From assembly GCA_021810565.1 (NCBI GenBank), contig JAJZIM010000022.1, forward strand, positions 1 through 43,171: a stretch of 43,171 bases of DNA, read 5' to 3'. The translations under genes were made by a program, and so were the position numbers. The notes below the pieces were generated by a model. That model was not told the DNA's origin. It saw only the letters and a program-made list of their open reading frames with translations, and did no database searches. Positions 1 to 43,171 of this stretch are shown piece by piece (position 1 is the first letter of the stretch; each line of letters starts with the position of its first letter). The DNA comes from Bacillota bacterium (GTDB taxonomy: Bacteria; Bacillota; Sulfobacillia; JAJZIM01).

Positions 1-725
1 GCATCGCGGAGGACCCGGCGGTGCGCCTGCCGGTGATGGTGATGCAGGACGGGTTTCAGATCAGCCACGCCCTGGAGAACCTGGAGGTGCTGGAGGACGC
101 CCAGGTGCGCCGGTTCGTGGGGGAGTACCATTCGGAGCACAGCATGTTGTCCGTGGAGCACCCGGTGACGGTGGGGGCCTTCGCCTCCCCCGACTACTAT
201 TTCGAGCTGCGCCGCCAGCAGGCGGAGGCGATGCGCCGCTCGCCCGAGGTGATCCGGCGGGTGGCCGAGGAGTACGGACGGCTGACCGGGCGGCGCTACG
301 ACTTCTTCGAGGGGTATAGGATGGAGGACGCGGCGGTGGCGGTGGTGGTGCTGAACTCCACGGCCGGCACGGCCAAGGATGTGGTGGACGAGCTGCGGGA
401 GCAGGGGGTGGCGGCGGGGGCGCTGAAGTTGCGGATGTTCCGCCCCTTCCCCGAGGAGGAGCTGCGCCGCGCCCTGGGGGGCGTGCGGGCCCTGGCGGTG
501 CTGGACCGCTCCGACGGCCTGGCGGGGCAGGGCGGGCCGCTGTACTCCGAGGTGCGCGGGGCGTTGTTCGGGCTGGAGCGTGCGCCGCGGGTGGTCAACT
601 ACGTGTACGGCCTGGGGGGCCGGGAGGTCACCCTGGGTCAGATCCGCTCGGTGTACCACGACCTAATGGGGATGCTGGAGGGGCGGGAGCAAAAGCCCGT
701 GTCCTATCTGGGCATCCGGGAGTGA
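1..725 (+). CDS. porA: 2-oxoacid:ferredoxin oxidoreductase alpha subunit, 3' part (partial)
   Basis: C-terminal part of the alpha subunit of a pyruvate/2-oxoacid:ferredoxin oxidoreductase, which oxidatively decarboxylates 2-oxoacids to acyl-CoA with ferredoxin as acceptor in the cytoplasm. The gene enters from the left edge: the frame is open from base 3 and no start is visible. Seen: the segment QDGFQISHALENLEVLED and the following EYHSEHSML/VEHPVTVGAF stretch, typical of PorA, then a C-terminal domain with FRPFPEEELRRAL and the LDRSDGL motif. The stop lies 9 bases before porB, so the two are one operon; gamma and delta subunits probably lie upstream, outside the window. The exact 2-oxoacid cannot be told from this part. 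Confidence 0.9.
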   Translation, partial: IAEDPAVRLPVMVMQDGFQISHALENLEVLEDAQVRRFVGEYHSEHSMLSVEHPVTVGAFASPDYYFELRRQQAEAMRRSPEVIRRVAEEYGRLTGRRYDFFEGYRMEDAAVAVVVLNSTAGTAKDVVDELREQGVAAGALKLRMFRPFPEEELRRALGGVRALAVLDRSDGLAGQGGPLYSEVRGALFGLERAPRVVNYVYGLGGREVTLGQIRSVYHDLMGMLEGREQKPVSYLGIRE

Positions 726-734
726 GGGATTGAC

Positions 735-1655
735 ATGGCCAGATTGAAGGACCTGACCCGGATCCCCGAGACCCTGGTGGGAGGCCACCGGCTGTGCTCG
801 GGCTGCGGCGCCTCGGTGGCGGCGCGGTTGGTGCTGCGGGCGGCGGACTCCCCGGTGGTGGCGGCCTTGCCCACGGGGTGCCTGGAGGTGGCCACCACCG
901 TCTACCCGTACAGCTCCTGGCGCTGCTCCTACATCCACAGCGCCTTCGAGAACGCGGCGGCCACCTTGAGCGGGGTGGAGGCGGCCTACCAAGCGTTGCG
1001 CCGGCGGGGGAAGGTCACGGAGAAGATGCAATTCGTAGCCTTCGGAGGGGACGGAGGCACCTACGACATCGGGCTGCAGTCCCTGTCGGGAACCATGGAG
1101 CGGGGGCACGACCTGGTCTATGTCTGCTACGACAACGAGGGGTACATGAACACGGGGATCCAGCGCTCCAGCGCCACGCCCACGGGGGCGGAGACCACCA
1201 CCACGCCGGTGGGCACGGTGATCCCGGGGCGGCAGGGAAGGCGCAAGGACATGACGGCGGTGATGATCGCCCACGGGATCCCCTACGTGGCGCAGGCGTC
1301 GATCCACGACTGGAACGATCTATTCACCAAGGCGCAGAAGGCCTTCGCGGTGGAGGGGCCGGCCTTCCTGAACGTGTTCGCCCCCTGCCCGCGGGGCTGG
1401 CGGCACGAGGTGGACCTGACGGTGGAGATGGCCCGTCTGGCCACGGAGACCTGCTACTGGCCGCTGTTCGAGGTGGAGGACGGCAAGTGGAAGCTGAACC
1501 GCCGACCCAAGCAGAAACGGCCCCTGGTCGACTACCTGAAACCCCAGGGGCGCTTCCGCCACCTGTTCCGCCCGGAGAACCGGGAGTTGCTCGAGTCGCT
1601 GCAGACGGAGGTGGACCGCAACTGGGCGGACCTGCTGGAGCGCACCGGCTCCTGA
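735..1655 (+). CDS. porB: 2-oxoacid:ferredoxin oxidoreductase beta subunit
   Basis: Thiamine-diphosphate-binding beta subunit of the complex begun by porA; 306 residues, a usual length. Seen: the CSGCG motif (Cys21, Cys24) and Cys49, which with a later Cys in FAPCPRGW match the 4Fe-4S ligands of POR beta subunits. The TPP motif GGDGGTYDIG comes next, then YDNEGYMNTGIQRSSATP, strongly conserved in PorB. The ATG is 9 bases after porA. A hairpin follows the stop by about 30 bases. The family is certain; pyruvate as substrate is inferred from the close match to the PorB motif string. Confidence 0.93.
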   Translation: MARLKDLTRIPETLVGGHRLCSGCGASVAARLVLRAADSPVVAALPTGCLEVATTVYPYSSWRCSYIHSAFENAAATLSGVEAAYQALRRRGKVTEKMQFVAFGGDGGTYDIGLQSLSGTMERGHDLVYVCYDNEGYMNTGIQRSSATPTGAETTTTPVGTVIPGRQGRRKDMTAVMIAHGIPYVAQASIHDWNDLFTKAQKAFAVEGPAFLNVFAPCPRGWRHEVDLTVEMARLATETCYWPLFEVEDGKWKLNRRPKQKRPLVDYLKPQGRFRHLFRPENRELLESLQTEVDRNWADLLERTGS

Positions 1656-1685
1656 GGCCGGAGACCTTCGCCGGGGGATGACAAA

Positions 1686-1716
1686 CAAGGAAGCGAGACT
1701 CAAGCTCGCTTCCTTG
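1686..1716 (-). terminator. hairpin terminator between convergent genes
   Basis: A perfect 12-bp stem (arms 1686-1697 and 1705-1716) with a 7-base loop. On the minus strand the stem is followed by a T-rich stretch (TTGTTTGT), so it best serves the minus-strand coiled-coil gene ending at 1730. It may also stop porAB transcription from the other side. Confidence 0.65.
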
Positions 1717-1729
1717 GCCTTGGGAGAGG

Positions 1730-2074
1730 TCAGGCTCCCGGAATCAAAAGCTTGGCCAACAGGCCCAGAACGGCCAGCAGCAAGAGCCCCAAGGACCAAT
1801 TCCGCAGGGCATTCATCTCTCCTCGGACGGCGCTGATCTCCCCCCGGACGGCGTTGATCTCCCCCCGGACGGCGTTGATCTCTCCTCGGACGGCGTTGAT
1901 CTCCCCGCGCAGGTCCCGCAGCTCGTCCCAGAATCGCTGCATCAACGAGCCCAGATCCTCCTGACCCCGCCGCAGGTCCTCCAGGCGCTGCAGGATCAGC
2001 CAGGTGGGGCTCACTCGCTCCTCCGGACCGGTGGGTCCCTCCGGGCCGCCCGCTGCGGCGAGTTCATCCGCCAT
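1730..2074 (-). CDS. small C-terminally anchored coiled-coil protein with heptad repeats
   Basis: A 114-residue protein of unknown function. The ATG at 2074 is chosen because GGAGAGG lies just upstream; the frame stays open further 5' but that part runs into the riboswitch region. Seen: an acidic Gly/Pro-rich N-terminus (1-20), a charged helical segment (25-60), then 7-residue repeats of the GEINAVR type (about 57-90). It ends in one hydrophobic segment (LGLLLLAVLGLLAKLL, about 95-110), so it should be tail-anchored with the coiled coil in the cytoplasm. It is convergent with porB. It resembles the small tail-anchored coiled-coil proteins common in thermophilic bacteria; no function is proposed. 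Confidence 0.75.
   Translation of the reverse strand: MADELAAAGGPEGPTGPEERVSPTWLILQRLEDLRRGQEDLGSLMQRFWDELRDLRGEINAVRGEINAVRGEINAVRGEISAVRGEMNALRNWSLGLLLLAVLGLLAKLLIPGA
1818..1901. repeat. 21-bp tandem repeat, four copies, inside the coiled-coil gene
   Basis: Four adjacent 21-bp units (1818-1838, 1839-1859, 1860-1880, 1881-1901) that differ at only a few bases, with degenerate part-units on either side. Each encodes seven residues (about one heptad) of the minus-strand protein, so copy-number change would lengthen or shorten the coiled coil without a frameshift. Confidence 0.9.
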
Positions 2075-2144
2075 GCCGCTCACCTCTCCTCCATCATGCA
2101 AATTGTACCACAGGCAGGCAGGCTGGGCAAGGACGGGCGCGGCA

Positions 2145-2173
2145 TTGCCCCCGGTCCCTGCCCGTGCTATACT
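2145..2173 (+). promoter_or_regulatory. promoter of B12 operon 1 (extended -10)
   Basis: TTGCCC at 2145-2150, a 17-base spacer, then TATACT at 2168-2173 preceded by TG one base away (extended -10). Transcription should begin near 2180, just before the riboswitch. The same elements with the same spacing precede the second riboswitch. Confidence 0.7.
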
Positions 2174-2190
2174 GTCCTCAACCGAATGAT

Positions 2191-2324
2191 GCCGCCGGGT
2201 GTCGGGGAAGAAGGTGCAAATCCTTCGCGGTCCCGCCACTGTAACCGGGGAGCGACCCGCTTTAGGCCACCAGGGGGAAGGCGCGGGGAGCACTGATCCG
2301 GAGCCAGGATACCGGCCCGGCGGC
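2191..2324 (+). ncRNA. cobalamin riboswitch 1
   Basis: An adenosylcobalamin-type riboswitch aptamer. Seen: the closing P1 stem (2191-2199 with 2316-2324), the GGTGCAAATCC element, GCGGTCCCGCCACTGTAA, and the B12 box GAGCCAGGATACCGGC. It sits between the promoter and an intrinsic terminator in front of cobU. Binding of the cofactor is expected to favour the terminator and shut off cobU-cobQ-cbiB-cbiA-cbiD. Confidence 0.95.
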
Positions 2325-2360
2325 AGTTGCGGCCTACCTTCGACGGAAAGGGGGTCCGAT

Positions 2361-2390
2361 GCCCTCCGACCGGACTGGCGGAGGGCTTTT
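2361..2390 (+). terminator. riboswitch-controlled terminator that carries the cobU ribosome binding site
   Basis: Perfect 8-bp stem (2361-2368 with 2379-2386) and TTTT at 2387-2390. The 3' arm contains GGAGGG (2380-2385), which lies 10 bases before the cobU ATG and is the only Shine-Dalgarno-like sequence there. The same hairpin should therefore both stop transcription and, in any read-through RNA, hide the ribosome binding site. Confidence 0.8.
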
Positions 2391-2395
2391 CGCAC

Positions 2396-2896
2396 ATGCT
2401 GACTTTGATCTTAGGGGGCTCCGGCAGCGGCAAGAGCGCCTATGCCGAGGGGATGGCCCTGCCTCCGGTGCTCTATGTGGCCACGGGCACCGCCGACGAT
2501 TCGGAGATGGCCGGGCGTATCGCCCGGCACCGGGCGCGCCGGCCGGCGGACTGGGAGACGGTGGAGGAGCCCCGGTGCTTGGCGCAGCTTTTGCGCCGCG
2601 AGGGGCAGCGGGCGGGAACACTGTTGGTGGACTCCCTGACCACCTGGGTGCCCCGCCTGGACGGGAGCGCGGTGCGCCGGGAGGCCGAAGGCCTGGCGGC
2701 GGCGGCGGCTCGGTGCCGCGCCCAGGTGCTCTTGGTCAGCGACGAGGTGGGCTGGGGCGTGGTGCCGGAACACCCGGCCGGCCGGGTGTTCCGGGACCTT
2801 CTGGGCGAAGTCAATCAGGTTCTGGCCGCGGCGGCGGATCGGGTGGTGCTGGTGGTGGCGGGGCTGCCGCTGATCCTGAAGGAGGCGCGGAGTTGA
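2396..2896 (+). CDS. cobU: adenosylcobinamide kinase / cobinamide-phosphate guanylyltransferase
   Basis: Bifunctional enzyme that phosphorylates adenosylcobinamide and then transfers GMP to give AdoCbi-GDP, late in B12 nucleotide-loop assembly. 166 residues, slightly shorter than the usual 175-185. Seen: N-terminal P-loop GGSGSGKS (7-14), the [12 protein letters not shown] segment, [15 protein letters not shown] around the guanylylation region, LVDSLTTWV, and [27 protein letters not shown], all typical of CobU. The ATG at 2396 is chosen because the protein then starts directly at the beta strand of the P-loop. First gene of riboswitch-controlled operon 1; its TGA overlaps the TTG start of cobQ. 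Confidence 0.93.
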
Positions 2897-4365
2897 GGGC
2901 GCTGATGGTGCAGGGCACCGCGTCCCATGTGGGCAAATCCCTGCTGTGCGCGGCCCTTTGCCGCAGCTTCGCCCGCCGGGGGGTGGACGTGGCTCCCTTC
3001 AAGGCCCAGAACATGGCCCTAAACTCCTGCGTAACCCCGGCGGGGGAGGAGATCGCCCGGGCCCAGTGCCTGCAGGCGCGGGCGGCGGGGGTGGTGCCCA
3101 CGGCGGACATGAACCCGCTTTTGCTCAAGCCCAAGGGGGATCGCGTGGCGGAGCTGATCGTCTGGGGTCGCCACCATGCCGATTACGATGCCGCCGCCTA
3201 CCAGCGGGAGTTTTTGCCCCGGGCGGGGCGCATCGTGGCCGAGAGCCTGGCGCGTCTCGGGCGGGAGCATGAGCTGTTGGTCATTGAGGGGGCCGGCAGC
3301 CCCGCCGAGGTGAACCTCATGGATCGGGACGTGGCCAACATGCGCACGGCCCGTTGGGCGGACGCGGCGGTGCTGCTGGTGGGCGATATCGAACGGGGGG
3401 GCATCTTCGCCTCGCTCCTGGGTACCCTGGACCTCTTGCCCTCCGAGGATCGCGCCCGGGTGGCGGGCCTGGTGGTGAACAAATTCCGGGGCGACCCGGA
3501 CCTGTTGGGAGACGGCCTGTCGTTTCTGGAGCACCGCTCCGGGGTGCCGGTCCTGGGGGTGGTTCCCTACCGGCGCGACCTGGACCTGCCCCAGGAGGAC
3601 TCCCTGGGCCTGGATCTGCTGCCGCGGAGGGGCGCGGTTACCGTGGCGGTGCCGCGGCTGCCGCATATGGCCAACTTCACCGACCTGGACCCCCTGGGGC
3701 GGGAGGGGGTGGGGGTGGTGCTCGCCGAGCGCCCGGAGGAACTGGCGGCGGCGGACCTGGTGCTCCTCCCGGGCAGCAAGAACACCGTGGCCGACCTGCG
3801 CTTCCTGTGCGAGACGGGACTGGCGGAGGGAATTCGGCGGGCCCGGGAGCGCGGGGCTTTCGTCCTGGGTATCTGCGGCGGCTACCAGATGCTGGGCGCC
3901 AGGCTCTCCGATCCGGAGGGGGTGGAGGACGCGCCGGGCGACACGGCCGGTCTGGGCCTCCTGGACGTGACCACGAGGTTCCAGCCGGGCAAGCGCACCC
4001 GGCCGAGCGTGGCCCGGGTGGTGGGGGAGGGCGAGCTGTTGGCCCCCCTGCGGGGAAGCGAGGTGGCGGGTTACGAGATCCACCTGGGGCGGACCAGCAT
4101 GGAGGGGGGTACCCGACCGGCCTTCGAGGCGGCGGGGGAGGCGCTGGGGGCCGAGTCCGCGGACGGTCGGGTGGTGGGGACCTACCTCCACGGCCTCTTG
4201 GAGGATCGGGCCTTCCGGCGTCGGTTGGTGGAGGTCCTCTACCGGCGGCGGGGTCTGGTGCCGCCGCCGGAGGAGGAGCCGGGGCAGGATCCTCTGGACC
4301 GATGGACCGATCTGGTGGAGGGGTCCTTGGACTTGGGGCGCATCCGGGCGCTGGTAGGCCTTTGA
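2893..4365 (+). CDS. cobQ: cobyric acid synthase (CobQ/CbiP)
   Basis: Amidates side chains b, d, e and g of adenosylcobyrinic acid a,c-diamide using glutamine and ATP. 490 residues, usual length. Seen: P-loop region GTASHVGKS near the N-terminus, [10 protein letters not shown] and [12 protein letters not shown] typical of CobQ, then a class I glutamine amidotransferase domain with the nucleophile in [11 protein letters not shown] (Cys328) and the catalytic His in GTYLHGL (His433). The TTG start at 2893 overlaps the cobU stop as TTGA and has AAGGAGG seven bases upstream; the ATG at 2905 is too far from that site. Confidence 0.95.
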
Positions 4366-4385
4366 ACCGGGGGGAGGAACTGCTC

Positions 4386-5312
4386 TTGGCCTACCTGCTG
4401 GACCTGGTCCTGGGCGACCCGCCCTGGCTGCCCCATCCCGTGGTGGGCATCGGTCGGGTGATCGGCGCCGGGGAGGCGCTCCTCAACCGCCCCGGGCGCG
4501 GACCCCGGTTCCTGCTGTTGTCCGGGGCGGCCCTGACGGCGGCGGTGGTCCTGGGGATCTGGGGCGTCGGCGCCGGGACGCTGGCGATGGCGGGCCACCT
4601 GGGGGAGCCGGTGCGAGCCGCCGTGTCCATCCTGCTGCTGTACACCGCCCTGGCCGGGACCGGCCTGGCCCGGGCGGGGGAAGCGGTGCGCCGGCCCCTG
4701 GCGGCGGGGGACCTGGACGCGGCGCGAGGGCAGCTGGCCCGCTATGTCGGTCGCCGGACGGAAGGCCTACCGGCGGCGGAGGTGGCCAGGGGCGCCGTGG
4801 AGACGGTGGCGGAGAACACCGTGGACGGCTTTCTGGCTCCGCTTTTCTACGGCCTTGTCGGCGGCGCCCCCCTGGCCTTGGCCTACAAGGCGGTGAACAC
4901 CCTGGACTCCATGCTGGGCTACCATGATCCCAGGCATCGCTGGTTCGGCCGGGCGGCGGCCCGCCTGGATGACGCCGCGAACTACCTGCCCGCCCGCTTG
5001 GGGGCGGCGGTGATGCTGGCGGCGGGGGCGCTGCTGCGCCTGGATGTGGTCGGGGGGGTGCGTGCCGTGCTGCGGGACGCCCGTCGCCACCCCAGCCCCA
5101 ACGCCGGCTATCCCGAGGCGGCGGCGGCGGGCCTATTGGGGGTGCGTCTGGGCGGCGAGAACCGCTACGCCGATGCCGTGGAGAGCCGTCCGTGCCTAGG
5201 GGCGCAGGGGCGCGCCCCGGATGCGGAGGCCCTGGCAGGCGTGGTGGCCCTTTGCCGCTGGAGCGCTTTGTTGGGCGCGGTCCTGTGCGCGGCCGTGGGG
5301 TGGGCGGCGTGA
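4386..5312 (+). CDS. cbiB: adenosylcobinamide-phosphate synthase (CbiB/CobD)
   Basis: Integral membrane enzyme that attaches aminopropanol (or its phosphate) to adenosylcobyric acid to give cobinamide. Seen: LLDLVLGDPPWLPHPVVGIG at the N-terminus, several hydrophobic membrane segments, and the CbiB hallmarks ETVAENTVDGFLAPLFY, AYKAVNTLDSMLGY and DDAANYLPAR, then the SPNAGYPEAAAAGLLGVRLGG motif. The TTG at 4386 is preferred because GGGGGAGG lies eight bases upstream. A TTG at 4362, overlapping the cobQ stop as TTGA, is an alternative adding eight residues. Its stop overlaps the cbiA start. Confidence 0.92.
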   Translation: MAYLLDLVLGDPPWLPHPVVGIGRVIGAGEALLNRPGRGPRFLLLSGAALTAAVVLGIWGVGAGTLAMAGHLGEPVRAAVSILLLYTALAGTGLARAGEAVRRPLAAGDLDAARGQLARYVGRRTEGLPAAEVARGAVETVAENTVDGFLAPLFYGLVGGAPLALAYKAVNTLDSMLGYHDPRHRWFGRAAARLDDAANYLPARLGAAVMLAAGALLRLDVVGGVRAVLRDARRHPSPNAGYPEAAAAGLLGVRLGGENRYADAVESRPCLGAQGRAPDAEALAGVVALCRWSALLGAVLCAAVGWAA

Positions 5313-6664
5313 CGGCGCGGGTGCTCTTGGCCGCGCCCCACAGCGGTTCAGGCAAGACCACCCTCACCGCGGCGGTGCTGGCCGCCCTCACCCGGCGGGG
5401 CCTGGCGGTGCAATCCTTCAAGACCGGTCCCGACTACATCGATCCGGGGTACCACCGGGCGGCCACGGGGCGGGCTTGCCGCAACCTGGATCCCTACCTC
5501 GCCGGCGAGGGTGCGGTGCGGGAGGCCTTCGCCCGGGCGATGCTCGGCATCGACTTGGCGGTGGTGGAGGGGGCCATGGGGCTCTTCGACGGGCACAGGA
5601 TCACGGGGGAGGCTTCCGCGGCCAGGGTGGCGGTCCTGCTGGGCCTGCCGGTGGTGCTGGTGGTGGATGCCCGGGGCATGGGCCAGAGCGCGGTCGCCCT
5701 CCTGGAGGGATTTCATCGCCACGATCCGGGGATATCCCTGTCGGGAGTGATCTTCAACCGGGTGGGCGGGGAGGGGCACCGTTCGATCCTGGCCGCGGCG
5801 GCCCGAGACGTGGGGGTGCTCCCCCTGGGCTTTTTCCCTACGGACCCGGCCTTGGCGCTGCCGGAGCGTCACCTGGGCCTGGTGCCCGCCGCGGAGCGGG
5901 AATTGGGCCCCTTCCTGGCGGCGGCGGCTGCCGCGGCCGAGGCGCACCTGGACCTGGACGCCCTGCTGCAGCTGGCTGGCGCGGCTCCGGCCCTGGAGCC
6001 GGGGGCGCCGGTCCTGTTCGCGGGGAAGCCGGTCGCCCCCCGGATGCGCCTGGGGGTGGCCCGGGACCTGGCCTTTGGGTTCTACTATCCCGACTCCCTG
6101 GACCTGTTGGCCCACCTGGGAGCGGAGTTGGTGCCCTTCAGTCCCTTGGTCGACCGCCTGCCGGAGGAGATGGACGCCTTGTATCTGGGCGGCGGCTTTC
6201 CCGAGCTGTTCGCCGGCGAGCTGGCGGCAAATCGGGAACTGCTGGCGCAGCTCAGGCTCAGGGTCGGCGAGGGCCTGCCCGTGTATGCCGAATGCGGCGG
6301 CCTCTTGTATCTGGCCAGGGCCCTGGACGATGGGGACCGCTCCCACGCGCTGGTGGGGGTGCTGCCGGGCAGGGCCGTCTTCCGCCGGCGCCGCCAGCAG
6401 TTGGGCTACCGGGAGGCCACCTCGCGCACCGACAGCCTGCTTTGGCGGGCCGGGGAGCGGCTGCGGGCCCACGAGTTCCACTGGTCCTCCTGGGATCCCC
6501 CGGAGGATGCCGCGGCCTATGACCTGGGAGCGGGCCGGCTGGAGGGATATGCCCGGGGCAGCGTCCTGGCCAGTTTTCTGCACCTGGATCTCCTGGGGTT
6601 TCCCGAGGCGGCGCGGCGCTTGGTGGCGGCGGGAGCGGCGCACCGCCGGAGGCGACGGTCGTGA
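5309..6664 (+). CDS. cbiA: cobyrinic acid a,c-diamide synthase
   Basis: ATP- and glutamine-dependent amidation of the a and c carboxyls of cob(II)yrinic acid. 451 residues, normal length. Seen: P-loop APHSGSGKTT (about 9-18), FKTGPDYIDPGYH, VVEGAMGLFDG and the VVDARGM segment of the dethiobiotin-synthetase-like domain, then a C-terminal amidotransferase domain with YLGGGFPEL and YAECGGLLYL (Cys329 as nucleophile) and a terminal FLHLDL. The GTG start overlaps the cbiB stop as GTGA, and its own stop overlaps cbiD in the same way, suggesting translational coupling. Confidence 0.96.
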   Translation: MTARVLLAAPHSGSGKTTLTAAVLAALTRRGLAVQSFKTGPDYIDPGYHRAATGRACRNLDPYLAGEGAVREAFARAMLGIDLAVVEGAMGLFDGHRITGEASAARVAVLLGLPVVLVVDARGMGQSAVALLEGFHRHDPGISLSGVIFNRVGGEGHRSILAAAARDVGVLPLGFFPTDPALALPERHLGLVPAAERELGPFLAAAAAAAEAHLDLDALLQLAGAAPALEPGAPVLFAGKPVAPRMRLGVARDLAFGFYYPDSLDLLAHLGAELVPFSPLVDRLPEEMDALYLGGGFPELFAGELAANRELLAQLRLRVGEGLPVYAECGGLLYLARALDDGDRSHALVGVLPGRAVFRRRRQQLGYREATSRTDSLLWRAGERLRAHEFHWSSWDPPEDAAAYDLGAGRLEGYARGSVLASFLHLDLLGFPEAARRLVAAGAAHRRRRRS

Positions 6665-7809
6665 AGCATCGCTTTCGGCGGGGCTGGACCACCGGGACGT
6701 GCGCGGCGGCGGCGGCCCTGGGGGCGGTGGCCCTGCTGTACACCGGGGAACTGCCGGATCCGCTGCGGGTGAGCACTCCCGGCGGGGAGGAGGCGGTGCT
6801 GCATCCGGCGGGGCCGCAGCGCGGCGCGGGTTGGGCGCGGGTGCTGGTGGGCAAGGACGGTGGGGACGATCCGGACGCCACCCACGGCTTGCTCATCGGG
6901 GTGGAAGCGAGGATCGCGGGGGATCCCGGGGTGCGCCTGGCCGGGGGCGAGGGGGTGGGGGTGGTCACCCGGCCCGGCCTGCCGGTGCCGGTGGGGGAGC
7001 CGGCCATCAACCCGGTGCCCCGGCAGATGATCGAGGCGGCGGCGAGACAGTTTTTGCCTCCAGGTGCGGGGGTGGAGCTGACCGTTTTCGTGCCCGGAGG
7101 AGCCGAAGTGGCCAGGCGCACCGGGAACGCGAAGCTGGGCATCGTGGGCGGCATCTCCATCCTGGGCACCACGGGCGTGGTGGAGCCCATGTCGGAGGAG
7201 GCCTTCAAGACCTCCCTGGTCCCGCAGGTCGATGTGGCCCGAGCCGCGGGGATCACCACCCTGGTATTGGTCCCCGGGCGCTCGGGGGAGCGCCACGCCC
7301 GGGAGCGGGGGTTTCCCGAGGCTACCGTGGTGGAGGTGTCCAACTTTTGGGGCTACATGCTGCAGGCGGCGGCCGAGCGGGAGATGCGGGCGGTGCTTCT
7401 CCTGGGGCACCAGGGCAAGCTGGTGAAGCTGGCCGGGGGGATCTTCCACACCCACAGCCGGGTGGCCGACGCCCGCGCGGAGATTCTGGCCGCCCACGCC
7501 GCGGCGGCCGGAGCCTCCCGGGAGCTGGTGCGCCGCCTATTGGAGTGCCCCAGCGCCGAGGAGGCGGCCCTGCTGCTGCGGGAGACGATGATGGACAGGA
7601 CCGTCTTCGCGGCCGTGGCGTCGCGGGCTAGCCGGCGAGCCGCCGAGCATGTGGAGGGTCGCCTGGCGGTCGGAACGGCCCTGTTGGATCTGGGGGGTAA
7701 CCTCCTGGGCTGCGATCCGACGGCCCGGCGGCTGGCCGCCGTCCTGGGAGGAAGCCTGGCCGTCCATGCCCCCCGGCGGGATGGCGGCTCCGGGGCCGCT
7801 CCGGTTTGA
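6661..7809 (+). CDS. cbiD: cobalt-precorrin-5B (C1)-methyltransferase
   Basis: Methylates C-1 of the ring in the anaerobic B12 pathway. 382 residues, usual length. Seen: the CbiD signature RRGWTTGTCAAAAALGA at the N-terminus, KDGGDDPDATHG, the EGVGVVTRPGL and PAINPVPRQMI segments, NAKLGIVGGISILGTTGVVEPMS, and a later GNLLG. CbiD has no canonical SAM-binding motif, as expected. GTG start overlapping cbiA as GTGA. Last gene of operon 1, facing the minus-strand fetB about 40 bases downstream. A short palindrome (CCGAAG/CTTCGG near 7825-7838) lies in the gap, but without a T-run. Confidence 0.95.
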   Translation: MKHRFRRGWTTGTCAAAAALGAVALLYTGELPDPLRVSTPGGEEAVLHPAGPQRGAGWARVLVGKDGGDDPDATHGLLIGVEARIAGDPGVRLAGGEGVGVVTRPGLPVPVGEPAINPVPRQMIEAAARQFLPPGAGVELTVFVPGGAEVARRTGNAKLGIVGGISILGTTGVVEPMSEEAFKTSLVPQVDVARAAGITTLVLVPGRSGERHARERGFPEATVVEVSNFWGYMLQAAAEREMRAVLLLGHQGKLVKLAGGIFHTHSRVADARAEILAAHAAAAGASRELVRRLLECPSAEEAALLLRETMMDRTVFAAVASRASRRAAEHVEGRLAVGTALLDLGGNLLGCDPTARRLAAVLGGSLAVHAPRRDGGSGAAPV

Positions 7810-7847
7810 GCCCCCGGGTCGCGTCCGAAGGTCTTCGGCTCATCGTG

Positions 7848-8654
7848 TCAGGGGCGGTCCTGGCTTTGGTCCTCCGGCTGCCGAAGCCAGCCTTCGGGGC
7901 TAAACAGGCGGCGATAGGCGAGGACCACCAGCAGCAGGCAACCCAGAGCCGCGGCGGCGGCCACCATCAGCATGACCACGATTTGGTAGCGCACCGCCTG
8001 GCGCGGATCGGCGCCGGCCAGGATCTGGCCGGTCATCATTCCCGGCAGGGTCACCAGTCCCACCACCGCCAGGGAGTTGACGGTGGGCAGCATCCCGGCG
8101 CGCACCGCCGTTCGGGCGACCTCCGCCACCGCCTCCCAAGGGGTGGCGCCCCAGGACAGGAGGGCTTCCACCTCCGGCCGGCGGCGGCGCACCTCGCTGT
8201 GCAGCCGTTCCCAGGCCAGGGCCACGGCGTTCATGGCGTTGCCCAGGATCATGCCGCCGATGGGGATCACGATGCGGGCGGCGTACCAAGGATGAGGGTC
8301 GATCACACCTCGCACCACTACGGTGCCCACCAAGGCGGTGGTGGAGGTCAGGGCCAAAAGGGAGATGGGCAGACCTCCCCGGTTGCCGCCCATGCCGCGG
8401 CGCACCGCGGTGGCCGCGGCCACCAGCGCCATGATCAGTAGGGCCGCTCCGGTGAGCAGCGGGTTGTCGAAGCGGAAGAGATAGACCAGCACATAGCCGA
8501 TGAGGGTCAGCTGCACCGCGGCGCGCAGGGCTCCCCAGACCAGGGAACGCAAGAGGCCAAGGCGCAGGGCGGCGGACACGGCCCCGGCCAGCAGCACCAG
8601 CACGCCAGCCAGGGCGAGCTGCCAGTCGTGGATGGGCACGATGGGGCTGCTCAC
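7848..8654 (-). CDS. fetB: FetB-like metal export ABC transporter permease
   Basis: Membrane component of a FetAB (YbbL/YbbM, UPF0014) type exporter; the E. coli pair exports iron. 268 residues with six to seven hydrophobic segments. Seen: ALRAAVQLTLIGYVL near the N-terminus, the conserved IPIGGMILGNAMNAVALAWERL segment, LSWGATPWEA, and LPTVNSLAVVGLVTLPGMMTGQILAG, all typical of the family. The ATG overlaps the fetA stop by four bases. Its place between two B12 operons raises the possibility that it handles cobalt or iron in balance with corrin synthesis; that is inference only. Confidence 0.85.
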   Translation of the reverse strand: MSSPIVPIHDWQLALAGVLVLLAGAVSAALRLGLLRSLVWGALRAAVQLTLIGYVLVYLFRFDNPLLTGAALLIMALVAAATAVRRGMGGNRGGLPISLLALTSTTALVGTVVVRGVIDPHPWYAARIVIPIGGMILGNAMNAVALAWERLHSEVRRRRPEVEALLSWGATPWEAVAEVARTAVRAGMLPTVNSLAVVGLVTLPGMMTGQILAGADPRQAVRYQIVVMLMVAAAAALGCLLLVVLAYRRLFSPEGWLRQPEDQSQDRP

Positions 8655-9331
8655 TGCAGGTTCCTCCTTCCGCCGGCGTCCGGCTGAGGCTCCACGGACA
8701 CTTGCTCCACGGGCGCGAAGGCGGATTCCTCCCCGGCGTGGGAAACCAGCACCGCACCCCTAGGCGGTCCCTCGGATAGCCAGCGGCTTAGAAGGGACAC
8801 CACGCGGCTGCGGGAGAGGGGGTCCAAGGCCGCGGAGGGCTCGTCCAGGAGCAGCACCGTAGGCTCCAGGAGCAAGGCGCGCACCAGGGCCACCCGCGCC
8901 GCCTCGCCTCCCGACAAGTGCTGCGCCTCCTGGCGCCACACGGCCGGATCGAGGCCCAGCTGCTGCAAAAGCTCGCGGGCCCGGTCCGGGTCGAAGGGGA
9001 TGTCGCGCCGCACGGTGGCCAGGCGGAAGGGTTGCTGGAGGTTTTCCCCCACGTCTCCAAGGAGGCGCACCGGCTCCTGGGGCAGAAGCTGCACCTGCCG
9101 GCGCCAGCGCCCGGGGGGGAACTCATGCCAGGAGCGGCCCAACAGGCTCACCTCCCCGATGAGGGGCGGCTGCAGCCGGGCCAGGATGCGCAGCAGGGTG
9201 GTCTTGCCGCTGCCCGAGGCTCCGCTCACCGCCAACACGCCGCCGGCGGGCACGGCCCCGCTGACTGCCACCCGCCGCGGCGGATTATCCAAGCGGTACG
9301 CCAAGTCGCGGAAGACGAGGAGTTGTTCCAT
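8651..9331 (-). CDS. fetA: FetA-like metal export ABC transporter ATP-binding protein
   Basis: ATPase partner of the overlapping FetB-like permease. 226 residues. Seen: Walker A GASGSGKTT, a Q-loop region QLLPQEPVRLLG, the ABC signature LSGGEAARVALVRALL, Walker B VLLLDEPSAALD and the switch His in VLVSHAGEE. The ATG at 9331 has no ribosome binding site. A promoter-like element ends only six bases upstream, so the mRNA may start at or next to the ATG. The pair is divergent from the AAA/DUF4276 pair. Confidence 0.85.
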   Translation of the reverse strand: MEQLLVFRDLAYRLDNPPRRVAVSGAVPAGGVLAVSGASGSGKTTLLRILARLQPPLIGEVSLLGRSWHEFPPGRWRRQVQLLPQEPVRLLGDVGENLQQPFRLATVRRDIPFDPDRARELLQQLGLDPAVWRQEAQHLSGGEAARVALVRALLLEPTVLLLDEPSAALDPLSRSRVVSLLSRWLSEGPPRGAVLVSHAGEESAFAPVEQVSVEPQPDAGGRRNLQ

Positions 9332-9337
9332 GACGGA

Positions 9338-9367
9338 ATGATAGCATTAGACCGGTTGCGCGGGCAA
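9338..9367 (-). promoter_or_regulatory. candidate fetAB promoter, predicted leaderless
   Basis: Read on the minus strand: TTGCCC (9362-9367), 18-base spacer, TATCAT (9338-9343) preceded by TGC. The fetA ATG begins six bases after the -10 hexamer, about where transcription should start. The -35 hexamer is the same TTGCCC as at both B12 promoters. Confidence 0.5.
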
Positions 9368-9467
9368 CGGGCATCCGGGGCCTGGTGCCATAGGGCGCAG
9401 GGGGAGCAGGTGGGGGAAGGCTCGCAGCCGACACGGATGGGGCGGACGCACGGCCGCCAGGCACATC

Positions 9468-9496
9468 TTGACAGCGAAAGCGGAGGCAGTTAGGCT
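9468..9496 (+). promoter_or_regulatory. candidate promoter of the AAA/DUF4276 pair
   Basis: A consensus TTGACA (9468-9473), 17-base spacer, and a weak -10 TAGGCT (9491-9496), about 50 bases before the ATPase start. Support rests mostly on the perfect -35 and the spacing. Confidence 0.4.
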
Positions 9497-9544
9497 GAAG
9501 TAGTCAAGATGGCCGGAAACAGGTGCCGAAGAGGAGTGCCGCGG

Positions 9545-10798
9545 ATGAAGGCTCCCGTGCTGCAGCGTCTGTCCCTACGAAACCTCCTGTCCTTCGGCCC
9601 CGCGGGGGAGACGGTGGAACTGGGCTCCCTGAACGTTTTGATCGGTCCGAACGGCAGTGGCAAGTCCAACCTGCTGGAAGCGGTTGGTTTACTGAAGGCC
9701 ACGCCGAACGACCTTGCCGGGACCATTGCCCAAAGCGGCGGTGTCGAGGACTGGCTATGGCAGGGGGAAGGACGCCAGGGAGAGCCTGCGTCCATTGAGG
9801 CCATCCTCGAGTACTCTCGCGGCCGCATGCCGCTACGCTACCAGCTGGAGTTCACCGCCGACGGCCACGGCATGGCCAGAATCGTGAACGAACGAATAGA
9901 GAACGAGCATGCGGAGGCTGGCCATGAGCGACCATTTTTTTACTTCGGATACGAGAACGGCATCCCCCGCATCAGCGTCCCGGGTCACGGTGGGTACGTG
10001 GAGGATGCCCCTGCCCTGATGCGGGAGCGCTGGCCCGAATATGGAGAGGTCAGAAGGTTAGAGCTGAAGCGCGATTCCCTGGACCCTAGCTTGTCCGTAC
10101 TGGCACAGCGACAGGGAGAGGAAATGTACCCGGAGTTGACCTACGTCAGTGACATCTTCAGCAAGATCAGGCTGTATCGGGAGTGGTGGATTGGCCGGCA
10201 AACCAGCCCGCGCATGGCGCAGCGCGCAGATCTTCGACGCGAGTTTCTGGAGGAGAGCGCGGCCAATCTGGCGTTGGTACTAAACTACCTCAAACTGAAA
10301 AAGGGCACCAAGAAGCAAATCCTCGATTACCTGCAGCGATTTAACGACAAGATCGCAGGGTTCGAGTTCGAGATCGTCGGGGGCAACGCGCAACTGTTCA
10401 TCGAGGAGCAGGGACTGCGGAAGGCCTTGCCGGCCACGCGCCTGTCCGACGGCACCCTCCGGTACCTGTGCCTCCTCACCATACTGCTGCACCCGTCCCC
10501 GCCACCGCTGCTGTGCATCGAGGAGCCGGAACTGGGGCTGCACCCGGACATCATGGAGACCTTGGGAGAACTGCTCTTGGGAGCGGCGCAGCGCACGCAG
10601 CTCATTATCACCACCCATTCGGACGCGCTGGTGGACGCCTTGACCACGGCGCCCGAGGCGGTGCTGGTGTGCGAGCGGGGACCTGACGGCGGGACGCATT
10701 TTCAGCGGCTGTCTGAGGAGCGACTGCACGACTGGCTGCAGGAGTATCGCCTGGGAGAGCTATGGCGCAAGGGCGAACTGGGAGGCAATCCATGGTGA
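9545..10798 (+). CDS. AAA ATPase, RecF/OLD-like (AAA_21 type)
   Basis: A 417-residue ATPase of the SMC/RecF/OLD class. Seen: LRNLLSFG, LIGPNGSGKSNLLEAV (Walker A about 34-41), the signature-like LSDGTLRYLCLLTIL, Walker B LLCIEEPELGLHPD (about 325) and the switch segment LIITTHSDALVD (about 360). The ATG at 9545 is preferred over 9509 because GAGGAG lies eight bases upstream and the protein then starts at the usual beta strand. It overlaps the next gene by seven bases. Proteins of this class paired with a TOPRIM-like partner occur in phage defence (OLD, Gabija, Septu-like systems); the role here is inferred from the pairing. Confidence 0.85.
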   Translation: MKAPVLQRLSLRNLLSFGPAGETVELGSLNVLIGPNGSGKSNLLEAVGLLKATPNDLAGTIAQSGGVEDWLWQGEGRQGEPASIEAILEYSRGRMPLRYQLEFTADGHGMARIVNERIENEHAEAGHERPFFYFGYENGIPRISVPGHGGYVEDAPALMRERWPEYGEVRRLELKRDSLDPSLSVLAQRQGEEMYPELTYVSDIFSKIRLYREWWIGRQTSPRMAQRADLRREFLEESAANLALVLNYLKLKKGTKKQILDYLQRFNDKIAGFEFEIVGGNAQLFIEEQGLRKALPATRLSDGTLRYLCLLTILLHPSPPPLLCIEEPELGLHPDIMETLGELLLGAAQRTQLIITTHSDALVDALTTAPEAVLVCERGPDGGTHFQRLSEERLHDWLQEYRLGELWRKGELGGNPW

Positions 10799-11367
10799 GG
10801 GAGGTCCGGATCCACTTCGAAGGCCATCGAAGCCTGCGCCAGGGCTTGGGGCAATTCTTCAGGCGCTGGTCGAGCCGACCACGGGTGCGCCTCATCGCCG
10901 GGGGCGGCAGGGAGGATACGATGCGGGACTTTGTGCGGGGGATCTGGGCTCATCCGGAAAGCCTCGTGGTGTTGCTGGTGGACTTGGACGGGGATGATGC
11001 CGCCGGCTTGCGCACTCAGCTTCGCACCCGGGTGGCGACGATTGATCCGCAGTTGCAGGTGCACTTCATGGTGCAAGTGATGGAGACCTGGTTCTTGGCC
11101 GACCGGCAGGCTCTGCGGGATTTCTACGGCGCAGATCTTCAGGAGGGGCGTCTGCCCGGCAACCCTCGGGTGGAAGAGATAGACAAGGGGGACGTCTTGG
11201 AGGGCCTGCATCTAGCCACGCAGAAAGCCAGCAAAGGCTGCTACCACAAAACGCGGCATGCGCCGCAGCTTTTGGCCCGTTTGGATCCGGAGCGGGTGGC
11301 CGCGGCGGCACCTAATTGCCGAGGACTGCTGGACATCCTCGCGGAGGTGGCGGCTGCCCACCGGTAG
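10792..11367 (+). CDS. DUF4276-like (TOPRIM-related) partner protein
   Basis: A 191-residue protein that matches the DUF4276 layout. Seen: a conserved N-terminal acidic motif (HFEGHRS, residues 8-14), VLLVDLDGDDAAG (DxD motif), QVMETWFLADR, KASKGCYHKTRHAPQLLARLD, and a final helix. The E plus DxD arrangement resembles TOPRIM metal-binding folds, so it may be a nuclease subunit working with the upstream ATPase. The ATG at 10792 has GGGAGG six bases upstream; the longer frame from 10762 lies inside the ATPase gene. The family assignment is from memory of motifs, so moderately sure. Confidence 0.72.
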   Translation: MVREVRIHFEGHRSLRQGLGQFFRRWSSRPRVRLIAGGGREDTMRDFVRGIWAHPESLVVLLVDLDGDDAAGLRTQLRTRVATIDPQLQVHFMVQVMETWFLADRQALRDFYGADLQEGRLPGNPRVEEIDKGDVLEGLHLATQKASKGCYHKTRHAPQLLARLDPERVAAAAPNCRGLLDILAEVAAAHR

Positions 11368-11403
11368 CTGGCCTGCGGCTTTGCGCCGCCCGCGGTCATG
11401 CCC

Positions 11404-11432
11404 TTGCCCTCCCCCCTCCCCTGTGCTATATT
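11404..11432 (+). promoter_or_regulatory. promoter of B12 operon 2 (extended -10)
   Basis: TTGCCC (11404-11409), 17-base spacer, TATATT (11427-11432) with TG one base before it. Same architecture as the operon 1 promoter. Confidence 0.7.
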
Positions 11433-11450
11433 CCTCTTAGCTTAGACTTT

Positions 11451-11583
11451 CCGCCGGGTGTCGGGAAGAAGGTGCAAATCCTTCGCGGTCCCGCCACTGT
11501 AATCGGGGAGCGACCCGCCGTGAGCCACCCACAGGGGAAGGCGCGGGGAGCGTCGATCCGGAGCCAGGAAACCGGCCCGGCGG
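11451..11583 (+). ncRNA. cobalamin riboswitch 2
   Basis: Second cobalamin aptamer, nearly the same sequence as riboswitch 1. Seen: P1 arms 11451-11458 and 11576-11583, GGTGCAAATCC, GCGGTCCCGCCACTGTAA and the B12 box GAGCCAGGAAACCGGC. Differences from copy 1 are concentrated in the peripheral stem around 11520-11535. It precedes an intrinsic terminator and cbiE, so both B12 operons should respond together. Confidence 0.95.
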
Positions 11584-11614
11584 ATGGGGAGCGCCGCCTT
11601 CGGCGAAGAGGGGG

Positions 11615-11651
11615 ACCCCTGCCCTGACCTTGCCTCGAGGCCGGGGTTTTT
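11615..11651 (+). terminator. riboswitch 2 expression-platform terminator
   Basis: Arms 11615-11623 and 11639-11647 pair over nine positions with one mismatch, followed by a run of T (11647-11651). Unlike riboswitch 1 the cbiE ribosome binding region (GGGTGG, about 11661) lies downstream of the hairpin, so only transcription should be controlled here. Confidence 0.75.
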
Positions 11652-11672
11652 CGTTTAAAAGGGTGGTGGCGG

Positions 11673-12293
11673 ATGGAACCCATGGTGGTGGCAGGCATCG
11701 GTCCCGGCGCCTCGGACTACCTGACGCCAGCGGTGGTGCAGGCCGTGGCCCGGGCCGAGGTCCTGGTAGGCGGGCGCCGCGCCCTGGCCCTTTTTCCCGA
11801 TATTGCGGCTCGACGAGTGCTCATCGACCGCGACCTGGAGGGCTTGGTGCGCGAGCTGCGGCGGGTACGGGAGCGGCGGGTGGTGGTGCTGTGCTCGGGG
11901 GATCCCGGCCTCTTCGGGCTTTTGGCCTTCCTGCGGCGGCACTTCGCTGGCGAGGAGCTGCGGGTTTTGCCGGGGATCAGCGCGGTGCAGTTGGCCTTTG
12001 CCCGGGCGGCCCTGCCTTGGCACGATGCCCGGATCTTCAGCCTGCACGGTCGGGAGGCCGGGGATACGCTGCGCCAGATCGCCGCTTGCCACAAGGCGGC
12101 GGTCCTGGGCGAGCCGCGCTACCCCCCCGCTCGCCTGGGGGAGGAACTTTCGGCTGCCGGGTGCGGGCCGCGGCGGGTGTTTCTGGGCTTTGACCTGGGC
12201 GGCGAGGGAGAACGGTGCGGGCAGGGAGGCATGGAGGTGCTGGCCGCGGAGCCGGAGGGGGGAAACTACGTGGCGGTGATCTGGCGTGAGTGA
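11673..12293 (+). CDS. cbiE: cobalt-precorrin-7 (C5)-methyltransferase
   Basis: SAM-dependent methylation of C-5; in many bacteria it is fused to CbiT as CobL, here separate. 206 residues. Seen: the tetrapyrrole methyltransferase glycine loop AGIGPGASDYLTP, VLVGGRRAL, VVVLCSGDPGLFGL, VLPGISAVQLAFARAALPWHDA and FSLHGRE, characteristic of CbiE. First gene of operon 2 behind riboswitch 2. The ribosome binding site is weak (GGTGG). It overlaps cbiT by eight bases. Confidence 0.93.
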   Translation: MEPMVVAGIGPGASDYLTPAVVQAVARAEVLVGGRRALALFPDIAARRVLIDRDLEGLVRELRRVRERRVVVLCSGDPGLFGLLAFLRRHFAGEELRVLPGISAVQLAFARAALPWHDARIFSLHGREAGDTLRQIAACHKAAVLGEPRYPPARLGEELSAAGCGPRRVFLGFDLGGEGERCGQGGMEVLAAEPEGGNYVAVIWRE

Positions 12294-12879
12294 GCGGTGG
12301 CCCTTCGCCGTCCCCGGCATTCCCGATGCGTGGTTTGAGCGGGGAAACGTGCCCATGACCAAGGAGGAGGTGCGCACGGTGGCCCTGGCCAAGGCCCGCC
12401 TTTTGCCCGACGGCGTCGTGTGGGACGTGGGGGCGGGCACGGGCAGCCTCAGCGTGGAGGCCGCCCTGCGCTGCCGGCAGGGGCGCGTGTTCGCCATCGA
12501 GCGGGATGCGGAGGCGCAGGCCCTCCTGGCGGCCAACGCCCGGCGTTTCGGCGTAGGCAACGTGGAGTTGGTGGCTGGGGAGGCCCCCGAGGCCCTGACC
12601 GGGCTGCCGGCCCCGGACCGCGTCCTCCTCGGCGGCTCGGGCGACCGCCTGGACTCCATCCTGCAGGCGGTGCGGGAGCGCCTGCGTCCGGAGGGCCGGG
12701 TGGTGGTCCTGGCGGTGTCCCTGCGGACCCAGGGGGACGCCTTTCGGCTGCTGGGAGAGTTGGGCTTCAAATGGGAGGCCAGTTTAGTCCAGGTGGCCCG
12801 CAGCCGCCCCCTCGGCGGGCAGCACCTGTGGCAGGGGCTCAACCCCGTGGCCGTCTTTGTGGGAGAGGTGGGAGCCTAA
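12286..12879 (+). CDS. cbiT: cobalt-precorrin-6B (C15)-methyltransferase, decarboxylating
   Basis: Methylates C-15 and removes the C-12 acetate carboxyl. 197 residues, usual length. Seen: GIPDAWFERGNVPMTKEEVR, the class I methyltransferase motif WDVGAGTGSLSVEAA, FAIERDAEA as motif II, and PDRVLLGGSGDRL, typical of CbiT. Starts eight bases inside cbiE; its TAA shares one base with the ATG of cbiL. Confidence 0.94.
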   Translation: MSERWPFAVPGIPDAWFERGNVPMTKEEVRTVALAKARLLPDGVVWDVGAGTGSLSVEAALRCRQGRVFAIERDAEAQALLAANARRFGVGNVELVAGEAPEALTGLPAPDRVLLGGSGDRLDSILQAVRERLRPEGRVVVLAVSLRTQGDAFRLLGELGFKWEASLVQVARSRPLGGQHLWQGLNPVAVFVGEVGA

Positions 12880-13565
12880 TGGCACAGCAGCTTTGCGGCG
12901 TGGGCTTGGGGCCGGGAGACCCGGAGCTCTTGACCGTCAAGGCACGACGGGTCTTGCAGGAGGTGGGTCTGATTTTCTGTCCTGCGGCGCGGCCGGGGAG
13001 GAGCCGAGCCCGCTCGCTGGTGGAGTCCCTGAACTTGAGGGTGGCGGTGGAGGAACTGCTTTTCCCCATGGTCCGAGGAGAAGAAGCCGCGGCGGCGGCG
13101 GCGGCGGCGGATCGGGTGGCCGCGGCTCCCCAGGCGCGGGTGGCCTTCGCCTGTCTGGGGGACCCCGCTTTGTACAGCACCTTCGGCTATCTGCGCCGCG
13201 AGCTTTTCCGCAGCCATCCTGAAGTGGCGGTGGAGGTGGTGCCCGGGGTGACTTCCCTGGCCGAAGCGTGTGCTCGGGCGGGGGAGGCCTTGGTCTTGGG
13301 GAGGGAGCGCCTGGCCATTCTGCCGGGGGGGGAGGACCCGGACACCTTGGAACGGATCCTGAGGGATTTCGACGCCGTGGCCTTCCTGAAGCAGGGATCC
13401 CAGCTGCCGCAAGCGCTGGCGGCGGTGCGCAGCTCAGGGCGGCTTCCCGAGGCGGCCCTGTTCGGCGATCTGGCCGGGGAGGCGGTGATCCGGCGCGCTC
13501 CCTCGGACGCCCAGGCCGGATATTTCTCCTTGCTGTTGGTGCGCCGGGGGGGGTGGCCGGAGTGA
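12879..13565 (+). CDS. cbiL: cobalt-precorrin-2 C20-methyltransferase
   Basis: SAM-dependent C-20 methylation, the first methylation after cobalt insertion. 228 residues. Seen: GVGLGPGDPELLTVKARRVLQ, ADLVFCPA-like GLIFCPA, LLFPMV, a poly-alanine helix, FACLGDPALYSTFGYL and VVPGVTSLAEACARAG with FLKQGSQ further on, matching CbiL/CobI. The ATG overlaps the cbiT stop as TAATG with GGAG four bases upstream. Its TGA overlaps the GTG of cbiF. Confidence 0.93.
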   Translation: MAQQLCGVGLGPGDPELLTVKARRVLQEVGLIFCPAARPGRSRARSLVESLNLRVAVEELLFPMVRGEEAAAAAAAADRVAAAPQARVAFACLGDPALYSTFGYLRRELFRSHPEVAVEVVPGVTSLAEACARAGEALVLGRERLAILPGGEDPDTLERILRDFDAVAFLKQGSQLPQALAAVRSSGRLPEAALFGDLAGEAVIRRAPSDAQAGYFSLLLVRRGGWPE

Positions 13566-14317
13566 TCCATATCGTGGGTGCCGGGCCGGGGGACCCGGAG
13601 CTTCTGACCCGCAAGGGGGCGCGGCTGCTGGCCGAGGCCGATCTGGTCCTGTACGCCGGGTCTTTGATCAACCCGGAAATCCTGCGAGAGGCGCGGCCCG
13701 GGTCGCGCCGCCTGGACACCGCGGCGATGACCCTGGAGGAGATGGTGGCCGCCTGCCGGGAAGCCCACGGGCGGGGCCAGGAGGTGGTGCGGCTGTCCTC
13801 CGGGGATCCGTGCTTGTACGGCGCGACGGCCGAGCTGACCACCGAGCTGGACCGGCACGGTGTCCCTTGGGAGATAGTGCCGGGAGTGAGCTCTTTTCAG
13901 GCGGCGGCGGCCGCCCTGGGGGTGGAGTACACCCTGCCCGGCGTCAGCCAGACCCTAATTCTGACCCGCATGGCGGGACGCACCCCCGTGCCGCCGGCGG
14001 AGGATCTGGAGCGGTTGGCGGCGACGGGAGCGTCCATGGCCATCTTCCTCAGCGCGGACCGGGTGGGCGGCGTGGTCGAGCGCCTGCTGGCCGGCGGCTA
14101 TCCGCCCGACACCCCCGCCGCCGTGGTGAGCCGAGCCTCCTGGCCCGAGGAGCGCCGGGCGGAGGGCACCTTGGCGGACATCGCGGGGAAGGCCGCGGCC
14201 GAGGGCATCCGGCGCACGGCGCTGATCCTGGTGGGGGCCTTCCTCACCCGGCGCGGGGAGCGCTCCCGCCTGTATGATCCGGCCTTTACCCACGGCTGCC
14301 GGGAGGCCCGCCGATGA
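13562..14317 (+). CDS. cbiF: cobalt-precorrin-4 C11-methyltransferase
   Basis: SAM-dependent C-11 methylation. 251 residues, usual length. Seen: IVGAGPGDPELLTRKGARLL, LVLYAGSLINPEIL, VVRLSSGDPCLYGA, IVPGVSSFQAAAAALGVEYTLP and the QTLILTRMAGRTPVP stretch, diagnostic for CbiF/CobM, then SRASWPEE. GTG at 13562 overlaps the cbiL stop as GTGA. Overlaps cbiG as ATGA. Confidence 0.96.
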   Translation: MIHIVGAGPGDPELLTRKGARLLAEADLVLYAGSLINPEILREARPGSRRLDTAAMTLEEMVAACREAHGRGQEVVRLSSGDPCLYGATAELTTELDRHGVPWEIVPGVSSFQAAAAALGVEYTLPGVSQTLILTRMAGRTPVPPAEDLERLAATGASMAIFLSADRVGGVVERLLAGGYPPDTPAAVVSRASWPEERRAEGTLADIAGKAAAEGIRRTALILVGAFLTRRGERSRLYDPAFTHGCREARR

Positions 14318-15306
14318 CCACGGCGGTGCTGGCCTTGAACCGCCGGGGAGCCGTCGTGGCGGGCAAGCTGGGGGAGGCCTTGCCGGCGGACGTGCTGCTG
14401 CCGCGGCGACTGGACCCGGCGGGCTTCGGATCGTTGGCCGAGGCCGTGGGGCAGGCGTTTTCCCGCTACCGCGGCCTGGTCATGGTCATGGCGGCGGGGA
14501 TCGTGGTGCGCACCGTGGCGCCGCTCTTGAGGGACAAATTCCAGGACCCGGCGGTGGTGCAGGTGGACGAGGACGGACGCTTCGCCGTAAGCCTCCTTTG
14601 CGGGCACCTGGGCGGGGCCAACGACCTGGCCCGGCGGGTGGCGGCGGTCCTGGGCGCCCAGGCGGTCATCAGCACCGCCTCGGAGCTGGCGGGAGTGCCC
14701 TCCCTGGACCTCTTGGCCCGGGATTTCGGCTTGGTCCCCGAGCCGCGGGAGGCTCTGGCCGAGGTGGGCAGCCGCCTGGTGGACCAAGAGCCGGTCGGCT
14801 TCTACGGCGACCGTGTGCCGCCGGGTTTCCCCTGGGCGGTCCAGCCCCTGGCAGAGTTCCCGGGGCGCGGGCCGGCGGTGGTGCTGACGGATCGGCTGCT
14901 TTCCGCCCCGGGCTGCCTCTTCCTGCGGCCGCAGCGGCTGACCCTGGGAGTGGGTTGCCGGCGAGGCACGTCGGGGGAGACGATCCTGGCGGCCTGCCGG
15001 GCGGCCCTGGCGGCGGGGGCGCGCAGCGCCCTAAGCCTGAAGGCTCTGGCCACGGTGGACCGGCGGAGGGACGAGACGGGCTTGCGCCAGGCGGCGACCG
15101 CCATGGAACGCCCCCTTTTGGCCTACACCCTGGACCAACTGGCCCTGGCGCCATGCCCCGACCCGTCCGCCTTCGTGCGCCAGCGGCTGGGCATCGACGG
15201 GGTGTGCGAGCCGGCGGCGCTCCTGGCGGCGGGGGAGGGCTCCCGCCTGGTGGTGCCCAAGCGGGCGGGAGGCGGCGTGGCGGTGGCCTTGGCGGAGGTG
15301 GGATAA
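14314..15306 (+). CDS. cbiG: cobalt-precorrin-5A hydrolase
   Basis: Opens the lactone ring of cobalt-precorrin-5A and releases the C2 fragment as acetaldehyde. 330 residues. Seen: VMAAGIVVRTVAPLLRDKFQDPAVVQVDEDGRF with CGHLGGANDLARRVA (N-terminal domain) and ELAGVPSLDLLARDFGL, a linker, then the C-terminal domain LGVGCRRGTSGETI and ALSLKALATVDRRRDETGL. Both halves are complete. ATG overlaps the cbiF stop as ATGA. Confidence 0.95.
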   Translation: MTTAVLALNRRGAVVAGKLGEALPADVLLPRRLDPAGFGSLAEAVGQAFSRYRGLVMVMAAGIVVRTVAPLLRDKFQDPAVVQVDEDGRFAVSLLCGHLGGANDLARRVAAVLGAQAVISTASELAGVPSLDLLARDFGLVPEPREALAEVGSRLVDQEPVGFYGDRVPPGFPWAVQPLAEFPGRGPAVVLTDRLLSAPGCLFLRPQRLTLGVGCRRGTSGETILAACRAALAAGARSALSLKALATVDRRRDETGLRQAATAMERPLLAYTLDQLALAPCPDPSAFVRQRLGIDGVCEPAALLAAGEGSRLVVPKRAGGGVAVALAEVG

Positions 15307-15308
15307 GC

Positions 15309-16049
15309 ATGGGCGAGGCTGCGGGGCGGCTGTGGGTGGTGGGCATCGGGCCCGGCGACCGGTTGGACCTGACGGAGCGGGCGCGGCTGGCCTTGGCCCA
15401 GGCCGAAGTGCTGGTGGGCTACCCGCCGTTCCTGCGCTCCTTGGGGGAACTGGCGGCGGGGAAGCGGCGGGTGGCCACGGGCATGGGCGGCGAGGTGGAG
15501 CGGTGCCGGCGGGCCGTGGAGTTGGCGCGCTCTGGGGAGCGGGTGGCGGTGGTTTCCAGCGGCGACCCCGGGGTGTACGGCATGGCGGGTCTGGTCCTGG
15601 AACTGCTCCGGGAGGGGGCGCAGGTTCCGGTGGAGGTGGTGCCGGGGGTGACGGCGGCCACGGCGGCGGCCGCCCTGCTCGGGGCGCCCCTGATGCACGA
15701 CTTCGCGGTGGTGTCCTTAAGCGACCTGCTCACTCCCTGGGACGTGATCGAGGCGCGGCTGCGGGCGGTGGCGGCCGCGGATTTCGTGCTGGCCTTGTAC
15801 AACGTGCGCAGCCGCGGCAGGCCAGATCACCTGCGCCGCGCCGCTGACGTGCTGCTGGAGGCTCGGGATGGAAGCACCCCCGTGGGAATGGTGGGGGAGG
15901 CGGGCCGCACCGGCAGCCGGGTCACCCTCACCGACCTGGCCCATCTGGGGCAGCAGGCGGCGGACATGCTCACCACGGTCATCATAGGCTCCCGCGGCAC
16001 CTTCCGGGTGGGAGACCGCATGATCACCCCCAGGGGGTACCGGCTGTGA
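15309..16049 (+). CDS. cbiH: cobalt-precorrin-3B C17-methyltransferase (ring contraction)
   Basis: SAM-dependent C-17 methylation with ring contraction. 246 residues. Seen: VVGIGPGDRLDLTERARLAL, VGYPPFLRSL, VAVVSSGDPGVYGMAGLVLEL, VVPGVTAATAAAALLGAPLMHDFAVVSLSDLLTPWDVI and FVLALYNVRSRGRP, all diagnostic for CbiH. The extra iron-sulfur or fused domains found in some lineages are absent. The ATG at 15309 follows the cbiG stop by two bases; the frame is open upstream but that part lies inside cbiG. Its stop overlaps cbiJ as GTGA. Confidence 0.95.
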   Translation: MGEAAGRLWVVGIGPGDRLDLTERARLALAQAEVLVGYPPFLRSLGELAAGKRRVATGMGGEVERCRRAVELARSGERVAVVSSGDPGVYGMAGLVLELLREGAQVPVEVVPGVTAATAAAALLGAPLMHDFAVVSLSDLLTPWDVIEARLRAVAAADFVLALYNVRSRGRPDHLRRAADVLLEARDGSTPVGMVGEAGRTGSRVTLTDLAHLGQQAADMLTTVIIGSRGTFRVGDRMITPRGYRL

Positions 16050-16801
16050 TCCTGGTACTGGCGGGCACGCGGGAGGGGCGGGAGGTGGTGGAGCTCCTGC
16101 GCCGGCACGGGCGACAGGTGCTGGCCAGCGCGGTCAGCGCCTACGGCGGGGAGCTGGCCGGCGCGGATCTGGTGCGGGTGGGCGCCTTGGACCGGGAAGG
16201 GATGGAGGGCTTGCTGCGGGAGCAGCGGGTGCGGGCCTTGGTGGACGCCACCCATCCGTACGCTCAGGAGGCTTCCCGCAACGCGCGGGCGGCCTGCCGC
16301 GCCGCGGGTGTGCCCTACCTCCGGTTGGAGCGGCCGCCGGCCGCCCTGCCGCCCACCGGGGAGGTGCACCAGGTGGCGGACTACCCGGCGGCGGCCGAAC
16401 TGGCCGTGACCTTCGGCTCCTCGGTGTTCCTGAGCACCGGCAGCCGCCGCTTGGCGGTGTTCGTGGCCGCCGCCCGCCCCCGGGGGGTGCGGGTGGTGGC
16501 CCGGGTGTTGCCCGAGGTGGAGGCGTTGATCGAGTGTCGGCGGTTGGGGCTTGGGCCGGCGGACGTGGTGGCCATGCAGGGTCCCTTCACCAGGGAGCTG
16601 AACCTGGCCCTCTTCCGGCATTATCAGGCGGCGGTGGTGGTGTCCAAGGAGAGCGGGGAGGCGGGGGGATTCCCCGAGAAGGCCGCGGCGGCGGCCGAAC
16701 TGGGCCTGCCCCTGGTGGTGATCCGCCGGGGGCAGGCCGATCCTGTGGCAGTGGCTTCGCCCCGCGAGGCCCTGGAGTGGGTGCTGCGCACGGTGCCGTG
16801 A
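16046..16801 (+). CDS. cbiJ: cobalt-precorrin-6A reductase
   Basis: NADH-dependent reduction of the macrocycle. 251 residues. Seen: LVLAGTREGREVVELL (Rossmann-like start), VDATHPYAQEASRNARAACRAAGVPYLRLERP, STGSRRLAVF, VVARVLP, MQGPFTRELNLALF and VVSKESGEAGGFPEKAAAA, all characteristic of CbiJ/CobK. GTG start overlapping cbiH. The last gene of the tightly packed part of operon 2; 66 bases separate it from the transporter gene. Confidence 0.95.
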   Translation: MILVLAGTREGREVVELLRRHGRQVLASAVSAYGGELAGADLVRVGALDREGMEGLLREQRVRALVDATHPYAQEASRNARAACRAAGVPYLRLERPPAALPPTGEVHQVADYPAAAELAVTFGSSVFLSTGSRRLAVFVAAARPRGVRVVARVLPEVEALIECRRLGLGPADVVAMQGPFTRELNLALFRHYQAAVVVSKESGEAGGFPEKAAAAAELGLPLVVIRRGQADPVAVASPREALEWVLRTVP

Positions 16802-16803
16802 CC

Positions 16804-16832
16804 TTTCCAAAGCCGCTGCGCTCCGGTATATT
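16804..16832 (+). promoter_or_regulatory. candidate internal promoter before the NicO-like gene
   Basis: TTTCCA (16804-16809), 17-base spacer, TATATT (16827-16832), in the only sizeable gap of operon 2. It could let the transporter-cbiC-cobO genes be expressed independently of riboswitch 2. Confidence 0.4.
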
Positions 16833-16867
16833 GGTGGCGGAAGGCATGCAACGACAAGGAGAGCAAG

Positions 16868-17731
16868 ATGCTGAACCTGTGGAACCCGGGGCCCGGCCTG
16901 CCGATGGCGGTGGCGCTCTTGACCGCTTTTCTGTTGGGGATGCTGCACGGCATCACCCCCGACGAGCACACCTGGCCCATCACCTTCAGCTATTCCGTGG
17001 GCAGCTACTCTACCCGGGGCGGTCTGAAAGCGGGCATCCTGTTCTCCTTGAGCTTCACCCTCCAGCGAGCCCTGGCGGCCGAGTTGGCCTGGTACGCCCT
17101 GGTGGGGCCCTTGATGCGGGGCGACGTGCAGTTCTTCATCTATGCCGTGGTGGGGATCGTGATGGTGGTGGCCGGGGCATATATCCTGCGTTTGGGCCGC
17201 AACCTGCACCTGCTAGGCTTTCTGGAGCACTGGGGACGCCGGGAGGAGTCCGCGGATCCCCGTCCGGTGCCCCTGTCCATGACCTTAGTCCACGGGTTCG
17301 TGGCCGGTTGGGGGACGGGGGCCTTCGCCGTCCTGGTCTACACCGTTTTGGTGCCGGCCATGTCGGGCCCTGCCGTGGCGTTCCTGCCGGGGCTGCTGTT
17401 CGGCCTGGGCACCATGTCCACCCAGGCCCTCTTCGGGGCCTTCTTCGGCCGCTGCATGGAGCGCTGGCGGCTGAACGCGCGGGACAAGGCCTGCCTGGCC
17501 CGGCGGATGTCGGGGCGCACCCTGCTGTGGGGAGGGCTGGTGTTCTTCCTGGTGGGGCTGGCGGGCCAGTTCTTGCCCCTGGGGCGGCTCTATGTGGTGA
17601 CGCCCATCCGGGTGCACAATCTACACCAACTGGGGGTGGGCTTCTTCCTGGTGGTGGTCGCCCTTTTCGCGGTGGCCTTCTGGTCTTTGCGCCGCTCGGT
17701 GCGGGAGCTGACCGGACCGAGCAAAGGATGA
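16868..17731 (+). CDS. NicO/UreH-like membrane protein, putative cobalt or nickel transporter
   Basis: A 287-residue protein with about six hydrophobic segments. Seen: in the first membrane helix LLGMLHGITPDEHTWPITFSY, where His27, Asp32 and His34 resemble the metal motif of NicO/HupE/UreH-type nickel-cobalt transporters (usually H-x-x-x-P-D-H), with one extra residue (PDEH). Later helices carry VHGFVAGWGTGAFAV and LFGLGTMSTQALFGAFFG. It has a good AAGGAGAG site. No ECF-type cobalt importer genes (cbiMNQO) are seen in the window, so this is the best candidate for cobalt supply to the operon. Direction of transport and metal are inferred from family and context. Confidence 0.68.
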   Translation: MLNLWNPGPGLPMAVALLTAFLLGMLHGITPDEHTWPITFSYSVGSYSTRGGLKAGILFSLSFTLQRALAAELAWYALVGPLMRGDVQFFIYAVVGIVMVVAGAYILRLGRNLHLLGFLEHWGRREESADPRPVPLSMTLVHGFVAGWGTGAFAVLVYTVLVPAMSGPAVAFLPGLLFGLGTMSTQALFGAFFGRCMERWRLNARDKACLARRMSGRTLLWGGLVFFLVGLAGQFLPLGRLYVVTPIRVHNLHQLGVGFFLVVVALFAVAFWSLRRSVRELTGPSKG

Positions 17732-17741
17732 GGGAAAGGCG

Positions 17742-18374
17742 GTGGACGGCATGTACTTGAGGCAGCCGCAAGCCATCGAGGCGGAGAGTTTCCGGATCGT
17801 GGAGGAGCTGTTGGGGCCGTTGGATCTGGAGGAAGCGGCGGCGGCCGTGCTGCGGCGCATGGTGCACGCGGCGGGAGACCCCTCCCTGGCGGCCATCTTT
17901 CGGGCGGCACCGGGGGCGGCCCGGGCGGGGGTGGCCGCCTTGCGCGCGGGGGCCGGGGTGTACACCGATGTGGAGATGGTGCGTGCCGGGATCAACAAGC
18001 GATTGCTCGGGACCTTGGGCGGCGAGGCGGTGTGCGCCCTCAGCCAGGAGGGGGTGACCGAGGCGGCCCGGGGTGCGGGCACCACGCGCTCCGAGGCAGG
18101 CTTGCGCCTGCTGGGGGAGCGCTTGGCGGGGCAGGTGGTGGCGGTGGGCAACGCCCCTACGGCGCTGTTCACGGTGCTGGAGCTGGCCCGCTCCGGGGTG
18201 CGCCCCGCCCTGGTGGTAGGAATGCCCGTGGGTTTTGTCGGGGCGGCCCGCTCCAAGGCGGAACTGGCCGCCGGCGATCTGCCGTACCTGACGGTGGAGG
18301 GTACCCGGGGCGGCAGCACCTTGGCTGCGGCGGCGGTGAACGCCCTTTTGATCCTGGCGGCGGAGGGGTCCTGA
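17742..18374 (+). CDS. cbiC: cobalt-precorrin-8 methylmutase
   Basis: Shifts the methyl group from C-11 to C-12 to give cobyrinic acid. 210 residues. Seen: EAESFRIVEELLG, the catalytic-His region RRMVHAAGDPSLA, GVYTDVEMVRAGINKRLL, the TTRSEAGLRL stretch, AVGNAPTALFTVLEL, PALVVGMPVGFVGAARSKAEL and EGTRGGSTLAAAAVNALL, all typical of CbiC/CobH. GTG at 17742 is used; an in-frame ATG at 17751 is possible. Overlaps cobO by one base (TGATG). Part of this gene reappears as a decayed copy near 21.6-21.8 kb. Confidence 0.95.
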   Translation: MDGMYLRQPQAIEAESFRIVEELLGPLDLEEAAAAVLRRMVHAAGDPSLAAIFRAAPGAARAGVAALRAGAGVYTDVEMVRAGINKRLLGTLGGEAVCALSQEGVTEAARGAGTTRSEAGLRLLGERLAGQVVAVGNAPTALFTVLELARSGVRPALVVGMPVGFVGAARSKAELAAGDLPYLTVEGTRGGSTLAAAAVNALLILAAEGS

Positions 18375-18970
18375 TGCGGTCGCAGCTGGAGCGCGGGCTG
18401 ATCCAGGTCTACTTCGGTTCGGGGAAGGGGAAGACCACCGCCGCGGTGGGCCTGGGGTTGCGGGCGGTGGGCCACGGCTTCACCGTGCGCATGCTGTCCT
18501 TCCTGAAGGGCGGCATGTATACCGGGGAGCTGTTCGCCGTCCAGCGCCTGTACCCGCTCTTTGAGGTCTCGCAATTCGGGCGCAACTGTCCCTGGGGCAG
18601 CCTGATCAAGGACGGCTTCATGCACTGCCCTCCCGGCTGTCGGGAGTGTTTCATCGGGTCCGACGGCCCCACCGAGGACGATCGGCGCATCGTCCGGCTG
18701 GGCTGGGAGCATGCCCGGCGGCTGGCGGCGGAAGGCGAGGCGGATCTTTTGATCCTGGACGAGGTCACCAACGCCCTGCACCACGGGCTGATCAGCCTGG
18801 AGGAACTGCTGGAGTTTTTGCGGGCCAAGCCTCCGGCCATGGAGTACGTGTTGACCGGACGCATCGCCCCGCCGCAGTTGCGGGAGGCGGCGGATCTGGT
18901 GACGGAGATGCGCCGGGTGAAGCATCCTCTCCAGCGGAGGATTCGGGCGCGCCGCGGCATCGAGTACTGA
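18374..18970 (+). CDS. cobO: cob(I)yrinic acid a,c-diamide adenosyltransferase
   Basis: Adds the 5'-deoxyadenosyl group to the reduced corrinoid using ATP. 198 residues. Seen: P-loop FGSGKGKTT (about 14-22), GLGLRAVGHG, LSFLKGG, Walker B LLILDEV (about 125-131), LTGRIAPPQLREAADLVTEMR and a final VKHPLQRRIRARRGIEY, typical of CobO/BtuR. Unusual: a segment with four cysteines (Cys72, Cys85, Cys89, Cys92) between strand three and the EDDR motif; it could bind a metal. Last gene of operon 2; its 3' two-thirds is duplicated downstream. Confidence 0.93.
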   Translation: MRSQLERGLIQVYFGSGKGKTTAAVGLGLRAVGHGFTVRMLSFLKGGMYTGELFAVQRLYPLFEVSQFGRNCPWGSLIKDGFMHCPPGCRECFIGSDGPTEDDRRIVRLGWEHARRLAAEGEADLLILDEVTNALHHGLISLEELLEFLRAKPPAMEYVLTGRIAPPQLREAADLVTEMRRVKHPLQRRIRARRGIEY

Positions 18971-19034
18971 GGATCCCAGGCGCAGACGACCCTTTGCCGG
19001 TTGGTTGCGGGCTGGGATTGCGTCGGGATTTAAT
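18503..19034. repeat. direct repeat copy A (3' part of cobO and downstream flank)
   Basis: Copy A of a roughly 532-bp direct repeat whose second copy is at 19455-19986 (constant offset of 952 bases, no gaps seen). It covers cobO from about codon 44 to the stop plus about 65 bases of downstream DNA, ending at a TTTAAT that corresponds to TATAAT in copy B. Confidence 0.9.
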
Positions 19035-19217
19035 GATAAGGGAGGGGGGGAGGGTGGTGATCCTGCGTTTTTTAAGTGACCTGGAGTGGAACGAAGGCGA
19101 CGGCGCTAACGAGCCTGCCACGAGGTCGCAAAAGTAAACTGCAAAATTATGTAGAAAACCGGTTGATATAAAAATAAGGGCTTCCTAGCAGCTTGAATAT
19201 TGGGAGGGTTGACAGGG

Positions 19218-19445
19218 GTGGCGAACTTATCTTTTTGGGTTTATGAAAATTGGCGGGCCGGGATACACAAGGCGGTAATCCATAGAGGCAATTGTGCGTT
19301 TTGCAATGAGGGAAGGGGTCTTTCGAGAGGAACTGCTCCCCACAACGGAAAATGGCATGGGTCATTTCAAGAGCTAGAAGCCGCATGCAGAAAGGCACGG
19401 GGCCTGTCTGGAGTAAAAGAAATTAAGGAAGACAGATGTATTTAA
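19218..19445 (+). CDS. 75-residue CxxC protein of unknown function
   Basis: Small protein beginning FWVYENWRAGIHKAVIHRGNC. The GTG at 19218 is chosen because GGGAGGG lies nine bases upstream; TTG codons at 19200 and 19209 are in frame but badly placed. Seen: YENW, IHRGNCAFCNEGRG with a CxxC pair, GTAPHNGKWHG, an amphipathic helix, and a near-terminal Cys. I recognise this layout (YENW...H-R-x-x-C-x-F-C-N-x-G-x-G...NGxWxGPF) from small stand-alone bacterial proteins but know of no function; the Cys residues suggest zinc binding. It sits in visibly AT-richer DNA between the two cobO repeat copies, so it looks like acquired cargo. Confidence 0.7.
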   Translation: MANLSFWVYENWRAGIHKAVIHRGNCAFCNEGRGLSRGTAPHNGKWHGSFQELEAACRKARGLSGVKEIKEDRCI

Positions 19446-19454
19446 ACGACCCCT

Positions 19455-19919
19455 CTGAAGGGAGGCATGTATACCGGGGAGCTGTTCGCCGTCCAGCGCC
19501 TGTACCCGCTGTTTCAGATCTCGCAATTCGAGCGCAACTGTCCCTGGGGCAGCCTGATCAAGGACGGCTTCATGCACTGCCCCCCCGGCTGCCGGGAATG
19601 CTTCATCGGGTCCGACGGCCCCACCGAGGACGACCGGCGCATCGTCCGCCTGGGCTGGGAGCACGCCCGGCGGCTGGCGACGGAAGGCGAGGCGGACCTT
19701 TTGATCCTGGACGAGGTCACCAACGCCCTGCACCACGGGCTGATCGGCCTGGAGGAACTGCTGGAGTTTTTACGGGCCAAGCCTCCGGCCATGGAGTACG
19801 TGTTGACCGGACGCATCGCCCCGCCGGAGTTGCGGGAGGCGGCGGATCTGGTGACGGAGATGCGCCGGGTGAAGCACCCTCTCCAGCGGAATATCCGGGC
19901 GCGCCGCGGCATCGAGTAG
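19455..19919 (+). pseudogene. truncated second copy of cobO, lacking the ATP-binding N-terminus
   Basis: Equivalent to cobO from about residue 45 to the last codon but one. The first 44 residues, including the P-loop, are missing, so it cannot be a working adenosyltransferase. An ATG at 19467 would give a 150-residue product, but there is no fitting start region or ribosome binding site other than GGGAGG inherited from the repeat. The four-Cys segment and Walker B are kept and most differences from cobO are silent or conservative. The Tyr codon before the cobO stop is TAG here. Confidence 0.85.
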
Positions 19920-19956
19920 TGAGGGCCGGAGGCAAAGACGACCCTTTGCCGGTTGG

Positions 19957-19986
19957 TTGCGGGCTGGGATTGCGTCGGGATATAAT
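19957..19986 (+). promoter_or_regulatory. candidate promoter at the end of repeat copy B
   Basis: TTGCGG (19957-19962), 18-base spacer, TATAAT (19981-19986). Copy A has the same layout with TTTAAT. It may be the promoter of whatever once followed cobO; no clear gene follows it now. Confidence 0.35.
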
Positions 19987-20687
19987 GGGGGTGCGCCGGC
20001 GAGGGAGATACCAAGGACTAGGCACGGGGAAACGCGAAAGAGGCGATCCATGGCATGCTGGAAGGCATGCGCATCGACGACCTCCCCGCCCCTGAAGGCG
20101 ACCGATTGGTTGACCATGGCGGTCAGAGCTGACGGCAGCGGCAAGGCAACCACCATGCCGGGGGCTAATTGCCAGTTAGGCACCTAATGCAAGAAACGTT
20201 CGGTACGTTTCGCAATATCGACGTTAATCTTGCAGGATAATGTCCAACATTAGGCTTTGACGAGGTTGAGATAGCGACATGAGCTTGCGGCCAAGGGTCC
20301 CGGGGGGTTGGCTACCTGCCGCCGTCATCAGGTTGGCTTCTACCTGCGTTACGCAGAAGGCGGCCATCATCATCTCAAGCGTCGCGCATATCCGCCGCCT
20401 GCGCGTGGTGCTGTCGGTGAAAAGCGGGAGTGCGCCAACACAAGGATCATCCGCCATAGCCTCGAGCAGGCAAACGGGACGGCGGATCAACTTCAGGAAT
20501 TGCTCCAATCCAAGGGACGAGGGCGGACGCAGATGGCCTCGGGAACCAAGCTTAGGTCGGCGTGGTACCCGCTCCGGCAGCGCTTAGCGCCATTTATTGT
20601 CGGCCAAATACCGCGAGACTCCCGAGGCCTTGGTTTCACCGGTTGGGTTCTCCTATGCCTATGAGCACGAGTTGGAGGGTGAAGTTC
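19987..20687. other. stretch without a recognisable gene
   Basis: About 700 bases between repeat copy B and the MNT/HEPN pair. Several short open frames exist on both strands (for example 20308-20664 plus and 20224-20508 minus) but none has a ribosome binding site plus a family I recognise. A possible 26-codon frame starts at about 20054 (ATGCTGGAAGGC). An 18-base near-palindrome AACGTTCGG/ACGTTTCG-like patch lies near 20195. I read this as decayed DNA left by earlier insertions. Confidence 0.5.
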
Positions 20688-21050
20688 TTGCTGGCGGTCG
20701 ATGAGCAAAGGCGCCTGAACGACGAGCGCAAACGCCTTTTGGCCACAGAAGTAGCGCGGCTGGCGAGGCTGTTCATTGAGAATGGGGCCGAATCGGTGTG
20801 GGTTTTCGGCTCTGCGGCCCGAGGGGACGCTTGGCGCTTCAGCGACCTGGACCTGATTGTGGTCACCAATTACCGAGGTTCGCGGCAGAAGAAGGCGGCC
20901 GAATTGGCTGCTATCGGCGAAGCTAAGGTTCCCCTTGACCTAATAGTGAGAACTCCCGAAGAAGCCGAGGAAGCCCAAGAACATCCTATTGCTAATTCTA
21001 TCTGGGCGCACGCAATAAAGGTGTTAGGCAGAGAGGCGATGACCATATGA
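20688..21050 (+). CDS. MNT-type nucleotidyltransferase (antitoxin-like, MntA family)
   Basis: A minimal nucleotidyltransferase. Seen: VWVFGSAARGDAWRFSDLDLIVV, the GSxxxG...SDxDL motif whose two Asp bind metal, then VPLDLIVRTPEE with a third acidic position. In MNT/HEPN modules this protein AMPylates and so neutralises the HEPN toxin. Start: TTG at 20688 has GGAGGG eight bases upstream, giving 120 residues; ATG codons at 20655 and 20661 are in frame but have no such site. It overlaps the HEPN gene as ATGA. Base composition is lower in GC than the surrounding B12 genes, suggesting transfer. Confidence 0.8.
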   Translation: MLAVDEQRRLNDERKRLLATEVARLARLFIENGAESVWVFGSAARGDAWRFSDLDLIVVTNYRGSRQKKAAELAAIGEAKVPLDLIVRTPEEAEEAQEHPIANSIWAHAIKVLGREAMTI

Positions 21051-21481
21051 AATTCTCAGGGATTGAGGCCGCTGCTGAATGGCTCGCTATAGCTAATGAC
21101 GATTTCGAGTTAGCGGAAGAATGCATCGAAAAAAAACCAAGAATAGCATGTTATCTAAGCCAACAGACTGCGGAGAAGGCAATAAAGGCGCTATATGTAG
21201 CTAATAACCTAACGTTCGAGTTTATCCATGCCATAGGAACATTGCTTGATGGCTTGAAAGGAACATATCCCGAATTATCGGAGGTGCGGTCTCACGCTTC
21301 CACTCTAACCGCCTATGAAGCCACAACTAGGTATATGGATTTTGAAACGGGGGCTAACCCATTGAAGGAGTACACTAGGGAGGATGCCGAGACTGCCGTT
21401 AAGATGGCCGAGAATATTTTGCGGTTGTGCGAAAATATCTACGGTGGGTTGGTTAGGAAGGGCCCAATGAAGAACCGGTAA
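21047..21481 (+). CDS. HEPN-domain protein, partner of the MNT nucleotidyltransferase
   Basis: A 144-residue all-helical protein of the COG2250-type HEPN family. Seen: WLAIANDDFELAEECI, CYLSQQTAEKAIKALYVA (the conserved QQAAEKALKAL segment), FIHAIGTLLDGL, and YEATTRYMDFETGANP at the place of the usual RYP motif. HEPN toxins of such pairs are usually RNases, but the classical R-x4-6-H motif is not evident here, so activity is uncertain. The start overlaps the upstream gene by four bases. The codon use is clearly AT-richer than that of flanking genes. Either a toxin-antitoxin module or a non-toxic relative. Confidence 0.8.
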   Translation: MKFSGIEAAAEWLAIANDDFELAEECIEKKPRIACYLSQQTAEKAIKALYVANNLTFEFIHAIGTLLDGLKGTYPELSEVRSHASTLTAYEATTRYMDFETGANPLKEYTREDAETAVKMAENILRLCENIYGGLVRKGPMKNR

Positions 21482-21634
21482 CCGTTCGGTGAAGCCGGAT
21501 GGTGGGTTGAGCGCCCTTCGCCGACCACGTGGCCGAGAGGTTCAAGAAAATGAGGCTGGGCGCTGAACGCGCCCCGAGCCTTGTGCCGTGGTCGAGTCAT
21601 TGGGACAGCGTCAGTTTAGGGGGGGGTTGGAGAA

Positions 21635-21908
21635 GCGAACACCCCAACAGCCATCTTCACAGTGCTGAAGCTTTCCCGCTCCAGGGTGTGCTGGGCTGCG
21701 ATGGGGGGGGGTGTCCGTGGATTTTCCCGGGGCGGCGCGGTCCAAGGCAGGACCGGCCGCCAGGGACGTGCCCTAGCGCCATGGAGCGCGTGCTGGCCGA
21801 CCACATCGTCCCGCCGGAGTTGCGGGAGGCGGCGGACCTGGTGGCGGAGATGCGCCGAGGTAAGCAGGTCCTGCAGCGGGGATCCGGGCACGCCGCGGCA
21901 TCGAGTAG
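21635..21908 (+). pseudogene. decayed cbiC-cobO fusion remnant (third copy)
   Basis: Translating piecewise gives ANTPTAIFTVLKLSRSRV, matching CbiC NAPTALFTVLELARSGV, then GFSRGGAVQG/RSKAEL-like DNA up to about 21773. It then continues at ATGGAG (about 21780) as the CobO C-terminus: PPELREAADLVAEMRR, then frameshifted DNA ending CGAGTAG. The cobO part carries the GAG and TAG variants of copy B rather than copy A. About 550 bases between the cbiC and cobO segments have been deleted, and frameshifts interrupt both parts. Confidence 0.75.
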
Positions 21909-22201
21909 TGCGGGTCTCGGCAGGCAACGGCTACTGGAGGAAATGTGTGGGGAGGCGGTTGTCCGCCTCCTCGGTCGTTGGTGGGCAAACCAGGCAGAAG
22001 ACCGGGTTAAGGTGCCCGGTGCAATGCCCTCAAGAAGATTGCGACAAAAACCCGGGAGGTCATTTGTGCTGGACCACAAAGGTGGGTGAGGCAGGGGGGC
22101 CGAAACGATATTCTTAAAGCTGAACCGAGAGAGGGGTGATGCCGCCTGCGGTCTTTGGGCCCGCGTCTAAGGGATGGAGCGGGAAGGAAGGGGGATGAAC
22201 G
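21909..22201. other. upstream region of methyltransferase island 1
   Basis: No gene seen. It holds a perfect 8-bp hairpin with a 4-base loop (GGAGGCGG at 21951-21958 with CCGCCTCC at 21963-21970, no T-run) and an inverted repeat at 22063-22080. The GGAAGGAAGGGGG ribosome binding region before 22202 is purine-rich. Confidence 0.5.
22063..22080. promoter_or_regulatory. inverted repeat, candidate operator
   Basis: TTTGTG and CACAAA separated by six bases, about 120 bases before the first gene of island 1. It could be a regulator site; no convincing -35/-10 pair could be placed next to it. Confidence 0.3.
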
Positions 22202-23266
22202 ATGAGCCGCGATGAACTCACGTCGTTGGAGCGGGTGGCGATGGCGTTGCAATACAAGAAGCCGGATCGAGTTCCGGTCGCCCCGCTGGTGTGCGCGGCC
22301 TCCTCGCGGGTGTTGGGGATCGGCATCGACGAGTGGTCCAAGGATGCGGAGTTGGCGGTGAAGTCGCTATTGCAGGCGCAGGAGATCATCGGGATGGACG
22401 CCTTCGTGACGCTGGTAGACCTATCGGTGGAGGCGGGTGACTGGGGACAGGAGGTGGTCTACCCGCGGGACAGCACAGCCTACACCAATACCGCCAATCC
22501 GGTGATCAAAGAGGTCGAGGACTATTACCACCTGGAAAAGATCAATCCGCGGGAGACGCCCCGGATGAAGCACGTCATCGACATGGTGCGGGGCCTGTCC
22601 GCAGCCAAGGGGCAAGAGGTCGCCATCGTAGGGTTCGTCTATGGACCGCTGGGCGTCCTCTCCCAGTTGCGAGGCCACGAGCGCCTGTTCATGGACTGCC
22701 TGGCGCACCCAGACGCGGTGGCGACGGCAGAAGAGGTCATCACCCAGGTGCTGGTGGAATATGCGCAGGCTCAGGTGGAGGCTGGTGCCCATTCCATATG
22801 CCTAGACACGCTATACTCCTCCGGCAGCATCATGAGCAAGGCGCTTTGGGAGAAGCTGGAGGGTCCGTTCGCGAAACGTGTAGCTGATGCTATCCGCGAT
22901 ACGGGGGCGATCCTTACCCTGCACAACTGCGGTAACGACATCTATTTTGATGTGCAAGAGAAGTGGCTCCATCCCGTGGGCATTTCCCATGCCTATCCGG
23001 CCGATGATTGCCAGAAGGATTGGGCAAAACATGCAGCTAAATGGGGGAAAAAGATTGTAACCATTGGTTATTCTGTTCCCTCAAATACGGGACTGTTGAT
23101 GAGTGAGGATGAGATCATGGAGGACTGCCGCCAGCAGATTGAGACCTTCAAGGACTGTGATGGTGGCTTCATCCTTGCTACCGGTTGCGAATTTCCCCCG
23201 AACGGTTCACTGATCAGCGCCATGGCTATGGTAAAGGCCGCGAAGACTTATGGCCGCTATGTCTGA
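22202..23266 (+). CDS. UroD-fold corrinoid methyltransferase (MtaA/MT1 type)
   Basis: A 354-residue TIM-barrel protein of the uroporphyrinogen-decarboxylase superfamily, the branch used for methyl transfer to or from corrinoid proteins (MtaA/MtbA in methanogens, MT1 of bacterial O-demethylases). Seen: the start ERVAMALQYKKPDRVPVAPL, VYGPLGVLSQL, the zinc ligand pair His241-x-Cys243 in TLHNCGND, and Cys329 in ATGCEFPP. These three ligands are those of the MtaA family rather than of true HemE, which lacks them. It heads island 1 and is followed 19 bases later by the corrinoid protein. Methyl donor unknown. Confidence 0.88.
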   Translation: MSRDELTSLERVAMALQYKKPDRVPVAPLVCAASSRVLGIGIDEWSKDAELAVKSLLQAQEIIGMDAFVTLVDLSVEAGDWGQEVVYPRDSTAYTNTANPVIKEVEDYYHLEKINPRETPRMKHVIDMVRGLSAAKGQEVAIVGFVYGPLGVLSQLRGHERLFMDCLAHPDAVATAEEVITQVLVEYAQAQVEAGAHSICLDTLYSSGSIMSKALWEKLEGPFAKRVADAIRDTGAILTLHNCGNDIYFDVQEKWLHPVGISHAYPADDCQKDWAKHAAKWGKKIVTIGYSVPSNTGLLMSEDEIMEDCRQQIETFKDCDGGFILATGCEFPPNGSLISAMAMVKAAKTYGRYV

Positions 23267-23285
23267 AAGAAAAGGAGGAGCAGTA

Positions 23286-23963
23286 ATGCCGAGCATGGAC
23301 GAGTACTGTGTACAATTGAAGCAGGCCGTGGTCGACTATAATCGGGACCAGGCCGTAGCGATCGCTCAGACTATCGTTGACCAAGGACTGGACGCCCAAA
23401 AGGCGGTGTTCGATGGGTTGATCGCCGGGATGCAGGTGGTTGGTAAGTACTACGAGGATCAGTACTACTTCGTCCCAGAGATGCTCATGTGCGCGCAGGC
23501 CCTGTATTCTGCGCTGGATATCCTGAAGCCACACATGCCTCAGACGGACTTGGGGTTGAAGGGACAGGTAGTGATGGGTGTGGTTCAGGGAGACGTTCAT
23601 GATATTGGCAAAAACATCGTTAAATTGATGTTCGAGGTGGCAGGTTTCGAGGTGAAAGACCTGGGACGGGACGTGCCGCTGGACGATTTCGTCAGGGAGC
23701 AGCTAAGCAGCGATGCGGACATGGTCTGCTTGTCCGCGATGATGACCACCACCATGACCGGTATGCGGGAGGTAATCCGTAAGATCAAGGAAAAGAATCC
23801 TAAGTGCCGCATCATGATCGGCGGAGCGCCGGTGACGGAGGAGTTGGCCAGCAAGTGGGGTGCCGACGGCTACGCACCCGATGCCAACAACGCGCTCCGG
23901 GAGGCCATCGCCATGGTGTCCAGCCTCCATGAAATGTATCAGCAGGCCCAGGCCCGCGACTAG
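23286..23963 (+). CDS. corrinoid protein (MtaC/MtbC-like)
   Basis: Methyl carrier with a helical cap domain (about 1-90) and a B12-binding Rossmann domain. Seen: the lower-ligand motif GDVHDIGKN (Asp103, His105, Gly108), LGRDVPLDDFV, SAMMTTTMTGM and MIGGAPVTEE with GADGYAPDA at the end, all canonical. 225 residues. ATG at 23286 has AAGGAGG upstream; the frame is open to 23250 without a better start. Paralogous to the corrinoid protein of island 2 at 39.5 kb. Confidence 0.95.
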   Translation: MPSMDEYCVQLKQAVVDYNRDQAVAIAQTIVDQGLDAQKAVFDGLIAGMQVVGKYYEDQYYFVPEMLMCAQALYSALDILKPHMPQTDLGLKGQVVMGVVQGDVHDIGKNIVKLMFEVAGFEVKDLGRDVPLDDFVREQLSSDADMVCLSAMMTTTMTGMREVIRKIKEKNPKCRIMIGGAPVTEELASKWGADGYAPDANNALREAIAMVSSLHEMYQQAQARD

Positions 23964-23977
23964 AAGCGCCGCCAGCC

Positions 23978-24538
23978 GTGGCTACCTTCACGGAGATCCA
24001 TCGCTTGGATCGGGAAGCGGTGGTGCGGGATTACCTGCAGTTGGCGCGAGATGCGGCGATACAAGCGGTGGCGCTCTCCGCTGGTAAGATCCGGGTACGA
24101 TCCTCCGTTCGCATGAAGTGCCAAATTCCGCTGTGTGAGCATTACGGGACCAACCGGGCGTGTCCGCCGCTTATACCGGAATTGGCAACCTTCCGCGAGG
24201 CACTCCAGGACTATGAATGGGCCTTCCTGCTGGGCTTAGTGGTGTCGCGGGAGGCCGTCCGCGGACACGAGCCGGAACTCGCTCTGGATGACTTTGTCTG
24301 CCGCTCGGAAAACTGGGCCCTGGGGCGGGGCTACTACTGGGGTTTTGGACTGACCGGTGGTGCTTGCTACCGCTGCCCACGCTGCGAGATAAGTCGGCCC
24401 TGTCCCTTCCCCTTCCGGCAACACCCCAGTCCTGAGGGCATGGGCATAGACATAACCATGCTGGCGCGGGAGGTAGGCTGGGCGGTGGACTGGCCGCCGA
24501 AGGACCGGGTCCACTACTTTGCCCTGTTCTTTCTTTAG
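23978..24538 (+). CDS. DUF2284 Cys-rich putative metal-binding protein
   Basis: A 186-residue protein with two Cys clusters: MKCQIPLCEHYGTNRACPP near residue 50, the DUF2284 hallmark, and CYRCPRCEISRPCPFPF near 130-145, which looks like an iron-sulfur or zinc site. DUF2284 genes are often found beside UroD-type methyltransferases and corrinoid proteins, as here, but the role is unproven; transferring electrons to the corrinoid is one possibility. The GTG start at 23978 lacks a good ribosome binding site, but it lies 14 bases after the corrinoid gene and translation may be coupled. Confidence 0.75.
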   Translation: MATFTEIHRLDREAVVRDYLQLARDAAIQAVALSAGKIRVRSSVRMKCQIPLCEHYGTNRACPPLIPELATFREALQDYEWAFLLGLVVSREAVRGHEPELALDDFVCRSENWALGRGYYWGFGLTGGACYRCPRCEISRPCPFPFRQHPSPEGMGIDITMLAREVGWAVDWPPKDRVHYFALFFL

Positions 24539-24615
24539 AACCGGGATTCCGGGTCGGCTGTCCGACGTATCTTGGGTGCAAGGAGGTGACGCTCCCACCT
24601 CGGGAGCGCTGGTTC

Positions 24616-25677
24616 ATGGAAGAAACGATGAACGCGCGGCAGCGGGTGTTGGGACTGCTGACCCGCCGTCCGGTGGACGGGCCCGCTTGCTTCAGCGGCA
24701 TGGGTAATGTGACCACCGCCGGGCTGGAGCGCTTGGAGTGCAGCTTTCCCTCGGTGCACGCCGACGCGGTCAAGATGGCCGATCTCGCGGCTACCTCTTT
24801 CGAGTTGTTCGGCTACGAGTCGGCGGTGGTACCCTTCGACCTGTGCGTGGAGGCGGAGGCCTTGGGCTGCGCCATCAACACCTATCAGGACGTACCGCAG
24901 TTGCTCTACCCGACCATCCGGGCCAAGGCCATTCCGCGCACCGAGGATATGGCCGATTTCCAGGTGGCCGCCGACTTCTTGGAGCGGGGAAGACTCCCGG
25001 TGGTCCGAGAGGCCTTGCGCCGGCTGCGACAGGGCTACGGCGACCGTTTGGCCGTGGGCAGCTACATGCTGGGGCCCTTCACTCTGGCGGGCCAATTGGT
25101 GGAACTCGATCAGCTGTTCCTGTTGTCCTTGTCTGACCGCAGGTTGGTGGAGGAACTGCTGCACAAGCTGACTGCGGCGGTCATCGCCGTGGGACTGAGC
25201 TACCGGGAGGCTGGGGCGGACTTTCTGACGGTGCGGGAGATGGGGGCCGCCACGGACATCCTGAGTCCTCGGGCCTTCCAAAGCTTGATCCAGCCCTGCC
25301 TGCGGGAGGTGGCCGCCAGCCTGCCACCGCCGCGGGTCCTGCATATCTGCGGCTCCACTGACAAGATCGTGGCCTTGATGGCGGAGTGCGGCTTCGATGC
25401 GATCAGCGTGGAGCCCAAGAACAACGTGCGGGCCAGTCGGGAACTAGTGCCTCCCGAGACCTTGATCTTCGGCAACCTGGATGCCTTCAAACTCTTGGTG
25501 CACGGTACGCCGGCGCAGGTCACCCAGGCGGTGGAGGAAGCCTTGGAGGCGGGTGTGGATGCGGTGTGGCCCAGCTGCGACATCTGGCCGGAGGCCAAGG
25601 TGGAGAATCTGGATGCCATGGTGGCGGCCACGCGCCAAAGAGGCGCAGAACTGTGGTGGCGTAACCACGGTAGCTGA
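24616..25677 (+). CDS. UroD-fold corrinoid methyltransferase, second of island 1
   Basis: A 353-residue MtaA/MT1-family protein. Seen: ARQRVLGLLTRRPVDGPACFSGMGNV, VGSYMLGPFTLAGQL, VREMGAATDILSPRAF, zinc ligands His243 and Cys245 in LHICGSTDK, and a third Cys in VWPSCDIWPEA. It is closely similar to the gene at 38.4 kb in island 2. The ATG at 24616 has GGGAG ten bases upstream; ATG 24628 is also possible. A very strong AAGGAGGTGA at 24580-24589 has no start codon at a suitable distance and lies beside short inverted repeats (GGAGGTG/CACCTC and CGCTCCC/GGGAGCG). That could mean structural control of translation. Confidence 0.87.
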   Translation: MEETMNARQRVLGLLTRRPVDGPACFSGMGNVTTAGLERLECSFPSVHADAVKMADLAATSFELFGYESAVVPFDLCVEAEALGCAINTYQDVPQLLYPTIRAKAIPRTEDMADFQVAADFLERGRLPVVREALRRLRQGYGDRLAVGSYMLGPFTLAGQLVELDQLFLLSLSDRRLVEELLHKLTAAVIAVGLSYREAGADFLTVREMGAATDILSPRAFQSLIQPCLREVAASLPPPRVLHICGSTDKIVALMAECGFDAISVEPKNNVRASRELVPPETLIFGNLDAFKLLVHGTPAQVTQAVEEALEAGVDAVWPSCDIWPEAKVENLDAMVAATRQRGAELWWRNHGS

Positions 25678-25686
25678 ATATCGGAC

Positions 25687-25716
25687 TTGCCTCGGAGCCG
25701 CCCGGCATGCTAGATT
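25687..25716 (+). promoter_or_regulatory. candidate promoter before the CobW-like gene
   Basis: TTGCCT (25687-25692), 18-base spacer, TAGATT (25711-25716) preceded by TGC. It lies in the 120-base gap between the methyltransferase genes and the CobW/CbbQO block, about 80 bases before the start at 25798. Confidence 0.45.
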
Positions 25717-25797
25717 AAAACGAGAGAGACGACGCAACATTCAGTAATGATGGCGCGGTGTCTAACTTAATGCGACTTGGTGAGGAGTTGAGCACGT

Positions 25798-26418
25798 TTG
25801 GGCGAAACGGATCCCGCAGGGCGCAGCCCTGAAGGCTTGCGCTTGGTAGCCATCGTGGGTTTTCTGGGTTCAGGGAAGACGACCCTGCTGCTGGCGGCGG
25901 CCAGACAGCTGACGGAACAAGGGGAGCGGGTGGCCATCATCGTGAACGAGGCGGGCCAGGTGCCCATAGACGGTGCGGTGCTGGCTGCCGGCGGGACGCG
26001 GGTGAAGGAGATCTTCGGCGGCTGCTTCTGCTGCCAATTGGCGGGGAGTTTGGCCGTCGGCCTGGGGGAGATCAAGGCGGAACTAGGGGTGGGATGGGTC
26101 TTCGTGGAACCCTCCGGCCTGGCAGATCCGGAGCAGATCGAGGAATTGGTGGGGATGGAAGGCATGTCCAGGCGGCAGGTGGGCCTGATCGATCTGGACC
26201 GGATCGAGATGCTGCGGGAGGTGCTGACGCCGCTGCTGCACAAGACGGTGCGTACCGCCGACTTGGTTCTGCTCAACAAGGCCGATTTGGTTGGACCGGC
26301 GGTGGTTGAGGATGCCCTCGAATACATCCGTGGGGTGGACCATGGGGCGGTCGTGCGGGTGGTGTCCGCGCAACAGGGCCTGCCGCCGGAAGTGCTGGCG
26401 GAGGTATTGGGTCGATGA
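25798..26418 (+). CDS. CobW/COG0523-type GTPase (putative metallochaperone)
   Basis: A 206-residue G3E GTPase lacking the usual C-terminal CobW domain (family members are often 300-400 residues). Seen: Walker A GFLGSGKTT (21-29), IVNEAGQVPIDG, the metal-binding CxCC motif GGCFCC (Cys76, Cys78, Cys79), Walker B-like VFVEPSGLADP, and the guanine motif LNKADLV. Such proteins deliver metals such as zinc, cobalt or iron to client enzymes. TTG start with GAGGAG eleven bases upstream. It overlaps the next gene by four bases, and that gene may supply the missing second half. Confidence 0.85.
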   Translation: MGETDPAGRSPEGLRLVAIVGFLGSGKTTLLLAAARQLTEQGERVAIIVNEAGQVPIDGAVLAAGGTRVKEIFGGCFCCQLAGSLAVGLGEIKAELGVGWVFVEPSGLADPEQIEELVGMEGMSRRQVGLIDLDRIEMLREVLTPLLHKTVRTADLVLLNKADLVGPAVVEDALEYIRGVDHGAVVRVVSAQQGLPPEVLAEVLGR

Positions 26419-26810
26419 AGGAGGCGTCCTTCAGCACTCTGTCCGTAAGGCTGCCTCCGGCTGTGGATGAGCAGCCCAGCCTTCTGGAGGAACTGGTGGG
26501 AGAGTTGGTTGGGGATTTGGGTGCCTTCCTGGGTCACGTCAAAGGCTACGCCCGCGGGGGAGACCTGATGTGGTACGCGTCCTCCACGGGCAAGCGCACC
26601 ACCGTCACCAAAGTACACGCGGCGGAGGCTCAGGTGCGACCGGAGATGGCGATCACGGCGATCTTGTGGTCTTATCCAGCGGATCGTCTGACGAGCATCG
26701 CCGGGCGCTGGGAGGCTAGCCTAAAAGAGCGATATGGGGAGACGCGGATTGAGGTGGTCTCGGATATCCACGCCGGGCACCATCACCATGGAAACGCTTC
26801 AGCGGAATAG
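26415..26810 (+). CDS. small protein with histidine-rich C-terminus, partner of the CobW-like GTPase
   Basis: 131 residues, no family recognised with confidence. Seen: an N-terminal half with FSTLSVRLPP, EELVGELVGDLGAFLGHVKGYARGG, a middle strand-rich part (WYASSTGKRTTVTKV, MAITAILWSYPADRLTSI) and a terminal IHAGHHHHG that could bind metal. It starts four bases inside the GTPase gene. The pattern suggests the split-off C-terminal part of a CobW system (such domains often end in His tracts), but this is inference. Confidence 0.7.
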   Translation: MKEASFSTLSVRLPPAVDEQPSLLEELVGELVGDLGAFLGHVKGYARGGDLMWYASSTGKRTTVTKVHAAEAQVRPEMAITAILWSYPADRLTSIAGRWEASLKERYGETRIEVVSDIHAGHHHHGNASAE

Positions 26811-26839
26811 GTCGTAGGAAAGGGGGCCCGCTCCAGATC

Positions 26840-27655
26840 ATGGGCATGGCGGTGGAGTCAGCATGCGGGGAGGCGGTTCCCTTCTATGTGCCGGTGGGGC
26901 AGGAGGTGGATATTTTCGGGCAGGCGTTTGGCAAGCGGTTGCCCGTACTGCTCAAGGGCCCCACAGGCAGTGGCAAAACGCGCTTTCTGGAGTACATGGC
27001 CCACCGGATCGGCATCCCGCTGTACACGGTGGCCTGTCACGAGGATCTGACCGTCGGTGATTTGGTGGGCCGCTACTTGCTCAAACACAATGACACCGTG
27101 TGGATGGACGGGCCATTGACCCAAGCGGTCCGCACGGGGGGCATCTGCTACCTGGATGAGGTCGTGGAGGCGCGCAAGGACACGGTGGTGGTTATCCATC
27201 CCCTGACCGACCATCGGCGGTTGCTGCCCCTGGAGCGTCGGGGTGAGGTGGTGGAGGCTCATCCCGATTTTTGTCTGGTGGTCTCCTACAACCCGGGCTA
27301 CCAGACTATTCTAAAGGACCTGAAGCAGAGCACCAAGCAACGGTTTGTGTCCATCGCCCTGGATTTTCCGCCCCCCGCGGTGGAGCAGGAGATCCTGATG
27401 CATGAAGGGGGGGTGGATGCAGGGACGGCGAGGCGGCTGGTGGAGCTAGGGGTCAAGGTGCGCCAGCTCAAGCACCGTGGTCTGGACGAAGGGGTGAGCA
27501 CCAGGCTGTTGGTATATGCCGCGCAGTTGGTGGCAAGTGGCTTGTCCTTGGCGCTGGCCTTTCGCTGTGCAGTGGTCCTGCCCCTGACGGATGATCCGCT
27601 GATCCAGCAGGGTCTGGAGGATTTGGCCCAAGGGATGTTGGGGGAGGAGCCTTGA
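26840..27655 (+). CDS. CbbQ/NorQ-type MoxR AAA+ ATPase
   Basis: A 271-residue AAA+ ATPase. Seen: PFYVPVGQEV, Walker A KGPTGSGKTRF (about 39-49), the CbbQ/NorQ motif VACHEDLTVGDLVGRYLL, WMDGPLTQAV, Walker B GICYLDEVVEAR (about 101-112), SYNPGY and the sensor/arginine-finger stretch LKQSTKQRFVSI. Known relatives act with a VWA protein to remodel metalloenzymes: CbbQ-CbbO reactivates Rubisco, NorQ-NorD matures nitric oxide reductase. The overlapping downstream gene is that VWA partner. Here the likely client is a methyltransferase, corrinoid or iron-sulfur protein of island 1. ATG 26840 is used; ATG 26846 is also possible. Confidence 0.9.
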   Translation: MGMAVESACGEAVPFYVPVGQEVDIFGQAFGKRLPVLLKGPTGSGKTRFLEYMAHRIGIPLYTVACHEDLTVGDLVGRYLLKHNDTVWMDGPLTQAVRTGGICYLDEVVEARKDTVVVIHPLTDHRRLLPLERRGEVVEAHPDFCLVVSYNPGYQTILKDLKQSTKQRFVSIALDFPPPAVEQEILMHEGGVDAGTARRLVELGVKVRQLKHRGLDEGVSTRLLVYAAQLVASGLSLALAFRCAVVLPLTDDPLIQQGLEDLAQGMLGEEP

Positions 27656-30120
27656 AGTCAGCCTTCCCTGAGAGCCCCGCCGAGCGGTATGTTCGGCAGA
27701 CGATGTCCGAGTGGCGCCCGCCGCCCACCCGTGGGGAGCGCCGCCTGGTGGAGCGCGCGCGGCGTATGGGCTGGGAATTCGTGACCGGTTTTCTGCGGCG
27801 CGGGGAAGTGGCGCGCCGTCGGTGGGGTGGGGACAATTTCCTAGTGTGGGGTCGGCTGATGCTGGCTGTGGAGCAGGTGGATTCCAAAGAGGGGCAACGT
27901 CTGTTTCGCCTAGATCTGGACGTGCTGCCCGACGAGGGCGCGGCGGCGCGGGAGGTCTTGGAGCAGGCGGCGGCCTTGGCCAGGATACACGGGCGGCTGG
28001 CGGGTCCCTTCTTGGAGGCATGGGGAGCGGTGAGCCCCGCGGCTAGGCCGGACTGGTGCCGCCTGGCGCGGCGGCTTGCCGAGGGTGGTTGGGTCGCGGC
28101 GGAGGCGTACCTGTCGGAGACGCTGTGTTTCCTGGAGCACCAAGGGGTCGATCTGGCGGGTTGGGGGGCTGCGGGGCTTTCGTTGGGCGGGGCCCGTTTG
28201 ACGGCGGAATTCTTCCGTGCCACCGCTGGGTTATGGCCGGTGATGGAGCCCGGCAATGCGGTAGAATGGCTTAAGTTGACGCAGGACTTGGCGGGTGCGG
28301 ATACCGGCCTGGCCGAGGAGTTTTTGGCTGCCGGTTCGGAATTGGCCGGGCGGTTCCCGTGGGACCGAGTGCGGGCTTGGGCCGCGGAGGCCCTGCGTAT
28401 CTGCGCCGCCGCGGGGGCGGCGTCGGCCCGGGTCTACCTGGCGCACGGGCAGCAAGTAATGACGGGGTTGGCCGGGGCCGGATTGCGTCGTTGGGTGGAC
28501 AATGGCACGCGGCGCCCGGACAGCGGGGCTTACTTTGCCCTGGCGTGCGATGATGCCCGCGCTGGCTTGCGGCGACTGGGCTCCGGGGCGGCCATCGACG
28601 ATGTGGAGGCCAGGCTGTGCACCCTGGGGGAGGCCATCGGCGGCGACCGGGTGATCATCCGTTCCTTGGAGGACCTGCCGATGGAGTTGTCCAGGGGATG
28701 CGCCAGCCTCGGTGATGGCCTCCGGATTTATCTGCCGTCCTATATCAATGAGCGTGAGACGCGGGAAGCGAACTGCGACGTTTACCGGGAGTATTTCCTG
28801 CACGAACTGGCCCATTTGTTGGAGGGTACCCATGCTGCTTTTAGGCCTGATGCGCCAGGATCCTCACCGTATGCCCGCGCTCTGGCTGCGGCCCAGGAGC
28901 CGGTTGCCTTTCTATGGCGGTTCCATGAACTAGAAGACCAGCGGGTGGAGCAGGCCATGGTGGAAAAATTGCCGGGCTTCGGCGGGCATTGGACGCAAGC
29001 GGCGGCGAGCGCCTCCTGGGCCGAGTCCCTGGAGATAGCGGCTGCCCCAGGCAAGGTGCCACCTGCCGGACGGGCGATGGGGGGCCTTTCTGCCCAGCTT
29101 AGCAGCATGGCAGCCGGGAATGCTTTGCCGGCGCGGCCCACCAGGCTGGAACAGGAGTTGTGGCAGCGGCTGGAGGAGTTCCGGCAGGCCGAGGCAGCTG
29201 GGGAATACCGCTCCGTGGTCTGGTATCCCGAGTGGGACAACACGCGAGGGGACTACCTTCCTAGCTGGTGTCAGGTTGGTGAGGGGCTGGTGACCTCTGG
29301 CGGTACCGCGACGGCTAAAACAATCCTGAGAGCTGAACCTGGGCTGGTGGCGTCCCTGCAGCGTGCCTTCAGCTATTTCCGACCGGAACGGTTGCCCCGC
29401 TACTTTGCTCAGCCAGAAGGTGCGGAGTTGGATCTCGACGCCGTGGTGAGAGAACTGGCCTTCCAGCGCGGGCACTTGGTTGGGGACGGCCTATATATTC
29501 GCCGGGAGAAACACGAGCGGGATGTGGCCGTGGCCCTGCTGCTGGACCTCAGCGCATCCACGGAGAACCCGCTGCCGAGCGGACGCAGCATCCTCTCCGT
29601 GGAGATCGAGGCGGCGCTGATCATGGCCAAATGCTTGGAAGAGTTGGGTGACCGCTATGCGGTCTACGGCTTTGACAGCGACGAGCGCACACGGGTGAAT
29701 TTCAGAGTGGTCAAGGATTTCGGTGAGCCATGGGATTCCGCCGCTGAGGCGCGTCTCGGGAACCTGCAGGCTGGCGGGGCCACCAGGCTGGGCGCGGCCA
29801 TGCGGCACGCCACGCGGAAGCTGTGTTCCCAGGCGGCAGCCCTGCGGCTGCTGCTGATCTTAAGCGATGGGCGGCCCTGGGATTTCGACTACCATCATCA
29901 GGGCCCGGGGGTGCGCCGGGACGACTATCCGGAAGCCGACTGCCGGATGGCGTTGCAGGAGGCGCGACGGCTAGGAGTGGCCGGCTTCTGCATCACCGTG
30001 GATGATCGGGGCTACCGTTACCTACCAGACATCTTTGGACCGGTAGGTTTCCGGGTGGTGCAGGCGGCGGATCAACTGGGGGAAGTGCTGCCCGTGGTGT
30101 ACCGGCAATTGACTTGCTAG
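27652..30120 (+). CDS. CbbO/NorD-type VWA-domain protein
   Basis: An 822-residue partner of the MoxR ATPase. Seen: a long helical N-terminal region (1-370); HELAH at 384-388 followed by FHELEDQRVEQAM (about 424-436), a zincin-like HExxH plus distal acidic pattern; a middle region rich in Trp/Glu; then a C-terminal VWA domain with the MIDAS sequence LLLDLSASTEN (Asp632, Ser634, Ser636), GATRLGAAMRHA and LILSDGRPWDFDYHH. The TTG at 27652 overlaps the ATPase stop as TTGA and follows GGGGAGGAG. It would bind the client protein and couple it to the ATPase ring. CobT-like chelatase subunits share this layout but have a different VWA context. Confidence 0.88.
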   Translation: MKSAFPESPAERYVRQTMSEWRPPPTRGERRLVERARRMGWEFVTGFLRRGEVARRRWGGDNFLVWGRLMLAVEQVDSKEGQRLFRLDLDVLPDEGAAAREVLEQAAALARIHGRLAGPFLEAWGAVSPAARPDWCRLARRLAEGGWVAAEAYLSETLCFLEHQGVDLAGWGAAGLSLGGARLTAEFFRATAGLWPVMEPGNAVEWLKLTQDLAGADTGLAEEFLAAGSELAGRFPWDRVRAWAAEALRICAAAGAASARVYLAHGQQVMTGLAGAGLRRWVDNGTRRPDSGAYFALACDDARAGLRRLGSGAAIDDVEARLCTLGEAIGGDRVIIRSLEDLPMELSRGCASLGDGLRIYLPSYINERETREANCDVYREYFLHELAHLLEGTHAAFRPDAPGSSPYARALAAAQEPVAFLWRFHELEDQRVEQAMVEKLPGFGGHWTQAAASASWAESLEIAAAPGKVPPAGRAMGGLSAQLSSMAAGNALPARPTRLEQELWQRLEEFRQAEAAGEYRSVVWYPEWDNTRGDYLPSWCQVGEGLVTSGGTATAKTILRAEPGLVASLQRAFSYFRPERLPRYFAQPEGAELDLDAVVRELAFQRGHLVGDGLYIRREKHERDVAVALLLDLSASTENPLPSGRSILSVEIEAALIMAKCLEELGDRYAVYGFDSDERTRVNFRVVKDFGEPWDSAAEARLGNLQAGGATRLGAAMRHATRKLCSQAAALRLLLILSDGRPWDFDYHHQGPGVRRDDYPEADCRMALQEARRLGVAGFCITVDDRGYRYLPDIFGPVGFRVVQAADQLGEVLPVVYRQLTC

Positions 30121-30150
30121 GACGGGGCCGCAGGAACGGGAGGGGCTCGG

Positions 30151-31818
30151 GTGTTAACGTATAAGTTGACCGCACCCATCGCGGTGGCCCATTTCGTGGA
30201 ATTTCCTGGGCTGCAGGGGGCCACCTTGTGTTCCGAGTCACCAGCTCCCATCAGGCGGTTGATCTTTTTCAGTTCCACCGTATTGCCCCAGCGGATAGGG
30301 GCTGGTGACCTAGCGATTTGCAGTGAGCATGCCTTCAAGAACTGGATCGGTGGTTCTCCCGAGGAACTATTGCGCGTCATGGCGAGAGCCGGCTCGGTTG
30401 GGCTGGCCTATCACGCCGGAACCTTTCCCTCGGAGTTGACGGCTGCTCTGGCCGCGCAGGCGCGCGAAGAGGGCCTGGCGCTGATAGAACTGCCACCCGA
30501 TAGCTCCATGGTCGAGATAGTGGATTCGGTGGTCTTTAACCGGGTCATGACGGAGCAAGCCCAGGCCCTGCGGCCGCAGGAGGGCTTCTACCTGGACATG
30601 ATCCGTGCATCAAGCCAAAGCGGTCTGCAAGGAATAGCGGTGTGCCTGGCCAACTTGACCAGGAATCCGGTGGTGATCACCAATTATTTCCAAAGGGTAC
30701 TGGCCTACGATCTCATAGACTGCGACCATCTTGAGTTGCCCGACACCCTCACCCCGCTGATGTCGCCGCTGAAAATGGATGGATGGCCAGATCTTTTCAC
30801 CAACGGCGAGGTGGCCGGGATCGTTCACCGGGTGCCGGTCCAGCTGTCCAGGGATCTGCTGGTGGAGACAGTGGTTGTTCCCATCGCCAGTGAGCTCAGC
30901 CGCATGGGCTACCTGTACCTTTTCGAGGTGAACAAACAGAGCCAAAACGTCAACCTATATCAGATGAAGCAGGCAGCTGCGGTTGCCTATCTGGAACTGG
31001 GGAAAGAGCTCGAAAAAAAGCGACAAGAGAAGAGATCCCTCGCCAACTTCATATACAACATTATCTTTGGCGGCGCAGATGAACACATCAATGAATATGC
31101 GCATATTCACCAAGTAGACCTAAACATTCCCCACCGTGTGGTTTATTTTCGGATAGGGCATCATAGGGCCGACACGTTTTTGGAACAACTAGAGGATTTC
31201 GTCTTAGATAAAACCAATAACATGTTTCCGCGGTCCCTGTTTCTAACTCTAGGTGATCATGTGTTAGCCATTATAGAGTGCCATGGACACGCCGGAGATT
31301 TGAAAAGGCAAATCGTTCAACTATCAAAATCCATCCTGGAGAAAATACCCCCACTCAAAGCGAAGGAACTACAGGTCGGCATTGGATCAGCAAAAATAGG
31401 AATAGGCGGACTGCGAGATAGTTACGGCGAAGCGCGGGCGGCGGCCATGTTCAACTCCTATCCCTACACCAACAGAGTACAGTTCTACGAAGATATGGGC
31501 ATATTGACATTGCTCAGCACCGTGCCGAAAAATGCCGCCGTAAAGTACGCCCGGGACTACTTGGCGCCTCTGCTGGAATATGACCAAAGTAATGGAAGCC
31601 AACTGACGAACACTCTGATATTTTACCTGCTGAGTGCTAATATGAATATAGAAGCCACGGCGGCCGGCCTGTATCTGCATCCCAACACGGTGCGGTACCG
31701 CCTGCACAAGGTAAGAGAACTTTTGGGGATACGGCTGGAGGAGCTTGCCAGCCTAGTCGACTTATATGCAGCGGTGCGCCTTGGCTTCTTGTGGGGAGAG
31801 TTGCAGCGTCCCTCCTGA
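30151..31818 (+). CDS. PucR/CdaR-family transcriptional regulator
   Basis: A 555-residue regulator. Seen: an N-terminal PucR-like sensing domain (about 1-120, with ICSEHAFKNWIG and LAYHAGTFPSEL), a central region with helical linker (ELGKELEKKRQEKRSL, about 283-298), a degenerate GGDEF-like CdaR region (VVYFRIGHH...GIGSAKIGIGGLRDSYGEARAA), and a C-terminal PucR helix-turn-helix NIEATAAGLYLHPNTVRYRLHKVRELLGI. GTG start with GGGAGGGG about eight bases upstream, 30 bases after the VWA gene. Probably controls island 1 in response to a substrate; the ligand is unknown. The second half has lower GC than the first. Confidence 0.87.
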   Translation: MLTYKLTAPIAVAHFVEFPGLQGATLCSESPAPIRRLIFFSSTVLPQRIGAGDLAICSEHAFKNWIGGSPEELLRVMARAGSVGLAYHAGTFPSELTAALAAQAREEGLALIELPPDSSMVEIVDSVVFNRVMTEQAQALRPQEGFYLDMIRASSQSGLQGIAVCLANLTRNPVVITNYFQRVLAYDLIDCDHLELPDTLTPLMSPLKMDGWPDLFTNGEVAGIVHRVPVQLSRDLLVETVVVPIASELSRMGYLYLFEVNKQSQNVNLYQMKQAAAVAYLELGKELEKKRQEKRSLANFIYNIIFGGADEHINEYAHIHQVDLNIPHRVVYFRIGHHRADTFLEQLEDFVLDKTNNMFPRSLFLTLGDHVLAIIECHGHAGDLKRQIVQLSKSILEKIPPLKAKELQVGIGSAKIGIGGLRDSYGEARAAAMFNSYPYTNRVQFYEDMGILTLLSTVPKNAAVKYARDYLAPLLEYDQSNGSQLTNTLIFYLLSANMNIEATAAGLYLHPNTVRYRLHKVRELLGIRLEELASLVDLYAAVRLGFLWGELQRPS

Positions 31819-31839
31819 GGGGCGGCGTGGCCGGAGTCG

Positions 31840-32033
31840 GGGCACCCTCGGGCTCCAGCCGGACGCGGTCGGCCACGGGGCGGGCAGGCCGAGTCCCACG
31901 CTGGCCGCCTTGATCAGGATCGCGGGGAGGAGGCAGTTCACGCGGCGGTCGGTGCTTTCGGTATACTGCCGGGGTGAAGAAGGCGTCCAAGAGGCCATGA
32001 GTTCACGGCCGGTTGGCTGCGTTCGGGCTCGCC
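31840..32033 (-). pseudogene. decayed, frameshifted copy of the DUF6951-like gene
   Basis: Read on the minus strand the two frames give LLDAFFTPAVYRKHRP and then NCLLPAILIKAASVGLGLPAP, matching LLDTFFTSAVYKSADRH and DCPVLAAMIKAAMVELGMAAP of the intact gene at 33138-33497. The N-terminal third is missing or unrecognisable, and a frameshift separates the two matching parts. Confidence 0.7.
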
Positions 32034-32222
32034 TTTGCCGGCAGGGTGCGCGAGGAGTGGCTCCGAGTCGATCTTTGCCTTCGAGGAAGGCCAAGCCCTA
32101 TTCGATCGGGGCGAGGCGCGCTGGTGGTGAATGAGCTCACCTCCCGGTATCCGAAGGCCGCGGCGGTGCGGGAGGAGGCGGAAGACGAGGCCTTGGCCTG
32201 TACGACTTTCCTCTTGGCTTCA
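32034..32222 (+). mobile_element. remnant of an IS256/Mutator-type transposase
   Basis: Two adjacent frames look like the C-terminal part of an IS256-family transposase: SIFAFEEGQALFDRGEARW (about 32068-32124), then after a frameshift NELTSRYPKAAAVREEAEDEALACTTFLLAS (about 32128-32222). This resembles the family pattern ...RW...L..RYPKAA.VLEEAEEDALAF.AFP. The DDE active site and both ends are gone, and the remnant stops inside the 3' end of the MscS gene. Assignment is from the amino-acid pattern only. Confidence 0.5.
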
Positions 32223-33089
32223 TCGGGTGCCGGTCTCCGGCTCGGTCCGTACCGCCAAGTCGTTGCGGAAGATCAGGTTGGTATAGGGGTAGGCGATGTC
32301 GATGCCGTGGTGGGCGAAGGTCTCGGCGATGGCGAAATTGACGTCGCTGACGATGTAGTGACGGCGGATGGGCGAGGCGATCCAGACCAGCAGGCTCAGA
32401 TTGAAGGTGGAACTGCCGAAGGATTCGAACCAGACGGTGGGCGCCGGGTCGGGGAGCACCTCCGGATGGGACGCGGCGATCTGCAGCAGCAGGTCGCGGG
32501 CGAGGTCGAGCTTGGCGGCCGTCTCCTCTATGCCCACCGGGATGTGGACCCGGATCTTGGGATCCTCGTGGGACCAGTTGATCACGTTTTGGGTGATGAA
32601 ATTGGAGTTGGGCACGATCACCGAGATGTTGTTGCGCGTGGTGATGGTGGTGCTCCGGATCCGGATCTTGGTCACGACGCCGTCCAAGCCGCCGACCTCG
32701 ATGTAGTCGCCGACCACGATGGGCCGTTCGAACAGCACGATGATTCCGGAGACGAAATTGCTGATGACGTTTTGCAGGCCGAAGCCCACGCCCAGGCTCA
32801 AGACGCCCGCGAACACCGCCAGGGAGCCCAGGTTGATGCCCAGGACCTGGAGGCCGGCGAAGATGCCCACCAGGATGATGATGTAGCGGGTTATCCTGAC
32901 GACGGAGTCCCGGGTGCCGGGGTCCAGGGCGGTCCGGTTCAGGATGTCCCGGCGCAGGACCCGGGCCACGCAGCGGGCCAGGACGAAGAACCCGGCGAGG
33001 ACGGCGATAAACAGCAGGATGGACAAAAGATCCACCCTGGTGGAGCCCACGGAGACGATGGGGGCATGCAGGAAGCCGAGGTCGGGCAT
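32220..33089 (-). CDS. MscS-family mechanosensitive channel
   Basis: 289 residues, small-MscS size. Seen: two N-terminal membrane helices (about 18-45 and 65-90), the pore-helix segment VFAGVLSLGVGFGLQNVISNFVSGIIVLFERPIVVGDYIEVGG, the beta domain with RSTTITTRNNISVIVPNS.FITQ.VINW, and the alpha-beta C-terminal domain. Releases solutes on osmotic downshift. The stop lies against the transposase remnant. Ordinary gene, no link to the methyl-transfer genes is needed. Confidence 0.92.
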   Translation of the reverse strand: MPDLGFLHAPIVSVGSTRVDLLSILLFIAVLAGFFVLARCVARVLRRDILNRTALDPGTRDSVVRITRYIIILVGIFAGLQVLGINLGSLAVFAGVLSLGVGFGLQNVISNFVSGIIVLFERPIVVGDYIEVGGLDGVVTKIRIRSTTITTRNNISVIVPNSNFITQNVINWSHEDPKIRVHIPVGIEETAAKLDLARDLLLQIAASHPEVLPDPAPTVWFESFGSSTFNLSLLVWIASPIRRHYIVSDVNFAIAETFAHHGIDIAYPYTNLIFRNDLAVRTEPETGTR

Positions 33090-33137
33090 CGTCGCGGCAT
33101 CGTCCCTTCCTTAACGGGACCTTGAGGGCCCGGTTGG

Positions 33138-33497
33138 CTAGTGGCCGGCGGTGCGGGCCTGGGCGGGGTGCTCCCCGGCCTCGTGCTCCAACCGGATGCT
33201 GGCCGCCACGGGAGCGGCCATGCCGAGTTCCACCATGGCCGCCTTGATCATGGCGGCGAGCACGGGGCAGTCCACGTGGCGGACGTGCCGGTCGGCGCTT
33301 TTATACACCGCCGAGGTGAAGAAGGTGTCCAAAAGGCCGCGCTTCCAGGACAGGTTGGCCAGGTCCGGGTTCATGTCCGTAAGCATGGTGCAGGGGGAAT
33401 GCACCACCAGGTCGAGGTTGCCGTCGGGACGCCGGGTGGCGTGAACGGATGCATGGTAGCCGCAGGCGCCGGCGTGGACCAGGGCACGGGTGGCCAT
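33138..33497 (-). CDS. DUF6951-like small protein
   Basis: A 119-residue protein. Seen: VHAGACGYHASVHATRRPDGNLDLVVHSPCTML, TFFTSAVYKSADRHVRHVDCPVLAAMIKAAMVELGMAAPVAASI. Cys13 in CGY, Cys36 in SPC and the Cys of DCPV fit the pattern of the DUF6951 family, small proteins I associate with UroD-type methyltransferase gene neighbourhoods. The function is unknown; the three Cys suggest metal or corrinoid handling. ATG at 33497 has GAGGTGAT upstream; a GTG at 33506 in the same frame would overlap that site. It lies directly downstream of the TetR gene in one operon. Confidence 0.7.
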   Translation of the reverse strand: MATRALVHAGACGYHASVHATRRPDGNLDLVVHSPCTMLTDMNPDLANLSWKRGLLDTFFTSAVYKSADRHVRHVDCPVLAAMIKAAMVELGMAAPVAASIRLEHEAGEHPAQARTAGH

Positions 33498-33507
33498 GGG
33501 GATCACC

Positions 33508-34197
33508 TCATTTTGCGGGAGGCTGGGGTTGGTCCAACTGGGGCGAGGCGCGGCAGTACACCGCGTGGTACCAGACGCCGGTCAGGGTCTGAATGACCTC
33601 CTCCGGGTCGTGCTCCTGGCCGTAGGAGCAGGTGAGGTAGGCCTGGTGCTCGATCATACCGCCCAGGATGTAGGCCATGAGATCCAGATTGATGGGGCGG
33701 GTGAGCCCGGCGGCGTGGGATTCGGCCAGGTGGGTGCGGATGCCCAGCAAGAGCTTCTCCCGGAGCTTCCGCCGCTCCGCGGCCACCTCCTCGTTGTAGG
33801 CGGAGACCTCGAAGAGCACCTTGACGATATCGCGGCGGCGCCAGGCGGCCTGGAGAAAGCCGCGCACCGTGCCCTCGATGGCGACTAGGACGTCGCGGCT
33901 GCGCCAGGGCGCCTCGATCTCCGCGGACATCTCCTCCAGGAACTCCTCCACCAGGCTGCGGAAGATGTCCAGCTTGTTCTCGAAGTAGATGTAGAAGGCG
34001 CCGCGGGAAAGCTGCGCCTCCCGGGTGATGTCATCCACCGTGGCGTCCAGGAAGCCCTTGGCGTCGAACACCTTCCGGGCGGCCTTCAAGAGCTTGTAGC
34101 GCGTGCGTTGACTGCGGAGATAGCGGCGACCGCTAGTCTTCTTGGCTACGTCGTCGTAGGTGCCAACCTTCAGCTCGACCCCTCCCGCCGTCCACAT
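33508..34197 (-). CDS. TetR/AcrR-family transcriptional regulator
   Basis: 229 residues from the ATG at 34197. Seen: LLKAARKVFDAKGFLDATVDDITREAQLSRGAFYIYFENKLDIFRSLVEEF, the TetR helix-turn-helix, then a helical ligand domain with a conserved YILGGMIEHQAY. An upstream in-frame GTG at 34251 lies before the predicted promoter, and TTG/GTG codons at 34206/34203 have GGAGG upstream of the -10 box, which would not be in the transcript. It is divergent from island 2 and probably represses it and itself; a palindrome lies near the island 2 start. Confidence 0.9.
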   Translation of the reverse strand: MWTAGGVELKVGTYDDVAKKTSGRRYLRSQRTRYKLLKAARKVFDAKGFLDATVDDITREAQLSRGAFYIYFENKLDIFRSLVEEFLEEMSAEIEAPWRSRDVLVAIEGTVRGFLQAAWRRRDIVKVLFEVSAYNEEVAAERRKLREKLLLGIRTHLAESHAAGLTRPINLDLMAYILGGMIEHQAYLTCSYGQEHDPEEVIQTLTGVWYHAVYCRASPQLDQPQPPAK

Positions 34198-34206
34198 TTT
34201 CACCAA

Positions 34207-34235
34207 ATTATAACCTCCGGGTGCTAACCTGACAA
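34207..34235 (-). promoter_or_regulatory. strong promoter of the TetR gene, predicted near-leaderless
   Basis: Minus strand: TTGTCA (34230-34235), 17-base spacer, TATAAT (34207-34212), the best promoter match in the window. Transcription would begin two to four bases before the ATG at 34197. Confidence 0.7.
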
Positions 34236-34357
34236 CCGATTCGAGCTTCACCGGAAAAAAGGAGCGAGATTCCTTGTGCGCCGCCGCCTGCGGGCGGGCG
34301 AGGCGGCTGGACGGGCCTCAGGGTGATTTTAGCCCGGCCCATTCCCTCTTCAGCCGC

Positions 34358-34386
34358 TTTACAGCGGAGCGCTTTCCGGCTAACAT
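34358..34386 (+). promoter_or_regulatory. candidate promoter of methyltransferase island 2
   Basis: TTTACA (34358-34363), 17-base spacer, TAACAT (34381-34386). The predicted start lies near 34393, just before the palindrome at 34401. Confidence 0.5.
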
Positions 34387-34400
34387 GAATTATAGCACAT

Positions 34401-34422
34401 AGTGACACGGACGTCACTGTCA
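34401..34422. promoter_or_regulatory. candidate TetR operator
   Basis: AGTGAC (34401-34406) and GTCACT (34413-34418) form a perfect 6-bp inverted repeat with a 6-base spacer. TGACA/TGTCA (34403-34407 and 34418-34422) give a second overlapping one. It is placed just downstream of the predicted start of island 2 transcription, where a bound TetR dimer would block it. Confidence 0.5.
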
Positions 34423-34443
34423 ACTAGAAGGGGGTGGGGTGGG

Positions 34444-35481
34444 ATGGCGACGCCGCGGCAGGTGGTGGAGCAGGCCATGGCCCTCGAGGTTCCCGAGCGA
34501 CAGCCGGCCTGCATCTACGGCGGGGGCATGTGGACCTTGCGCCAGGCCGGGGAGACCTTCGCGGGACTCTCGGAGGATCCGGCACGCATGTCCGAGGTCA
34601 TCGCCCGGGTGGCCCGGGACGTGGGATCGGATATCGTGTACACCGGCTCCGGGTACAACAACGTGCACGTGGCGGCCTTGGGCGGTCGGATCAAATACCG
34701 GCAGATCGGCGCCCCCGATCTGGAGGAGCCGTTGGTGGGGAGCATCGAGGACCTGGCCGGACTCAAGTTGGAGCGGGTGGACGAGTACGTCACGGTGCGC
34801 ACGGTGCAGGAGACGGCCCGGCGGGTGGCGGCCCAGATCGGGCAGGAGTACATGGTCACCATGACCTCGTGGGGCCCCTTCAGCCTCGGAGCGCAGATCC
34901 TGGGGGTGGAGCAGACCATGCGGGGCTGCTTCCGCCAGCCGGAACTGGTGCGGGCGGTGGTGGATTTCGCCGCCGAGTTCATCCGTGTCTTCTACGCTCC
35001 GGTGGTGGAGGACGGCACCCTAAAGCTGGTATCTCTGGCCGACCCCACGGCGGCGGGTAGCCTGATCTCCAAGAAGCATTACGCGCAATTCGCCTTGCCG
35101 CCCCTGCAGCGTTTAGCGGAGTATTTCCGCTCCCGGGGGGCGGCCACTCTTTTGCATATCTGCGGCGACACCCAGGACCGGCTGGAGCTTTTGACCGAGA
35201 GCGGGGCGCAGATCGTGAGCATCGACACGGCGGTGGAGCTGGCGGCGGCCAAGGCCGCCTTTACCGGCAAGACCTGTCTGGGCGGCAACCTGGATCCGGT
35301 GCACGTGCTGCAGCAGGGCACTCCGGAGGAGGTCGTCCGCGGGGCGCGCCGGTGTCTGGACGATGCCGCGGCGGGGGGCGGCTTCATCCTCATGCCCGGC
35401 TGCGACACGCCGCCCCTGACCCCGCGGGAGAACGTGGACGCCTTCCTGCACACGGCTTTCGAATACCGGTTGCAGGGATGA
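34444..35481 (+). CDS. UroD-fold corrinoid methyltransferase, first of island 2
   Basis: A 345-residue MtaA/MT1-family TIM-barrel protein. Seen: an N-terminal RQVVEQAMALEVPERQPACIYGGG, the SWGPFSLGAQIL segment, zinc ligands His238 and Cys240 in LLHICGDTQD, and a Cys in LMPGCDTPP near the C-terminus. It is more distant from the genes at 24.6 and 38.4 kb than they are from each other, so it probably acts on another methyl donor or is the other half-reaction enzyme. ATG with AAGGGGG upstream. First gene of island 2, behind the TetR-controlled promoter. Confidence 0.88.
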   Translation: MATPRQVVEQAMALEVPERQPACIYGGGMWTLRQAGETFAGLSEDPARMSEVIARVARDVGSDIVYTGSGYNNVHVAALGGRIKYRQIGAPDLEEPLVGSIEDLAGLKLERVDEYVTVRTVQETARRVAAQIGQEYMVTMTSWGPFSLGAQILGVEQTMRGCFRQPELVRAVVDFAAEFIRVFYAPVVEDGTLKLVSLADPTAAGSLISKKHYAQFALPPLQRLAEYFRSRGAATLLHICGDTQDRLELLTESGAQIVSIDTAVELAAAKAAFTGKTCLGGNLDPVHVLQQGTPEEVVRGARRCLDDAAAGGGFILMPGCDTPPLTPRENVDAFLHTAFEYRLQG

Positions 35482-35500
35482 ATTCGGGGAGGTAGGGAAG

Positions 35501-37435
35501 TTGGCGAAGCATCTGGTCGTGTTTCAGCCCTCGGGCCGCCGGGCGGAGGTGGAGGAGGGCACCACCCTGATGGACGCCGCCCGCAACATGGGGGTGGACA
35601 TCGAGACCATCTGCGGCACCAAGCACACCTGCGGGCAATGCAAGGTGCAGATCCAGGAGGGGGAGTTCGCCCGGGAAGGGATCATTTCCAGCATGGAGCA
35701 CGTCTCGGCGCTCAATCCCGACGAGGTCAAGTTCCTCCGGCGGGTCAAGGAGCCCAACATGCGCCTGGCCTGCGTGGCCGAGGTGCGCGGCGACGTGGTG
35801 GTCTTCGTCCCGGAGCGCAGCCGGGCCGGGCGCCAGGTGGTGCGCAAGGCCGCCCGGGAGCTGGTGGTGGAGGTGGCTCCGGCCGTGCTCAAGTACTACG
35901 TGGAGCTCATCCCGCCCACCCTGCGGGATACCCTGGGCGATCAGGAGCGACTCTTGGACGCCCTGCACGCGGTGTATGGTCTTGAGGGCCTGTACCTGGA
36001 CTACCGGGTGCTCAGGGAGCTGTCGGACATCCTGCGCGCCAGCGAGTGGAAGGTCACCGTCTCGGTGTGGCGGGGGCGCGAGGTGCAGCGGGTGGAGAGC
36101 GGCTTCGTGGACGATCTCTACGGCGTGGCCGTGGATGTGGGCACCACCACCGTGGCGGGCTACCTCACCGATCTGAAGACCGGCAAGGTCGTGGCCACCG
36201 AGTCGATGATGAACCCCCAGGTGCGCTACGGCGAGGACGTCATGTCCCGCATCACCTACGCCCAGGAGCATGAGGGCGGCCGGGAGCTTTTAACCACGGC
36301 CATCCGGGAGGGTCTGGACCAGATCTTCACCAACCTGGCCGCCCGCAAGCGCCTGAAGCCCACGGACATCTCCGAGGTGGTCCTGGTGGGCAACACCGCC
36401 ATGCACCACCTGTTCGTGGGGCTGGATCCGGTGTACCTGGGCAAGGCCCCCTTCCCGCCGGTGCTGCACCACTCCCTGGACGTGCGGGCCCGGGACATGG
36501 GACTTTCCTCCCTGCACCCGGCAACTAACGTGCATGTGCTGCCCAACGAGGCGGGCTTCGTGGGGGCGGACAACGTGGGGGTGCTGCTGGCCGAGGAGCC
36601 TTACAACCAAGACGAGATCTGGCTGATCATCGACATCGGCACCAACGGGGAGATCATCCTGGGCAACCGGGAGAAGCTAATCTCCTCCTCGTGCGCCACC
36701 GGGCCGGCCTTCGAGGGCGCCCACATCAAGTTCGGGATGCGGGCTGCGCCGGGGGCCATCGAGCGGGTGCGGATCGCGGTGGGCGGCCGGGACGTGTCCT
36801 ACCGCCTCATCGCGCCGCCCAGTCGGCGGGAGGAGGTGCGGGCCAAGGGGATCTGCGGCTCCGGGATCATCGACGCCGTGGCGGAGATGTATCGGGCGGG
36901 GGTCCTCCTGCCCAGCGGTCGCTTCGCCAAGGACCTAGACACCCCGCGGTTGCGCCGGGGCGAGGACGGACCGGAATTCGTGCTGGCCTGGGCCGACGAG
37001 ACGGACGTGGGCGCGGACATCACCATCACCCAAGCGGACGTGCGCGCTCTGCAGTTGGCCAAGTCCGCCATGTATGCGGGGATCAAGCTGATGATGCGCC
37101 GGCTGGGAGTGGAGCAGGTGGACCGCGTGATCCTGGCCGGGGCCTTCGGCAGCTACATCGACAAGGTGCAGGCCATGACCATCGGGCTGTTCCCCGACTG
37201 CGACTTGGAGAAGGTGTACGCGGTGGGCAACGCCGCCGGGGACGGCGCGCGCATCGCCCTGGTCAACGCCGCCAAACGGGACGAGGCGGATCGGGTGGCC
37301 CGGGAGGTGGAGTACATCGAGCTGACGGTGGAGCCGGACTTCGAGCGGGTGTTCATGGAGGCCATGTACTTCCCGCACATGAAGGACAAGTTCCCGCACC
37401 TGGAGGAGGTGTTGGGGCGCGCGGTGGGAGCCTGA
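35501..37435 (+). CDS. corrinoid activation protein, ASKHA/ferredoxin type (RACE)
   Basis: A 644-residue reductive activator of corrinoid enzymes: it restores Co(II) to Co(I) using ATP and an iron-sulfur cluster. Seen: an N-terminal plant-type ferredoxin domain with Cys38, Cys44, Cys47 and Cys91 (GTKHTCGQC pattern), a linker and middle domain (100-210), then the ASKHA domain with VAVDVGTTTVAGYL, VLVGNTAMHHLFVGLD, LIIDIGTNGEI, CATGPAFEGAHI, KGICGSGIIDA, VILAGAFGSYID and GNAAGDGA. Matches bacterial O-demethylase activating enzymes rather than the archaeal RamA (which has two 4Fe-4S clusters). TTG start with GGGAGG upstream. The only such gene in the window. Confidence 0.94.
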   Translation: MAKHLVVFQPSGRRAEVEEGTTLMDAARNMGVDIETICGTKHTCGQCKVQIQEGEFAREGIISSMEHVSALNPDEVKFLRRVKEPNMRLACVAEVRGDVVVFVPERSRAGRQVVRKAARELVVEVAPAVLKYYVELIPPTLRDTLGDQERLLDALHAVYGLEGLYLDYRVLRELSDILRASEWKVTVSVWRGREVQRVESGFVDDLYGVAVDVGTTTVAGYLTDLKTGKVVATESMMNPQVRYGEDVMSRITYAQEHEGGRELLTTAIREGLDQIFTNLAARKRLKPTDISEVVLVGNTAMHHLFVGLDPVYLGKAPFPPVLHHSLDVRARDMGLSSLHPATNVHVLPNEAGFVGADNVGVLLAEEPYNQDEIWLIIDIGTNGEIILGNREKLISSSCATGPAFEGAHIKFGMRAAPGAIERVRIAVGGRDVSYRLIAPPSRREEVRAKGICGSGIIDAVAEMYRAGVLLPSGRFAKDLDTPRLRRGEDGPEFVLAWADETDVGADITITQADVRALQLAKSAMYAGIKLMMRRLGVEQVDRVILAGAFGSYIDKVQAMTIGLFPDCDLEKVYAVGNAAGDGARIALVNAAKRDEADRVAREVEYIELTVEPDFERVFMEAMYFPHMKDKFPHLEEVLGRAVGA

Positions 37436-37460
37436 GGATCGTGGTATCGCACAGGGAGGG

Positions 37461-38411
37461 ATGAAGATGGTGGAGCCGAAGCTTTGCCGCATCGGCAGAC
37501 TGGAGGTGGGCGGTGCCCCGGGGGAGCGACCGGCGCTCCTCATCGCCTCCATGTTCCACGGCAAGGACAAGATGCTGACCAGCCGGCGCCGGGGCACCTT
37601 TGACCGGGAGTCGGCCGGACAGGCCCTGCGGCGGCTGGAAGAGTTGTCCGAGATCACGGGAGTCCCGGCCATGGTGGCCATGGTATCCAACTGGGAGGAC
37701 GAGTTCCGCCGCTACGTGGAGTTCCATCGGGAGCACACGGACCTTCCCTTCGCCTGCGACGTGTGGTTGGTCAAGCGCCGCCTGGCCTGTGCCCGGGTGG
37801 TGGCCGAGTTGGGCCTGCAGGAAAACTTCCTGTACAACAGCATCACCCCCTGGGACGCCAAGGACGTCCCCTTGGCCGAGCAGGTGCGGGAGTTGAAAGA
37901 GCTGGGGATTCGCCACGTGGTGGTGCAGGCCTTCGACGAGGCGGACACCAGCGCGGCCGGACGGATCAAGTCCCTGGACGCGCTGATGGAGGAGGTGGCC
38001 AAGGGAGACTTCCGCAGCATCCTGGTGGACACTAGCTGCATGAGCCTGCCCGCCCTGTCCTTCAGCCTGGAGGCCAACCGCCTGATCAAGGAGCGTTACG
38101 GCTTTCCCGCCGGCCAGGCCACGGCCAACGGCACCTACATGTGGCGCAAGGAGCTGACCGAGCGCCTGGGGGAGGGGCACTTCCCGGCGGCCGACGCGGC
38201 GGCGGAGGCCCTGTCTGCCTTCCACCACAGCGACTTCATCTTCTCCGGACCGGTGGTCGGCCAGGAGCGGGTGGCGGTGGCCACGGCGGTGGCCGCCGTG
38301 CTCAGTGCCGGCGTGCGCTACCAGACCACGGGGATGCAGCCGGGCCCCGGCCATCCTCTGGAGCGCTTGTTTCCCGATTTCGCCCGGCAGCTGGTGCCGG
38401 TGGCGGTTTAG
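37461..38411 (+). CDS. MtrH-family methyltransferase (corrinoid to tetrahydrofolate, MT2 type)
   Basis: 316 residues of the MtrH/MtgA family, TIM-barrel enzymes that move a methyl group between a corrinoid protein and a tetrahydropterin. Seen: the start VGGAPGERPALLIASMFHGKDKM (family pattern GE.P.LL.GS.FY..), FDRESAGQALRRLEELSEITGVPAMVAMVSN, FACDVWLVKRRLACARV, YNSITPWD, VVQAFD, ILVDTSCMSLPA and FPAGQATANGTYMWR. In a bacterium the acceptor is presumably tetrahydrofolate. Sits between the activator and the second UroD gene, completing the three-component system. ATG with GGGAGG just upstream. Confidence 0.86.
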   Translation: MKMVEPKLCRIGRLEVGGAPGERPALLIASMFHGKDKMLTSRRRGTFDRESAGQALRRLEELSEITGVPAMVAMVSNWEDEFRRYVEFHREHTDLPFACDVWLVKRRLACARVVAELGLQENFLYNSITPWDAKDVPLAEQVRELKELGIRHVVVQAFDEADTSAAGRIKSLDALMEEVAKGDFRSILVDTSCMSLPALSFSLEANRLIKERYGFPAGQATANGTYMWRKELTERLGEGHFPAADAAAEALSAFHHSDFIFSGPVVGQERVAVATAVAAVLSAGVRYQTTGMQPGPGHPLERLFPDFARQLVPVAV

Positions 38412-38423
38412 GAGGTGGCGCGG

Positions 38424-39449
38424 ATGGCGACGGCGACCAAGACGGCCCGCGAGCGGGTGATGGCCCTCTTCGCGAGGGAGCGGCAGACCCCGGTGCCGGT
38501 GTTCTCCGGCATGGGCAACGTGACGGTGTACGGCCTGGAGGACGCGGGCATCGGCTTCGCCCAGGTGCACGGCGACGCCGAGGCGATGGCCCGGGCGGCG
38601 GCCTCGAGCTACGAGCGCTTCGGCTACGAGGCGGTGGTGGTGCCCTTCGATCTGGGGGTGGAGGCCGAGGCCATGGGGCGCACCCTGAATACCTATGCCT
38701 CCTCGGATGGCATCCTCTACCCGACGGTGCAGAACAAGCTGCCGGCGACGGCGGACAACTTCCAGGTGCCCGCGGACCTGGAGCTCCGCGGGCGCATACC
38801 CTTGGTAGCTCAGGCCATCCGCCTGGTGAAGGAGCGCCTGGGGGAGCAGGTGGCGGTGGGCAGCTATGTGCTGGGCCCCTTCACCCTGGCTGGGCAGGTG
38901 CTGGAGCTGGACCAACTGCTGAAGTTGGCCGGCAAGGATCAGACCCAGATGCACGTGATCCTGGAGCGGGCGGGAGAGGTGGCCGCCCGGGAGGCCGAGG
39001 CCTACCGGGCAGCGGGCGCCGACTTCGTCACGGTGCGGGAAATGGGGGCGGCCTCGGACATCCTGAGCCCGCGCATGTTCCGCAACCTGATCCAGCCTCA
39101 TCTGAAGGAAGTGTTCGCGCAGGTCGGCGGCCCCACGGTGCTGCATATCTGCGGCAGCACCCAGAACATCGTGGAGATGATGGCCGACTGCGGTGCCACC
39201 GCGGTCAGCGTGGACCAGAAGAACGACCTGGCGGCCTCCCGGGCGACGCTGGGACCGGAGAAGCTGCTTTTCGGCAACCTGGATCCATACAAGGTGCTGG
39301 TGCAGGGAACGCCGGAACAGGTGCGCGAGGCGGTGCGCAATTGCGTGGCGGCGGGCGCCGACGCGGTGTGGCCAGGCTGCGACATCTGGCCCACGGTGCC
39401 GGCCGAGAACATGCAGGCGATGATGGACGCGTCGCGGGAACAGGCGTAA
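38424..39449 (+). CDS. UroD-fold corrinoid methyltransferase, second of island 2
   Basis: 341 residues, MtaA/MT1 family. Seen: ARERVMALFARERQTPVPVFSGMGNV, VPFDLGVEAEAMG, VGSYVLGPFTLAGQV, VREMGAASDILSPRMF, zinc ligands His241 and Cys243 in LHICGSTQN and a third Cys in VWPGCDIWP. Very similar over its whole length to the gene at 24616. ATG at 38424 has GGAGG eight bases upstream. Followed 15 bases later by its corrinoid protein. Confidence 0.88.
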   Translation: MATATKTARERVMALFARERQTPVPVFSGMGNVTVYGLEDAGIGFAQVHGDAEAMARAAASSYERFGYEAVVVPFDLGVEAEAMGRTLNTYASSDGILYPTVQNKLPATADNFQVPADLELRGRIPLVAQAIRLVKERLGEQVAVGSYVLGPFTLAGQVLELDQLLKLAGKDQTQMHVILERAGEVAAREAEAYRAAGADFVTVREMGAASDILSPRMFRNLIQPHLKEVFAQVGGPTVLHICGSTQNIVEMMADCGATAVSVDQKNDLAASRATLGPEKLLFGNLDPYKVLVQGTPEQVREAVRNCVAAGADAVWPGCDIWPTVPAENMQAMMDASREQA

Positions 39450-39464
39450 GGAGGAGGATGGGGG

Positions 39465-40148
39465 ATGGCGGATCGTTTTCAGGAGTTGCTGGAGGAACTG
39501 CGTCAGGGAGTCACGGAGTACGACGAGGAGCGGGTGAAGGTTGCGGCCCAGGCGGTGCTGGATGAGGGGTTCGACGCCTACGACGCGGTGATGAACGGGC
39601 TGGCCGCCGGCATGGAGGAGGTGGGAAGGCTCTTCGGGGCCAACGAATATTTCGTGCCCGAGGTGCTCATGTGCGCCGACGCCCTGTACGGCGGGTTGGA
39701 GATCCTGCGCCCCCACATTGAGGTGGATCCCTCGCGCCAGGTCAAGGGCGCCGTGGTCATCGGCACCGTGGAGGGGGACGTGCACGACATCGGCAAGAAC
39801 CTGGTCAAGTTGATGTTCGAGATCGCCGGGTTCACCGTCCACGACCTGGGGCGGGACGTGCCTTTGGAGAAATTCGTGGAGGAGGTGCTCTCCACCGACT
39901 CCGACTTCCTGTGCATGTCGGCCATGATGACCACCACCATGGGGGGCATGAAGCAGGTCATCGACCAGGTGCGCCAGAAGAACCCCAACGTCAAGATCAT
40001 GGTGGGCGGAGCTCCCCTCACCGGCGATCTGGCCCAGCGGTGGGGTGCCGACGGCTACGGCAAGGACGCGCCCAATGCCTTGCAGGAGGCCCTGCGCATG
40101 GTGGGCTCCCTGCGGGAGATGCACCAGGAGGCGGCCAAGGGAGGCTAG
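39465..40148 (+). CDS. corrinoid protein (MtaC/MtbC-like) of island 2
   Basis: 227 residues: a helical cap domain (about 1-90) and a B12-binding domain with GDVHDIGKN (Asp105, His107, Gly110), LGRDVPLEKFV, SAMMTTTMGGM, MVGGAPLTGD and GADGYGKDA. Clear paralogue of the corrinoid protein at 23286. It carries the methyl group between the UroD-type and MtrH-type enzymes and is the client of the RACE protein. Confidence 0.95.
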   Translation: MADRFQELLEELRQGVTEYDEERVKVAAQAVLDEGFDAYDAVMNGLAAGMEEVGRLFGANEYFVPEVLMCADALYGGLEILRPHIEVDPSRQVKGAVVIGTVEGDVHDIGKNLVKLMFEIAGFTVHDLGRDVPLEKFVEEVLSTDSDFLCMSAMMTTTMGGMKQVIDQVRQKNPNVKIMVGGAPLTGDLAQRWGADGYGKDAPNALQEALRMVGSLREMHQEAAKGG

Positions 40149-40154
40149 AGGGCG

Positions 40155-40820
40155 GTGCTGGAGCGGGAGATCACCCAGGCGGCCCTGGCCGCCGGAGCCG
40201 AGGCGGTGGGCTTCGGGGACGTCTCGGAGGGCCTATATCCCGAGTTCGGGCCCTTGATCCGGGCGGTGTCCCTGGGTTGCGGCCTGGAGGCGTCGGGGGG
40301 GCGGGTGCGCTTCCCCGATGCGGCGGCCACGGCGCGGTTGGCCACCGCCGCCCGGGCGGTGGCCGGGGTCCTGCGCCGGGCGCGGCGGCGCTTCTTCATC
40401 CTCCCCGCGGAGCCGGTCCGACAGCCGTGCTACTGTGCCGCCCTGTATGACCGGTTCTCCCACAAGGTGGCCGCCACCTGTGCGGGGCTCGGCTGGATCG
40501 GCAAGAACGGCCTGTTGGTCAGCCCACAGCTGGGGCCCGCGGCGGTGTGGGCCACGGTGCTGACGGACGCTCCCCTGGCGGTGGGCGAGCCGATGCTCCA
40601 GGGCCGGTGCGGGAAGTGCGACGCGTGCCGGCGAGCCTGCCCCGCCCGGGCCATGCGCGGGCGGCAGTGGCGGCGGGGGATGCAGCTCACGGACCTGTTG
40701 GATCTGGACGCGTGCCGGCGGCATCTCGGCCGGCAGGCGGATCGGGAGTGCGGCCGCTGCATGGCCGCCTGTCCCTACAACTTTGCGGCGACGCCCCGCA
40801 AGCGGACGGCTTTGCGCTGA
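40155..40820 (+). CDS. short QueG-like protein with two 4Fe-4S motifs
   Basis: 221 residues. Seen: a DUF1730-like region with YDRFSHKVAATCAGLGWIGKNGLLVSPQLGPAAVWATVLTDAPL, very like the middle of epoxyqueuosine reductase, then two ferredoxin-type motifs, CGKCDACRRACPARAM and CGRCMAACPYN. QueG itself is a B12-dependent enzyme of about 350-380 residues with HEAT repeats; this version ends after the clusters. It lies seven bases after the corrinoid gene, so a role in electron transfer to a corrinoid is more likely than tRNA modification. GTG start with GGGAGG upstream. Confidence 0.78.
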   Translation: MLEREITQAALAAGAEAVGFGDVSEGLYPEFGPLIRAVSLGCGLEASGGRVRFPDAAATARLATAARAVAGVLRRARRRFFILPAEPVRQPCYCAALYDRFSHKVAATCAGLGWIGKNGLLVSPQLGPAAVWATVLTDAPLAVGEPMLQGRCGKCDACRRACPARAMRGRQWRRGMQLTDLLDLDACRRHLGRQADRECGRCMAACPYNFAATPRKRTALR

Positions 40821-40836
40821 GGAGGAGGTTTGCAAA

Positions 40837-41370
40837 GTGTCGAAGATCAACGGCTTGGAACCCGAACAGCTTGGCAAGATCGTGCAGGCGGTGAAGGAGA
40901 ATCCCGACCTGGGACGCACGGTTTGGCGCGCCCACAGCTATTGGCGGGAGGGCTTTCAGGTCCATAGCGAGATCCGCGGCTTCCACGTCCAGATGGACGA
41001 GCCGGCGGACCTGGGGGGCACCAACTCGGCGGCCAACCCGGTGGAGATGGTGCTGGCCTCCCTGGGCAGTTGCATGTGCATCGGCTACGCCATGAACGCG
41101 GCGGTGCTCGGGATCGAGATTCAAAAGCTGGACATCGAGCTGGAGGGCAACATCGACCTGCCCGGCTTCGTGGGCCTGGAGCCTCAGCCGGACCAGTCGC
41201 CGCTGCCCGGTTTCACCGAGATCCACGCCAAGGTGTACCTGAAGACCATGGCGCCCAAGGGCAAGGTCCAGGAACTGCACCAGCGGGTCTTCAGCACCTC
41301 CCCGGTGGGTACCACCCTGTCCAAGGAGGTCAAGATCATCCCGGAGTACGTGCAGCGCCGTTTCGTGTGA
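40837..41370 (+). CDS. OsmC-family protein
   Basis: 177 residues. Seen: an N-terminal helix, the HSEIRGFHVQMDEPADLGGTNSAANPVEMVLASLGSCMCIGYAMNA region containing the first peroxidatic-type Cys residues (SCMC), and a C-terminal VFSTSPVGTTLSKEV, where the usual second Cys of the (H-x-x-)C.V....P motif is missing. So it may not act as a classical hydroperoxidase. The GTG at 40837 follows GGAGGAGG by eight bases. Probably protects or accompanies the oxygen-sensitive corrinoid system; a hairpin follows it. Confidence 0.85.
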   Translation: MSKINGLEPEQLGKIVQAVKENPDLGRTVWRAHSYWREGFQVHSEIRGFHVQMDEPADLGGTNSAANPVEMVLASLGSCMCIGYAMNAAVLGIEIQKLDIELEGNIDLPGFVGLEPQPDQSPLPGFTEIHAKVYLKTMAPKGKVQELHQRVFSTSPVGTTLSKEVKIIPEYVQRRFV

Positions 41371-41398
41371 CGCCTTGAGGAAAGCCCGGGAGCGAGAA

Positions 41399-41430
41399 CG
41401 GGGGGCGTTGCCGCGCCCCCGGGCCATTTT
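41399..41430 (+). terminator. hairpin with T-run after the OsmC gene
   Basis: A GC-rich stem between 41399 and 41421 (CGGGGG arm against CCCCCG, with GCG/CGC inner pairs and one bulge), then CCATTTT. It may end most island 2 transcripts or reduce read-through into the last two genes. Confidence 0.5.
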
Positions 41431-41451
41431 CCACGGGAGGAGGCTTGGCGC

Positions 41452-41859
41452 GTGGAGCGGGCGGAGTTGGAACGGGCGCTGACGGGGCTGTTCGATGAAA
41501 GTAGTCTGGAGGACACGGCCCGGGCCATGGCGGAACTTTTGGAGGAGCGCTACGGGCCTTTGCCCTACATCCTGCGCTCCTTGCAGTCCGATCCCGAGGC
41601 CTTCATCGCGGAGGGTATGCGCCGCTTTCGCCTGGTCACCGGGGGGCGGTTGTCCCCCCGGGAGCGGGAAGCGGCGGCCCTGGCGGCGGCGGCGAGCCTG
41701 CATTGCGTTCCCTGCATCCGCACCCACCTGGAGCGGGGGCGGCGGGCGGGCTTCACCGAGGAGGAGTTGGGGGAGATCCTGCGGGTGGCGGCGGCCATGA
41801 GCGAGGCCGCGGTGCTGGCGGTGGCGGTGCGGCAGTTGGAGGGCGTGGAGGAGGAGTAG
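41452..41859 (+). CDS. AhpD/carboxymuconolactone decarboxylase-like protein
   Basis: 135 residues. Seen: LSPREREAAALAAAASLHCVPCIRTHLERGRRAGFTEEELGEILRVAAAMSEAAVLAVA, the CMD/AhpD domain with the CxxC redox pair (CVPC) and the downstream His. Such proteins are thiol peroxidase partners or, in some relatives, decarboxylases; with OsmC next door a redox role is likelier. GTG start preceded by GGGAGGAGG. Confidence 0.85.
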   Translation: MERAELERALTGLFDESSLEDTARAMAELLEERYGPLPYILRSLQSDPEAFIAEGMRRFRLVTGGRLSPREREAAALAAAASLHCVPCIRTHLERGRRAGFTEEELGEILRVAAAMSEAAVLAVAVRQLEGVEEE

Positions 41860-41862
41860 GGC

Positions 41863-43167
41863 GTGCGCTGGTGGGTGGTGGCGCTCCTGGGAGCGGCCTG
41901 GGGCCTGGCCTACATGGACCGCATCAACCTCTCGGTGGCGGCGCCCCTCTTGGCGCGCCACTTCCATCTGACCCCCATGGACCTGGGGGAGGTCATCGCC
42001 GCCTTCTCCCTGGTATATCCGGCGGCCCAATTGGCGGGGGGCAGCCTGGTGGATCGTCTGGGTCCCCGGCGCATGATCATCTTCACCGTGCTGTGGTTCT
42101 CCGCCTTCGGCGGGCTGACCGGGATGGCGTCCGGGTTGGGCACCCTGCTGTTGGTGCGGGTGCTCCTGGGGGCGGGGGAGGGCGCCGACTTTCCCGCCCT
42201 GTACAAGGCCAGCTCCAGCTGGTTCGCGGGGCGGGAGAGCGGCCGGGCCTCCAGCATCTGGATGTCGGCCATGGCTCTGGGGCCGGCCCTGGGCGCCGTG
42301 CTCACCACCTGGCTGATCGAGGCCGGCGGCTGGCGGGCGCCCTTTGTGGCATTCGCCGCCTTGGGTTTGCTCCTGGGGCTGGTCCTGATCCGCTTCCTGC
42401 GGGAGGGACCGCGACGGCACCACCCCTGGCCGGGCACCCCCTGGCCCTGGCGACGCGTGCTGTCCGACTACAATGTCTGGGCCTACGGACTCATCTACTT
42501 CGCCTTCAACCTGGCCTTCTACGGCTTCGTGGGATGGCTGCCCAGCTACCTGGTGCATGGGCGAGGGCTGCCTCTTGCCCAGGCCGGCCTGGTGACCTCC
42601 CTGCCCTATTGGGCCGGCGCGGTGGGCCTCCTGGCCGCGGGCTTCCTCTCCGACCGGTGGGGGCGGCGCCCCCTGGCTGCCGTCGGCTACGGGGCGGCGG
42701 CGGCCCTGCTTTTCTGGGTGGCCGTAGCGCCTGCGGGGCTCATGCCCTGGGTGCTGGCCATGGCAGGGTTCGCGCTGTACCTGTCCTTCGCGCCGTTGGC
42801 CGCCTTCATGCAGGAGGTGTTGCCTTACGGCTACCTGGGGCGGGGCATCGGGATCAGCATGTTCGTGGCCCAGTTGGGCTCCCTGGCCGGGCCGCTGCTC
42901 TTTGGCTACCTGGTGCAGACCGGCGGCGCCGGAGGGTGGCGGGACGGGTTCGGGCTGATGGTGGCGGGCCTGGCAGCCGCGGGGATCCTCACCCTGACCC
43001 TGCGGCGGGGACGGCGGCCGGTGCTGGTGCCCGACGGCTGGACCGCCGGTTCGGCCGCCTGGCCCGTGGTGCGCCGGCTGCCTCGGTGGGTCCGGGCGCC
43101 GGGGGCGGGGGGATTGACCGCCGGCGGGCCCCCGGTGTCCGACGGGCCGCGATGGGGGCCGGGCTGA
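41863..43167 (+). CDS. MFS transporter, anion:cation symporter-like
   Basis: 434 residues with about twelve membrane segments. Seen: GLAYMDRINLSVAAPLL in helix 1 (the DR.N motif of the ACS family, as in hexuronate, phthalate and 4-hydroxyphenylacetate carriers), GGSLVDRLGPRRM as the loop 2-3 signature, LGAGEGADFPALYKASSSWF, and a second DRWGRRP after helix 8. The C-terminal 50 residues are a Gly/Pro/Arg-rich tail without similarity to the family. GTG start three bases after the AhpD-like gene, with GGAGGAG upstream. It probably imports an organic anion, for example a methoxylated acid that feeds island 2; that link is inferred. Confidence 0.87.
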   Translation: MRWWVVALLGAAWGLAYMDRINLSVAAPLLARHFHLTPMDLGEVIAAFSLVYPAAQLAGGSLVDRLGPRRMIIFTVLWFSAFGGLTGMASGLGTLLLVRVLLGAGEGADFPALYKASSSWFAGRESGRASSIWMSAMALGPALGAVLTTWLIEAGGWRAPFVAFAALGLLLGLVLIRFLREGPRRHHPWPGTPWPWRRVLSDYNVWAYGLIYFAFNLAFYGFVGWLPSYLVHGRGLPLAQAGLVTSLPYWAGAVGLLAAGFLSDRWGRRPLAAVGYGAAAALLFWVAVAPAGLMPWVLAMAGFALYLSFAPLAAFMQEVLPYGYLGRGIGISMFVAQLGSLAGPLLFGYLVQTGGAGGWRDGFGLMVAGLAAAGILTLTLRRGRRPVLVPDGWTAGSAAWPVVRRLPRWVRAPGAGGLTAGGPPVSDGPRWGPG

Positions 43168-43171
43168 GATC

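Follow-up and report, generated by a model that had tools for sequence, protein, structure and literature searches.

The window analyzed here, 43,171 nucleotides long, is the whole of contig C12 in a Bacillota genome of 3.18 Mb and 115 contigs, and its right-hand end carries a run of genes on the forward strand. Between ~34444 and 40148 these encode, in order, a UroD-type methyltransferase of 345 aa (U34; 34444-35481, with an alternative start at 34402; URO-D, 190.7 bits), a RACE corrinoid reductive activator (35501-37435), an MtrH-type methyl-corrinoid:tetrahydrofolate (H4F) methyltransferase, or MT2 (37461-38411; PF02007, 141.4 bits against a cutoff of 22.8), a second UroD-type methyltransferase of 344 aa in the MtaA/CmuA family (M38; 38415-39449; URO-D, 240.9 bits), and a corrinoid protein (39465-40148; B12-binding, 96.7 bits, and B12-binding_2, 71.8 bits). 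An earlier, sequence-only reading had placed two UroD-type enzymes, a corrinoid protein, MtrH, and RACE in one operon here, and each of these genes was confirmed in its place and on its strand. The U34 start at 34444 is supported by a purine-rich stretch 5′ of the ATG and by the orthologue in a related locus (L018), which starts at the same codon. M38 exceeds the cutoff of the MtaA/CmuA profile TIGR01463 (255.3 bits against 235.4), U34 scores below it (160.2 bits), and MtrH falls short of the cutoff of NF002142 (280.9 bits against 287). The RACE product combines a 2Fe-2S domain (Fer2) with the RACo linker, middle, and C-terminal (324.5 bits) domains that characterize these activators.

Following the corrinoid gene on the same strand are genes for a short protein resembling QueG and reductive dehalogenases (RdhA), with two [4Fe-4S] motifs (40155-40820; TIGR00276, 53.9 bits, below the cutoff of 200), an OsmC-like protein (40783-41370; 61.2 bits), an AhpD/CMD protein with a CxxC motif (41452-41859; CMD, 60.6 bits), and an MFS transporter truncated by the contig end (41863-43171; MFS_1, 229.5 bits). 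Intergenic gaps from 34444 onward are short, the longest being the 81 bases between the OsmC and AhpD genes. The QueG-like gene had been missing from the earlier gene list; its product is a possible electron carrier to RACE. Elsewhere in the window, a second related set at 22202-26810 on the forward strand encodes two further UroD-type proteins (U22 and M24), a corrinoid protein, DUF2284, and CobW, and the cobalamin genes CobB/CbiA, CbiD, CbiG, and CobA lie at 2.3 to 19 kb.

Divergent from the operon, on the reverse strand, are genes for a TetR-family regulator (33508-34251; TetR_N, 48.7 bits) and a small DUF6951 protein with three conserved cysteines and a histidine (33138-33506; PF22263, 75.1 bits); both had also escaped the earlier list. 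Between the TetR gene and U34 lies an imperfect palindrome, TGACACGGACGTCACTGTCA (34403-34422), which is a candidate TetR operator. L018 carries a TetR counterpart in the same place (55% identity) and a similar palindrome at the corresponding position, and when up to three mismatches are allowed, a pattern built from these two sites themselves matches the window at 34403-34422 alone.

The right edge of the window probably does not coincide with the end of the operon. The 126 bases at positions 43041-43166 are shared, without mismatch, by the end of contig C29 of the same genome in reverse orientation; the window then closes with five bases, AGATC, that depart from C29 and are, at a guess, adapter residue. 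When the flanks are joined, the MFS frame stops at 43209, giving 448 aa, and overlaps by ATGA a third UroD gene whose ATG is at 43206, which fits a genuine junction; the join is based on the 126-base overlap and this ATGA, not on reads. The apparent stop of the MFS gene at 43167 is probably an artifact of the contig end, the true end lying beyond the window. Thus, of the span 34444-43167 originally given for the system, the start holds and the end is doubtful in light of the C29 overlap. The third UroD enzyme (341 aa) is followed on C29 by DUF7714 and then, on the same strand, by an MFS transporter, a DsrE protein (43.9 bits), a NarI-like cytochrome b, and a Fer4+CCG (HdrD-like) protein truncated by the contig end. 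A reading on the opposite strand between DUF7714 and this MFS gene means that the C29 genes may be separate units. The sequence-only reading had also suggested probable uptake, and an association of transporters with these enzymes is borne out by the ATGA overlap, by MFS genes beside a U34-type paralogue on contig C96 and further along C29, and by one inside the related locus L019; the suggestion of uptake has some support from this.

We asked how widely this arrangement recurs. A scan of named genomes returned 56 related loci, of which the six weakest (L068-L073) were set aside and 50 counted. In 32 of the 50, the U34-type gene is accompanied by genes for a second UroD, a corrinoid protein, and RACE, and 22 of these 32 also carry MtrH; here, "second UroD" means any with M38 or M24 as best match, and that of L064 falls outside the M38 clade. 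By best match, the 50 loci contained a second UroD (36 loci), corrinoid protein (37), RACE (34), MtrH (30), QueG-like protein (20), DUF6951 (18), OsmC (9), a CMD protein of another subfamily (31), CobW (9), CCG (8), an SsuA-like binding protein (7), and FTR (5), while TetR was present in one. Since contig ends cut many loci, these neighbor counts are minimum values. According to their NCBI names, the 32 core loci belong to Nitrospirota (10), Bacillota (7), Chloroflexota (6), Nitrospinota (5), Spirochaetota (1), and Methanobacteriota (1), with two unassigned. Related clusters are therefore held by Nitrospirota, Nitrospinota, Chloroflexota, Bacillota, a spirochaete, and archaea, and the operon is not a one-off. 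Judging by titles, many of the source samples were subsurface, sediment, or hydrothermal. Within the window's own class, the U34 enzyme was found in 2 of 154 genomes at 1e-40. The locus L018 keeps the order DUF6951-TetR/UroD-RACE-MtrH-UroD-corrinoid-QueG at 55 to 85% identity, and this order together with the 32 core loci indicates linkage beyond chance.

The genes at the 3′ end of the run are less constant. The OsmC in L019 is 73% identical to that of the window. The window AhpD had no counterpart in the 50 loci at 1e-8, and we rejected its identity with the CMD gene conserved in 31 of them, which belongs to a distinct subfamily with an SPRC motif where the window protein has CVPC. We likewise rejected the window MFS as a conserved cluster gene (0 of 50 loci matched at 1e-8, the MFS of L019 being a different one); ABC uptake genes occurred in 7 of the 50. 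Relatives of the DsrE, cytochrome b-like, and Fer4+CCG genes of C29 were present in 6, 7, and 10 of the 50 loci, respectively.

The active sites of the UroD enzymes bear most directly on the substrate. In U34, the ligand-type residues are H238, C240, and C320, invariant in 25 sequences, and the same His-Cys-Cys pattern occupies the corresponding alignment columns in M38, M24, U22, the enzymes of contigs C29, C96, and C32, the coenzyme M methyltransferase MtaA, the chloromethane enzyme CmuA, and three Mlps of Acetoanaerobium. Among 87 of the 89 UroD proteins in the related loci (two shorter than 300 aa being left out), 86 have His-Cys-Cys, and one (L037_2365) has Asn-Ser-Ser. Kountz and Balskus (PMC10418091) link a His-Cys-Cys zinc site to S-methyltransferases and carboxylates to O-methyltransferases, and selenide methylation was shown for one His-Cys-Cys enzyme in an assay run in the methylating direction. 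MtaA is also the nearest solved structure to both U34 and M38: the AlphaFold model of U34 (pLDDT 94.7) matched MtaA (4ay8) best, with a Z score of 42.7 and 1.9 Å over 331 residues, followed by UROD at a Z score of 38.0. Both the zinc-site pattern and the MtaA-like structure point to a methylated sulfur or selenium compound as the substrate.

The same evidence weighs on the suggestion of the sequence-only reading that the OsmC, AhpD, and MFS genes hint at an aromatic acid. This was a reasonable guess, since the architecture taken alone fits an aromatic Mto operon: the accessible text of PMC8630106 describes two UroD-type MtoB proteins, a corrinoid protein, the MtrH-like MtoA, the RACE protein MtoD, an MFS transporter, and a regulator, and the weak NCBIfam matches of the window MFS include aromatic-acid transporters, all far under cutoff. 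On this account, the MFS would import a methoxylated aromatic acid for O-demethylation. However, in O-demethylases a carboxylate or noncoordinating residue replaces a Cys ligand (PMC10418091), and U34, M38, and the C29 enzyme all retain His-Cys-Cys; at 341 to 345 aa, they are also of MtaA size and shorter than the MtoB1 and MtoB2 of 47 to 48 kDa given in the accessible part of PMC8630106 or the 429-aa CdmB. A UroD-corrinoid pair on contig C2 of the same genome, with His-Asp-Cys, is the better candidate for such chemistry. We therefore regard methoxylated aromatics as an improbable substrate, and the judgment that the substrate is unreadable from the sequence continues to hold.

Since CmuA has His-Cys-Cys too, the pattern also occurs outside sulfur chemistry, and haloalkanes must be weighed: Co(I) might attack a halide such as chloromethane bound by a UroD enzyme, with MtrH passing the carbon to H4F. 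The mec cassette, as set out in the accessible portion of PMC9768040, likewise combines UroD-type MT1 proteins (MecC, MecE, and MecI) with a corrinoid protein, an MT2, RACE, and a transporter. In a quick tree of 80 rows, built with a thinned choice of U34-type sequences and subject to long-branch warnings, CmuA falls inside a wider group that holds U34 (support, 86), its own position being among those that are unsure, as are those of the long C29, C32, C2, and U22 rows. Against this, the U34 clade (30 rows; SH-aLRT, 99) and the clade of M38 and M24 (33 rows; SH-aLRT, 100) are both separate from CmuA, as they are from the other reference rows, MtaA and the three Mlps of an Acetoanaerobium noterae type 1 mlp cluster (L074). 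One of these Mlps clusters with MtaA (support, 96), and the other two pair (97) within a broader group that also contains CmuA (84). U34 resembles CdmB only weakly (33.1 bits), M38 had no match to CdmB at 1e-3, and the uptake genes, MFS here and ABC in seven loci, better fit a nonvolatile compound. Haloalkane demethylation thus seems unlikely to us.

Two genome-wide associations accompany the U34-type enzyme. Among 295 Nitrospirota-phylum genomes, U34-type proteins (E ≤ 1e-90) were found in 44 and DUF6951 in 44; both occurred together in 43, each occurred alone in 1, and 250 had neither. In 34 of the 43, the two genes lie on one contig within 8.7 kb. Of 14 control genomes, that of Methanosarcina acetivorans alone carries DUF6951. 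SelB (E ≤ 1e-72) was present in 127 of the 295, comprising 42 of the 44 genomes with U34 and 85 of the 251 without it. Both associations are raw counts uncorrected for kinship, and that of SelB is also confounded by anaerobic life. Across the 31 enzyme-bearing genomes, 26 had SelB above the cutoff, the others being those of L022, L023, L028, L030, and L058 (three archaeal). The SelB association is in keeping with a sulfur or selenium substrate, but we rejected it as proof of selenium, since it is strong yet confounded.

Whether DUF6951 might itself handle sulfur or selenium was considered from its structure. Residues C15, C39, H77, and C80 are invariant across 16 sequences, and with the predicted model (pLDDT 85.5) the best 11 Foldseek matches were all IscU/ISCU, at weak E values of 0.01 to 0.08 and VIA Z scores of 5.0 to 6.2, a level at which unrelated folds appear too. 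The cysteine spacing is similar (C15-C39-C80, compared with C37-C63-C106 in E. coli IscU). However, comparison with IscU by hhalign gave probabilities of 0.1% and 0.0%, and IscU was absent among the matches of a profile search of the PDB. We therefore rejected DUF6951 as an IscU/SufU homologue, the likeness being confined to a weak one of fold and a similar cysteine spacing. No paper on DUF6951 was found in the open-licence PMC literature, among the matches listed. We can only speculate that up to three UroD enzymes demethylate an imported S- or Se-methyl compound onto folate, that DUF6951 (as an IscU-like three-cysteine acceptor), OsmC, and DsrE take the freed sulfide or selenide, and that the HdrD-like/cytochrome b module handles thiol redox. 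Such salvage strikes us as quite unlikely; if it were true, DUF6951 would represent a novel type of chalcogen acceptor, linked to corrinoid demethylation in bacteria and archaea.

The presumed acceptor of the methyl group is H4F. The sequence-only reading held that the operon supplies all parts, reactivator included, for moving a methyl group from a donor to H4F, and this agrees with the genome as a whole, in which the operon's MtrH is the only one at E ≤ 0.001 and three MetF matches and pieces of FTHFS (at contig ends) lie elsewhere, so that methyl-H4F could be oxidised. In locus L037, a MetF-like protein (below the cutoff) adjoins a U34-type gene. A search of the window's own genome for CdhC/AcsB found none, and 21 of the 31 enzyme-bearing genomes have it, one as a partial match; we therefore rejected the Wood-Ljungdahl pathway as a general sink. 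Nor would H4F be the acceptor everywhere, since MtrH is found in none of the five Nitrospinota core loci and is missing from three of the six in Chloroflexota. A gene for FTR (formyl-H4MPT) is nearby in five loci, of which four belong to Nitrospinota.

Alternatively, the flow could be reversed, with a thiol, sulfide, or selenide receiving the methyl group of methyl-H4F via MtrH and the corrinoid protein, either in detoxification or to make a carrier. The UroD enzymes of this system all belong to the MtaA type, which methylates thiols, the published selenide assay itself went in this direction (PMC10418091), and the HdrD-like and cytochrome b-like genes could serve thiol/disulfide chemistry. 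However, uptake genes and three UroD enzymes better fit consumption of a compound, and FTR near 5 of the 50 loci fits methyl oxidation. We give methylation little probability.

Altogether, we lean narrowly toward S- or Se-methyl demethylation onto H4F as the function of the operon, and we are much surer of the corrinoid/MT1/MT2/RACE machine than of the substrate class. In this process, RACE would maintain the corrinoid protein in the Co(I) state, perhaps with electrons from the QueG-like 4Fe-4S protein; a methylated thio- or selenocompound would be bound through its sulfur (or selenium) at the putative His-Cys-Cys zinc site of the UroD enzymes, and its methyl group would pass to Co(I); and MtrH would transfer it to H4F for oxidation by way of MetF and FTHFS or for biosynthesis. 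The presence of several UroD enzymes might reflect different or successive methyl groups, and the MFS transporter might import the methylated compound or export the product. Demethylation onto H4F is suggested by MtrH, RACE, and the corrinoid protein in the operon and by MetF and FTHFS in the genome. Besides the zinc-site pattern, the MtaA-like structure, and SelB, sulfur or selenium is favored by sulfur-type neighbors, namely, the DsrE, cytochrome b-like, and HdrD-like genes on C29 and the SsuA-like proteins. Counting against it are the identical site of CmuA, the confounding of SelB, the occurrence of DsrE in just 6 of the 50 loci, the MtrH-less loci, the mismatch between the conserved CMD family and the window AhpD, and the C29 join, which was not made from reads. 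If correct, this reading would give little-known groups a route into methylated sulfur or selenium compounds in competition with methanogens. The operon also yields two linked enzymes and a small family, DUF6951, for direct testing.

Several known systems resemble this operon in part. The Mto operon, in the accessible text of PMC8630106, has two UroD-type MT1 proteins, a corrinoid protein, an MtrH-like MT2, RACE, MFS, and a regulator, and differs in enzyme size and zinc-site pattern. The mec and Cmu/Cdm systems share a UroD-type MT1, a corrinoid protein, and an H4F-dependent MT2, to judge from the accessible parts of PMC9768040 and PMC13222342; however, CmuA (617 aa) is fused to a corrinoid domain that is encoded separately here, mec has a two-component regulator instead of TetR (accessible part of PMC9768040), and CdmB is longer and only weakly similar. 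By its description, mtpCAP of Methanosarcina acetivorans, which acts on methylmercaptopropionate, is likewise composed of a corrinoid protein, an MtaA-like methyltransferase, MFS, and a regulator, whereas its acceptor is coenzyme M, and MtrH and RACE are not named in the accessible part of PMC7374477. Type 1 mlp clusters (PMC10418091) combine at least two MtaA-like His-Cys-Cys proteins, a corrinoid protein, and Ram/RACE in one run, frequently with SelB, and the forward-strand genes at 34444-40148 show this combination of at least two MtaA-like proteins, a corrinoid protein, and Ram, in one direction and within 2 kb. However, type 1 clusters, which also encode an Mlp2 and an Mlp3, are defined as having no H4F methylase within 20 kb (PMC10418091), so the MtrH gene at 37461-38411 led us to reject assignment to that type, and neither the U34 clade nor the M38 clade takes in any of the three Mlps from the single reference cluster. 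Among the matches listed, the open-licence PMC literature gave no description of an MtrH-bearing cluster of this kind. Clusters other than type 1 make up less than 5% of 367 mlp clusters (PMC10418091) and may include relatives of this operon, which, with its MtrH gene, is probably a relative of the mlp clusters.

The main operon is not the only place in this contig where UroD-type methyltransferases adjoin a corrinoid protein. A second set (22202-26810) encodes the UroD-type enzyme U22, a corrinoid protein 57% identical to that of the main operon, DUF2284, a further UroD-type enzyme, M24, and CobW. M24 was placed inside the clade of M38, the second UroD-type enzyme of the main operon, and the set has neither an MtrH nor a RACE of its own. 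Preceding it are a CobA gene (18398-18967), two partial CobA copies recognized by eye in the ORF list (19467-19919 and about 21616-21927), and two small neighboring genes (20562-21481) that by eye resemble a nucleotidyltransferase/HEPN pair. A 35% identical stretch at 31829-32059 (minus strand) belongs to a second DUF6951 copy, which is apparently degraded.

Elsewhere in the genome, contig C2 (L012) carries a UroD-type gene adjoining a corrinoid protein gene (5395-7224, minus strand). The encoded enzyme has His-Asp-Cys and is a stronger candidate for an O-demethylase than the UroD-type enzymes of the window. Contig C32 (L013) holds a further set comprising a distant UroD, a corrinoid protein, a pterin-binding methyltransferase (PF00809) and RACE (3452-7839), with MetF and the start of FTHFS near the opposite end. 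On contig C96 (L011), genes for an MFS transporter, a paralogue 50% identical to U34, the first UroD-type enzyme of the main operon, and a PucR-type regulator adjoin one another (338-4006).

Among related loci, an M38-clade protein in L037 (2365-3414) has Asn-Ser-Ser replacing all three zinc-ligand residues. In L041, the two halves of an ABC binding protein (12403-13494) match the SsuA/NMT1 profiles with their order exchanged, an arrangement resembling a circular permutation.

For the reference cluster, no match to MtrH was found in the 30 kb of Acetoanaerobium noterae sequence (NZ_CP154629.1) covered around its type-1-like mlp cluster (L074, 9855-15520), which comprises three UroD, a corrinoid protein and RACE.
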